A stretch of 38,989 nt of DNA from a virus. The stretch lies in the IMG/VR virus record IMGVR_UViG_3300010300_004031, positions 1 to 38,989 of that record, one strand, 5' to 3'. The notes under the pieces were generated by a model, which saw nothing but the letters and a program-made list of their open reading frames with translations, was not told the DNA's origin and did no database searches. Positions 1-38,989 of this stretch are shown here, piece by piece. Position numbers and translations under genes: made by a program. Position 1 is the stretch's first letter; the number at the start of each line of letters is the position of its first letter.

Positions 1-1
1 A

Positions 2-3000
2 ATAGAAGGTTTAGTTGATAGAGATGGTAGAACCTTATATGGACAAGCAGACGATTTCGTAAATGTAGAACCACAGGACGAAAATATTATATCAACCACT
101 CCTGCGGCAGATGCTTATATATTAAAAGATTTCCCAGATAAAATATTAAATACTTCTTATACAAGAAATACTAATCTAAAAGCAAGACCACCAAAACAAA
201 GAGCTCGTTACCCTTATCATATGCTAATTGTAATTGATTTATCCACGGGAGCAGCACCATATCTAGATCAAATAAAAGAAAAATTAGGTAAAGTAGTAGA
301 GTCTCAATCTTTAATTAAGTCCCTTGGGTTTCAATTAATCTTTACAGTTATTGCAGTCGGTGGTCGAGGAGAGGTTTTGGGTACAGAAACTATAGTAACA
401 ATCTCAAGTGGAAGCACCCAAAGAATATACAATGAGGTTTTTGTTTATACACAATTTAAAACTATAACCGATCAAAATATTAACGCTGCTCAAGTTAAAA
501 ATCGTATAGATAGTCAATCCACACAAACAGACAACAACTTTCAAAATATGGCTCCAGTTTATCAAGCTATAAAAAACGAGGTTGAAAGATTTATTGAAAG
601 GCAAGACGAAGAAATATCTGACGAAACCACTTATGAACGATACCAAAGAAACACCGTCACAGCTTATAACGCTGTCACGATTATAACTCATCAAGGAGAT
701 AGAGGCAGTCGCAGAAAAAACACTTTACTAGCAAAAATTAAAAATTTTCAAGAAACACTTAGGAGTTTAGCGCCAACAAACGAATTTAGCCCAAGTAGAT
801 ATGGTGAACTTGACGCAGATGAAGATTTTTTAAATAATTTTAAAGCTTTTGTAATAGATTTAGGGGATGGAGAGGCAACAACATCTTATCAACCCCTTAT
901 TGATACTATTGGTGGAAAAGCTTTTGACAGTACAAGTACAATTTATGATGTTTTTAGTTATATTGGTGAATTTTTATTGCAAACAAGTACTGCTGATTTT
1001 GGTTTAACATACAGAGCTTTTGAAGGACTTAAAAACCAACTAACTAATGCAGAAATACCCCAATTAATATACGACGGAGGAACAAAATATTTAATAACAG
1101 ACTTGGGTGCAACAAAAGTTTACTACACAAGTACTCAAGGATTTCAAGGGCCGTGGATACAACAAGAAGCAAGTGGCCCAGCTGGTCAAGTTATTAGCGC
1201 AAAGACACTTACTTTAGACAAGGGTGTTTACTTTGATGAAAACCAAGTTAAAACTGACTCAGGTAAACAGTTCGCAAAATATCAAATAGAATTAAAAAAG
1301 GGATCAGAAGATCAAACTATTTCACAAATATTGCCAGTAGCTAAAAGAACTTTGGCCAAGCAGTATGTTTTATTAGGCCCATTTGACAGAACTATTAATG
1401 GAGCTAGAAATGGTACAGGAAGCCGAGACGAAAGAAGAAATAATAGCGACAGACAAGGATCAGGTAGAGATTTTACAGCGTGGCAAAATTATGAACCAGC
1501 TCAAAAAGATCCATCAATTTTTAGTCATGAGATTTTTGATGCAGATATAGAAGAAATAGATATAGAAGTATCAGTAAGTGCGCTTTCAGATACCCAATCT
1601 TTTAATTCTTCCGCAGATAATAAAGCTGGTAGATCTAAAGCTGGTAGGCCGTTACCAACAAAAATAGATTACGTGCTTAAAACCAAACATATTTTAAAAA
1701 GCGGGGAAGTAATAGAAGAATTAGCTACTTTTAAAATCCCCAAAACAGATGGAAAAGGATTTAATATCAGAAAAGGAAAAATTGCTCTAACAGGAATAAT
1801 CCTTCAAGGCGGATATCGTTTTACAATAAGTAATATAGTTTTGCCTGAATTTACATCTGAAACAGCAACTAGGTTAGTTACTCTTGAAAAAACTACTTTT
1901 GAAACAAAATCAAACCTTATTAACAGAGATACCTCTGTAGCAAGCGTTACAGAAAAAACAAAAAATAGATTCAGATATCCTATGTCAGCTTACATTGGAT
2001 CGTCAGTTGATGCGAGATCTTTTCAAAAATTACCTAATAGAACTTTTAAAATAAAAGGTAAAAAAATATTAGTTCCATCAAATTATTTCCCCACAGATGA
2101 TTTGGGTGGTGACAGGAGATTTTCTTCAGATGGGTCAACAGTTGGAAATAGGATATACGATGGAGAATGGGACGGTTCATTTAGATGGGCTTGGTCGGAC
2201 AATCCAGCTTGGGTTTTGTATGATTTATTGAATAACTTTAGATATGGTACAGCTTTATATTCAAGAGATTTAGAAAACATAGATATATGGTCATTATACG
2301 AAATAGGAAAATATTGTGATGCCGTAGATGAATATGGAAAATTTGTTGGTGTAGATGATGGTCTCGGTGGAAAGGAGCCAAGATTTTCTTTCAACCAAAG
2401 AGTTGAAGGTAATGAAGATGCTTACTCTGTTCTTAAAAATATAGCTAAACACATGCAAGCTTTATGTTATTATAAAGATTCACAAATTCAGTTTAGAATT
2501 GATAAACCAGAACCTGTTTCAATGACATTTACTAATTTAAATGTTGTAGATGGACTTTTCAGTTATTCGGACGTAGTAAAGGGTACAAAGTTAACATCTG
2601 TTGAAGTTAATTATTTAGATAAAGAAAATAATTACAGACCGCGTACAGAATATGCAGAAGATAAAGAAAGTATATCTAAATATGGATATATTAAAGAATA
2701 TGTCAATGGTTACGGAGTAACATCAAAAGGCCAAGCTTTAAGAATGGCTAGAAATATATTATTTGATTCTCAACATGCAACTGAAACAGTTTCTTTTGAC
2801 GCTGGTTTTGAAGCGTCTTTATTATCTCCTGGAGATATTATTAGAGTTGTAGATGAAATGAAAAACTTAGTTCCTAATTATGGAATGTTTTTGCAATCTA
2901 CGGGTTTTTTAGAATATCCTAATGGAGCTTACGGTGTTACTGGTTTAATCGTAGACAGACAAATAGCACCACAAACTGGTTTAATTTTAACTGGATCTGA

Positions 3001-6000
3001 CGCAGGAAATGAAACATACATTCATTTATTTAACGCAAATTTATCTAAAGGGATTAAGGATTTATATTTTAAGAAAAGTTTGGAAAAAGATAATAAAGCT
3101 TTAGCGTTTACCGATGAAGAGATATCTGGGTTAAGGACGCCTGTAGCTGTATCATTACAGTTAAGTACTGAGGAATATCCAATTCAAGATTTGGGGGATA
3201 ATGGAATTTTATTCAAATTAGAAACCACACAAGACTATCCGCCAGAGGCAGCATTCTTCCAATCTATGACTCCTTTTGCTGTTGATGTAAGCGGTAGAAT
3301 AGAGAAAACATATAGAGTGCTTTCGGTAAGGGAAAAAGAAGAGGGCACGTACGGTGTGGGGGCAGTTACATATCATACTGGTAAATTTGATTTTGTAGAA
3401 AACAATGTTAAATTTGACCCCAAATTAGATAATTTTGATGTATCAACACAAAAATTTGTAGCTAGTTTACCTAAACCACCATCGGCTATAACACCTCATC
3501 TTTCAAGTATAGAGCCTTTTTCTGGAACAAATTCAATTGGGGCAATTGACTTCCCAATTTCAATAGTGAATAGTAATCCAAGCACAGCTGATAGATTCCA
3601 AGTAAATCTTACCAAGCCAGATGGTACAATAGTTTCATTTTCAGACAGAGTTTTGAGAACAGGGGTTACTGTTGCTGAAGGAAATACAGACGACAATGGA
3701 TCAACTATGTTTACTTTCACTGGAGACGCAGTTAACCAAGCGGGTTTATACACCGTTAATGTTTTCTCAGAAACTTTTAAATTTTATGAAGGGCGTTCAA
3801 CTACTTCTAGGGCTGGAACTTTTACCGTAGCACTAGGTAATCTTGGTTTAGATGATGCTGGAGCTGTAGTTAGATATTCTGGCATTAGTGGAACAGATGA
3901 AAATGTATTTTCTAATTCTTTTGGGCCAAATGATATAGATATTGATCCAAGTTTAGCGGATACAGCTGGATCAAGAACTTTTAAATCTAACCCAGAATCA
4001 AGTGCAATAGATTTAAATTTAATTATTAGAGACTTCATTGGACAAGATATTACAAACTCGCCTGAATTAAGACAATTTATTGATTTTAAAGATGCAGAAC
4101 CAGCGTCTGGAAGATTTGATTTAGATAGAATAGATGAAACAGGTAGAGAAGGAGTTACTGAATTTAGATTAGAAAAAAATGAGCTTCATGAAAGATTGGA
4201 TGTGCCAATAGAAGTTTTTGAAAGTGGTTTTGATTACGAAGTAGAAAATAAAATGGCACTAGACAACTCCTTTGCAGTAGAAAATGGAAAATTTCATACT
4301 GATAGAAACTCTGGGGCACAAAACATAATCTTTGAATCTGGTTCGTTTAGATCAACACCAGCAGTTTTCCTTCAACAAGTTTATGAAAGTGGCGTAAATT
4401 ATGCAGGTAATGTAAGCACTATTGACCATTATGAAACGAAGCCAGCCTCCATAATTGAAACAAGTGGCGCAGGATTTACGATAACTTCAACGGCTACTAG
4501 CACTCAAGTTTATGAATACTTTGCTTTTGAAACAGGAAATTATAGAATTAATACGCAAAGATTCAAGATAGGATTTTTTGATTTAACTGGAACTGGTTTT
4601 GAACCAGTAAGCTTTAATGACAGTTTTACTGGAACAGATGGAGAAGGCGTTGGAGAAACACCAGATGGCCCAATGACATTCGTGCAATTACAAAGTGGAA
4701 TTTCTGGTATACCTACAGCATCTATTTTAAAAACAACTTCAAAAACAGGATTTTTTGTAAGAGCTGAAAGTATTTATGATATACCAATGACTGGAACATG
4801 TGCTTACTTAGCTATTGAAAACAGATTGCAAAGTGGGAATAATTTCAATTTTACTGGAATAGGGTCAGATGTAAATATTAGTGGAGATACAGGAGTTAAC
4901 CCACATATTTCTGGAGTTCAACAAGTTAATTATTTTGATTTTGGTAGTGGAACATTTAATTACACAGCTAATAAAGATTATGCAATACCAAGTGGAGATA
5001 GAATCCCATATGAAACTGAAAAATTTGCCGCTGGAGACGAAAGAGTTAATTTCTTAGTTCAACCACAACATAGTCAGTTCGGATTTCATCAGCTGCAAGA
5101 TGGAGAGTCGGCAGTTGTAATTAGAGGTAAAGAAGGAGACGCAAATTATGGAGAAAGATTATTAAGAAACCCTATTACAGCAATAAACGTTAATGGACAA
5201 AAAGCCGATAATTCTACCGACGGTGAACATGGTAAAATAAAATATTATACAACTGCTAACTCAAGTTCAAATTTAGATTTCGCATCCTTTGGTTTGTTTG
5301 GTTGGTTTAATATACCTAGTGGATCAAATGCCAAAGGTGTATTCATGGATAGCTGGAACATAGGAGGATTTATTTGGGGACATGATGGTGGGGACATTAA
5401 ACTTTATGTTGGTTATGCAAATTCTACTGACAATTTAAATACAGTAGCGTCTAATTTAGATGACGGAAAACTACATTCTATATTTATCAACGTTGCAAGT
5501 GACGGATTTGTGCAAGCTTTCATAGATGGCACTGGCAAACAAGCTCGTCAAACTATTAATGCTTACAATACTGGTGTTTCTACCCAACCTGGAGCATCAC
5601 TTAATAATTTTGTAGGAGCATCATTTTTGGGGCCTCAAGGCGACGGTGGAAACCATTATGTAGGATTTCCTGACTTCACAAATCCATTTGTAAACGCAGG
5701 TATTAGCGGAAGTTTCACTGGGGGTTATGCTGCAAACTACATGGGTATTAAAACTGGTAGTACGTTTAGTGAAGATCAAATTTTAGAACTTAATAGAAAT
5801 CCTAATTTAATAAAATCAGCACAAGGTTTAAATGATATTAGGGTTATAGTAGAGTTGACAGGAAATGCCGCTCATACTTCAAGTTCTTCGTCAGTTTCAC
5901 AATCGGGTACTATAAATTCTTCTACTGAGCGTTCTCGTCCAGTAAATTATGCCCATGGACTTTATGTTGATCAAACCACTGGCATTTTTGGTAGGTCAAT

Positions 6001-8173
6001 ATTTGCTTTAGGTGGTGGAGATTCAATGCCCTTTAATTATAGGAACAAATTAATCGCTAATCAAAGTCCATTTAGAAACGCTTTACAGTTAGAGATGTTT
6101 GTTGGTGATACACAACAATACGCAGATTTTGAAAGTGGGCAACACCTTGATACTTTATTCTTCCCAGAAGGTAAGGTTGAATCTTTTCAATTTAGTGGTA
6201 TAGAAGCAGCATTAAAGGATAATGTGCTTTTAGAAAATGAAGCGAAAATAAGATTAGCGTTTGCTAATTATGCTCCAATTGTAGCTTCTTATCCAACTGG
6301 AGTGGGTGGAGCTTCTTATGATCTTTTTGGTGACACTCAACCATATTTAGAATGGCAACAATATACAAAAAATGGTGGTTTTGACGATCCTAGAGATTGG
6401 GGAACTGTTAAATTAGATCCTTATGAAAATCTAAATGGAAGATTTAACTATGATCCATTTGTTGAAGTAACTGGTATCAGATTTACTGGCGCTGGGTATC
6501 ACAATGATGGAGAAGAAACTCAAGGATTGTATTTAGATAGTACAACTTCAGCTAATATTGGCACTAATGATTTTTCTGTCTTTTGTTGGTTGTATCCTGG
6601 AGAAAGAAAAGGGTTATCATCGGATGGTATTGACGGCCAAAGTGAAGTTTTAATTTACAATTGGGGCGGAGATGCTAGTCTTGAATACACTAGGGATGAA
6701 ATTGATTCAAGTCCTTTGGTACCAGGTTTACATAGTGGCGCTGGGTTTATTTTATTCCATAATGTAGAAGATAGAAAAGTTCATTTGTATGCAGGAACGG
6801 GCATAATGATAGATTATGAAAGCGACGCAAGAAACACAGTAGATTTATTTACAGATGATGAACTTCCCGATACTCTTAACTTTATAGCCGCCTCTGTTGA
6901 TGCAAGTAATGGAACAGTAAAAAGATGGTTAAATGGAGTAAGGTATTCAGATTTAAGTGTTAAAGCTTATACTAGTGCACCTAGTGGATTGAGTAATTTT
7001 CACTACCCTACATTTCTTGCTCCAAATCATTCAGCAGCAAGTGCCTATAATGGCGAATTTGATGATGGAATTGGAAATCCTTTTAGTGATTTACAGGATG
7101 ATTATGAGCATTTTGTTTTTGGTTCGGACTTACTTGGATCTGAGCCACATAAAAGATTTGTTAGTAATTACATGGGCTTTAAAATAGGCCAATTCAGCAA
7201 TGCAGACATTGAAAAATACAATAAAGAACCAAATTTGATAGAAGAATTAAAAGGCCAAGGAAATACAAAAGCATTTTTAACATTTACTGGCGGTACGGGT
7301 TATATAACTGGTGGACATACAATACCTGCAAACAATATTAAATTTAGCGGAAATCCAGAGGACGATAATAACATAGGATCTGAAACTGGTTATGGTTCAA
7401 ATACAAGTGGTAGTGGAGGATTTCTTTTAGGTTATCAAAATATTGATTTGGTTAAATTTTTCACTGGAGCTGAAAGTGATTTTGATTTTAATCCTTTCAC
7501 AGAATTTAATTTTGCTTTTGAAAAAGAAGTTAATCTTAAAGAACACTATTATGATTCAGTTACTGGAGAAATTGTAGATCAATACGATATCACTGCAGAT
7601 GATATAAACAATTTTACGGGACTTTTATTCTACAAAGCTGTGCCGTATAATAAATATGGGCCAATGTTAACTTTTGAAACTGGAGAATTAACATCTCACA
7701 AAACATTAGAAAACAAATTCGGTAGTTTCAATGTTGTTGAAGAAACATTTAGCGGAAGAATGTTTACTGGATTTACTGGATATAACTTTAATCTTTCCGA
7801 AGAACTTGGAGCTAATTTAGGTGGTTCTAATTTAAATATCCCAGTAACAAAAAATGAAATATCTGGAGTCGAATTAAGTAGTTTTGGATTTGATTCAAGA
7901 AGATTTACAACAAGCCACACTTCAAATATAGTAAATTTTGTAATCAATACTGGAACACTTGAGTTTCCAACAAACAGTTTTCAGTTTGAAATATTATCTG
8001 AATCAGCTGGACAAGTTAGAGTTAGAAGCGATAATGGAGCTAGTATAATAAAAGATTCACCGACAGATGGTTCTCCAGGAGCTGTGAGTAACGATTTAGG
8101 GGGTGGTAAATCAACTAATCTTACTTACTCATCTACTTCAAAACAAGTAACTTTAAGAACTAGTAGTTTTTAA
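2..8173 (+). CDS. Phage tail-tip / host-specificity protein (lambda gpJ-like), 5' partial
   Basis: Distal tail protein that would contact the host receptor and initiate DNA delivery. The frame is open from base 2, before the first ATG at 221, and the upstream codons (IEGLVDRDGRTLYG) fit the N-terminal part of gpJ, so the true start lies outside the window; at least 2,723 residues are present. The gpJ core is recognisable at about nt 2060-2850: VPSNYF, a WDGSF...AWSDNPAWVLYDLL stretch, GKEPRFSFN, and LLSPGDIIRVVDE. Beyond nt 3450 come beta-rich, Gly/Ser/Thr-rich regions with many short FESG/FTG-type repeats. Two concanavalin/LamG-like lectin domains lie at about 5200-5830 and 6490-7270; each ends in a similar NYMGxKxG...PNLI segment. 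It converges on and overlaps the next, leftward gene by 4 nt. The gpJ assignment is firm for the core; the lectin reading is by pattern. Confidence 0.88.
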   Translation: MEGLVDRDGRTLYGQADDFVNVEPQDENIISTTPAADAYILKDFPDKILNTSYTRNTNLKARPPKQRARYPYHMLIVIDLSTGAAPYLDQIKEKLGKVVESQSLIKSLGFQLIFTVIAVGGRGEVLGTETIVTISSGSTQRIYNEVFVYTQFKTITDQNINAAQVKNRIDSQSTQTDNNFQNMAPVYQAIKNEVERFIERQDEEISDETTYERYQRNTVTAYNAVTIITHQGDRGSRRKNTLLAKIKNFQETLRSLAPTNEFSPSRYGELDADEDFLNNFKAFVIDLGDGEATTSYQPLIDTIGGKAFDSTSTIYDVFSYIGEFLLQTSTADFGLTYRAFEGLKNQLTNAEIPQLIYDGGTKYLITDLGATKVYYTSTQGFQGPWIQQEASGPAGQVISAKTLTLDKGVYFDENQVKTDSGKQFAKYQIELKKGSEDQTISQILPVAKRTLAKQYVLLGPFDRTINGARNGTGSRDERRNNSDRQGSGRDFTAWQNYEPAQKDPSIFSHEIFDADIEEIDIEVSVSALSDTQSFNSSADNKAGRSKAGRPLPTKIDYVLKTKHILKSGEVIEELATFKIPKTDGKGFNIRKGKIALTGIILQGGYRFTISNIVLPEFTSETATRLVTLEKTTFETKSNLINRDTSVASVTEKTKNRFRYPMSAYIGSSVDARSFQKLPNRTFKIKGKKILVPSNYFPTDDLGGDRRFSSDGSTVGNRIYDGEWDGSFRWAWSDNPAWVLYDLLNNFRYGTALYSRDLENIDIWSLYEIGKYCDAVDEYGKFVGVDDGLGGKEPRFSFNQRVEGNEDAYSVLKNIAKHMQALCYYKDSQIQFRIDKPEPVSMTFTNLNVVDGLFSYSDVVKGTKLTSVEVNYLDKENNYRPRTEYAEDKESISKYGYIKEYVNGYGVTSKGQALRMARNILFDSQHATETVSFDAGFEASLLSPGDIIRVVDEMKNLVPNYGMFLQSTGFLEYPNGAYGVTGLIVDRQIAPQTGLILTGSDAGNETYIHLFNANLSKGIKDLYFKKSLEKDNKALAFTDEEISGLRTPVAVSLQLSTEEYPIQDLGDNGILFKLETTQDYPPEAAFFQSMTPFAVDVSGRIEKTYRVLSVREKEEGTYGVGAVTYHTGKFDFVENNVKFDPKLDNFDVSTQKFVASLPKPPSAITPHLSSIEPFSGTNSIGAIDFPISIVNSNPSTADRFQVNLTKPDGTIVSFSDRVLRTGVTVAEGNTDDNGSTMFTFTGDAVNQAGLYTVNVFSETFKFYEGRSTTSRAGTFTVALGNLGLDDAGAVVRYSGISGTDENVFSNSFGPNDIDIDPSLADTAGSRTFKSNPESSAIDLNLIIRDFIGQDITNSPELRQFIDFKDAEPASGRFDLDRIDETGREGVTEFRLEKNELHERLDVPIEVFESGFDYEVENKMALDNSFAVENGKFHTDRNSGAQNIIFESGSFRSTPAVFLQQVYESGVNYAGNVSTIDHYETKPASIIETSGAGFTITSTATSTQVYEYFAFETGNYRINTQRFKIGFFDLTGTGFEPVSFNDSFTGTDGEGVGETPDGPMTFVQLQSGISGIPTASILKTTSKTGFFVRAESIYDIPMTGTCAYLAIENRLQSGNNFNFTGIGSDVNISGDTGVNPHISGVQQVNYFDFGSGTFNYTANKDYAIPSGDRIPYETEKFAAGDERVNFLVQPQHSQFGFHQLQDGESAVVIRGKEGDANYGERLLRNPITAINVNGQKADNSTDGEHGKIKYYTTANSSSNLDFASFGLFGWFNIPSGSNAKGVFMDSWNIGGFIWGHDGGDIKLYVGYANSTDNLNTVASNLDDGKLHSIFINVASDGFVQAFIDGTGKQARQTINAYNTGVSTQPGASLNNFVGASFLGPQGDGGNHYVGFPDFTNPFVNAGISGSFTGGYAANYMGIKTGSTFSEDQILELNRNPNLIKSAQGLNDIRVIVELTGNAAHTSSSSSVSQSGTINSSTERSRPVNYAHGLYVDQTTGIFGRSIFALGGGDSMPFNYRNKLIANQSPFRNALQLEMFVGDTQQYADFESGQHLDTLFFPEGKVESFQFSGIEAALKDNVLLENEAKIRLAFANYAPIVASYPTGVGGASYDLFGDTQPYLEWQQYTKNGGFDDPRDWGTVKLDPYENLNGRFNYDPFVEVTGIRFTGAGYHNDGEETQGLYLDSTTSANIGTNDFSVFCWLYPGERKGLSSDGIDGQSEVLIYNWGGDASLEYTRDEIDSSPLVPGLHSGAGFILFHNVEDRKVHLYAGTGIMIDYESDARNTVDLFTDDELPDTLNFIAASVDASNGTVKRWLNGVRYSDLSVKAYTSAPSGLSNFHYPTFLAPNHSAASAYNGEFDDGIGNPFSDLQDDYEHFVFGSDLLGSEPHKRFVSNYMGFKIGQFSNADIEKYNKEPNLIEELKGQGNTKAFLTFTGGTGYITGGHTIPANNIKFSGNPEDDNNIGSETGYGSNTSGSGGFLLGYQNIDLVKFFTGAESDFDFNPFTEFNFAFEKEVNLKEHYYDSVTGEIVDQYDITADDINNFTGLLFYKAVPYNKYGPMLTFETGELTSHKTLENKFGSFNVVEETFSGRMFTGFTGYNFNLSEELGANLGGSNLNIPVTKNEISGVELSSFGFDSRRFTTSHTSNIVNFVINTGTLEFPTNSFQFEILSESAGQVRVRSDNGASIIKDSPTDGSPGAVSNDLGGGKSTNLTYSSTSKQVTLRTSSF

Positions 8174-8634
8174 TTAAATTTTAATAAATTTTTTTGAGAC
8201 TCTATATTTTGCGCCCAAATCTTTTTTCTTTCCTTTACATCTTTTAACATAGCGTAAGATTGAAAATCAATAGCATAAATTTTGTTTGTATCTGATTCCA
8301 CAACAAAGTTTTGGGTATTATAATCTAGAAAAGTCCAATCTGAGCTTTTTAAAACAACATCTTGATACACTATTTGATTATAAGGGTGGGTTATAGTTCC
8401 AAAAGGAGTACCCTTTATGAATTGAACATATTGGGTAACGGTATCACCATCATAGGTAAACGTAAAATTTGGTATGTGAACCCTATTGAAATTTTCTCCT
8501 TGTAACCTTTGTAATTTTTCTATTAATATATCCCTTTCATCAAGATTTGAAAATTTAATTGTTTTTTTCAAATCAAAACTGGCAGAAGCGTGAAAAGACG
8601 ATCTGTCATTTTTAAGGATTATTGTTTTGTACAT
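8170..8634 (-). CDS. Small kinase-like protein (catalytic-loop and DF motifs)
   Basis: A 154-residue protein that I do not recognise as a named family. Residues 101-126 read like the C-lobe of an aminoglycoside-phosphotransferase or LPS-kinase fold. D104 and N109 have the spacing of the catalytic loop (DYNTQN), followed by AIDFQSY with D123 in the metal-binding position. An IKG at residues 73-75 could be the hinge. The N-lobe is very short and has no evident ATP-binding Lys/Glu pair, so activity is uncertain. It is the last gene of the leftward operon, translationally coupled (TAATG) to the annealing-protein candidate. No GC-rich terminator follows; its stop overlaps that of the convergent tail-tip gene. 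Confidence 0.55.
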   Translation of the reverse strand: MYKTIILKNDRSSFHASASFDLKKTIKFSNLDERDILIEKLQRLQGENFNRVHIPNFTFTYDGDTVTQYVQFIKGTPFGTITHPYNQIVYQDVVLKSSDWTFLDYNTQNFVVESDTNKIYAIDFQSYAMLKDVKERKKIWAQNIESQKNLLKFN

Positions 8635-9365
8635 TACATTAATTTAAGAAGCTTGCGACATTCTTTTGCAGGAATATCTTTAAACTGAGACCAAGTTTTG
8701 ACTTGTTCCGTATCTCCATCATATTTACCGTCTTTGTACAAAGCTCGTAACCAGTCCTTAAAGCCATCAAAAGAGCTTACGCCTACCTTGTCTTTAAGAT
8801 TCTTTGCAAAGATACCTTGAGGACTAATATCTATTGATTCTGTAGGTGTTTCAATTGGAGCTTTATCTTTAGAACTGTCTATTTCATCCGCACCAACAAT
8901 ATGAATGTTTAAAAAGTTACGAACACAACGAACAAAAGCACGATTCTCTGCAATACATTCTAAGAACTTTGCCGCAAAACCATTTGTGTTATTTGTTGTG
9001 GCATTGGCAATAGAGGCAAAAGTTTGCATTCCATTGCTTTCGTAGTTGCTAATCCAATTAATCATACATTGAACAACAACACGAGTGTCAGAAGATTCGG
9101 TGATATCATAAGTAACATTATGTAAACCTCTAAGCCTAGCTAATTCTTTAATCCCGCTCAACTTAATTAAAAGTTGGCCATCATCAAGACCCTCAATAGA
9201 ATCTGGAACAGGCATTTTTCTTCGCTCAAACCAATCTTTGTTTGGATACAAATGTTCTGAAGGTATCATGGCTCTCCAATTAACAGAACCATCTTCATTA
9301 AAAACATAATCAACCGATTCTAGAAGACCATGCTCGTTTCTTTTAAATTTTTCTGGACTACTCAT
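8634..9365 (-). CDS. Candidate single-strand annealing protein (Rad52/Erf-like)
   Basis: A 243-residue protein whose middle resembles phage single-strand annealing proteins of the Rad52/Erf superfamily, which pair complementary ssDNA during recombination-dependent replication. The supporting pattern runs from about residue 68 to 161: an alpha/beta segment (LSGIKELARLRGL), strands with RVVVQCMINW, then an Ala/Asn-rich helix and CIAENRAFVRCVRNFLNI followed by ADEI. This matches the family's ExAxTRAxxRALRxxLGI...EL signature only loosely. The C-terminus (about 185-243) is a separate small helical module. It overlaps the upstream GT9 fragment by 8 nt and is coupled to the downstream kinase-like gene. 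The alternative is an unrelated phage protein; I hold the assignment at medium-low confidence. Confidence 0.45.
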   Translation of the reverse strand: MSSPEKFKRNEHGLLESVDYVFNEDGSVNWRAMIPSEHLYPNKDWFERRKMPVPDSIEGLDDGQLLIKLSGIKELARLRGLHNVTYDITESSDTRVVVQCMINWISNYESNGMQTFASIANATTNNTNGFAAKFLECIAENRAFVRCVRNFLNIHIVGADEIDSSKDKAPIETPTESIDISPQGIFAKNLKDKVGVSSFDGFKDWLRALYKDGKYDGDTEQVKTWSQFKDIPAKECRKLLKLM

Positions 9366-10497
9366 ATAAATATAAACTTTCTAATTCTTGTTTAGAATCA
9401 TCATTTAATACGAACTTGTCGGAATTGTCAAGCAAAATAGCAGAAAAATGTGATTTGTATACAGATTGTTTAGTAATAAATTGTTTTTTAGACAAATATC
9501 TTGTTTTTTCGCTAATGATTTCCGATATATCTTCAGTTTCGCTCTCTAGCGTAACATTGAAATCAAAATACTTTAATCTTAAATCTGAGAGAATGTCTTT
9601 GGTCTTTGTAGAAATAATTAAGTTGATTTTTAATTTTTTTATTTTTTTAAAAAATTCTAAGTAATCTTTTTTTAGATCGTCTAATTTGAAAATAATTTGT
9701 TTCACACACCTTTTAATTTGCCACAGTTGTTCGTCATCAAGATGTCTGTCCAAAATTAAATTAGCTGGGCACATTCTACCCCAATTTAAGATATTATTAA
9801 AATCAAAGTGTAGATCTGATCTAATGTTAATTCCTTTATTATGCAATTCTCGTGAGTAGGCAAAAAAATCTGGCTTAATTTCAACGACTGGGAAGACAAA
9901 ATTTTTACCAGCTCTAACAGTTTTAAAATCAATTTTGTGGTCTATACCTAGTTTATCTAAAACAGCCTGTGCAATTACCTCTGGTTTGATTTCGTTAATT
10001 CTTTTTTGAAGTTCTTGTGTAGCAAAAGAAGGTTTGATTTTAGAAAAATCTGGAGAGATTAATTCAACCTTATTTGGGTCGCTCCAATATGGTGAGCAAG
10101 TTTCTTTATAGGTATGTGAATATAGAGCTACAATTGGCTTATCGTATGTACTTGCAACGTGCACTGGTAAACTATCTATGCCCAAATGCAGTTTGGAATT
10201 TTTAATAATATAATTTGATTGTCTGTAACTGCAAGCGGTTAATACTTGATCCACTCCATTGACAGGTTCAGCTTTTGGCCCACCGACTTGAATAATTTTG
10301 TACCCAAATTCTTCTAGTTTTGGTTTAATCAAAAATAAACATATGTCCCAATAATCATATTGTTTGGATTGTATTTCTGTGTCAGCATGAAATGTAATAT
10401 ATTTATCATACGTAACTGGGAAGAAATGATCTTGTATTTGTGGCTTGCCCACTTTAACTCCTAAATCTTTTGCGTATACTTCTGCTATATGACTCAT
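9358..10497 (-). CDS. C-terminal half of a GT9 (heptosyltransferase-like) domain plus unknown C-terminal domain
   Basis: The first ~200 of 379 residues match the C-terminal Rossmann half of glycosyltransferase family 9, which includes ADP-heptose:LPS heptosyltransferases. Motifs are KLHLGIDSLPVHVAS and KPIVALYSHT at about 102-129, the nucleotide-sugar-binding side of the fold. The N-terminal half is missing here but forms the tail of the upstream protein (10494-12173). The two genes overlap by ATGA at exactly the place where the GT9 domain would continue (HIAEVYAKDLGV). Together they would make one complete GT9. Residues ~200-379 are Lys/Asp/Phe-rich with no recognised motif. A one-base change in the A6 run near 10512 would fuse the two frames, so an assembly or homopolymer error is a live alternative to a true split. 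Confidence 0.7.
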   Translation of the reverse strand: MSHIAEVYAKDLGVKVGKPQIQDHFFPVTYDKYITFHADTEIQSKQYDYWDICLFLIKPKLEEFGYKIIQVGGPKAEPVNGVDQVLTACSYRQSNYIIKNSKLHLGIDSLPVHVASTYDKPIVALYSHTYKETCSPYWSDPNKVELISPDFSKIKPSFATQELQKRINEIKPEVIAQAVLDKLGIDHKIDFKTVRAGKNFVFPVVEIKPDFFAYSRELHNKGINIRSDLHFDFNNILNWGRMCPANLILDRHLDDEQLWQIKRCVKQIIFKLDDLKKDYLEFFKKIKKLKINLIISTKTKDILSDLRLKYFDFNVTLESETEDISEIISEKTRYLSKKQFITKQSVYKSHFSAILLDNSDKFVLNDDSKQELESLYLYE

Positions 10498-12173
10498 AAT
10501 TGAAATTGTTTTTTGTCTATTCCGTTGTGATGATAGTTGTGAAATTTTTGTGTTCCTAAGTGTGGTAAAAACGCCATATCAAAATAACCATTATGTTCGC
10601 CTTGTCCTTCTAGGAAATGAAGATTTTCTAATTGTGGATCAAAAGGTATGACTTTATGAACATCTGGATGGTCTTCGAAAAAGGGAGCGTATTGAGGACT
10701 CGTTATTCCATATATGTCATACTCTGGATAAAGCTCTTTTAGATTAGATAGTAAACTATTTACCCATAAAACGTCTCCAGCTGATTGTGGCATCATTACA
10801 GCAATTCTTTTACCTTCATCTAACAAATCTTCAAATTTGATTTTTTTACCTTCATCCGTTTCCCAAGTGAAGTCGTAATCAATATCTGGCATCGCATCAA
10901 TAATATCTTCTAGTTTTTTCCCTACAGCTTCTATTGAATAATTTTCTATAGTATATTTGCGAGCCTTCCTCCCAATTTCTTTTCTTCTTTCTGGTTTCAT
11001 TTGCCAAACCTTTTTAAGTTGTTTAGCAATACTTGAAGGATATGTGGAGGCTTTGATAAATTGAGTTCCTGGTTCTCTGTACTCAGCCCAATCCAAAGAC
11101 ATACCACCACTTTCTGCTGTGCAAGAATCTTCGCCACAAGAATAGCTTGTGACCAATGTGATAAGCTCTGTTAACTTAGCTTCGAAGATAGGGATTTCCA
11201 TACCACCACTAGTAAATGGGTGACAATAAACATCCATCATATTATAGATTTCATTTAGTTGTTCTTCATCAACTCCGTCATTAACATTCGTGGTATTTAA
11301 AACTTTTTCAGTACCGCAGTGACCACATTTTTGTTCTTGTCCAGTAAATGGCCTCACTTCATAATTTGAACAAGCTTTACAAAAGTAAGTTGTTAAAATA
11401 TCTGCTGGGTCAATGTTTTTTTCTTTTATTAATCTTGGTATATCCCAGCCTTCAGACCAATGAGTGTGGAGTAAAAGTTTTGCTTTAGGGCAATCTTTTT
11501 TAAACATTTTAAAACCCTCTAAAATATTTGGCACACTTTTTCTTAATTGATTTCTGAACACGAATCCAACTATAAAATTATCAGACAAATTATATTTTTT
11601 TCTTAACTCATTTCTATTGCTGTTAGGCAACTTATAAAAATCTTCAGTGTTTACGGAACCATGTAATGTTTTCACATGATCGTGCCCTTCTTTTACCATA
11701 TCTTTTTCCGCAAATGAAGACCACACATAAAAGTTTTTTGTTTTTGGTGCCGCTTCTAACGCTTGAGGTAGGATAGGTTGACTATCTAATGTAGTCCAAA
11801 TCATGTGATTTAATTTATCCCACCAAGGTTTATCCCAGTATCCCGCAAAAGCCCAAATATCTTCAACACCAATATAAATGTCTGGTTTAAATTCTTTAAT
11901 AGCTGTATCAATCATTTCGGCACCATAACCAGCTTGTCTTGCTCTATGAGGGTCTGAGTTTAATTGTTGCAATAAAGCTTGATTATCTGGCAACGAACCC
12001 CTTGATTCCCAAGGCTTATTATTGGTTGTGGGGTTACTCCATTGAGAACCATTTGCTAATTCTATAATTTTATACTTTCCAGTTTTGTATAGGTATTGTA
12101 AAATATTTTTACAATGTTTTCCAAAACCAGTAAAAGCTCTAGAATTGTTAGAATGAAAAAGAATTGTTTTCAT
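10494..12173 (-). CDS. GT4-type glycosyltransferase with zinc ribbon, fused to N-terminal half of GT9
   Basis: Residues 1 to ~430 read as a GT-B glycosyltransferase of the GT4 type: an N-terminal Rossmann half opening with FHSNNSRAFTGFGKHCKNIL, a central VNTEDFY link, and a donor-side region with GGMEIPIFEAKL. Between them, at about residues 264-287, is a CxxC...CxxC zinc-ribbon-like insert (FCKAC...CGHCG), unusual inside this fold. From about residue 453 a new domain starts (RIAVMMPQSAGDVLWVNSLL), which is the N-terminal half of a GT9 transferase; it stops at residue 559 and continues in the next gene through an ATGA overlap. The upstream neighbour is coupled by TAATG. Probably cytoplasmic, acting on a host or virion glycan. 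Donor and acceptor cannot be read from sequence. Confidence 0.75.
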   Translation of the reverse strand: MKTILFHSNNSRAFTGFGKHCKNILQYLYKTGKYKIIELANGSQWSNPTTNNKPWESRGSLPDNQALLQQLNSDPHRARQAGYGAEMIDTAIKEFKPDIYIGVEDIWAFAGYWDKPWWDKLNHMIWTTLDSQPILPQALEAAPKTKNFYVWSSFAEKDMVKEGHDHVKTLHGSVNTEDFYKLPNSNRNELRKKYNLSDNFIVGFVFRNQLRKSVPNILEGFKMFKKDCPKAKLLLHTHWSEGWDIPRLIKEKNIDPADILTTYFCKACSNYEVRPFTGQEQKCGHCGTEKVLNTTNVNDGVDEEQLNEIYNMMDVYCHPFTSGGMEIPIFEAKLTELITLVTSYSCGEDSCTAESGGMSLDWAEYREPGTQFIKASTYPSSIAKQLKKVWQMKPERRKEIGRKARKYTIENYSIEAVGKKLEDIIDAMPDIDYDFTWETDEGKKIKFEDLLDEGKRIAVMMPQSAGDVLWVNSLLSNLKELYPEYDIYGITSPQYAPFFEDHPDVHKVIPFDPQLENLHFLEGQGEHNGYFDMAFLPHLGTQKFHNYHHNGIDKKQFQL

Positions 12174-12631
12174 TAAAACTTAAACAGTTTTTCTAAGTAT
12201 AATTCTAGTAAAACTTTTAACGCTCTAGCTTCACCTAACTCAACACCTATACCAAATTTTAAAGTGCTGTTTTTGATAACGCCCAAAGAAAAAGCTTTTG
12301 TGCCATTGTTTTTTTCGTATGGCTTAAATGAAATTGTAGTTTTATTATCATCAAATGTATGATACGCAGAAAACTCAGTGTATCTTTCAATCGCATGGAT
12401 AATAGACCCAACCTCATTTTCGTTTATCTTGCAGAAAATATTTTTTTCTGGATCTTTAGCGTTTCCACTAAAAGTTCCTGTTCTATTGGAAGCGTTCCAA
12501 CCAGCTTGTTTAATAGCTTGGATTAAAAAGATTGGCTTAACTGGATTGCCTTCTTTATCTTTATCAATAATTTTAAAAGAAAAAGCACAACCTGTATTCT
12601 TGGCATTTGGTTTGTAAAGATTGTATTGCAT
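12173..12631 (-). CDS. Candidate Whirly/PC4-like ssDNA-binding protein
   Basis: A 152-residue protein leading the leftward operon. It lacks an OB-fold SSB signature but its layout follows plant Whirly and PC4-like ssDNA-binding domains. There is an N-terminal strand YNLYKPN...CAFSF, a FCKINENEVGSIIHAIE segment comparable to the Whirly LSxxEVGxLI helix, strands TTISFKPYE and KAFSLGVIKNS, and a GEARALKVLLELYL C-terminal helix comparable to the Whirly GEFxVL helix. No other SSB was seen among the replication genes, so this is a plausible supplier of that function. Its ATG lies 8 nt after a TATAAT. The fold call is by pattern only; it may instead be an unrelated phage protein. Confidence 0.42.
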   Translation of the reverse strand: MQYNLYKPNAKNTGCAFSFKIIDKDKEGNPVKPIFLIQAIKQAGWNASNRTGTFSGNAKDPEKNIFCKINENEVGSIIHAIERYTEFSAYHTFDDNKTTISFKPYEKNNGTKAFSLGVIKNSTLKFGIGVELGEARALKVLLELYLEKLFKF

Positions 12632-12660
12632 ATGCGACTATTATACTGCATAAAGTGTAA
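12632..12660 (-). promoter_or_regulatory. Leftward promoter with -10 inside an inverted repeat
   Basis: A TATAAT box on the minus strand (12640-12645) lies 8 nt before the ATG at 12631, so transcripts would start at or next to the start codon. The box is centred in a 22-nt element with TATGC/GCATA arms that is 17/22 identical to the element before the helicase gene (23458). No good -35 box is present. Confidence 0.5.
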
Positions 12661-12689
12661 AATTCTATAGTTAATTTATAATATTTTAT
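12655..12689 (+). promoter_or_regulatory. Rightward promoter candidate
   Basis: A perfect TATAAT at 12677-12682 lies 7 nt before the ATG at 12690, again predicting a leaderless message. GTGTAA at 12655-12660 sits 16 nt upstream and could act as a weak -35 (3 of 6 matches). This 58-nt divergent gap must also drive the leftward operon. Confidence 0.42.
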
Positions 12690-13325
12690 ATGCCAAGAAA
12701 CATTAATTTACCCAAAGCAAGAGTTTTCATAAGAAAAGATATGTGGGGAGGATCTGGAGAAGAATTTGAACCTGCATGGTTGGTATCAGTAAGAGCATTA
12801 AGGGGTAGACCTTTTTGCTTTCAAGTATGGGTAGATAGTCATTGCGCTTGTTACGATAAAGTAAGACCCGATTGTTTGTATTGGAAAAAGCCAGAAAAAG
12901 ACCACGAAAAACTGGATTTAGTTGACGTGCAAATGTGGGAGTGTTTATCTAATGATATAGAATTATTTCATAAAGCTCAACTTGCTGACGTGCCTATGTT
13001 GGTTAACATGGGTGATGGCGACTTTGAAGAAGGTAATTATTGGTTTACTATTGACTGTGTGCCAGAAAAACAATCGCTTGGATATATGGATGTCGGTGAT
13101 TCTGATTTACTTGATGAGCATAAGGAAATGAATGTGATACGTCTCAAGAATGGTCAAATAGCTATTTACCCTAATAATAGATTAAAATGGATTCCAGAGT
13201 CTCTCAGTAGCACTGAAGCTATAAAAAGAATACCTAAGTGGAAAGTTGCAGAAAATGCTGTTTGGGATAAAGAATGGTTAGAACAACCATTTGAATTATT
13301 TGGTGACTCCGATTGGAGTTATTGA
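12690..13325 (+). CDS. Conserved-looking hypothetical protein, 211 aa
   Basis: I do not recognise this protein. It is 211 residues, acidic, rich in Trp (12 or more) and Cys, with no signal peptide or membrane segment. There is a short cysteine cluster at about residues 52-63 (HCACYDK...PDCLYW), too sparse to call a zinc site. The C-terminal half contains VIRLKNGQIAIYPNNRLKWIPES, which looks like compact beta strands. It is the only rightward gene between the tail-tip gene and the window end, driven from the divergent gap, and its stop overlaps that of the convergent pseudokinase gene by 7 nt. Expression opposite to its surroundings suggests a distinct timing class or a moron-like gene. Confidence 0.7.
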   Translation: MPRNINLPKARVFIRKDMWGGSGEEFEPAWLVSVRALRGRPFCFQVWVDSHCACYDKVRPDCLYWKKPEKDHEKLDLVDVQMWECLSNDIELFHKAQLADVPMLVNMGDGDFEEGNYWFTIDCVPEKQSLGYMDVGDSDLLDEHKEMNVIRLKNGQIAIYPNNRLKWIPESLSSTEAIKRIPKWKVAENAVWDKEWLEQPFELFGDSDWSY

Positions 13326-14437
13326 TCTTTTCCTAGTATATGTCCTGGAATTATAAAGCAAAATAAATCATTTATTGCTGGAGCTTCATCTGGAAATTTT
13401 TCTGTTACATAATCTTTAATTAGAGTATATGTTGCATAGTTTTTGTAAAACTTTTCCATATCTTCAGCACCTTCATTGATTAATAAAAATAATTGTTTGG
13501 AAAATAGGTCACTAAAAACAATTGCTGAGTTCACAGCCTCAGTGTCGAAGTATTTTTTTATAAATGTTTTTTGATTGTAATTCGCAACTAAATTAGAATT
13601 ATTGTAATACATTTTTAAAAATCTCATTAAATGACTTTTTGAGCGATTTAATTGAAGCGAGCATATTGTTTTATGTAAACTTGTGAATAAATCCAAGCAA
13701 TAACAATTGTCAAAATTAATTATTTTTATCATATCTTCTTTGTATAATATTGAAGAATATTTAATTGCAAAGTTTGAAAAAACCTCCTGCGAAGGGCTGT
13801 AGTTTTCATTGATAAAATCAGTGTTTTCATTTATTATGTTTCTGATTTCGTGAAGACCCAAACCATAATTAAAAGTCAATTCTTTACTCATTTCATTAGT
13901 GATATCTACGTTTAATATAGAGCGATCTATATCTAGTTTGTCTTGAAACGAAGGTAAATTACCTGTTGGTGATTCGTGAATTGTATCTAATACATTACAA
14001 AATGTTCCTAAATTATAGGTAAAATCTGATTTTTGTATATCTTCAAAAGAAAAGCCATTCTCAAAACTAGTGCAAAGATAATTAAACCCGTTGCCACCGC
14101 TAAAAGATTCAATTTTTGGACTAACTAAACCATAACCACTAAAACCAGTTGGCAAACTATTTAAGGCATCATATTCTTTTTGTAATGAATTAAATCCAGT
14201 AACGTATGATATTTTTAAAATTTTTCTAAATCCTTCATAATCTAAACAAAAAGTATCATACAAAAAGGATTCATTTATTTGTTTGATTTCTTGAACTTCT
14301 CCAAAGCCACTGATATTGTCATCACCTGTGCATATCGTGTTAATTACGCCAGATTCAAAGGAATCTACCTCTATAAAATCTTTTTTTAATCCAAAACTTA
14401 AAACTGGAGAATTAAATGCTATTTCCTTAAATGCCAT
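13319..14437 (-). CDS. APH-fold protein, probable pseudokinase
   Basis: A 372-residue protein with the outline of the aminoglycoside/choline phosphotransferase (APH) fold. The N-lobe carries a candidate ATP-site Lys (FRKILKIS, K75) and helix-C Glu (LQKEYDAL, E88). A hinge-like YLCTSFENG follows at 120-128, then TFCNVLDTIHES. Where the catalytic loop HGDLxxxN should be, residues 221-230 read SNFAIKYSSI, so the His, Asp and Asn are all replaced; the DFD motif reads NFD (241-243). Catalysis therefore looks lost, leaving binding or scaffolding as possible roles. Its ATG is 7 nt after a GTGTAAT motif and directly downstream of a terminator, so it is probably its own transcription unit. Confidence 0.6.
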   Translation of the reverse strand: MAFKEIAFNSPVLSFGLKKDFIEVDSFESGVINTICTGDDNISGFGEVQEIKQINESFLYDTFCLDYEGFRKILKISYVTGFNSLQKEYDALNSLPTGFSGYGLVSPKIESFSGGNGFNYLCTSFENGFSFEDIQKSDFTYNLGTFCNVLDTIHESPTGNLPSFQDKLDIDRSILNVDITNEMSKELTFNYGLGLHEIRNIINENTDFINENYSPSQEVFSNFAIKYSSILYKEDMIKIINFDNCYCLDLFTSLHKTICSLQLNRSKSHLMRFLKMYYNNSNLVANYNQKTFIKKYFDTEAVNSAIVFSDLFSKQLFLLINEGAEDMEKFYKNYATYTLIKDYVTEKFPDEAPAINDLFCFIIPGHILGKDQ

Positions 14438-14444
14438 AAGATAT

Positions 14445-14451
14445 ATTACAC
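14445..14451 (-). promoter_or_regulatory. GTGTAAT start-proximal motif
   Basis: GTGTAAT on the minus strand, 7 nt before the ATG at 14437, immediately after the U-tract of the upstream terminator. One of five genes with this motif at 7-8 nt from ATG; it may be a -10-like box of a leaderless promoter. Confidence 0.4.
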
Positions 14452-14476
14452 AAAAAGGGTGGTATTTCTACCACCC
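14452..14476 (-). terminator. Rho-independent terminator of the replication operon
   Basis: On the minus strand, a perfect 8-bp stem (GGGTGGTA / TACCACCC) closes a GAAA tetraloop and is followed by five T residues. It lies 8 nt past the stop of the small basic protein gene, so it ends the leftward replication operon. This is one of the two clearest terminators in the window. Confidence 0.9.
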
Positions 14477-14483
14477 CTTGCAA

Positions 14484-14693
14484 TTAGATACGAACTCCAC
14501 CAAGATTGATTCCACTCAGACTTGATTTAGCGAACTTTCGCGTTTGTTGAGCATTTCTGTCATGAATAACCACATATTGCGGTGTTTCTTTGACGAATTG
14601 AGCGTTAAATTGATCTCCGCTCTTTACTCTAAGGCCGAAAAAACGACCCTTGCTATTCTTCATAGCTTTTACTATACGATTTATTTTTCTCAT
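14484..14693 (-). CDS. Small basic protein, 69 aa
   Basis: I do not recognise this protein. It is 69 residues, strongly basic, with a beta-rich pattern (GRFFGLRVKSGDQFNAQFV, then YVVIHDRN) and a Gly-rich C-terminus (GINLGGVRI). The composition would suit a small SH3-like or nucleic-acid-binding barrel, but that is only a guess. It is the last gene of the replication operon, coupled to the Clp-like ATPase by an ATGA overlap, and a terminator follows 8 nt after its stop. Position and coupling make it likely to be a real expressed gene. Confidence 0.7.
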   Translation of the reverse strand: MRKINRIVKAMKNSKGRFFGLRVKSGDQFNAQFVKETPQYVVIHDRNAQQTRKFAKSSLSGINLGGVRI

Positions 14694-16078
14694 AAAAAAC
14701 CTATTTTATTTGTTACATTTATGTCAGTATTAGTTTTGACATTTTCAATATTAGTATTGAGTTTCTGTGCAAATATACCATATATGGTTTCCATGTCAAT
14801 CTTTTTTTGCTCTTTTTCGTCTGCAAAAAGTATTTTTGTTTTAGCGCCAGCTTCATCTAGTATATCAAAAGCTTTGTCTGGAAATTTTTTCTCTGGTAAA
14901 TACTCTGCGCAAAGTTCAATTATTTTCAATAAAACACTAGAAGTAAATTTTACATTGTGGAATTTTTCATAAGAAGATTTAGCTTTCTTTAAGAGTTCAA
15001 AGGTTTGTTCTTTTGTTGGTTCTAAGACATCTATTTTTTCAAAACGACGATTTAAAGCCGAGTCGCCTTTAAAATATTTTAAGTATTCATCTTTTGTGGT
15101 TGCACCTATACAAGCAAAACCCCCACGAGACAATACTGGTTTTAAGCTATTGGCTAAATCCAAACTACCTTCAGAGCTACCTGCTCCAACAATAGTGTGT
15201 ATCTCATCAATAAACAAAATATAGTCATCACTACTTGAAATTTCATCTATGATAGCTTTTACTTTTTCTTCCATTTGTCCTCTGTACATAGTTCCAGCAA
15301 GCACAGATGTCATATCTAAAGAAAGTATTTTTTTATTCTGTAAGAACTTTGGGCATTTCTTTTGTATTATTTTTTCAGCTAAACCCTCTACAATGGCTGT
15401 TTTACCAACACCAGCTTCTCCAACCAAAATGATATTACTTTTGTTTTTTCTTAGTAAAATTTCAAAAGATCTTTCTGTTTCTTTTTCTCTGCCAAAAATT
15501 TCAAAAGTTCCTCTGCTTTCAATCGTTTCGTTAATGTTTTCACACCACTCACTAATACCTTGAGCTTGCTTTTGTTTTGGTGGAGCTGAAGCAGGTTTAG
15601 AAACTTCCACCATTGGAGGTAGGCTAGTATCAATCCCATTCTTAATTATATACAAAAGTGTTGTACAAAATTTAATCACGTCAACTTGCAAACCAACAAA
15701 AAAAGCTCTGATCTCATTTCTTGTTTCCAATAAGGAAACTAAAATATGATCTAAACCTATAAAGTCATCTTTGTTTCTTTTGGATAGTTTTTGAGATGCA
15801 TCTAAAATTTCAAATATTTCGGGGGCAAAAACTTTATACTTTCTTTTTGGTTCTTTGTATTGTTCTAAAACCATTTCTAAAGCTTGAAGAAAGCCAGTTT
15901 TTATCCAGCCATTCATTTCCATACAGAAATCTATATTTGTGTGGTCAGATTGAAGAATAGCATATATGAGATGTATGTCTATAACTTTTAAATGTCCATA
16001 TTCGGACGCTATTTCTTGAGCTTCTAATAAGCAATTTTTAGCGGATGGTGTGAGGTTGTAACTTGAGAAGTCGGTCAT
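14690..16078 (-). CDS. Clp/HSP100-like AAA+ ATPase with only the D1 module
   Basis: A 462-residue AAA+ protein. Residues 1 to ~150 resemble the ClpA/ClpC N-terminal repeat domain (LTPSAKNCLLEAQEIA, GLDHILVSLLE). A Pro/Gln/Lys linker (about 160-175) leads to a D1-type AAA+ module: Walker A GEAGVGKT at ~219, Walker B LFIDEIH at ~287, sensor/arginine-finger stretch ALNRRFEKI at ~340, and a helical lid with FPDKAFDILDEAGA. Usual ClpA/B/C proteins run 750-850 residues with a second AAA+ domain and, in ClpA/C, a ClpP-docking loop; both are absent here. ATP-driven remodelling of a protein partner is likely. Its place directly after DnaE (ATGA overlap) suggests the partner is a replication protein, or that it does a job normally done by a clamp-loader-type ATPase; this is inference. 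Confidence 0.85.
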   Translation of the reverse strand: MTDFSSYNLTPSAKNCLLEAQEIASEYGHLKVIDIHLIYAILQSDHTNIDFCMEMNGWIKTGFLQALEMVLEQYKEPKRKYKVFAPEIFEILDASQKLSKRNKDDFIGLDHILVSLLETRNEIRAFFVGLQVDVIKFCTTLLYIIKNGIDTSLPPMVEVSKPASAPPKQKQAQGISEWCENINETIESRGTFEIFGREKETERSFEILLRKNKSNIILVGEAGVGKTAIVEGLAEKIIQKKCPKFLQNKKILSLDMTSVLAGTMYRGQMEEKVKAIIDEISSSDDYILFIDEIHTIVGAGSSEGSLDLANSLKPVLSRGGFACIGATTKDEYLKYFKGDSALNRRFEKIDVLEPTKEQTFELLKKAKSSYEKFHNVKFTSSVLLKIIELCAEYLPEKKFPDKAFDILDEAGAKTKILFADEKEQKKIDMETIYGIFAQKLNTNIENVKTNTDINVTNKIGFL

Positions 16079-18651
16079 TTTATTTCTGATAATCTTGTGT
16101 AAATTTTTTCATCAAGGATAGATAATTTTTCTCCAAATATAATATCTTCTCCCTTCGTTCCGTAAATAAAAACAATTTGTCCTTCTTTAGGCTTTTTACC
16201 ACCTTCATTTAGGTAATTGTCTAGAGTAGCTGACCTTCTGTTGTTGGTCATCATGAAATTAACTTTTCCATAATCATCTTGTATTTCAACTCTCATGTAC
16301 TTATTTCCAGCTCTGCTGGTTCTAGAGACGCAATCTGTCACGACTCCAACATACTTTACACGGTCATTTTGTTCAATTGACTTTAATTCCAAACTGTTGA
16401 CTAAGTTTTGGGTATCTTGGAAAACATTTTTAATCTCATTTGAGTGGCTATATCCCAAGTATTTGCGCTCAAAATACCAGTTAGCAAATACCAGATGTTC
16501 TTTATTTTTGTCGTATATTTGGCGATATTTGTCGTAATCTCTTTTAAATGTTTGAAATCTAGAGTCTTTCATTAAAGGTCTGCCGTCATCAGCGGGATAA
16601 TTTTCTTTTCTAACAAAGGCAATAGAATTTAAAATATCATAATTTAATTTAGCCCCAAGTTGTGTGAAATTTCTTTTTTCTCTTTGAGTTAGTAGGTTGA
16701 AAGCTTGAGCTTCCAAAACTAATCTACAACGATTCGCTACACCGCTAGAGCTATCACAAAAAGAATCCATCATACCACCTTGTATAAGTCCAGATAAAAC
16801 ACCAATATTGATTCCAGAATCTTTAGCTGATAGAAAGATATCATATTTGTTTTGTTCTAATAACTGAGAGTCTCTAAAATCTACAACATTTTCAAGTGTT
16901 TTTTCTGATACTCCTTTAACGCTGTTTAAGCCATATCTAATATTATTACCTTCAATAGAAAACTCAACTTTTGATTTGGCTAGATCTGGTGGTAAAAGCT
17001 TCATATCAAACAAGCAAAGTTCTTGGCTAATCAAAGCTATCTCTGCATGAGAATCTGGCTCGTGCTTTGTCATTTTAAGCAAAGACAAAAAGAATTCTTT
17101 TGAGTGATTAAATTTTAGGTAAGTTGTAATTGCCGCCAAAGTGGCGTAACTAATAGAGTGCGATTTGTTGAATGAATAATTAGCTGAATCTTCTGCAACT
17201 TTCCATAAAACTTTACCAACTTGCTTGGGTAAATTATTCTCCTCTATTTTTTCTTCAATCTTAGCTTTCCAAGCTGGCATTTGGTCTACTTTCTTTTTGC
17301 CAACAATACGTCTAAGTTGTTCCGCTTCATCAAGAGTAAAGCCAACTTTAACAGCCATCTTCATTAACTGTTCTTGGTATAAAGGAATGCCTCCAGTATA
17401 AGATAAGATATCATCAAAAAACTCGTGAACAGAACTGAACACGCTAGTTTTTACATAACTTGCATATGTATCTAAATAATCCAAAGCACCAGGGCGAGCA
17501 ATAGCAACCACGGCAGACAGTTCTTCAAGGTTGCGAGGAGCAATCTTTCTAGCTGCTTTAAAGTTTGTATCCGCTTCAATCTGGAAGAGACCCTTTGGTG
17601 CCTCAATGAATTTGAAGTTTTCATATATGTTATTTGACTCAACATCTATAGTTTCAATATCCATATCTAATTGTTTAAGAGTGTCATAAACAACAGATAA
17701 TGTTCTTAATCCCAAGATGTCGAATTTAACCATCAAAGATGCTACGTCATTCATGTCGTAACCAGATACATAATTACCGTCATTGGTTTTTTGCATCGGC
17801 ATAACTTCTTGTATATTGTAGAAGCTAATCGCAATCCCCGATGGGTGAACGCCAGTGTTCTTGTTTAATCCTTCTAGTTTTCTGGCAATGTTAAATACTT
17901 TAGGGTTGTCATCGCAAAACTTTTTAAGTTTCTCGCTTTCATCATAAGCTTTTTCTAACTTAAATACCTTTCCGAACTGTTTTGGAATAGAAGCGCTAAT
18001 ATCATTAACCTCTTCTTCTGAGAACCCTCCCACGATCTTTCCGCACTCCTTTACACACAATTTACTACTCAATGTGTTTAAAGTTAATATCTTACAAGTC
18101 TTACCTTTATGCTTATCTTCAATATATTTGATTACCTCGGCTCTTCTATCGTAACTGATATCATTGTCCACGTCAGCCAACAAAGAGCCGTCTAGGTACG
18201 TTATATCGTCAACAACGGTCTTTTTGGCTCTGCTTTTGGATACAAATCTCTCAAAAAACAGATCATACTTGATTGGGTCAATATTTGTTACTTTTAGTAA
18301 AAATAATACCAACGAGCCAGCGGCAGAACCACGACCTGGCCCAGTTGGTATATCATTCTCATGGCAAAAGTTTAAAACATCCCAGTTTAAAAGTATATAA
18401 TCAACAAACCCCAAATCTTTTAAAACAGATAGTTCCATCTTAACTCTGTCGTAGTATTCTTGTTTGTTTTCTAATTTATCAATACCTCTTTCTTTGACAC
18501 CTTTTAGGCATAACTCACGAAGCAAATCATAGTTAGATGATGTATTAGAAATACCTAACTCGTCATAGAATCTTTGCTCTACTTCAATCCCTGGTAATCT
18601 AACGCCAACTGGCATTGGTTGTTTAAATGATTCTAAATTTCTAATTCCCAT
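16075..18651 (-). CDS. dnaE: DNA polymerase III alpha (DnaE) without PHP domain: palm, fingers, OB
   Basis: Replicative C-family polymerase. Motifs in order: GPGRGSAAGSL at ~104, the catalytic pair within DVDND at ~158, the third catalytic Asp in KFDILGLRTL at ~308, LYQEQLMKMA and LRRIVGKKK in the fingers, SFNKSHSISYA at ~490, and an OB-fold at ~757-858 (KYVGVVTDCVSR). At 858 residues it lacks the ~270-residue N-terminal PHP domain. That part appears as a separate protein encoded at 19220-19915, with the exonuclease gene between the two. Between FERF and the first catalytic Asp there are about 23 residues, against about 9 in E. coli DnaE, so a small insertion sits beside the active site. No clear beta-clamp-binding peptide was spotted. 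It overlaps the exonuclease gene by 19 nt and the Clp-like gene by ATGA. Confidence 0.95.
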   Translation of the reverse strand: MGIRNLESFKQPMPVGVRLPGIEVEQRFYDELGISNTSSNYDLLRELCLKGVKERGIDKLENKQEYYDRVKMELSVLKDLGFVDYILLNWDVLNFCHENDIPTGPGRGSAAGSLVLFLLKVTNIDPIKYDLFFERFVSKSRAKKTVVDDITYLDGSLLADVDNDISYDRRAEVIKYIEDKHKGKTCKILTLNTLSSKLCVKECGKIVGGFSEEEVNDISASIPKQFGKVFKLEKAYDESEKLKKFCDDNPKVFNIARKLEGLNKNTGVHPSGIAISFYNIQEVMPMQKTNDGNYVSGYDMNDVASLMVKFDILGLRTLSVVYDTLKQLDMDIETIDVESNNIYENFKFIEAPKGLFQIEADTNFKAARKIAPRNLEELSAVVAIARPGALDYLDTYASYVKTSVFSSVHEFFDDILSYTGGIPLYQEQLMKMAVKVGFTLDEAEQLRRIVGKKKVDQMPAWKAKIEEKIEENNLPKQVGKVLWKVAEDSANYSFNKSHSISYATLAAITTYLKFNHSKEFFLSLLKMTKHEPDSHAEIALISQELCLFDMKLLPPDLAKSKVEFSIEGNNIRYGLNSVKGVSEKTLENVVDFRDSQLLEQNKYDIFLSAKDSGINIGVLSGLIQGGMMDSFCDSSSGVANRCRLVLEAQAFNLLTQREKRNFTQLGAKLNYDILNSIAFVRKENYPADDGRPLMKDSRFQTFKRDYDKYRQIYDKNKEHLVFANWYFERKYLGYSHSNEIKNVFQDTQNLVNSLELKSIEQNDRVKYVGVVTDCVSRTSRAGNKYMRVEIQDDYGKVNFMMTNNRRSATLDNYLNEGGKKPKEGQIVFIYGTKGEDIIFGEKLSILDEKIYTRLSEIK

Positions 18652-19262
18652 AACTGTTTTTGAAATATCTCAAAGTTTTTCTCTATATCGTATAAAGCAT
18701 CATGTAACTTTTTTTCGTCAAAGTCAATATTATAATGCTGTAATAGATGTTTCTGATTTGTTTTTAAACCACGTTCCCTAAAGTGAAGGTATCTCATTTG
18801 CCAAGCAAGTAATTCGTTGCCTGGATTTTTATCCCCCTTTGCTATAGCTTTAGCTAAAATGTTTGTATCTAAAAGCTCTCCAATAAAATTTTCGTAACTA
18901 ATTCTTACGCCCATCTTTCTAAGCCAAACACCTAATATATAAATATCATAACCAAGAATATTGTGACCAAGAACAATGTTATTACCATACAAAGCTTTTT
19001 CAAAGTCTTTCCAAACAACCATTGGATCTTCTGCAACAGATTCGTAATAATCTCTGTCAAATCCAGTAACCCGTGCGGCATCTGGAGAGACATTTAAGTC
19101 GTCCCATTTGATGAAGCGATTGTGTTTTTTGATGACTTTTTTACCTTCGCATTCAATCCAAGCTATCTGCCAAGGTTTAGAGGTGATTAAGTTTAATCCC
19201 TCTGTCTCGGTATCAAAAACTACGTAGCGCTGTTTAAAGTTGTATCTAAGTAATTCTTCCAT
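18633..19262 (-). CDS. DnaQ-like DEDDh 3'-5' exonuclease
   Basis: A 209-residue exonuclease of the DnaQ/RNase-H-fold type, most likely the proofreader for the adjacent DnaE. Exo I is FDTETEG (~14-20, Asp and Glu metal ligands), Exo II is GHNILGYD (~98-105), and Exo III is HDALYD (~186-191), with His five residues before Asp, giving the DEDDh class. I chose the ATG at 19262; a TTG four codons upstream (19274) is less likely. The gene overlaps the PHP fragment by 43 nt upstream and the DnaE palm gene by 19 nt downstream. It therefore separates the two halves of the polymerase. Bacterial PolC also carries an exonuclease within its PHP region, which makes the order PHP-exo-palm notable. Confidence 0.9.
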   Translation of the reverse strand: MEELLRYNFKQRYVVFDTETEGLNLITSKPWQIAWIECEGKKVIKKHNRFIKWDDLNVSPDAARVTGFDRDYYESVAEDPMVVWKDFEKALYGNNIVLGHNILGYDIYILGVWLRKMGVRISYENFIGELLDTNILAKAIAKGDKNPGNELLAWQMRYLHFRERGLKTNQKHLLQHYNIDFDEKKLHDALYDIEKNFEIFQKQLWELEI

Positions 19263-19915
19263 GATCCAAAGCAAAATTCGTCACTACCAAAGTGATCTAG
19301 TCCAGGGTTTGATAGATCATAAGTTCTACCTATCCTGCGGTTACAAATTAATTTATAAGTTTGAAAAGCCAAAACATCTTCTTTATCTTTATAATATATT
19401 GACTTTGCATTAAAGTGTTCGTTTAAATGATTCTTGCAATAATTTAATATTTTATCTTCAATCAAACAATCAAAGGGAAGATTGTTATCTTCTATTACAA
19501 AAGATATATCACGAGGTAAATCAACAACACAATTAGAAAAGGTTGTTAAATTTTTATGTAAGAAAGAATCATAAAAGGGCACAACATACTGTAAATGTTT
19601 TGTAGAGTCCCAAGGTCTTGTGATTTTTGTGTCCGACTGTTGGGTATAAAGATTATATAATTCTTTTGCACCAGCATCACCATTTGCAAAAGCAATCATT
19701 TTACTTTCTGATTCTTCGCTGTGGTCGTCGTTATACATAGAGAAACGCAAACCAAAACGTAATCTATCTTCAAACTTTCTAAAGGCTTCTGGAAAACCTG
19801 TCATACTATCTTCAACAAAGTAAACCTCTTCGAAGTCTTTTGTTAACTCGTGTACATCATCTATTCGTAAAATGCTTTTACCTATAGATGAATGTGTCTT
19901 AAATAATGGAATCAT
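19220..19915 (-). CDS. Separate PHP (N-terminal) domain of DnaE
   Basis: A 231-residue protein matching the N-terminal PHP domain of C-family polymerases by eye. Residues 4-16 (LFKTHSSIGKSIL) correspond to the first PHP strand. Residues 31-62 (VYFVEDSMTGFPEAF...RFGLRFSMYND) correspond to the family's LTDHGxMxGxxxF...KPIxGxE segment. The end (LDHFGSDEFCFGSW, ~206-219) corresponds to the PHP-palm boundary stretch. The usual metal-binding His in TDH is replaced (EDS), so phosphoesterase activity is probably lost and the role structural. The ATG at 19915 is preceded by a very good promoter. With the palm gene at 16075-18651 it would rebuild one alpha subunit of about 1,090 residues. A decayed remnant is an alternative, but the intact frame and the promoter argue against it. 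Confidence 0.78.
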   Translation of the reverse strand: MIPLFKTHSSIGKSILRIDDVHELTKDFEEVYFVEDSMTGFPEAFRKFEDRLRFGLRFSMYNDDHSEESESKMIAFANGDAGAKELYNLYTQQSDTKITRPWDSTKHLQYVVPFYDSFLHKNLTTFSNCVVDLPRDISFVIEDNNLPFDCLIEDKILNYCKNHLNEHFNAKSIYYKDKEDVLAFQTYKLICNRRIGRTYDLSNPGLDHFGSDEFCFGSWKNYLDTTLNSAT

Positions 19916-19921
19916 ATTACC

Positions 19922-19949
19922 ACTATAGGTGATAATTTTAATTTGTCAA
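19922..19949 (-). promoter_or_regulatory. Strong leaderless promoter before the PHP gene
   Basis: On the minus strand a perfect TTGACA (19944-19949), a 16-nt spacer and TATAGT (19922-19927), then only 6 nt to the ATG at 19915. Transcription would begin at about the A of ATG. The -10 is flanked by ACC/GGT, an imperfect inverted repeat. The -35 lies inside the end of the upstream nuclease gene. Confidence 0.72.
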
Positions 19950-20933
19950 GTGTTTTGGGCAACCTTCGTAATATTTTATTGAATGTGAACCACCTTCTGG
20001 CACCATACTCTTATCAAAGTCTTCTTGAAAGCAGGAAAGAGTGTGTTCCCCATCTGCATCTAATATTTCCACATAAAAGAAATCAAATTTAAATGGACAA
20101 TGCCACATAAGAGAACCATCTTTTTTCAGTTGACCTTTTTTCTCAGCAAAACCACATTGCAGTCTACCACTAAAAGTATTATCATCTGGAAAGCCCTTAT
20201 CATATGCAAAATTACTTTTGGCTGTGGACTCTGTAAAATTTTCTAGATAGTCTTGTATATTTGCCAACTGCATTTCAAAACCTTCTAAATCATCTTCATC
20301 TAAAGGTGTCATTTTTAACAAGCCTTCTTTTTTTAAATTAAATTTTAAAAATAAAAATTCAGCATTTCTATTTACATATTCTGGAAACAAATGTTTAACA
20401 GCTAAACAATAAATGTAATCTTGTAGGTTATCTTCTTTTTCTTTTCCAATAAATATTTTTTTAGATGTTTTATAATCTCTAATCAGTGCTATTTTTTTAT
20501 CCTTGTATAAAAACAACTGGTCAATAAAACCTCTAATGTTGTATCCGTTTTTTTCTATATCAAAATCTAACTCTGCATAAGCCTCATCTGGTATACCTAA
20601 TTCTTCTCCGTGAAAGTTGCAACTTAAACCGTTGAGAATCATTTGTTTAATTAAGTCCATGTTGTCGTCATCATCAACACCCATCTCTTTCGCTTCAGAT
20701 AGTATTTGATCTTTAACAACCTTAACTGCAAAAGGATCTTTTGCTTTAACAATTTTATTGTATTGAGTTTTGGTTTTTTGTTTGGATAAATGTTCGAAAA
20801 CATTGTGACATATAGAACCACGTCTAGCTCCATCGTTACCTTTTTCTGGTAACTTGAGTTTGTATTTAGACCAATATAACCAACTACAAGATTGCGCAGT
20901 TTTTATACGGCTTGCTGATAATTTAACTTCCAT
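19938..20933 (-). CDS. Cas4/RecB-like PD-(D/E)XK nuclease, possible Fe-S protein
   Basis: A 331-residue exonuclease-like protein of the PD-(D/E)XK superfamily, similar in layout to Cas4 and the nuclease domain of RecB/AddB. Visible motifs: GSICHNVFEHL (H43), GFIDQLFLY (D138), IRDYKTSKK (D153 and K155), and the helix motif LQDYIY with Q171 and Y175. Cysteines at 16, 260, 279 and 325 have the one-N-terminal, three-C-terminal layout of the Cas4/AddB iron-sulphur site. Likely role is end resection feeding the phage annealing protein or RecA. It overlaps the primase gene by 11 nt upstream. There are no CRISPR genes nearby, so a spacer-acquisition role is unlikely. Confidence 0.85.
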   Translation of the reverse strand: MEVKLSASRIKTAQSCSWLYWSKYKLKLPEKGNDGARRGSICHNVFEHLSKQKTKTQYNKIVKAKDPFAVKVVKDQILSEAKEMGVDDDDNMDLIKQMILNGLSCNFHGEELGIPDEAYAELDFDIEKNGYNIRGFIDQLFLYKDKKIALIRDYKTSKKIFIGKEKEDNLQDYIYCLAVKHLFPEYVNRNAEFLFLKFNLKKEGLLKMTPLDEDDLEGFEMQLANIQDYLENFTESTAKSNFAYDKGFPDDNTFSGRLQCGFAEKKGQLKKDGSLMWHCPFKFDFFYVEILDADGEHTLSCFQEDFDKSMVPEGGSHSIKYYEGCPKHLTN

Positions 20934-21951
20934 TGATAATTTTCATTAGTTTTTTGCAGTTACCGTTTTTTCGTAAATTGTCTTTTGATTTTATTTGTTC
21001 TATAATCCAGTCTTGTGTTTTTTTGTCTGCTAAATTCCATTTGCATTTTCTAGTATACCACTCTTCAAACATATTAATATTAGATTCAAGCATGTCGCCA
21101 AAATCATTTGCAAGTGGTGGGTTAACGCATATTTGACTAAGGTCATATATTTGAGATAATTTAGCAACGGTTTTGATTGTGGCTATACCACCAGAGTTGG
21201 TTTCTTTATCTTTGTCGTTATTCATTGCTACAATTATTCTATCTAAATTAAAACTATTGAGATACGATAACACTTTAGATGAAATATCTAAGCCAGCTAA
21301 CATTAAAACATTTTTAAAACCAGCTTCATACAAAGCCATGCAGTCGCCAATACTTTCTACTAAAATAACTTCGCCTTTTTCTTCTATATTGTCGTGGGAA
21401 AGATGGTGTGGATAAACCCAATCTGTTTTACGCCCCATGTGCTTCCATTTGGGAATATTATCTCCTTTCACAACAGTCCTACCAGAAAAACCATGTATCT
21501 GATTGTTTAAATCGTAGATAGGAAAAACCATACGTCTATACATTTTACCGCCACCAGCATAACCGCACTTAAATAATTTTTGGGTTTCTTCGGATATCTT
21601 TTTATTTAGGTAAAAATCTCTGACTGGTAGGAGTTTTTCTAAATAAGATTCTGGGTATATTTTTTCCATTTCTATTTTTTGTTCTGGCTCTTTACGTTCG
21701 TAAGTTTGTACAGCGTCACCTACATATTGTTTTAATATTTGGGGGTCATTAGTTTTTAGTGTTTCTTGTACTAAAGCTTGAAATGGTTTAGATTGGTTGT
21801 CTGTACCAAAATCTTTCCAAACGCCAGTGTCTTTATATATTATAATGGCTGTTTTGTTTTTTCCATTTCTATACAAAGCATTTGTACGCCAATGATTACC
21901 ACAATCTTGAAGTTGATAACCAAGCTTTTCTAAACTGTCTCTATAGATCAT
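20923..21951 (-). CDS. DnaG-type Toprim primase without the zinc-binding cysteines
   Basis: A 342-residue primase that would lay down RNA primers with the adjacent helicase. The catalytic Toprim part has VILVESIGDCMALY (conserved Glu, ~194-203) followed by the DxD-type segment MNNDKDKE (~241). A preceding RNA-polymerase-like segment reads YRRMVFPIYDLNNQIHGFSGR, the DnaG FPI...GxxGR pattern. The N-terminal ~80 residues resemble the CHC2 zinc-binding domain in layout (KTAIIIYKDTGVWKDFG) but lack its Cys/His ligands. I chose ATG 21951 over the TTG one codon upstream. It overlaps the end of the helicase gene by 11 nt. No helicase-interaction domain of DnaG type is obvious at the C-terminus. Confidence 0.88.
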   Translation of the reverse strand: MIYRDSLEKLGYQLQDCGNHWRTNALYRNGKNKTAIIIYKDTGVWKDFGTDNQSKPFQALVQETLKTNDPQILKQYVGDAVQTYERKEPEQKIEMEKIYPESYLEKLLPVRDFYLNKKISEETQKLFKCGYAGGGKMYRRMVFPIYDLNNQIHGFSGRTVVKGDNIPKWKHMGRKTDWVYPHHLSHDNIEEKGEVILVESIGDCMALYEAGFKNVLMLAGLDISSKVLSYLNSFNLDRIIVAMNNDKDKETNSGGIATIKTVAKLSQIYDLSQICVNPPLANDFGDMLESNINMFEEWYTRKCKWNLADKKTQDWIIEQIKSKDNLRKNGNCKKLMKIINGS

Positions 21952-23458
21952 CAAAAGAAGGTATATTATCTTGTGTGTGTATTAAGTCACCACCATTGTT
22001 TCTGAAGGCGACGATGTCTCTTAAATCTCCACACTCTGTGATGTTAAAGTTTTTAAACTGTAGATTGATAAAGTTTTTGCGTAAGTTGTCATCAACTTGG
22101 ACTGGCTCACAAGCACCTGCAATATCTTTACCTAAATGTCTAGCTTTAACGTTGATAAGTTTATGTGTACCAAATGAAGAACCATCGTCTGTTATTTCAT
22201 CTGTTGTTTTTTGTCTTAAAATAAACATGTGAGAACAGAACTGTGTGATTCTATCTGATAGGGAGACGATGGACTCATCATCAACAATATTTTGAGAATT
22301 TCTGTTATTAGTAATACCACTACGATTTGATTGTACAGATGTAATCATTGGTATAACTGGCAAACCATCCTCAAGGATTTCTTTTTGTATACATTTTTTA
22401 AACTTGTCTACCATCTCTCCAACCATTTGCCACTCTGATTTATTGCCAGACTGTTTATCGGAAGATGTTTTAATATAATCAAAAGAAAAAATCATTTTAT
22501 TGCCACGACCAACTTGAGAATAATAAAATCTTTTAAGTGTGTTAATCATAGAGTCAACATCCATACCACCAACATTGTAGTAGTAAAATTTAAGTTGTTT
22601 AACCTTAGACCAAACAGCTCGAACTTTCTTTACAACATCTTCTCCAGCTTGTCGCCACTTACCACTTTCCAATAAGTGAGAAGGCACACCAGACAAAGCC
22701 GCACATTGACGAATGATTAGTTCTTCTTTACTCATTTCACCGTTATCAAAATGTAAAACGGGTACGTTGTATTTCATTGCAACCTTTGTTGAATAATCCA
22801 TGCAAAATTGTGTTTTACCAACACCAGAACGAGCAACTATAACTGTAATGTTTCCTGGTCTCAAAAGAGAGCCGTAAATATCATTTACCTTTTCGTGAGG
22901 GCCGAACATTCCGAACTCGTCAACTGGATTGTTGCCACGCTCTTCAATAAATCCTTCCATCTCCTCGTAAATGTTTTTAGGAACGTCATCACCAACTTCA
23001 AACAAATTAATTTTTTCATTATACATTTGATCGGCCATTTCAATAATCTGCAAATATGGCACATCTGTGTTGATGTTTTTCATTTGCTCTGAAATTTTTT
23101 GACCAGTAGAATGTATCTCTCTGCGGACGCTGTACTTTTTGAGTTCCTTAATTGAGGTTTCTATCTTGTCGTCAGAATGTATTTTACGCATTGATAGCGA
23201 TCGTACATAATCAAGTATATTGATATCTTCTTCAAACTTGATTCCTAAATCTTTAATTCTTTGTACTATGACAATCTCGTCAATACTTTCGTTTTTCTCT
23301 AAAGACTTTTTGAGTATAAGGAAGAGTGTTTTATGTAGTAGAGAATTTTTATCGTAAAAATCCTTTTCATTTAAGACGCTTAAATAATTAACAAATATGT
23401 TAGGTTTTTGCAAGAAAGCGGCTAAAACTTGCTTTTCTATTTCATAACTATAAATCAT
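21941..23458 (-). CDS. dnaB: Replicative DnaB-type helicase
   Basis: A 505-residue hexameric helicase of the DnaB family, unwinding DNA at the phage fork. The N-terminal domain starts with SYEIEKQVLAAFLQKP and KDFYDKNSLLHKTLF. The RecA-like motor has Walker A ARSGVGKT at about 209, then VLHFDNGEMSKEEL (the H1a-type Glu), a Walker-B-like MIFSFDYIKT, and a GKDIAGA-type C-terminal region where arginine-finger residues normally lie. I chose ATG 23458 rather than the GTG two codons upstream because the promoter and the AGG sit correctly for it. The primase follows with an 11-nt overlap, as helicase-primase pairs commonly do. No separate helicase loader was recognised in the window. Confidence 0.93.
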   Translation of the reverse strand: MIYSYEIEKQVLAAFLQKPNIFVNYLSVLNEKDFYDKNSLLHKTLFLILKKSLEKNESIDEIVIVQRIKDLGIKFEEDINILDYVRSLSMRKIHSDDKIETSIKELKKYSVRREIHSTGQKISEQMKNINTDVPYLQIIEMADQMYNEKINLFEVGDDVPKNIYEEMEGFIEERGNNPVDEFGMFGPHEKVNDIYGSLLRPGNITVIVARSGVGKTQFCMDYSTKVAMKYNVPVLHFDNGEMSKEELIIRQCAALSGVPSHLLESGKWRQAGEDVVKKVRAVWSKVKQLKFYYYNVGGMDVDSMINTLKRFYYSQVGRGNKMIFSFDYIKTSSDKQSGNKSEWQMVGEMVDKFKKCIQKEILEDGLPVIPMITSVQSNRSGITNNRNSQNIVDDESIVSLSDRITQFCSHMFILRQKTTDEITDDGSSFGTHKLINVKARHLGKDIAGACEPVQVDDNLRKNFINLQFKNFNITECGDLRDIVAFRNNGGDLIHTQDNIPSFDDL

Positions 23459-23495
23459 ATGCACCTAATATTGTGCATAAAATCAAAAAAGTCAA
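23459..23495 (-). promoter_or_regulatory. Helicase promoter with -10 cradled in an inverted repeat
   Basis: On the minus strand TTGACT (23490-23495), a 17-nt spacer and AATATT (23467-23472), then 8 nt to ATG 23458. The -10 lies in the 8-nt centre of a perfect 7-bp inverted repeat with arms TATGCAC and GTGCATA. The right arm reaches into the start codon. An AGG 5 nt before ATG could serve as a weak ribosome site. Confidence 0.58.
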
Positions 23496-23743
23496 GTATT
23501 TTCTTGATCTTCTTCAATTTCGTATGGTTCTTCAGATACTTCAGCTAAAAATGTTTCTAAAGCTTTTTTTAAACCATACTCTGTGACTTGACAGTCGCAC
23601 TTGGTGTGAATAATAGGCTCGCCCTTTTCTGTAGCAAAAGCGATAATAAAACCTTTATAGGCCTTTGGCCCTCCACTCATTTCATATAATTGTTCCAAAA
23701 TCTTATCTGGAACGGTAAAATCATTAAATTTTGGTTCGCTCAT
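23492..23743 (-). CDS. Small acidic hypothetical protein, 83 aa
   Basis: I do not recognise this protein. It has 83 residues and an acidic C-terminus (SEEPYEIEEDQENT). The centre carries FIIAFATEKGEPIIHTKCDCQVTEYGL, with one CxC pair, and is followed by a helix ALETFLAEV. There is no signal peptide or membrane segment. It sits between the endonuclease gene (gap 15 nt) and the helicase promoter, whose -35 overlaps its stop codon. Its ATG is 8 nt after a GTGTAAA motif that begins right after the stop of the upstream gene. Small acidic phage proteins are often inhibitors of host enzymes or DNA mimics; nothing in the sequence proves that here. Confidence 0.65.
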   Translation of the reverse strand: MSEPKFNDFTVPDKILEQLYEMSGGPKAYKGFIIAFATEKGEPIIHTKCDCQVTEYGLKKALETFLAEVSEEPYEIEEDQENT

Positions 23744-23751
23744 CTAGTATA

Positions 23752-23758
23752 TTTACAC
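23752..23758 (-). promoter_or_regulatory. GTGTAAA start-proximal motif
   Basis: GTGTAAA on the minus strand directly follows the upstream TGA stop and ends 8 nt before the ATG at 23743. The flanking bases make a near-palindrome (AGTGTA-AA-TATACT with one G-T pair). Confidence 0.42.
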
Positions 23759-24160
23759 TCACCCCAAAAGCTTTTCAAAATATTCTTCTGATAATTCGTC
23801 ATCTGGGTAAATTTCAATCAATTCTATATCATTTAACTCACAAAACTCCATTTTTTTGTTATCTCTTCGTATTTGACGTACGAAATTAGCTCTGGTTTTG
23901 TGAAAATGCTTTACAAACTTAAGATGTTGGGCTCCTTGAACCTCTATAGCTATCTTTTTAGTGTGGTTATAAAAATCTAAGGTAAGTTGTGTACCTGCAA
24001 CCTTAAACTCCTCATATACGGCATCATAGCGCCAATGTTTGTACAAATAGGATCTTACTGTACGCTGAAATTTACTTCTACACTTACCATTCCACTTAAT
24101 CTTGTATCTGTGTGGATTTCTAACTGGTTTTTCTTTGCCGTATAGAGTTATAAAATTCAT
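23759..24160 (-). CDS. Small PD-(D/E)XK endonuclease (VSR/DUF559-like)
   Basis: A 133-residue basic protein with the compact restriction-endonuclease-like core seen in VSR- and DUF559-type nucleases. LTLDFYNHTKKIAIEVQGAQ contains D62, E73 and Q75, the D...ExQ active-site arrangement. It is followed by a basic helix with RRDNKKMEFC and a final strand IELIEIYP. Expected activity is a metal-dependent nick or cut in DNA; the recombination setting next to RecA and the helicase suggests junction or fork processing, but target and specificity cannot be read. Its ATG directly follows the T-tract of a terminator whose loop contains the likely -10 box for this gene, so it probably opens a new transcription unit. 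Confidence 0.72.
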   Translation of the reverse strand: MNFITLYGKEKPVRNPHRYKIKWNGKCRSKFQRTVRSYLYKHWRYDAVYEEFKVAGTQLTLDFYNHTKKIAIEVQGAQHLKFVKHFHKTRANFVRQIRRDNKKMEFCELNDIELIEIYPDDELSEEYFEKLLG

Positions 24161-24191
24161 AAAAAAGCCCTCTCCTATTATAGAGAGGGCT
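24161..24191 (-). terminator. Rho-independent terminator after the outer-membrane protein gene
   Basis: Minus-strand hairpin with a perfect 9-bp stem (AGCCCTCTC / GAGAGGGCT), an 8-nt loop and six T residues. It lies 15 nt past the barrel-protein stop and should end transcription of the RecA/barrel unit. The T-tract abuts the ATG of the next gene at 24160. Confidence 0.9.
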
Positions 24192-24204
24192 GATTGTTTT
24201 TCAA
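24177..24204 (-). promoter_or_regulatory. Promoter whose -10 is the loop of the terminator
   Basis: On the minus strand TTGAAA (24199-24204), a 16-nt spacer and a perfect TATAAT (24177-24182). The -10 falls in the terminator loop, so new transcripts would start within the right arm and lack the complete hairpin. An AGGAG in that arm is 12 nt from ATG 24160. Confidence 0.68.
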
Positions 24205-24205
24205 G

Positions 24206-24916
24206 TTAAAAGTTGAGAGCGACCCCAAAGTCAGAGGTTGATTCCCACTCTCCATCAGTGCCTTGAGCTGTATTTAAATCATTGTTTAGATAATTTAAAT
24301 TAGCAAACACTGTTAGGTGATCTAATGTTGTTTGAACACCAAGTGTGACTAAAGTATAAGTGTAGTCTGTATCATATTCAAATGACTTACCGTACTCTAC
24401 TCCAACACCGATTGCAAAATGCTCAGTGAGATCTAGATCTGTTCCTACTGCGATATCTGCTGTATATTGACCACCTTCTTCTGTTGCAACAGAAAGAATT
24501 GAATCAACGCCAAACAAACTGAGGCCATAAGAACTAACTAACTCATAAGTATTTTCGTTATCAATAGAAGTAATTAATAATTCTGTAGCAATATCGCCAA
24601 TGAATGTAGAAAGATTAGTACCAATTGTACCATATAACTCTTCTTCATCAGCTTTTACTTGCTCAATTGAACCAATAAGTGACAAGCCACCAATTACTCC
24701 TAACTCTGAAGACGCTTTTACATATTGAACATCTGCAGATCCGTAAAGCCCGCCATCAATGCGTTTTTCGTAGTTACCTACTTCAACATCAATGTCCCAT
24801 GACTTTACCGTTTGTTCTAGGTCTTGTGCCTCTGCTTTACCCCCAAAAAGGAAAAAAGCTGCAATAACTGCGACAACAAGCCCCACTTTAATCTTATTAT
24901 TTTTTAGTATTTCCAT
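24206..24916 (-). CDS. Secreted outer-membrane beta-barrel protein
   Basis: A 236-residue protein with a classic signal peptide: NNKIK, then a hydrophobic core VGLVVAVIAAFFLF and an AEA cleavage site after residue 30. The mature part is acidic and made of alternating amphipathic strands (VQYVKASSELGVIGGLSLIGSIE, AIGVGVEYGKSF, LTVFANLNYL). It ends in VALNF with the terminal Phe typical of outer-membrane barrels recognised by BamA. It would be exported and inserted in the host outer membrane, placing it beside the LPS-type genes in function. It stands between recA and an endonuclease gene, with its own strong terminator. Superinfection exclusion or surface alteration is the likeliest role, by analogy with phage Lom/porin-type morons. 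Confidence 0.82.
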   Translation of the reverse strand: MEILKNNKIKVGLVVAVIAAFFLFGGKAEAQDLEQTVKSWDIDVEVGNYEKRIDGGLYGSADVQYVKASSELGVIGGLSLIGSIEQVKADEEELYGTIGTNLSTFIGDIATELLITSIDNENTYELVSSYGLSLFGVDSILSVATEEGGQYTADIAVGTDLDLTEHFAIGVGVEYGKSFEYDTDYTYTLVTLGVQTTLDHLTVFANLNYLNNDLNTAQGTDGEWESTSDFGVALNF

Positions 24917-24952
24917 AACTTAAATCAACCCCTACTGAGGGTTAGATAGCCT

Positions 24953-26065
24953 TTACACTAGTTCGGCTATATTTGTTTTGAAATAATCAATCAAGAATGT
25001 GCATAAAGTTTCATTATCTTCAATTAACTTGAATAAATTAGCCTCTCCTTGTATCTTTTCTGGTAGATCTGGAGCGGATTCCTCTACCAATTCTCTAAAT
25101 TCTTCTTCTATTGTGATCCAAGCACCTTTTTTGGTGACAAATTCCCACATATAAAGTAAATCTACCAATTCTTTCTCTACCCAAACTGATTTTCCACCAA
25201 CTCTACCATACCTAATTGGGTATGAAATGGTATTATTAGTCTTTTCGTTAGGTGATTTTTTAATTGTAGCTTTTGCCCAATGTCCAATAATTGGATTTGT
25301 TTTGGGATCTGGCTGTTTAATTGATGGATTTTGCAAAATTAGGTCTGATTTGAATCTTGGTTCAAACTCTATGATATAATTAGCGAAGTGTAACAATGCA
25401 TTTCCACCCGTTGCTGACGTCTGACGTATCGGAGCTTTCGTGTATGGGTCTAGTTTGATATCTGCCCTTACTTGGCTAATAAAAATGGCCATATGACCCC
25501 TTTTTGCAAGAGATATGGACATTCTTTTCATAAAGTTAGCCGCAATTACAGCTCCACCTGCAACTTTGTTAGAATCATAGAAAGATTTATCAATATCTTG
25601 TTTAGATATTAAACCATCTACAGAATCTAGGATAAAACAATATTGGTGTTCATCTTCATTTTGCTCTACCAAAGTCTTGATTGCATCAACAACAACCTCG
25701 TAAATATTACTTTCAAAGACGAAACAGGTGCCTGTTTTCCATTCTTTTGCATCATATACAAACTTAATGCCAGATCTAGCCACCATTTCATTAGATAAGC
25801 GACCTTCAGCTTTGATATAAAAACCTTTAGCTTTTTTCTGGGTATTAAGCATATTTTTCATAACTTCCAAAGCGGCACTAGTCTTACCACCTTCGTTCAT
25901 GCCCACAAATCTGTGTAATCCTGGGCCAAATCCACCATTTAGGTTTAAATCAAGCTGTAAGGAGCCGCTTGACGCTTTGTAATCTACTGATTTCTCAAAG
26001 TTGTAATGATCGTCCTTCTTTGCTTTGAGAAACTTATCTAATATTTCTGAATCTATATCACTCAT
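24953..26065 (-). CDS. recA: RecA-family recombinase
   Basis: A 370-residue ATP-dependent strand-exchange protein of the RecA/UvsX family. Walker A is GMNEGGKT (55-62), divergent from the bacterial GPESSGKT but fitting GxxxxGKT. FYIKAEGRLS (82-91) matches the RecA FIDAEHALD stretch with changes, Walker B is FILDSVDGL (D147), and SQVRADI...TSATGGNALLHFANYIIEF matches the L2/monomer-contact region. The sequence is distant from host-type RecA, as expected of a phage lineage. It is coupled to the upstream small gene by ATGA, under a leaderless promoter before that gene. The next gene, the barrel protein, begins 36 nt after its stop. It likely works with the annealing candidate and nucleases in recombination-dependent replication or repair. 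Confidence 0.9.
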   Translation of the reverse strand: MSDIDSEILDKFLKAKKDDHYNFEKSVDYKASSGSLQLDLNLNGGFGPGLHRFVGMNEGGKTSAALEVMKNMLNTQKKAKGFYIKAEGRLSNEMVARSGIKFVYDAKEWKTGTCFVFESNIYEVVVDAIKTLVEQNEDEHQYCFILDSVDGLISKQDIDKSFYDSNKVAGGAVIAANFMKRMSISLAKRGHMAIFISQVRADIKLDPYTKAPIRQTSATGGNALLHFANYIIEFEPRFKSDLILQNPSIKQPDPKTNPIIGHWAKATIKKSPNEKTNNTISYPIRYGRVGGKSVWVEKELVDLLYMWEFVTKKGAWITIEEEFRELVEESAPDLPEKIQGEANLFKLIEDNETLCTFLIDYFKTNIAELV

Positions 26066-26424
26066 TTAAATAAATCTTTTGTATTTTTCGGTTTATTATA
26101 TATGGACTCATAGTCTTTTCCACATTTTTCTGATATATCATAGATTGTATATTTTGAAAAGTCAACTTTAAAGTTGAAATTTTTCCATTTTCTGTCCATT
26201 GTTTCTTTGAGAGCGTCAGATACTAGGTATGCAAGGCTATCATATTTCTTAGGAAAAGTTACAATTTGTAAGAATTCTAGAGAATAACGCTCCTCTAATT
26301 TTTTTAGAAACATCATTTCCCTAGACCAAAATGCTCTTTTGCCAGTTTTGGGTATTTCTATCAATCTACCTAATATTTCCTTTTTATTTAGGGTTGATTG
26401 GTTTTTGTTCGTCTTGTTTGTCAT
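26062..26424 (-). CDS. Hypothetical protein, 120 aa, first gene of the RecA unit
   Basis: I do not recognise this protein. It is basic, mostly helical, with GKRAFWSREMMFLKKLEERY near the start, a hydrophobic stretch YDSLAYLVSDALKETM, and a C-terminus with SKYTIYDISEKCGKDYESIYN. No catalytic motif, signal peptide or membrane segment is visible. Its ATGA overlap with recA and a shared promoter suggest that the two are made together, so a recombination mediator or a DNA-binding partner is possible but unproven. Its start lies 41 nt inside the end of the GT2 gene, and the promoter -35 is also inside that gene. This indicates a separate, replication-timed transcript. Confidence 0.68.
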   Translation of the reverse strand: MTNKTNKNQSTLNKKEILGRLIEIPKTGKRAFWSREMMFLKKLEERYSLEFLQIVTFPKKYDSLAYLVSDALKETMDRKWKNFNFKVDFSKYTIYDISEKCGKDYESIYNKPKNTKDLFK

Positions 26425-27340
26425 AATAGGGACTATGATATACTTTTAAGTTTTTGTCAAGTCTATTTTCTAAATATTGTTTTCTAAAGTCATCTTCAAC
26501 TTCCCAAGCGCCTTGTAGTCTGCGAATTTCGTAATTCGCTGTAGAGTGACTCATGCCACGGTGCAATAATAAAACATCTGATGAATAAATAATATTCTTG
26601 CCATTTTTAAACAAATCATAAAGAAATAATAGATCTTCTCCTGTTTTTAATGTTTCATCATATTTAATGTTCATTAAGGTTTCAACTTTGACAATTGGGT
26701 GTCCATAAGCTACGGTTAACTTTCCTTTATGACGTGCATAAACATCTCCTATATTCTTTTCTGAAAATTTTATAGATGTTACTTTACTAACTGGTTCAAA
26801 ACGAGCCGCAGGTTTCTTTTGTTTGTGCATAAAAGATTCTACGTTTTCAAAAGCTTCTTTAATTATTGAGCTTTTTTCTTGATGATCTTTTTTGCGAGTG
26901 ACTTCTTGTAAAGCTGTTTCACCTTCAACAAATCCAATTGGATCAACATGCCAAATTTGTGAGTGAATAAAACAATCTGGTTGATGTTTTTTAATACATT
27001 CTTGTGCGTATTCTAATCTAAATTTAAGAGAAATGTCGTCTATATCACAAAACATAATATATTCTGTTTCGCAAAATCTAGCGCCAAAATTTCTAGCAAA
27101 ACCAGGATTTTTTCTTTTTGGGTAAACATGATAATTGATTGGTATTGTTTTACCAGCAACTCTTATGTATTTTGGTTGTTTATCAAAATAATTTTTAGGT
27201 AAACCATTTGCGGAAATTATTAACTCATGAAATGGTACCGTTTGAAGAGCAATTGTGCGAAACGCATAATCTAAAAAGTGTACGTCTCTATCGCAACAAG
27301 TAATACATACGCTAAAATAATTATTGTAATTGAAGGTCAT
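26384..27340 (-). CDS. GT2 (GT-A fold) glycosyltransferase
   Basis: A 318-residue family-2-type glycosyltransferase, transferring a sugar from a nucleotide donor in the cytoplasm. The N-terminal strand SVCITCCDRD, the GFARNFGARFCETEY segment and the metal-binding DxD in MFCDIDDIS (D99, D101) are typical. TGEDLLFLYDLF near residue 235 supplies the ED motif of the acceptor side. There are no membrane helices. It ends the leftward sugar island, overlapping the dehydratase gene by 20 nt upstream; the RecA unit starts inside its 3' end. Donor sugar is unknown; a GDP-sugar made through the adjacent dehydratase is a natural candidate. Confidence 0.85.
   Translation of the reverse strand: MTFNYNNYFSVCITCCDRDVHFLDYAFRTIALQTVPFHELIISANGLPKNYFDKQPKYIRVAGKTIPINYHVYPKRKNPGFARNFGARFCETEYIMFCDIDDISLKFRLEYAQECIKKHQPDCFIHSQIWHVDPIGFVEGETALQEVTRKKDHQEKSSIIKEAFENVESFMHKQKKPAARFEPVSKVTSIKFSEKNIGDVYARHKGKLTVAYGHPIVKVETLMNIKYDETLKTGEDLLFLYDLFKNGKNIIYSSDVLLLHRGMSHSTANYEIRRLQGAWEVEDDFRKQYLENRLDKNLKVYHSPYYDKQDEQKPINPK
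26432..26460 (-). promoter_or_regulatory. Leaderless promoter of the RecA unit
   Basis: On the minus strand a perfect TTGACA (26455-26460), a 17-nt spacer and CATAGT (26432-26437), then 7 nt to ATG 26424. Both boxes lie inside the 3' end of the GT2 coding region. Geometry matches the promoter before the PHP gene. Confidence 0.62.
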
Positions 27341-28355
27341 TTTCTACCATTCTTCGAACAAGAGTATCAAAGTTTACACCGTTTTCCCAGCCTAAATCTT
27401 TTCTAGCTTCCGAAGAATCTCCCAAGAGAAGCTCTACTTCTGCTGGGCGATAGAATTTTGAATTAATTTTCAATAAAGTATCTCCAGTTTCTGAATGTAA
27501 GAGCACTGTATCCATTGGATCTTTGGCCTCACTCCAAATTACTGGAATACCAGCGTACTCAAAAGATTTTTCAACAAACTCTTTAACCGAATGTGTTTCT
27601 CCAGATGCTAATAAATAATCTTTTGGAAGAGGTTGTTTTAACATTAACCAAACAGCTCTGACAAAGTCTTCTGCGTGACTCCAATCTCTTTTAGCTTCCA
27701 AATTTCCAAGTTCAAAATATTCTGGCGTCTTACCTTCTGTAAGTTGTTTTTTAATTCTAGCTACATTCATTGTAATTTTTCTTGTAACAAATTCTTCGCC
27801 ACGACGCTCTGATTCGTGATTAAATAAATAACCTTGGACAGCGAATAAATCATAAGAGTCTCGCCAAACTTTTACAATCTGTCTTGCAGCAACTTTGGAT
27901 GCACCATACGGACTGCGAGGTCTTGAAGGGTGCGCTAAATCTTGTGGGCTATAAACAACATCTCCAAACTCTTCGGATGAACCAGCGTTGTAATAACGGC
28001 ATTTGGGGCAATGTTTTCTTATGGCTTCTAGTTGATGCAAAACAGCCATTGTATTGTTTTGGAAATGATTGACTGGCATTTTCCAACTTAAGCCTACAAA
28101 TGAATTTGCTGCAAAATTCATAAAGTAATCTGGTTTAACCTCTTCTAAACAAGCGTTAATACTGTGCTCATCACCCAAGTCCATTTCTATTAAATGAAAT
28201 CTAGGATTAAGTTTGAGGTGTTCTATATGTTGGTGGTTGGGAACGCTTAGTCTACGAATTGCACCATATACCTCAACGTTTGTATATTTTAACAAAAACT
28301 CGGCCATATAAGAACCGACTTGACCTGTAACACCTGTGACTATTGCTTTACTCAT
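27321..28355 (-). CDS. gmd: GDP-mannose 4,6-dehydratase
   Basis: A 344-residue SDR enzyme that would convert GDP-D-mannose to GDP-4-keto-6-deoxy-D-mannose, precursor of GDP-fucose, GDP-rhamnose and related sugars. The NAD(P)-binding loop is TGVTGQVGSYMAE (7-19), the catalytic region is SSEEF (126-130) with YGASK (Y150, K154), and the family-specific NHESERRGEEFVTRKIT and LGNLEAKRDWSHAEDFV are nearly canonical. The length is normal for Gmd. No GDP-fucose synthase or other enzyme for the next step was recognised with certainty, so the product may be finished by a host enzyme or by the GalE-like protein two genes upstream. Confidence 0.93.
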   Translation of the reverse strand: MSKAIVTGVTGQVGSYMAEFLLKYTNVEVYGAIRRLSVPNHQHIEHLKLNPRFHLIEMDLGDEHSINACLEEVKPDYFMNFAANSFVGLSWKMPVNHFQNNTMAVLHQLEAIRKHCPKCRYYNAGSSEEFGDVVYSPQDLAHPSRPRSPYGASKVAARQIVKVWRDSYDLFAVQGYLFNHESERRGEEFVTRKITMNVARIKKQLTEGKTPEYFELGNLEAKRDWSHAEDFVRAVWLMLKQPLPKDYLLASGETHSVKEFVEKSFEYAGIPVIWSEAKDPMDTVLLHSETGDTLLKINSKFYRPAEVELLLGDSSEARKDLGWENGVNFDTLVRRMVENDLQLQ

Positions 28356-28932
28356 ATTTCTTTGTTGCTAAAGTATTCATAACATCGCTTTGAAGCGTGT
28401 AGTTAAAACTATCTAGTTTAGAAAGAACTTCTGAATGTTTAAGACCTGGATTATGGACACCACTAGCATGTCTGTGTTCGTAAAATATTTGACCTATATC
28501 ATATTTTGTTAAGTCAATAGATAAAATTAAATCCGCATCTATACCTTCTGCGTCTATAAAAAGACAATCTATCTTTCCTTCAATTTTATCTAATAAGTCA
28601 TTGATTTTTAGAGCTTGTATTGTTTTTTCTTCAATTTCATTATGCTCATGATCAACAACATGTTTTTTTAAAACTGAAGCATGTCCACACATTTCTTCCG
28701 CATCTGTTGGGATGTATAGTGTAATTGTGTCTTCGTTGTAATCATTGTCGACTATTGCGGCATTAATAAATATAGCTCTATCTTTAAGAAACTTGTATTT
28801 CTTTTTTGCTACACCAACAGCATCCTCTAAGGCATCTATACAATAAAAATTTTCAACTTTATCAGATTCTTTAGTGATAAATTCGTTAACGTGATCTTCG
28901 CAATTGTGGCATCCTATCTGTATGATATTCAT
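28348..28932 (-). CDS. FkbM-type methyltransferase (first of two)
   Basis: A 194-residue SAM-dependent methyltransferase-like protein of the FkbM type, which methylates hydroxyls on sugars or polyketides. The N-terminal IIQIGCHNC replaces the usual SAM-binding glycine-rich strand, YCIDALEDA supplies the acidic ribose contact, and CLFIDAEGIDADLILSID is the characteristic FkbM core. A short segment QIFYEHRHA follows. It overlaps gmd by 8 nt and follows the epimerase gene after 1 nt. The likely role is O-methyl capping of the phage-directed glycan. A second FkbM protein of the same length lies at 36740-37324, but the two share little sequence beyond the core motif. Confidence 0.75.
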   Translation of the reverse strand: MNIIQIGCHNCEDHVNEFITKESDKVENFYCIDALEDAVGVAKKKYKFLKDRAIFINAAIVDNDYNEDTITLYIPTDAEEMCGHASVLKKHVVDHEHNEIEEKTIQALKINDLLDKIEGKIDCLFIDAEGIDADLILSIDLTKYDIGQIFYEHRHASGVHNPGLKHSEVLSKLDSFNYTLQSDVMNTLATKKYE

Positions 28933-28933
28933 T

Positions 28934-29935
28934 TTATTTCCAATATTTATAAATTCCTTTTTCTACTTCGTAGTTTATTGTTTTAACTTCTCTTTGTTTC
29001 TCTTTAATAGCCCAATCAAACATTTTTTCAACTAATTTTTGTAAATTTGTTTCATCTTTAAAATTTAAAATATCTTTAGCTTTAGTGTGATCACAAAAAG
29101 CGTGTTTTGCTTCGTGTCTTGGCTCATCGTGGATAATAGACGCTTTGATATTGTATTTGAGTGCAGTATCAACTACTAAATTTGCCACCTCGTTTAATGA
29201 AAAATATTTATCAGCCCCTATATTAAAAATTTTCCCTTCATATTCTTCTATCAACATTTCCATTGGCTCCATATAATATTCTATATCGGAAAAAGCTCTA
29301 GTCTGTTCTCCGTCTCCATATATAATTAATGGTTCACCGTTAATAGCTCTTCTAATAAAAATTCCAATAACATTTCTATATCTATCCCAAATATTTTGAT
29401 ATATACCTAAAACATTATGAGGTCTAACGATATTGTATTTAAGACCAAATTGTTCAGAAGCTTGCTGTATATCTAATTCTACTGCGTATTTAGCGATACC
29501 GTATGGATCAATTGGATCTTGCTTCATTTCTTCTGTAAATGGTGGTTTTTGTTTACCATAAACCGCCATAGAAGATGTGAATATTAATTTAGCATCGTGT
29601 TTAATACATTCGTTAATAATGACAGCTGAAGCAACAACATTGTTGTTGTAGTTATATACTCTAATAAATGGAGATAAACCTTCAGCGGCATAAGCTGCAA
29701 AATGAAAAACAGCTTGAGGCTTAAATCTGTCAAAAATAGATGCAACAACACTTTCGTCTTTTTCTAAGTTGGTAGGAAAAAAATAAAAGTTTTTATGTTC
29801 GGGTAAAAAATCTTGATACCCTCCAGAGAGATCATCTATACCTACAACTACATAACCTTTTTCTAAAAGATGTCTAGAAAAATTTGCACCCAACAAACCT
29901 GCGGCACCTGTAATTAGTATAACTTTTCGCTTCAT
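28934..29935 (-). CDS. NAD-dependent sugar epimerase/dehydratase (GalE-like)
   Basis: A 333-residue extended SDR enzyme acting on a nucleotide sugar. The NAD-binding TGAAGLLGANFSRHL opens the protein, FHFAAYAAEGLS and TSSMAVYG lead to the catalytic YGIAK (Tyr and Lys), and IVRPHNVLGIYQ and GDGEQTRAFSDIEY match the UDP-sugar 4-epimerase branch. Length and motif order resemble UDP-glucose or UDP-glucuronate 4-epimerases. The exact substrate is uncertain. It lies between the GT9 gene (gap 19 nt) and an FkbM gene, inside the sugar operon. Confidence 0.85.
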   Translation of the reverse strand: MKRKVILITGAAGLLGANFSRHLLEKGYVVVGIDDLSGGYQDFLPEHKNFYFFPTNLEKDESVVASIFDRFKPQAVFHFAAYAAEGLSPFIRVYNYNNNVVASAVIINECIKHDAKLIFTSSMAVYGKQKPPFTEEMKQDPIDPYGIAKYAVELDIQQASEQFGLKYNIVRPHNVLGIYQNIWDRYRNVIGIFIRRAINGEPLIIYGDGEQTRAFSDIEYYMEPMEMLIEEYEGKIFNIGADKYFSLNEVANLVVDTALKYNIKASIIHDEPRHEAKHAFCDHTKAKDILNFKDETNLQKLVEKMFDWAIKEKQREVKTINYEVEKGIYKYWK

Positions 29936-29954
29936 GTACTATCTTAAAATATTT

Positions 29955-30803
29955 CTATGTATTTTCTATTATTTTTTCGGCAACTTGTTCTTCATTCAAG
30001 TATGGGTCTAAATTAATATGACCTTTATTTGGGAAAAGTACTTCTGGGCCTAGTTGAACCTCGTATGTTTTAGACATTTCTCCATTGAAACCAAATTTTT
30101 TGTGCATATGACAAGTACTTATAATACAACGAGTACCTAAACCAGATGCTAGATTAGCCATGCCTCCTTCTGCACCTATAAATAAATCACAGTTTTTTAT
30201 TATAGATCCCATTAATGCGTATCTTACGGGATCAACATCATAACCTCTGATATCCAAGTTAAGATTGGCGGTATTATAGGGCGATATGTTTATCAAGGAA
30301 TATTTATTAGTTTGTTCTAATATTGATATAATTTTTGAACAATCGCCTTGGGTATTTGTTTGTCCGTTGTTGTATTCTTCTATTGAATAATTCCATTTTC
30401 TCAAAGTCCAATCACCTTGATATGCTATTTTTAATTTATTTTTTGGTAAGCAATTTAGAAAAAGTTTACCAAGGTTATCTACATCTTCTTCTAAACTTAG
30501 GTTAAATTCTGTAGATAGATTTTTTAAACCACAACTTTTTTGAAACTGTATAGTTGGAGCTATACTTTTATCTTCTATGATAGGCATTTCAAATACTTCA
30601 TCATATTGAGATTCGTCTTCAACTTTATTAAAAAATATATTGTCAACAAATTTATTTGCATTTATAATTCTTATTGGTTGAGGTCTATATGTAAGAAAAT
30701 CAACAACTTCAAATCCGAGTTCTTCTTTTAATTTTTGGGGCAAGGATAGTGCAAAAAAAGTATCACCTATCCAACCAGTGGCTTTTATTAAACATTTTTT
30801 CAT
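29955..30803 (-). CDS. GT9 glycosyltransferase (heptosyltransferase-like)
   Basis: A 282-residue GT-B protein with both GT9 halves: the N-terminal KATGWIGDTFFALSLPQKL and the donor-side CDLFIGAEGGMANLASGLG followed by CIIS. GT9 contains the ADP-heptose:LPS heptosyltransferases, so it could use the product of the HldE/HldD-type enzymes encoded upstream in the same operon. At 282 residues it is shorter than typical bacterial enzymes (about 320-350). It overlaps the DUF5672 gene by ATGA. It has no close resemblance to the split GT9 at 9358-10800, so the phage carries two different GT9 proteins. Confidence 0.78.
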   Translation of the reverse strand: MKKCLIKATGWIGDTFFALSLPQKLKEELGFEVVDFLTYRPQPIRIINANKFVDNIFFNKVEDESQYDEVFEMPIIEDKSIAPTIQFQKSCGLKNLSTEFNLSLEEDVDNLGKLFLNCLPKNKLKIAYQGDWTLRKWNYSIEEYNNGQTNTQGDCSKIISILEQTNKYSLINISPYNTANLNLDIRGYDVDPVRYALMGSIIKNCDLFIGAEGGMANLASGLGTRCIISTCHMHKKFGFNGEMSKTYEVQLGPEVLFPNKGHINLDPYLNEEQVAEKIIENT

Positions 30804-31582
30804 TTTGTATTATATAACAGTCTTTTAATTAAAATTGAGAAAGCTCCTGGTATTTGATCTACACCGTGAAAACCTAAAGAAGCTAAAGGGTGTAATGGCT
30901 GAGTTTTAAATTGACCTTTTTCTAAAATATACATATCGTCTTCGTAAGAAAATTTAAATCCTACTTCCCCTTCACCAAACTTGCATCCGTTTTCTATAAA
31001 ATATTGATAATTATCTAAACATAAAAAAACATCTTCTGGATTAAAGTCGTAACTTACGACAGGTGTTTGTGGATTGTATTTTAATTTTGAGCTTAACTCT
31101 AAAAATTTTTTACTTCTAAGTGAAAATCCTCCATTACCACATAAGTGATGACATTCAAAATGTTCTGGATATTTTGTGCCAAAATCTTCTATTCTATAAT
31201 ATTTATTATCTCCAAAAACAAAAGGCCAAGGAGAACCTATATAATCATAATCTAAAAATTTATCATCCCAATTTTCACCGCATAATATAAACCCATCTGT
31301 TTGAAAAAGTATAACATATTCTGTATCAACATACTTATGTAAGTCTTCAACACAAAACCTGTTATAATCAACAGCTTGCATTGGATCTATTTTTACAAAT
31401 TCAATCTTTTCATCTAAAACACATTGGTTTTTATCTTGTGCCGAAAGTAATTTAACCGAACCAAATTCAAACCAGTTAGAAGCTAGTTTAACTATTCTAT
31501 TTACTAATTCGTGATTTTCTTTATCAACTGGTTTTTCTCTACCCATTATTGTTAAATAGGTAACGTTTGGTAATTTTTTCAT
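30800..31582 (-). CDS. DUF5672-type glycosyltransferase-like protein
   Basis: A 260-residue protein with the pattern of DUF5672, a family regarded as GT-A-like and found in sugar clusters. Visible signatures are VILFQTDGFILCGENWDDKF, YDYIGSPWPF, and the acceptor-side GNGGFSLRSKKFLEL, then FNPEDVFLC with an ED pair and a C-terminal LHPLASLGFHGV. The QTDG stretch stands where a DxD-type metal site would be. There is no signal peptide or membrane segment. It is coupled by ATGA overlaps on both sides, to the GT90 gene upstream and the GT9 gene downstream. It probably adds one residue to the glycan; donor unknown. Confidence 0.78.
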   Translation of the reverse strand: MKKLPNVTYLTIMGREKPVDKENHELVNRIVKLASNWFEFGSVKLLSAQDKNQCVLDEKIEFVKIDPMQAVDYNRFCVEDLHKYVDTEYVILFQTDGFILCGENWDDKFLDYDYIGSPWPFVFGDNKYYRIEDFGTKYPEHFECHHLCGNGGFSLRSKKFLELSSKLKYNPQTPVVSYDFNPEDVFLCLDNYQYFIENGCKFGEGEVGFKFSYEDDMYILEKGQFKTQPLHPLASLGFHGVDQIPGAFSILIKRLLYNTK

Positions 31583-32508
31583 TCGTTATATAATTTGTTA
31601 TATTCAAGCAATAAAGTTCTGCAATATTCTTCGTGTGTTTCGGGTTCTAATAAAATTTTAGAAAACGATTTTTGTTTTTCCTTAACTTCTTTGATGTTAA
31701 TTTTTGTGTGATCTTTATTTATAAACTCATCTTCTGTAAATTCTGGTACTATACCTTCTTTTTGTATGTATCTGTAATACCAGAGTAATTTTGGAATCTC
31801 ATTGGGTTTCATATGGCAAAGAACCGAGTTTGAACCAAGTGCCCAAAAGTTTCTATCCCAAGCTGATGTGTGGCCATACATATCTAAGATATATTTATAT
31901 TTAAAGTGGGCTTCTTTATCTAAGTAATCACCAGCTATTAAATCTATATCGTAACCCATATAATCAAAAGCTTCTTTATTATGATTTAGGAATTGTGATA
32001 TTTTTGAATTTATGTGTTCAACACTTGCTGTATTTTTACAAAATTCTATTCTTTGATTAGTGAGTTGTTCGTTTAGTTTACCTGTATCTGTTCCTCTAAA
32101 AACCAAACTATCTTCTTTTAAATCAAAAGGTGTCGGGTCAAAGAAATTTTTACCTACATAAAAAGAACTATGTGGATCATTAATCCTAATGTTTAGGGAA
32201 TCTTCTGGACAAGCAAATTCAAAAATTGATAAATGAAATTTAGTATGTTCATCCTTGGTGTTTAAAATTATTTTGCAGTCTAAATTTAAACCCTGTGTAG
32301 ATCTTTGAATTAAATTAGCGGTAATGTTAATTCTTGTTGGATCTAGATAGTCATGTTTTTGCGCAACAGTAATTTCATTATTTTTTAAATGTAAGGTAAT
32401 GAAACCAGGGGGCAAATCAACTCTGTTGAAATATTTTATTGGAGCTATGTTTACATTGCTAAGAGATAAATCAATAGCGTCTTTAATCAAATTTTCTCTA
32501 GTAATCAT
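31579..32508 (-). CDS. GT90 (CAP10/LpsA-like) glycosyltransferase
   Basis: A 309-residue protein with the signature of glycosyltransferase family 90, which covers bacterial LPS-modifying transferases and eukaryotic CAP10/POGLUT enzymes. LVFRGTDTGK (135-144) fits the family's FRGSxTG motif, with R153 following in NQRIEFC. KYILDMYGHTSAWDRNFWAL followed by SNSVL and a downstream Trp (205-243) fits the KYxxxxDG...S.R...L.S.S donor region. The N-terminal ~120 residues are beta-rich and unassigned. The start is supported by the clearest Shine-Dalgarno sequence in the island (AGGAG, 6 nt before ATG). Likely a cytoplasmic LPS or virion-glycan transferase. Confidence 0.76.
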   Translation of the reverse strand: MITRENLIKDAIDLSLSNVNIAPIKYFNRVDLPPGFITLHLKNNEITVAQKHDYLDPTRINITANLIQRSTQGLNLDCKIILNTKDEHTKFHLSIFEFACPEDSLNIRINDPHSSFYVGKNFFDPTPFDLKEDSLVFRGTDTGKLNEQLTNQRIEFCKNTASVEHINSKISQFLNHNKEAFDYMGYDIDLIAGDYLDKEAHFKYKYILDMYGHTSAWDRNFWALGSNSVLCHMKPNEIPKLLWYYRYIQKEGIVPEFTEDEFINKDHTKINIKEVKEKQKSFSKILLEPETHEEYCRTLLLEYNKLYNE

Positions 32509-32868
32509 TTAATCTCCTTTGATTACTCTATAACTGTCTTCGTCAAAATGTTCTGTGGAAAATTCAAACATTTCTGTGTCTTCTAAACCTTCCATCTGAT
32601 GATGTAATCCAGTGTGCACCCAAAAATTATCACCAGGTTCTAGAATTACTTCTTTGCATTTTTCTATATCGGGGTTGTAGCCATATCTAACTAATAATTT
32701 ACCTTCTCTAATGTAAAAAACTTCATCTTTCTTTTCGTGATAATGCCAAGAACATTTTTTACCTTTAGCAAACCATAAAATCTTTCCACAGTATTCTTGT
32801 TTATTTACAATCCACTTTTCGTAACCCCAACCTTTGGGAACAAACTTAATCTCTGAAAAATTCTTCAT
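32509..32868 (-). CDS. Cupin-fold protein, possible sugar isomerase or mannose-6-phosphate-isomerase-like
   Basis: A 119-residue single-domain cupin. The metal-binding motif 1 is WHYHEKKDEVFYIREG (two His and a Glu), and motif 2 is GDNFWVHTGLHHQM. The N-terminal PKGWGYEKWIV and the C-terminal FSTEHFDEDSYRV match the short cupins that accompany nucleotide-sugar genes. Candidate activities are isomerisation or epimerisation of a sugar phosphate. It might stand in for the missing GmhA isomerase step of heptose synthesis, but that would need an unrelated fold to do the reaction and is speculative. It overlaps the HAD gene by 23 nt and precedes the GT90 gene directly. Confidence 0.75.
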   Translation of the reverse strand: MKNFSEIKFVPKGWGYEKWIVNKQEYCGKILWFAKGKKCSWHYHEKKDEVFYIREGKLLVRYGYNPDIEKCKEVILEPGDNFWVHTGLHHQMEGLEDTEMFEFSTEHFDEDSYRVIKGD

Positions 32869-33160
32869 CTTTTATTGCTTTATCGTCTATGTAAAAATCA
32901 CCAGCTGGTTTGCCCATGAATAACTTATGATACTTTACGCCCCATTTTTTCAACTGTTTTTCTGTTAATTCTTTAAAAAGGTTTGGATTGGTGTTATTTG
33001 AGCGTCCCATGCCTCTAGCTGTTAAAAAGATAATAGTATGACCCTCATCATATAGTTTGTTGATTTTTTCTATTCTGTCTTTTTTAGGTATTGAATCTTT
33101 GTAGTCTCCACCTTTTATTTGATAACAAATAGTTCCGTCTATATCAACCACGTATTTCAT
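32846..33160 (-). CDS. Small HAD-superfamily phosphatase
   Basis: A 104-residue HAD hydrolase without a cap domain. DIDGT (D6 nucleophile, D8 general acid) is motif I, FLTARG (~46-51) is motif II, and the C-terminal FYIDDKAI gives the motif IV aspartates, with K83 or K86 as the conserved lysine. It is far shorter than GmhB (about 190 residues) and lacks the GmhB zinc-binding cysteines. Even so, it lies between the HldD-like and cupin genes, where a heptose-bisphosphate phosphatase would be expected. It overlaps both neighbours (17 and 23 nt). Dephosphorylation of a sugar phosphate is the likely role. Confidence 0.78.
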   Translation of the reverse strand: MKYVVDIDGTICYQIKGGDYKDSIPKKDRIEKINKLYDEGHTIIFLTARGMGRSNNTNPNLFKELTEKQLKKWGVKYHKLFMGKPAGDFYIDDKAIKDEEFFRD

Positions 33161-33926
33161 CTAAATATTTTTTGTATTCTACTAAACCAGTATCTATGGT
33201 GTATTTTGGTTTCCAATCTGGCATCCATTTTTCTGAATCAGACTGGGTATAGAATTGATACCAGGGTGGAATATTTCTTATGTGGTGATACATATAATGA
33301 ACTTCCATTAAATCTAAGACATCTTCAAATGTTCTAGCTTCCCCACTACCAACTTCGTAAACGCCTTTAGGCGCATCAACCGCGTGTAGATTGGCATCTA
33401 CAACATCTTTAATATAAACAAAATCTCTTTTAGGTTTTTTCTGAAATATTCTAAATTTACCTTTTTTATAAGCTTGATGAGCAACAGAAGCCATCTTGCC
33501 TTTGTGACATTCTCCTGGCCCATATACATTAAAATATCTCAAGGCGACAAACTCATCGCAATGAGCCATACCAAATTCTTCAGCTATTAGTTTTGACCAA
33601 CCATAAATATTTTTAGGTTTGCCGTCTCCATCTCCGTAACAAGCGGCAGAAGAAGAGTATATAACTTTTTTGTTATACTTTTGGCATAATTTAAATAGCT
33701 TTACGCTGAAAGAATAATTGTAAATTAACATTTCACCTTCGTCTTGTAAAGTTGTGTCTGCTATTGCACCAACGTGAAAAACAACATCAATTTCTTTAAT
33801 TAAGTCATCACTTAATTGTTTGGTATCTTCAGCGTCAAGACAAAATACTACATCATAAATGTCTTTTAATTTATCGTGTAGAGCTTGGCCTACAAAACCT
33901 TTATATCCCGTCAATAATGCCTTCAT
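33144..33926 (-). CDS. hldD: ADP-heptose 6-epimerase-like SDR (HldD-like)
   Basis: A 260-residue SDR that matches HldD, which converts ADP-D-glycero- to ADP-L-glycero-D-manno-heptose. The nucleotide loop is GYKGFVG (7-13) and the catalytic pair is Y108/K112 in NIYGWSK. The most specific matches are [20 protein letters not shown] (130-149; E. coli has [20 protein letters not shown]), [18 protein letters not shown], and [11 protein letters not shown] (E. coli QAFTQAD). The protein is about 50 residues shorter than the bacterial enzyme, with gaps near the N-terminus. It overlaps the kinase gene by 26 nt and the HAD gene by 17 nt. A related nucleotide-heptose epimerase is the alternative. Confidence 0.86.
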   Translation of the reverse strand: [260 protein letters not shown]

Positions 33927-34674
33927 AATCTTTTTTCTTTAAAACGTAAGTTCCTGTTTTGGAAACAGATAAACTAGCTAGTTTGTTTGCTAATTTAATT
34001 GCTTTGTCCATGTTATTATAATATAAAAATCCAAAAGTCAACGAGGAAAGAAAAACATCTCCAGCACCACAAACGTCAAACACTTCAGTTTTATCTGTTT
34101 CATATAGTTTTGATTTATAATAAGCTCCCTTATCGCCTAAAGTTACAATAAGTTCACAGCTGTCATCTATATCCACGCATTCTCTAAACTCTTTTTCGTT
34201 TATCTTTAGTATGCAGTTTTTGTAGCAAGATAAATCTTGTTTTTTAGAATCTACTAATATTGTTTTGTCTTTATATGCTTCGCAAATTGTTGTGGCAAAA
34301 GATGGGGTTATAAATCCTTTATTATAATCGCTAATAACCAAAATATCAAAGTCTTCTGTAATTGTGTCGAGGGGTTTGATTTTTTCTGATTCACCTATGT
34401 CATATCTTGCTATGTGGCAATTAAATCTTGTGTCTATTAGTCTATGTTTTTCTAATTTTTCTTTATTGGTTAAATGAGAAACACTTAAACCCAAAGACTT
34501 AAGGTTAGCTTTCACATTAGCCGCCATACCACTTTTTATTTCTAGCTTATTCTCTTTTAACACTGGAACTGGAGCTTCTGGATTTAACCTATCACAAGTT
34601 CCGTAATGATAAACATCAAGACAAGACTCACCCAGTAGTAGTATTTTGTAAGATTTTAGTTGTTGAATATCCAT
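33901..34674 (-). CDS. hldE1: D-beta-heptose-7-phosphate kinase-like (HldE kinase domain, PfkB family)
   Basis: A 257-residue PfkB-family sugar kinase matching the N-terminal domain of HldE. GESCLDVYHYG (15-25) followed by LNPEAPVPVLK (30-40) aligns with the HldE GDVMLDRYWYG...ISPEAPVPVVK stretch. ISDYNKG (115-120) is the substrate-side motif, and the ATP/anion-hole motif is DVCGAGDVF with the catalytic base D206. It is about 60 residues shorter than the bacterial domain. It would phosphorylate heptose-7-phosphate at C1. It overlaps the nucleotidyltransferase gene by 47 nt, so the two halves of bacterial HldE are encoded here as separate genes, in swapped order. Confidence 0.86.
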   Translation of the reverse strand: MDIQQLKSYKILLLGESCLDVYHYGTCDRLNPEAPVPVLKENKLEIKSGMAANVKANLKSLGLSVSHLTNKEKLEKHRLIDTRFNCHIARYDIGESEKIKPLDTITEDFDILVISDYNKGFITPSFATTICEAYKDKTILVDSKKQDLSCYKNCILKINEKEFRECVDIDDSCELIVTLGDKGAYYKSKLYETDKTEVFDVCGAGDVFLSSLTFGFLYYNNMDKAIKLANKLASLSVSKTGTYVLKKKDYEGIIDGI

Positions 34675-35026
34675 TTACTTTATTGAAAAAAATTAATTTT
34701 TTAGCAAAATCAGAACCAATAACTTCTTTAGATCTATATTCTTCTCCAACTATCATATAATCTGGGGAGATGTCAAAGACTAAATTTTCTAATTCTATTC
34801 TGTCGTTAAAAATACAAACATTGTCTACATTTTTTAATGATAACAACATTTCTTTCCTATCTTCTTGTGAGTTAATTGGTCTAGAGTCTCCTTTTAATTC
34901 TTTAACTCTAGTGTCAGAATCTATACCTACTATAACTTTATCGCCAAAGATTTTTGCAAACTCAAACAATCTTATGTGCCCAATATGCAAGACATCAAAA
35001 CAACCATTTATAAAAACTTTTTTCAT
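34628..35026 (-). CDS. hldE2: ADP-heptose-type nucleotidyltransferase (HldE C-terminal domain)
   Basis: A 132-residue nucleotidyltransferase matching the C-terminal domain of HldE, which adenylylates heptose-1-phosphate. FINGCFDVLHIGH (5-17) holds the HxGH nucleotide-binding motif; KELKGDSRPINSQEDR matches the LKGxxRP segment, DYMIVGEEYRSKEVIGSDF the phosphate-binding part, and GYSTTKIL the closing STT motif. Length is full for this domain. Glycerol-3-phosphate cytidylyltransferase is the main alternative, but the LKG..RP and STTKIL stretches favour the HldE type. It follows the nuclease-like gene by ATGA and overlaps the kinase gene by 47 nt. Confidence 0.88.
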   Translation of the reverse strand: MKKVFINGCFDVLHIGHIRLFEFAKIFGDKVIVGIDSDTRVKELKGDSRPINSQEDRKEMLLSLKNVDNVCIFNDRIELENLVFDISPDYMIVGEEYRSKEVIGSDFAKKLIFFNKVNGYSTTKILQNTTTG

Positions 35027-35523
35027 TTCTTAATTTGTAGATTTAGCCAACTAACGTGTTTTTTTGCTACATCAAAACAATCTTGTGTTGTTTTATATCT
35101 GGGGTCAAAAACATTTTTTCTGATACCCCAATACTTTTTAGAGGTTTTTGGTATTTTAATACCTCCTTTTAAGTCGTGGCTTAAAATTAAAGTAACGTCT
35201 GGAGTATTGACGTGTTTAGCACTAACTAAAATAGGTCTTTCGAAATTTTTAAAATTACCTATAAAATCATCAATAGATGAAAAGTTTCTGTTATTTCTTT
35301 TTACATTAACTGTTTTACCAGATATAACTAAATCATAACCATCATCTGCTCCATCTCTCCAGTTTTCGTAAGAATCGGCAAATTTCATACCTTTGATTTC
35401 TACATCATAACCAGAAAAGACAGCCCATTTAGCAACGTGAAAAACTGGGCCAATGCTAACTTCTACATTTGAGATAAATTGATCCCATGTAGCGTCTTTT
35501 AATTCTCTATTAGTTTGATTCAT
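35023..35523 (-). CDS. Possible PD-(D/E)XK nuclease-like protein
   Basis: A 166-residue protein that I cannot place in a named family. Residues 60-76 (DDGYDLVISGKTVNVKR) look like a restriction-endonuclease core, with D64 followed by N73-V-K75. The usual Asp/Glu before the lysine is Asn, so activity is doubtful. A long strand-helix region precedes it (FHVAKWAVFSGYDVEIKG), and RPILVSAKHV and TLILSHDL follow. It opens the heptose gene run with a well-formed promoter and operator-like inverted repeat at its start, and overlaps the nucleotidyltransferase gene by ATGA. Being first behind that promoter suggests that it is an early gene. Confidence 0.55.
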   Translation of the reverse strand: MNQTNRELKDATWDQFISNVEVSIGPVFHVAKWAVFSGYDVEIKGMKFADSYENWRDGADDGYDLVISGKTVNVKRNNRNFSSIDDFIGNFKNFERPILVSAKHVNTPDVTLILSHDLKGGIKIPKTSKKYWGIRKNVFDPRYKTTQDCFDVAKKHVSWLNLQIKK

Positions 35524-35558
35524 TATGGGTATACTAACCCATAAGCACTAATTGTCAA
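35523..35558 (-). promoter_or_regulatory. Promoter with operator-like 22-nt inverted repeat
   Basis: On the minus strand a perfect TTGACA (35553-35558), a 16-nt spacer and TAGTAT (35531-35536), then 7 nt to ATG 35523. The -10 is the exact centre of a perfect 8-bp inverted repeat (arms TTATGGGT and ACCCATAA, 35523-35544) whose right arm runs into the start codon. It would drive the heptose genes. Confidence 0.68.
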
Positions 35559-35739
35559 GCTTTTTTCGGTGTTTTTTCCAAGAGACTCTATGATTGGTGA
35601 CCCAATTTACTAAAGCTTTTTCAAATCCAATATCTTCGCCAGCTTTTTCTGACTCTAGCCATTTATGTTTGAGGATTTCATCTCTTTCTGCTAAGAACTC
35701 TTTGTATAATTTGGAGCCCGTTGCAAAATTGTAATCCAT
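35548..35739 (-). CDS. Small hypothetical protein, 63 aa
   Basis: A 63-residue helical, charged protein. The stretch HKWLESEKAGEDIGFEKAL, followed by WVTNHRVSWKKHRK, resembles a short motif (HKW..SE.AG.D.G.E.AL..W) that I recall from small bacterial and phage proteins and from DUF4032-type proteins. No function follows from this. Its start overlaps the stop of the DUF5824-type gene by 1 nt, and its end lies just inside the promoter of the heptose run. It is probably the last gene of the upstream virion-gene transcript. Confidence 0.62.
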   Translation of the reverse strand: MDYNFATGSKLYKEFLAERDEILKHKWLESEKAGEDIGFEKALVNWVTNHRVSWKKHRKKLDN

Positions 35740-36725
35740 TAATATTGTTCGTCTTCGACGATTTCTACGTTAGCCAAAGAAGGGTTTTCTTGAATATAAT
35801 ATTCTTCGCCTTTCGTATAATCTGTGACGGATTTTCCAGCTTCCCACATTTTACAAGACCAATATCTAGCTTTATATTTTGGTCCTGGATTTGTATCGCA
35901 CTGATGGCGAGCTCTGAAAGATTTGCGGCGTTCTGGATCATCTCTTTTGATTTCCATATTTGGATCGCCAAATTTTACCTTGACAACATTACCTTTGTCA
36001 TTTTTTACATAGACGCCAAATTTCTTTTTGCCATCTTTAAGTCTAAACGGTTTGTTTAAAGTCTTTTTTTCTGCGGCTTCTGAATCAAATATATCCATTC
36101 CAGCTTCTTCTAAAATTTCATCTGGAGTAGATCCTGCGCCTAAAAGATCAATTCTAGCTAAAGCAAATTCAACTTTAGAAATATCTCTAGATTCATCAAA
36201 ATCACTTGGAGACCATGTATTGCTTTGTATTTCTAGATACATTAACTCCTCTTCTGAAGCTTTTGCAACATCTTGATCTGCTTTTCGGTAAGAATCTTTA
36301 ACTTTACCGCCACGCATCATTTTTAAAAACATATTAACACGAGCCATAGCCCAAGCAGCTCTAGACTGTCCTGGTCTGTGACTTGCAGAAAATGCACCAA
36401 GACCCCTTCTGTAAACCTTTTTTAGCATACCCAGAGTCACTTTTCTGGAATGTTTTTCATTATGCTCTTTAACCTTGTTTTTGAGGGAAGTGGTGACTTT
36501 TTCACTGAAAGTTATTTTACCCTTGGCTTCTTTAACCAAGTCTTTTTCGTCCTGTCTCTTTAGGATTTTTTTTGATTTTTCTTTGGAGTCTGGAGATGTA
36601 CCAGCAGAACCAGGTTCATTGCGACTGGATCCTTTCTTTCGCTCATCTGGTTTTGCAGGTGTTTGAGCAGAACTTTTAGGTCCAGGTCTACCTGCCACTA
36701 TGTCATCTGTAAAATCTAACTCCAT
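35739..36725 (-). CDS. DUF5824-type phage protein with a Cys-containing C-terminal domain
   Basis: A 328-residue protein with two recognisable modules and a disordered Pro/Ser/Lys N-terminus (~1-70). The first module, VYRRGLGAFSASHRPG (104-119) followed by SRAAWAMARVNMFL (121-134), is the DUF5824 signature known from marine tailed phages. The second, about 236-295, reads FGVYVKNDKGNVVKVKFGD, then RRKSFRARHQCDTNPGPKYK and ARYWSCKMW, with C276 and C291. I recall this module in marine phage structural or protease-linked proteins, so a virion or assembly role is plausible. No protease catalytic residues are evident. GTGTAAA lies 7 nt before its ATG, a motif shared with the two other probable late genes upstream. 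Confidence 0.72.
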   Translation of the reverse strand: MELDFTDDIVAGRPGPKSSAQTPAKPDERKKGSSRNEPGSAGTSPDSKEKSKKILKRQDEKDLVKEAKGKITFSEKVTTSLKNKVKEHNEKHSRKVTLGMLKKVYRRGLGAFSASHRPGQSRAAWAMARVNMFLKMMRGGKVKDSYRKADQDVAKASEEELMYLEIQSNTWSPSDFDESRDISKVEFALARIDLLGAGSTPDEILEEAGMDIFDSEAAEKKTLNKPFRLKDGKKKFGVYVKNDKGNVVKVKFGDPNMEIKRDDPERRKSFRARHQCDTNPGPKYKARYWSCKMWEAGKSVTDYTKGEEYYIQENPSLANVEIVEDEQY

Positions 36726-36732
36726 GATATTC

Positions 36733-36739
36733 TTTACAC
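36733..36739 (-). promoter_or_regulatory. GTGTAAA start-proximal motif
   Basis: GTGTAAA on the minus strand, directly after the TAG stop of the FkbM gene and 7 nt before ATG 36725. No -35 box of the TTGACA type precedes it. Confidence 0.42.
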
Positions 36740-37324
36740 CTATTTTCGTTTAAAAATATATTTAATTTCTTCGTTCGGTTTCACTTCTTTAATAAAATTA
36801 TAATAATCTGAAATAACGTGATTTATAGCCTGAAACTCTTCTTCTTTTGTGAACCCTGTTCTTGTAAAATGAGGTTCAATCTCCATTTCTTTTATATTTG
36901 TCTTTTCGTAATCTATACCTTTTAAAACTTCCACTTCAAAACCCTCTACATCTAAATACAGCTTTTCTACTTCATATATATTTAAGTCGTCTAAGATTTT
37001 TTGTAAAGTTGATGCTTCACATTTTATTTTAATACCAGAAATTTGTTTATCTGATGGTACATTATGTTCTGCGAGGTTCAAAACACTAGATTGGTCTATA
37101 CAATTTTTTTGTATTAAATCTATGTCTGTTGATGGATGGTCAAATCCAACTAAGCATTTATTGATAAATATATTTTTTTTTGTTCTATTTTGAACCAGTC
37201 TATCATACATTTCTGGATGGGGTTCAATTAAAATAGCAGTTATATCATCATAATGTTCATCTGTCCACTCTGTGGTTGATTTAAATAAGCCATCGCATGC
37301 TCCAGCCTCAATTACATATTTCAT
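36740..37324 (-). CDS. FkbM-type methyltransferase (second of two)
   Basis: A 194-residue SAM-dependent methyltransferase-like protein. VIEAGACDGLF is the SAM-binding strand and loop, AILIEPHPEMYDRL supplies the acidic ribose contact, and KLYLDVEGFEVEVLKGID is the diagnostic FkbM core; MEIEPHF follows. It is a better match to FkbM than the copy at 28348-28932. It sits between a probable virion protein gene (gap 6 nt) and the DUF5824-type gene, away from the main sugar run. It could therefore act on a virion glycan rather than on LPS. Confidence 0.82.
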   Translation of the reverse strand: MKYVIEAGACDGLFKSTTEWTDEHYDDITAILIEPHPEMYDRLVQNRTKKNIFINKCLVGFDHPSTDIDLIQKNCIDQSSVLNLAEHNVPSDKQISGIKIKCEASTLQKILDDLNIYEVEKLYLDVEGFEVEVLKGIDYEKTNIKEMEIEPHFTRTGFTKEEEFQAINHVISDYYNFIKEVKPNEEIKYIFKRK

Positions 37325-37330
37325 TATGTT

Positions 37331-38659
37331 TTATGATAAAAAAGTAACAAAAGGTTGGGCAAAATATATCGCACCTGGAGCACCAGCGCCATTATCTAAG
37401 TAACTGTGATTTTCTGCATAGAATAAAACTGCATTAATTCCAGTATGTGGAATAACGCTTAAATCTCCTGTTATGTATGGCGTTTGTCCAGAAAGTAAAA
37501 CCCAATCTCCAGAGGCACTTGATGAAGTTTGTAATTTTGTGTCTAAAGCCCTTACGGAACATCCAATTTTTGGAAATGTTTCTTTTAGTTTAAATTGATT
37601 AGGTGGAGCTTCATATTCAAGAGCACGACCATTACCCCAATTATAACAACCATTAGTACCACCTACACGAGCATAATTGGTTGTTCCCATAGTACTTGCT
37701 GATTGAGTAAAATCAGAGCCTTTTACTTGTAAAACGTCAACAAAATCTTCTTGATTGCCGCCATCCCCAGTTATTTGTCTAATATACATACCACCAAAGT
37801 TTAAATCTTTTAAAGGATCGCCTGCTTCAATTTTAACGTAACAGCCGAAAGAAATTCCAGTTGTATCTTCTGGAATTGATGGCGCATGATCATACTGTCC
37901 AAAGTTAAAAGTAAGATCATATCTACACCAATAACCTGTTTGAAAATTATTTAATCCTGGAGCGCCAACCGTATTTCCAATCATAGTAATTGGGGTGATA
38001 GATGGTTGAAAATTAAAAAATAATCTATTTAATTCTGAATTAAAATCAGAATTAGAACCTGGAGCAACTAAAGCATCATTTTGACCAAAAAGTTTTACAA
38101 CTCTATCTTGCATAAAGTCTCCATAACCAAGCAATTGTCCAGTTTCAACCAAATTATAAGATTCTTTGGAGATTAATTGAGCCAACATTAAACTTTGATA
38201 ATTGGTAGTATTAGTAAACATTGGTGAATGAAAATACCAACCAGACATTTGAACTTGATCTAAACTTGAAGCAGATGGTCCAATTGGATGTCCGTTATAA
38301 TTTTCAATTAAAAAATCATATTTACCAGGTTCTGCACCATCTTGTGGTGTATATCCTGTAAAATTTTCATTAAGTAATTCATTTCCTGTAGGCAGTGCTG
38401 GAATTCCGTCAAAATTACCAGTATAAGTTAGTCCTGCATTTTTGGGATTTATTTGAACTGTAGCGTCGAAGCCTAGTTGATCGCATCTTTGATTAAATTC
38501 TCTAATTAGACGACTATCGTAATCATGTCTTTTGTCGCCCTCAACAGTATCCATGAAGGTTCTGATAATTTTTTTTCTATAAACCTCGTATGTAGCTTGA
38601 TCTGTAGCTGTCTCAGATTTTATTTCGGACCTTAGTATATTGACATGTTCTCTAGGCAT
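37331..38659 (-). CDS. Probable virion or tail-fibre protein
   Basis: A 442-residue protein that I do not recognise by family. After a charged helical N-terminus (EVYRKKIIRTFMDTVEGDKRH, ~25-45) it is almost entirely beta-rich, Gly/Asn/Ser/Tyr-rich and poor in Lys, typical of tail fibres, tail spikes and capsid decorations. LTYTGNFDGIPALPTG and GWYFHSPMFT are representative. The C-terminal half (PSIPEDTTGISFGCYVKIEAG...DWVLLSGQTPYI) looks like a carbohydrate-binding jelly roll. There is no signal peptide. It follows the holin-like gene and has a GTGTAAA motif 7 nt before its ATG, grouping it with probable late genes. Confidence 0.62.
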   Translation of the reverse strand: MPREHVNILRSEIKSETATDQATYEVYRKKIIRTFMDTVEGDKRHDYDSRLIREFNQRCDQLGFDATVQINPKNAGLTYTGNFDGIPALPTGNELLNENFTGYTPQDGAEPGKYDFLIENYNGHPIGPSASSLDQVQMSGWYFHSPMFTNTTNYQSLMLAQLISKESYNLVETGQLLGYGDFMQDRVVKLFGQNDALVAPGSNSDFNSELNRLFFNFQPSITPITMIGNTVGAPGLNNFQTGYWCRYDLTFNFGQYDHAPSIPEDTTGISFGCYVKIEAGDPLKDLNFGGMYIRQITGDGGNQEDFVDVLQVKGSDFTQSASTMGTTNYARVGGTNGCYNWGNGRALEYEAPPNQFKLKETFPKIGCSVRALDTKLQTSSSASGDWVLLSGQTPYITGDLSVIPHTGINAVLFYAENHSYLDNGAGAPGAIYFAQPFVTFLS

Positions 38660-38666
38660 AAATAGT

Positions 38667-38673
38667 TTTACAC
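38667..38673 (-). promoter_or_regulatory. GTGTAAA start-proximal motif
   Basis: GTGTAAA on the minus strand, 7 nt before ATG 38659. It is also inside a possible 7-codon leader reading frame that starts at 38674. Confidence 0.42.
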
Positions 38674-38679
38674 ATAAAA

Positions 38680-38693
38680 GGGTATATTAACCC
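38680..38693 (-). promoter_or_regulatory. Inverted repeat with -10-like centre
   Basis: GGGT-TAATAT-ACCC on the minus strand. It differs at one of 14 positions from the core of the inverted repeat at 35527-35540. It overlaps the stop codon of the holin-like gene. Confidence 0.45.
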
Positions 38694-38974
38694 CACAAAT
38701 TATATGCAACTATACCAGCCAGTGCTGTAAGTAGTCCAGTAACAAAAACCCAAGATAATTTCGTAAAGCCACTTACAAAAGCTTTAGTTTCGGCTGTAGT
38801 TTTTTCTAATTCAACCATACGGCTGTTCATATCGTCTATTTTTTTAAACAAAACGTCTGTAAGAGTACCTAGTTGTATTAGTTTTTCTTCAGCTCTAGCT
38901 ATTGAAACGACGGCATCGGATAGCTTATCTATCTTCTCCTCCATCCTTGTAAGTCTATCATCGTTATCGGGCAT
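38687..38974 (-). CDS. XhlA/holin-like small membrane protein
   Basis: A 95-residue protein with the layout of XhlA-type haemolysin/holin accessory proteins. A charged, coiled-coil N-terminal two thirds (DDRLTRMEEKIDKLSDAVV, then LGTLTDVLFKKIDDM) is followed by one C-terminal membrane helix at about 71-93 (LSWVFVTGLLTALAGIVAYNL). A role in host lysis or in membrane attachment is likely; a structural coiled-coil protein is the alternative. No endolysin was seen in the window, and one may lie just beyond the right edge. The GTGTAAA motif lies 8 nt before its ATG, at the very end of the window. Confidence 0.7.
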   Translation of the reverse strand: MPDNDDRLTRMEEKIDKLSDAVVSIARAEEKLIQLGTLTDVLFKKIDDMNSRMVELEKTTAETKAFVSGFTKLSWVFVTGLLTALAGIVAYNLWG

Positions 38975-38982
38975 TAGAAGGT

Positions 38983-38989
38983 TTTACAC
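38983..38989 (-). promoter_or_regulatory. GTGTAAA start-proximal motif (window edge)
   Basis: GTGTAAA on the minus strand, 8 nt before ATG 38974. Anything upstream is outside the window. Confidence 0.38.

Follow-up and report, generated by a model that had tools for sequence, protein, structure and literature searches.

A large, widespread clade of uncultured phages probably builds its DNA polymerase III core from three polypeptides, with the PHP domain as a separate docking subunit. The arrangement was seen in IMG/VR virus record IMGVR_UViG_3300010300_004031, a metagenomic fragment of 38,989 bp, which was analysed over its whole length and is referred to here as the window. The genes concerned and their neighbours in the replication block are as follows.

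14690-16078, minus strand: ClpA/B-like AAA+ protein, downstream of the polymerase gene (PHROG 4871, E 3e-100; synteny)
16075-18651, minus strand: PHP-less DnaE-type DNA polymerase with palm, thumb, fingers, HhH and OB, 858 aa
18633-18651, minus strand: overlap of the exonuclease gene end with the polymerase gene start, 19 nt
18633-19262, minus strand: DEDDh 3'-5' exonuclease, presumed proofreading subunit, 209 aa from ATG
19220-19262, minus strand: overlap of the PHP gene end with the exonuclease gene start, 43 nt
19220-19915, minus strand: stand-alone PHP-domain protein, DnaE-type PHP with the metal ligands lost, 231 aa
19938-20933, minus strand: PD-(D/E)XK (Cas4/RecB-like) nuclease, directly upstream of the PHP gene (PF12705, E 2e-16)
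20923-21954, minus strand: DnaG-type (Toprim) primase, a conserved neighbour (PF08275, PF13155; synteny)
21941-23464, minus strand: DnaB-type replicative helicase, a conserved neighbour (PF03796, 5e-16; PF00772; synteny)

The three open reading frames lie where a preliminary description of this DNA had placed them, and the overlaps that it gave, 43 and 19 nt, are exact. The replication block runs in the order DnaB helicase, DnaG-type primase, Cas4/RecB-like nuclease, PHP-exonuclease-polymerase and Clp-like AAA+ protein. Comparison of synteny places the Cas4/RecB-like nuclease in the same position in most relatives. The Clp-like gene, which overlaps the polymerase stop by 4 nt, is kept downstream of the polymerase in part of the clade; its product in the window has 462 aa and one AAA module, and ORFs of about 800 aa are found in more distant relatives. 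The exonuclease frame is open up to a TTG at 19274, and the ATG start is conserved among relatives. By eye, there are no Shine-Dalgarno-like sites 5' of the exonuclease and polymerase genes, and an Rfam search gave no matches. Elsewhere in the window, three ORFs within 27321-34674 match nucleotide-sugar epimerases (PHROG 540) and are perhaps part of a sugar-related gene block, and a tail fibre J-like protein of 2650 aa (221-8173) is encoded on the strand opposite to most other genes.

The three proteins

As a single sequence, the 231-residue protein of the window gave nothing useful in searches of Pfam, PHROG or PDB. Its family is more informative. Pfam PHP is matched by 39 of 45 homologues (best E 1.9e-17), and the family profile, searched against PDB, matched residues 96-252 of Taq DnaE and also, weakly, PolC. 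Profile-profile comparison with 13 DnaE sequences by hhalign, a comparison with the DnaE PHP domain that had been called for earlier, gave a probability of 98.4% (E 4.6e-15) in an alignment to E. coli DnaE 25-238; the exonuclease family, the control in the same comparison, reached 10%. The AlphaFold model (pLDDT 86.8, pTM 0.84) had 19 PDB matches with E below 0.001, which were DnaE and PolC entries only. By family profile, profile-profile comparison and model, then, the protein is a DnaE-type PHP domain, the missing part of the polymerase that the preliminary description had taken it to be, and one that single-sequence annotation misses. The sequence distance is nevertheless large, with identity to ordinary DnaE PHP domains of ∼12% in the profile alignment. 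The stretch DHFGSDEFCF (residues 207-216), which had been proposed as the PHP-palm boundary, does lie at that border, and its S211 and F214 are invariant (n=45 homologues).

The metal-ligand motif of active PHP nucleases is HHDHEH[C/H]DH (PMC12926913), and this site is absent from the phage protein: HLHVH is replaced by PLFKS/T, DG by KS, TDH by VED, GCE by GLR, the H of HL-LLA by K, and NDSHY by KSIYY. Nuclease activity is known for the PHP of some DnaE proteins (PMC5636811, PMC12926913), and the phage protein might on that precedent have been one as well, proofreading alongside or instead of the DEDDh exonuclease. With its own ligands substituted, and with the site of the separate exonuclease intact, we consider this very unlikely. 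The PHP of E. coli DnaE is likewise devoid of an active metal site, and mutations in it reduce the stability and activity of Pol III (PMC3666897). More generally, the domain is strictly conserved within bacterial replicative polymerases, even after loss of the nuclease, its remaining role being incompletely understood (PMC3666897), and it carries the epsilon-binding site (PMC3919608). Because the metal ligands have been lost, and because the PHP of E. coli, though degenerate, still contributes to polymerase stability and activity (PMC3666897), the phage protein most likely serves as a structural subunit acting in trans.

The 858-residue protein starts just before its palm domain and lacks PHP, as had been described. 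A Pfam search matched PF07733 from residue 43 (E 7.7e-63), PF17657 (finger domain) and HHH_6, and found no PHP in the chain, PHP being encoded by the separate gene. The HhH domain (PF14579) lies at 550-631 and is followed by an OB at 774-848, with a score below the Pfam cut-off. The chain begins at the DnaE segment that follows PHP, the invariant glycine of GVRLP being preceded by 9-25 residues in all 31 relatives compared. None of these 31 diverse relatives deviates at the catalytic aspartates, which are Asp160 and Asp162 in DVDND, the local form of the PDxDxDF motif, and Asp311 in KFDILGLR. The AlphaFold model (pLDDT 86.9, pTM 0.81) finds DnaE structures first in PDB. A simple pattern search gave no conserved clamp-binding motif in the polymerase. 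The polymerases of the clade also carry an insert, KK..DGITYLDGSLL, immediately N-terminal to the catalytic DVDND (window 18178-18231, residues ∼141-158).

The exonuclease (PF00929, E 3.6e-14; PHROG 192 'DNA polymerase exonuclease subunit', E 4.6e-23) has a complete DEDDh site, with D17, E19, D106, H187 and D192 invariant in 33 homologues. The chain ends ∼20 residues past D192 and is without an epsilon-like PHP-binding tail. The residue ∼4 or 5 positions from the C-terminus is commonly aromatic; it is the sole candidate docking point that we saw, and a weak lead.

PHP and exonuclease adjoin in PolC as well, and the weak PolC matches of the PHP profile could be taken to mean that the intervening gene is a remnant of PolC's embedded exonuclease. 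Such a descent is highly improbable. The polymerase profile matches T. aquaticus DnaE with E 9e-115 and PolC with 8e-07 only, and its second PDB-aligned stretch is the C-terminal part of Taq DnaE; the OB is C-terminal to the HhH, which is the DnaE order; and the exonuclease of PolC is situated inside the PHP domain, not after it (PMC3919608). Moreover, a 3'-5' exonuclease gene lies directly upstream of DnaE, as here, in Pseudomonas phage PB1 (gp58-gp57), where the DnaE is unsplit (1035 aa).

Recurrence of the split among related phages

Scans of IMG/VR yielded several hundred related loci, and all three genes are present in 162 distinct ones among them. Their order on the one strand, PHP-exonuclease-polymerase, holds in 162 of 162, each with the same break, and a search for an unsplit version found no fusion between any two of the three genes in this set. 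The last scan gave 71 loci with a DnaE devoid of PHP in cis, and both PHP and exonuclease were nearby in 66 of them. Of the five exceptions, four are truncated at the contig end and one (L580) is of another DnaE lineage. All three genes are under purifying selection, with dN/dS of 0.025-0.16 where calculable.

These counts dispose of the simplest artefact. The window is a single metagenomic fragment, in which an assembly error, a frameshift or a decaying gene might have mimicked a split. We attach practically no probability to this, and regard it as ruled out, since all 162 distinct loci repeat the split and its gene order and keep a conserved exonuclease gene, intact, between the two parts of DnaE, and since dN/dS is low; the polymerase start, too, keeps within the same short distance of the glycine (n=31).

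Spacing is more variable than order. The distance between the PHP and exonuclease genes is at most 30 nt in 112/162 loci, that between the exonuclease and polymerase genes in 117/162, and both are in 82/162, with the -43 nt PHP-exonuclease junction of the window repeated in its near relatives L005, L011 and L014 and other distances elsewhere. More than 300 nt separate PHP from exonuclease in 49 of the 162 loci and exonuclease from polymerase in 16. The longer gaps, where read, contain other genes, whose translations look like GMP-reductase, cupin and radical-SAM-like proteins; on the same reading, no homing endonuclease gene that might have caused the split was evident between the three. The preliminary description had the exonuclease gene sitting exactly in the gap and overlapping both neighbours, which is correct for the window and, as to order, for every locus, but fails as a general rule. 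The three genes are often adjacent but need not be, and do not make up a strict module. Since gaps of more than 300 nt occur at many loci, translational coupling, which had been put forward as the means of assembly, is optional and no general requirement.

The variable spacing also bears on whether the PHP protein still belongs to the polymerase. It has a gene of its own, separated from the exonuclease gene by the longer gaps in those 49 loci and with other genes inserted in many, and its sequence has diverged far from ordinary PHP, so that it could be pictured as released from the polymerase and given another job, for example in regulation or host-factor binding, with the polymerase working in its absence. 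We think this unlikely, given that the PHP gene is upstream of the exonuclease and polymerase genes, on the same strand, in nearly all loci long enough to judge, that purifying selection on it is strong, and that its product keeps at its C-terminus the border segment which in DnaE leads to the palm, with both invariant residues.

The group is large, and no close relative of its polymerase is present among ∼50,000 annotated phage records. The PHP protein gave zero matches by tblastn against 50,697 phage records, and the exonuclease a single weak one, in a phage annotated with a Pol-gamma-like polymerase. One locus, L264, in which a 67% identical polymerase is accompanied by PHP and exonuclease, is on a contig binned as a Lokiarchaeota MAG, which is probably a misbinned phage contig.

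The PHP-palm junction and the origin of the split

PHP and polymerase might be rejoined after translation by a split intein, in the style of cyanobacterial DnaE, to give a single mature chain. Precedent exists within this very polymerase family, which has true split inteins at another site: six relatives (L212, L220, L225, L560, L561 and L564) have the polymerase cut again at SFNK^SHS, each with an N-intein (92-98 residues), and a C-intein ending TSN before the serine is present in the four that were read completely (L212, L560, L561 and L564). At the PHP-polymerase junction, however, the PHP protein continues for only 6-18 residues past its last invariant position, and the polymerase has 9-25 ahead of its first. 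No split intein was found at this junction in 31 diverse members, the ends being too short beside the N-inteins seen. Rejoining by known kinds of intein is ruled out by sequence, which makes a single mature chain extremely improbable, and the PHP border is unlike the rejoined break at SFNK^SHS.

The relatives cut at SFNK^SHS show some further features. A nuclease-like ORF lies between the polymerase halves in L561 and L564, and L560 has a GIY-YIG-looking ORF on the strand opposite to the split polymerase. The arrangement resembles the 'fractured genes' reported from marine metagenomes. At another locus (L210:7926-11714), the polymerase has a contiguous insertion of ∼406 aa at about residue 448, which starts CVTGDTRF, ends MIIHN before C, and from its sequence looks like an intein.

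The window holds a single DnaE match. We also searched 15 relatives of 84-194 kb for DnaE, PHP, family A polymerase and clamp. Each record had one DnaE, PHP matches were confined to the PHP-exonuclease-polymerase locus, and neither a family A polymerase (PolA) nor a beta clamp was found in these 15 records. Thus no separate complete DnaE turned up in the window or in the long relatives. The evidence for these absences is strong but not absolute, because the 15 records may be fragments.

A tree of 89 C-family polymerases sets the split group apart by a branch with SH-aLRT 100, the stem measuring 0.94 changes per column. The group's closest neighbour in the tree, L427, is an ordinary fused DnaE with an active-looking PHP, a placement which is moderately supported only. 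Further scans of the collection brought up no basal member of the clade in which the genes are fused or only half split, and the great majority of the other viral DnaE loci (n=159) are fused. The distribution is accounted for most simply by a single fission in the ancestor of the clade, at the PHP-palm border.

The same border has been broken elsewhere. In IMG/VR contig L389 (4913-8409), a DnaE of a distant lineage is split there, with ligands apparently intact (HLHVH...LLDG) and no exonuclease between the two ORFs, both of which seemingly contain the border segment; this was seen once. Because L389 is unrelated and broke independently, fission at this border has happened at least two times, and in these scans it was fixed in a large clade only here. 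Four further contigs (L372, L374, L387 and L390; L435 and L442 are overlapping loci of two of them) have the first ∼70 PHP residues in an overlapping ORF of their own, followed by a DnaE of ∼1050-1070 aa; this is another split, a programmed frameshift or the result of errors.

A proposed three-subunit core and its known counterparts

Throughout the clade, DnaE is split at the PHP-palm border, and the three genes have been preserved whole and in an invariant order. In the core that we propose, the PHP protein would, once translated, dock at the position that PHP has in an ordinary DnaE, stabilising the polymerase and holding the exonuclease near the primer end, and the DEDDh exonuclease would proofread. 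Overlapping starts may aid co-production in some members, and would not be essential. That the three proteins form one enzyme we infer from their co-occurrence, order and selection and from the known architecture of Pol III; the tail-less exonuclease, the long PHP-exonuclease gaps in 49 of 162 loci and the large divergence of PHP count against it. On balance we also favour a more specific version, in which an obligate, catalytically dead PHP subunit would act in trans to bridge the tail-less DEDDh proofreader to the PHP-less DnaE, the additional split intein giving some members a replicase from four or more genes.

Compared with the E. coli core (a DnaE1-type alpha and a separate epsilon), the phage core has the same DnaE-type palm, fingers, HhH and OB, a dead PHP and a separate DEDDh exonuclease, but in E. 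coli PHP is part of the palm chain, whereas the phages encode it separately, their exonuclease is without an epsilon-like tail and no clamp was found. PolC, the Gram-positive replicase, likewise combines PHP and a DEDDh exonuclease with a C-family polymerase. It does so in one chain, with the exonuclease inserted in PHP and the OB N-terminal, in contrast to the three DnaE-type chains of the phages. The preliminary description was right to set the arrangement apart from PolC, and also from the cyanobacterial DnaE split by an intein (mentioned in PMC3919608), which has two genes, a break inside the polymerase and the intein at the break, and not an intein-free break at a domain border.

Splits of C-family polymerases are already known, and what appears to be new here is the separate PHP gene with the exonuclease encoded between it and the polymerase. 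An open-access literature search of partial coverage found no report in which a conserved PHP subunit stands alone, the DnaE lacks PHP and is the sole polymerase detected, and the proofreader is encoded between the two. Selection has here maintained PHP as a separate gene, outside the polymerase chain, so that what PHP contributes to folding, activity and exonuclease docking can be tested by adding or omitting it, with no need to mutate one large protein.

To call this a third arrangement, as had been done, undercounts the phage DnaE splits, most of which, the L389 break aside, have other break points. Group 2.2 jumbo phages (PMC7824862) also make a C-family alpha, a minimal Pol III alpha, as separate proteins, but from widely spaced genes and with the break running through the catalytic domain; they have none of the other Pol III domains, and carry a family B polymerase besides. 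In Bacillus phage KLEB27-3, DnaE is in two genes with an HNH gene at the break, which is inside the polymerase and not at a domain border. Cellulophaga phage phiST (L504:41629-45229), whose gene table lists no gene at these positions, has DnaE in two neighbouring ORFs of 525 and 673 aa. The break is inside the palm, between ERFLN and PDIDTDF, so that PHP stays with the first palm part, and there is no exonuclease between the ORFs. The DGITYLDGSLL insertion of the clade polymerases lies near this break site.
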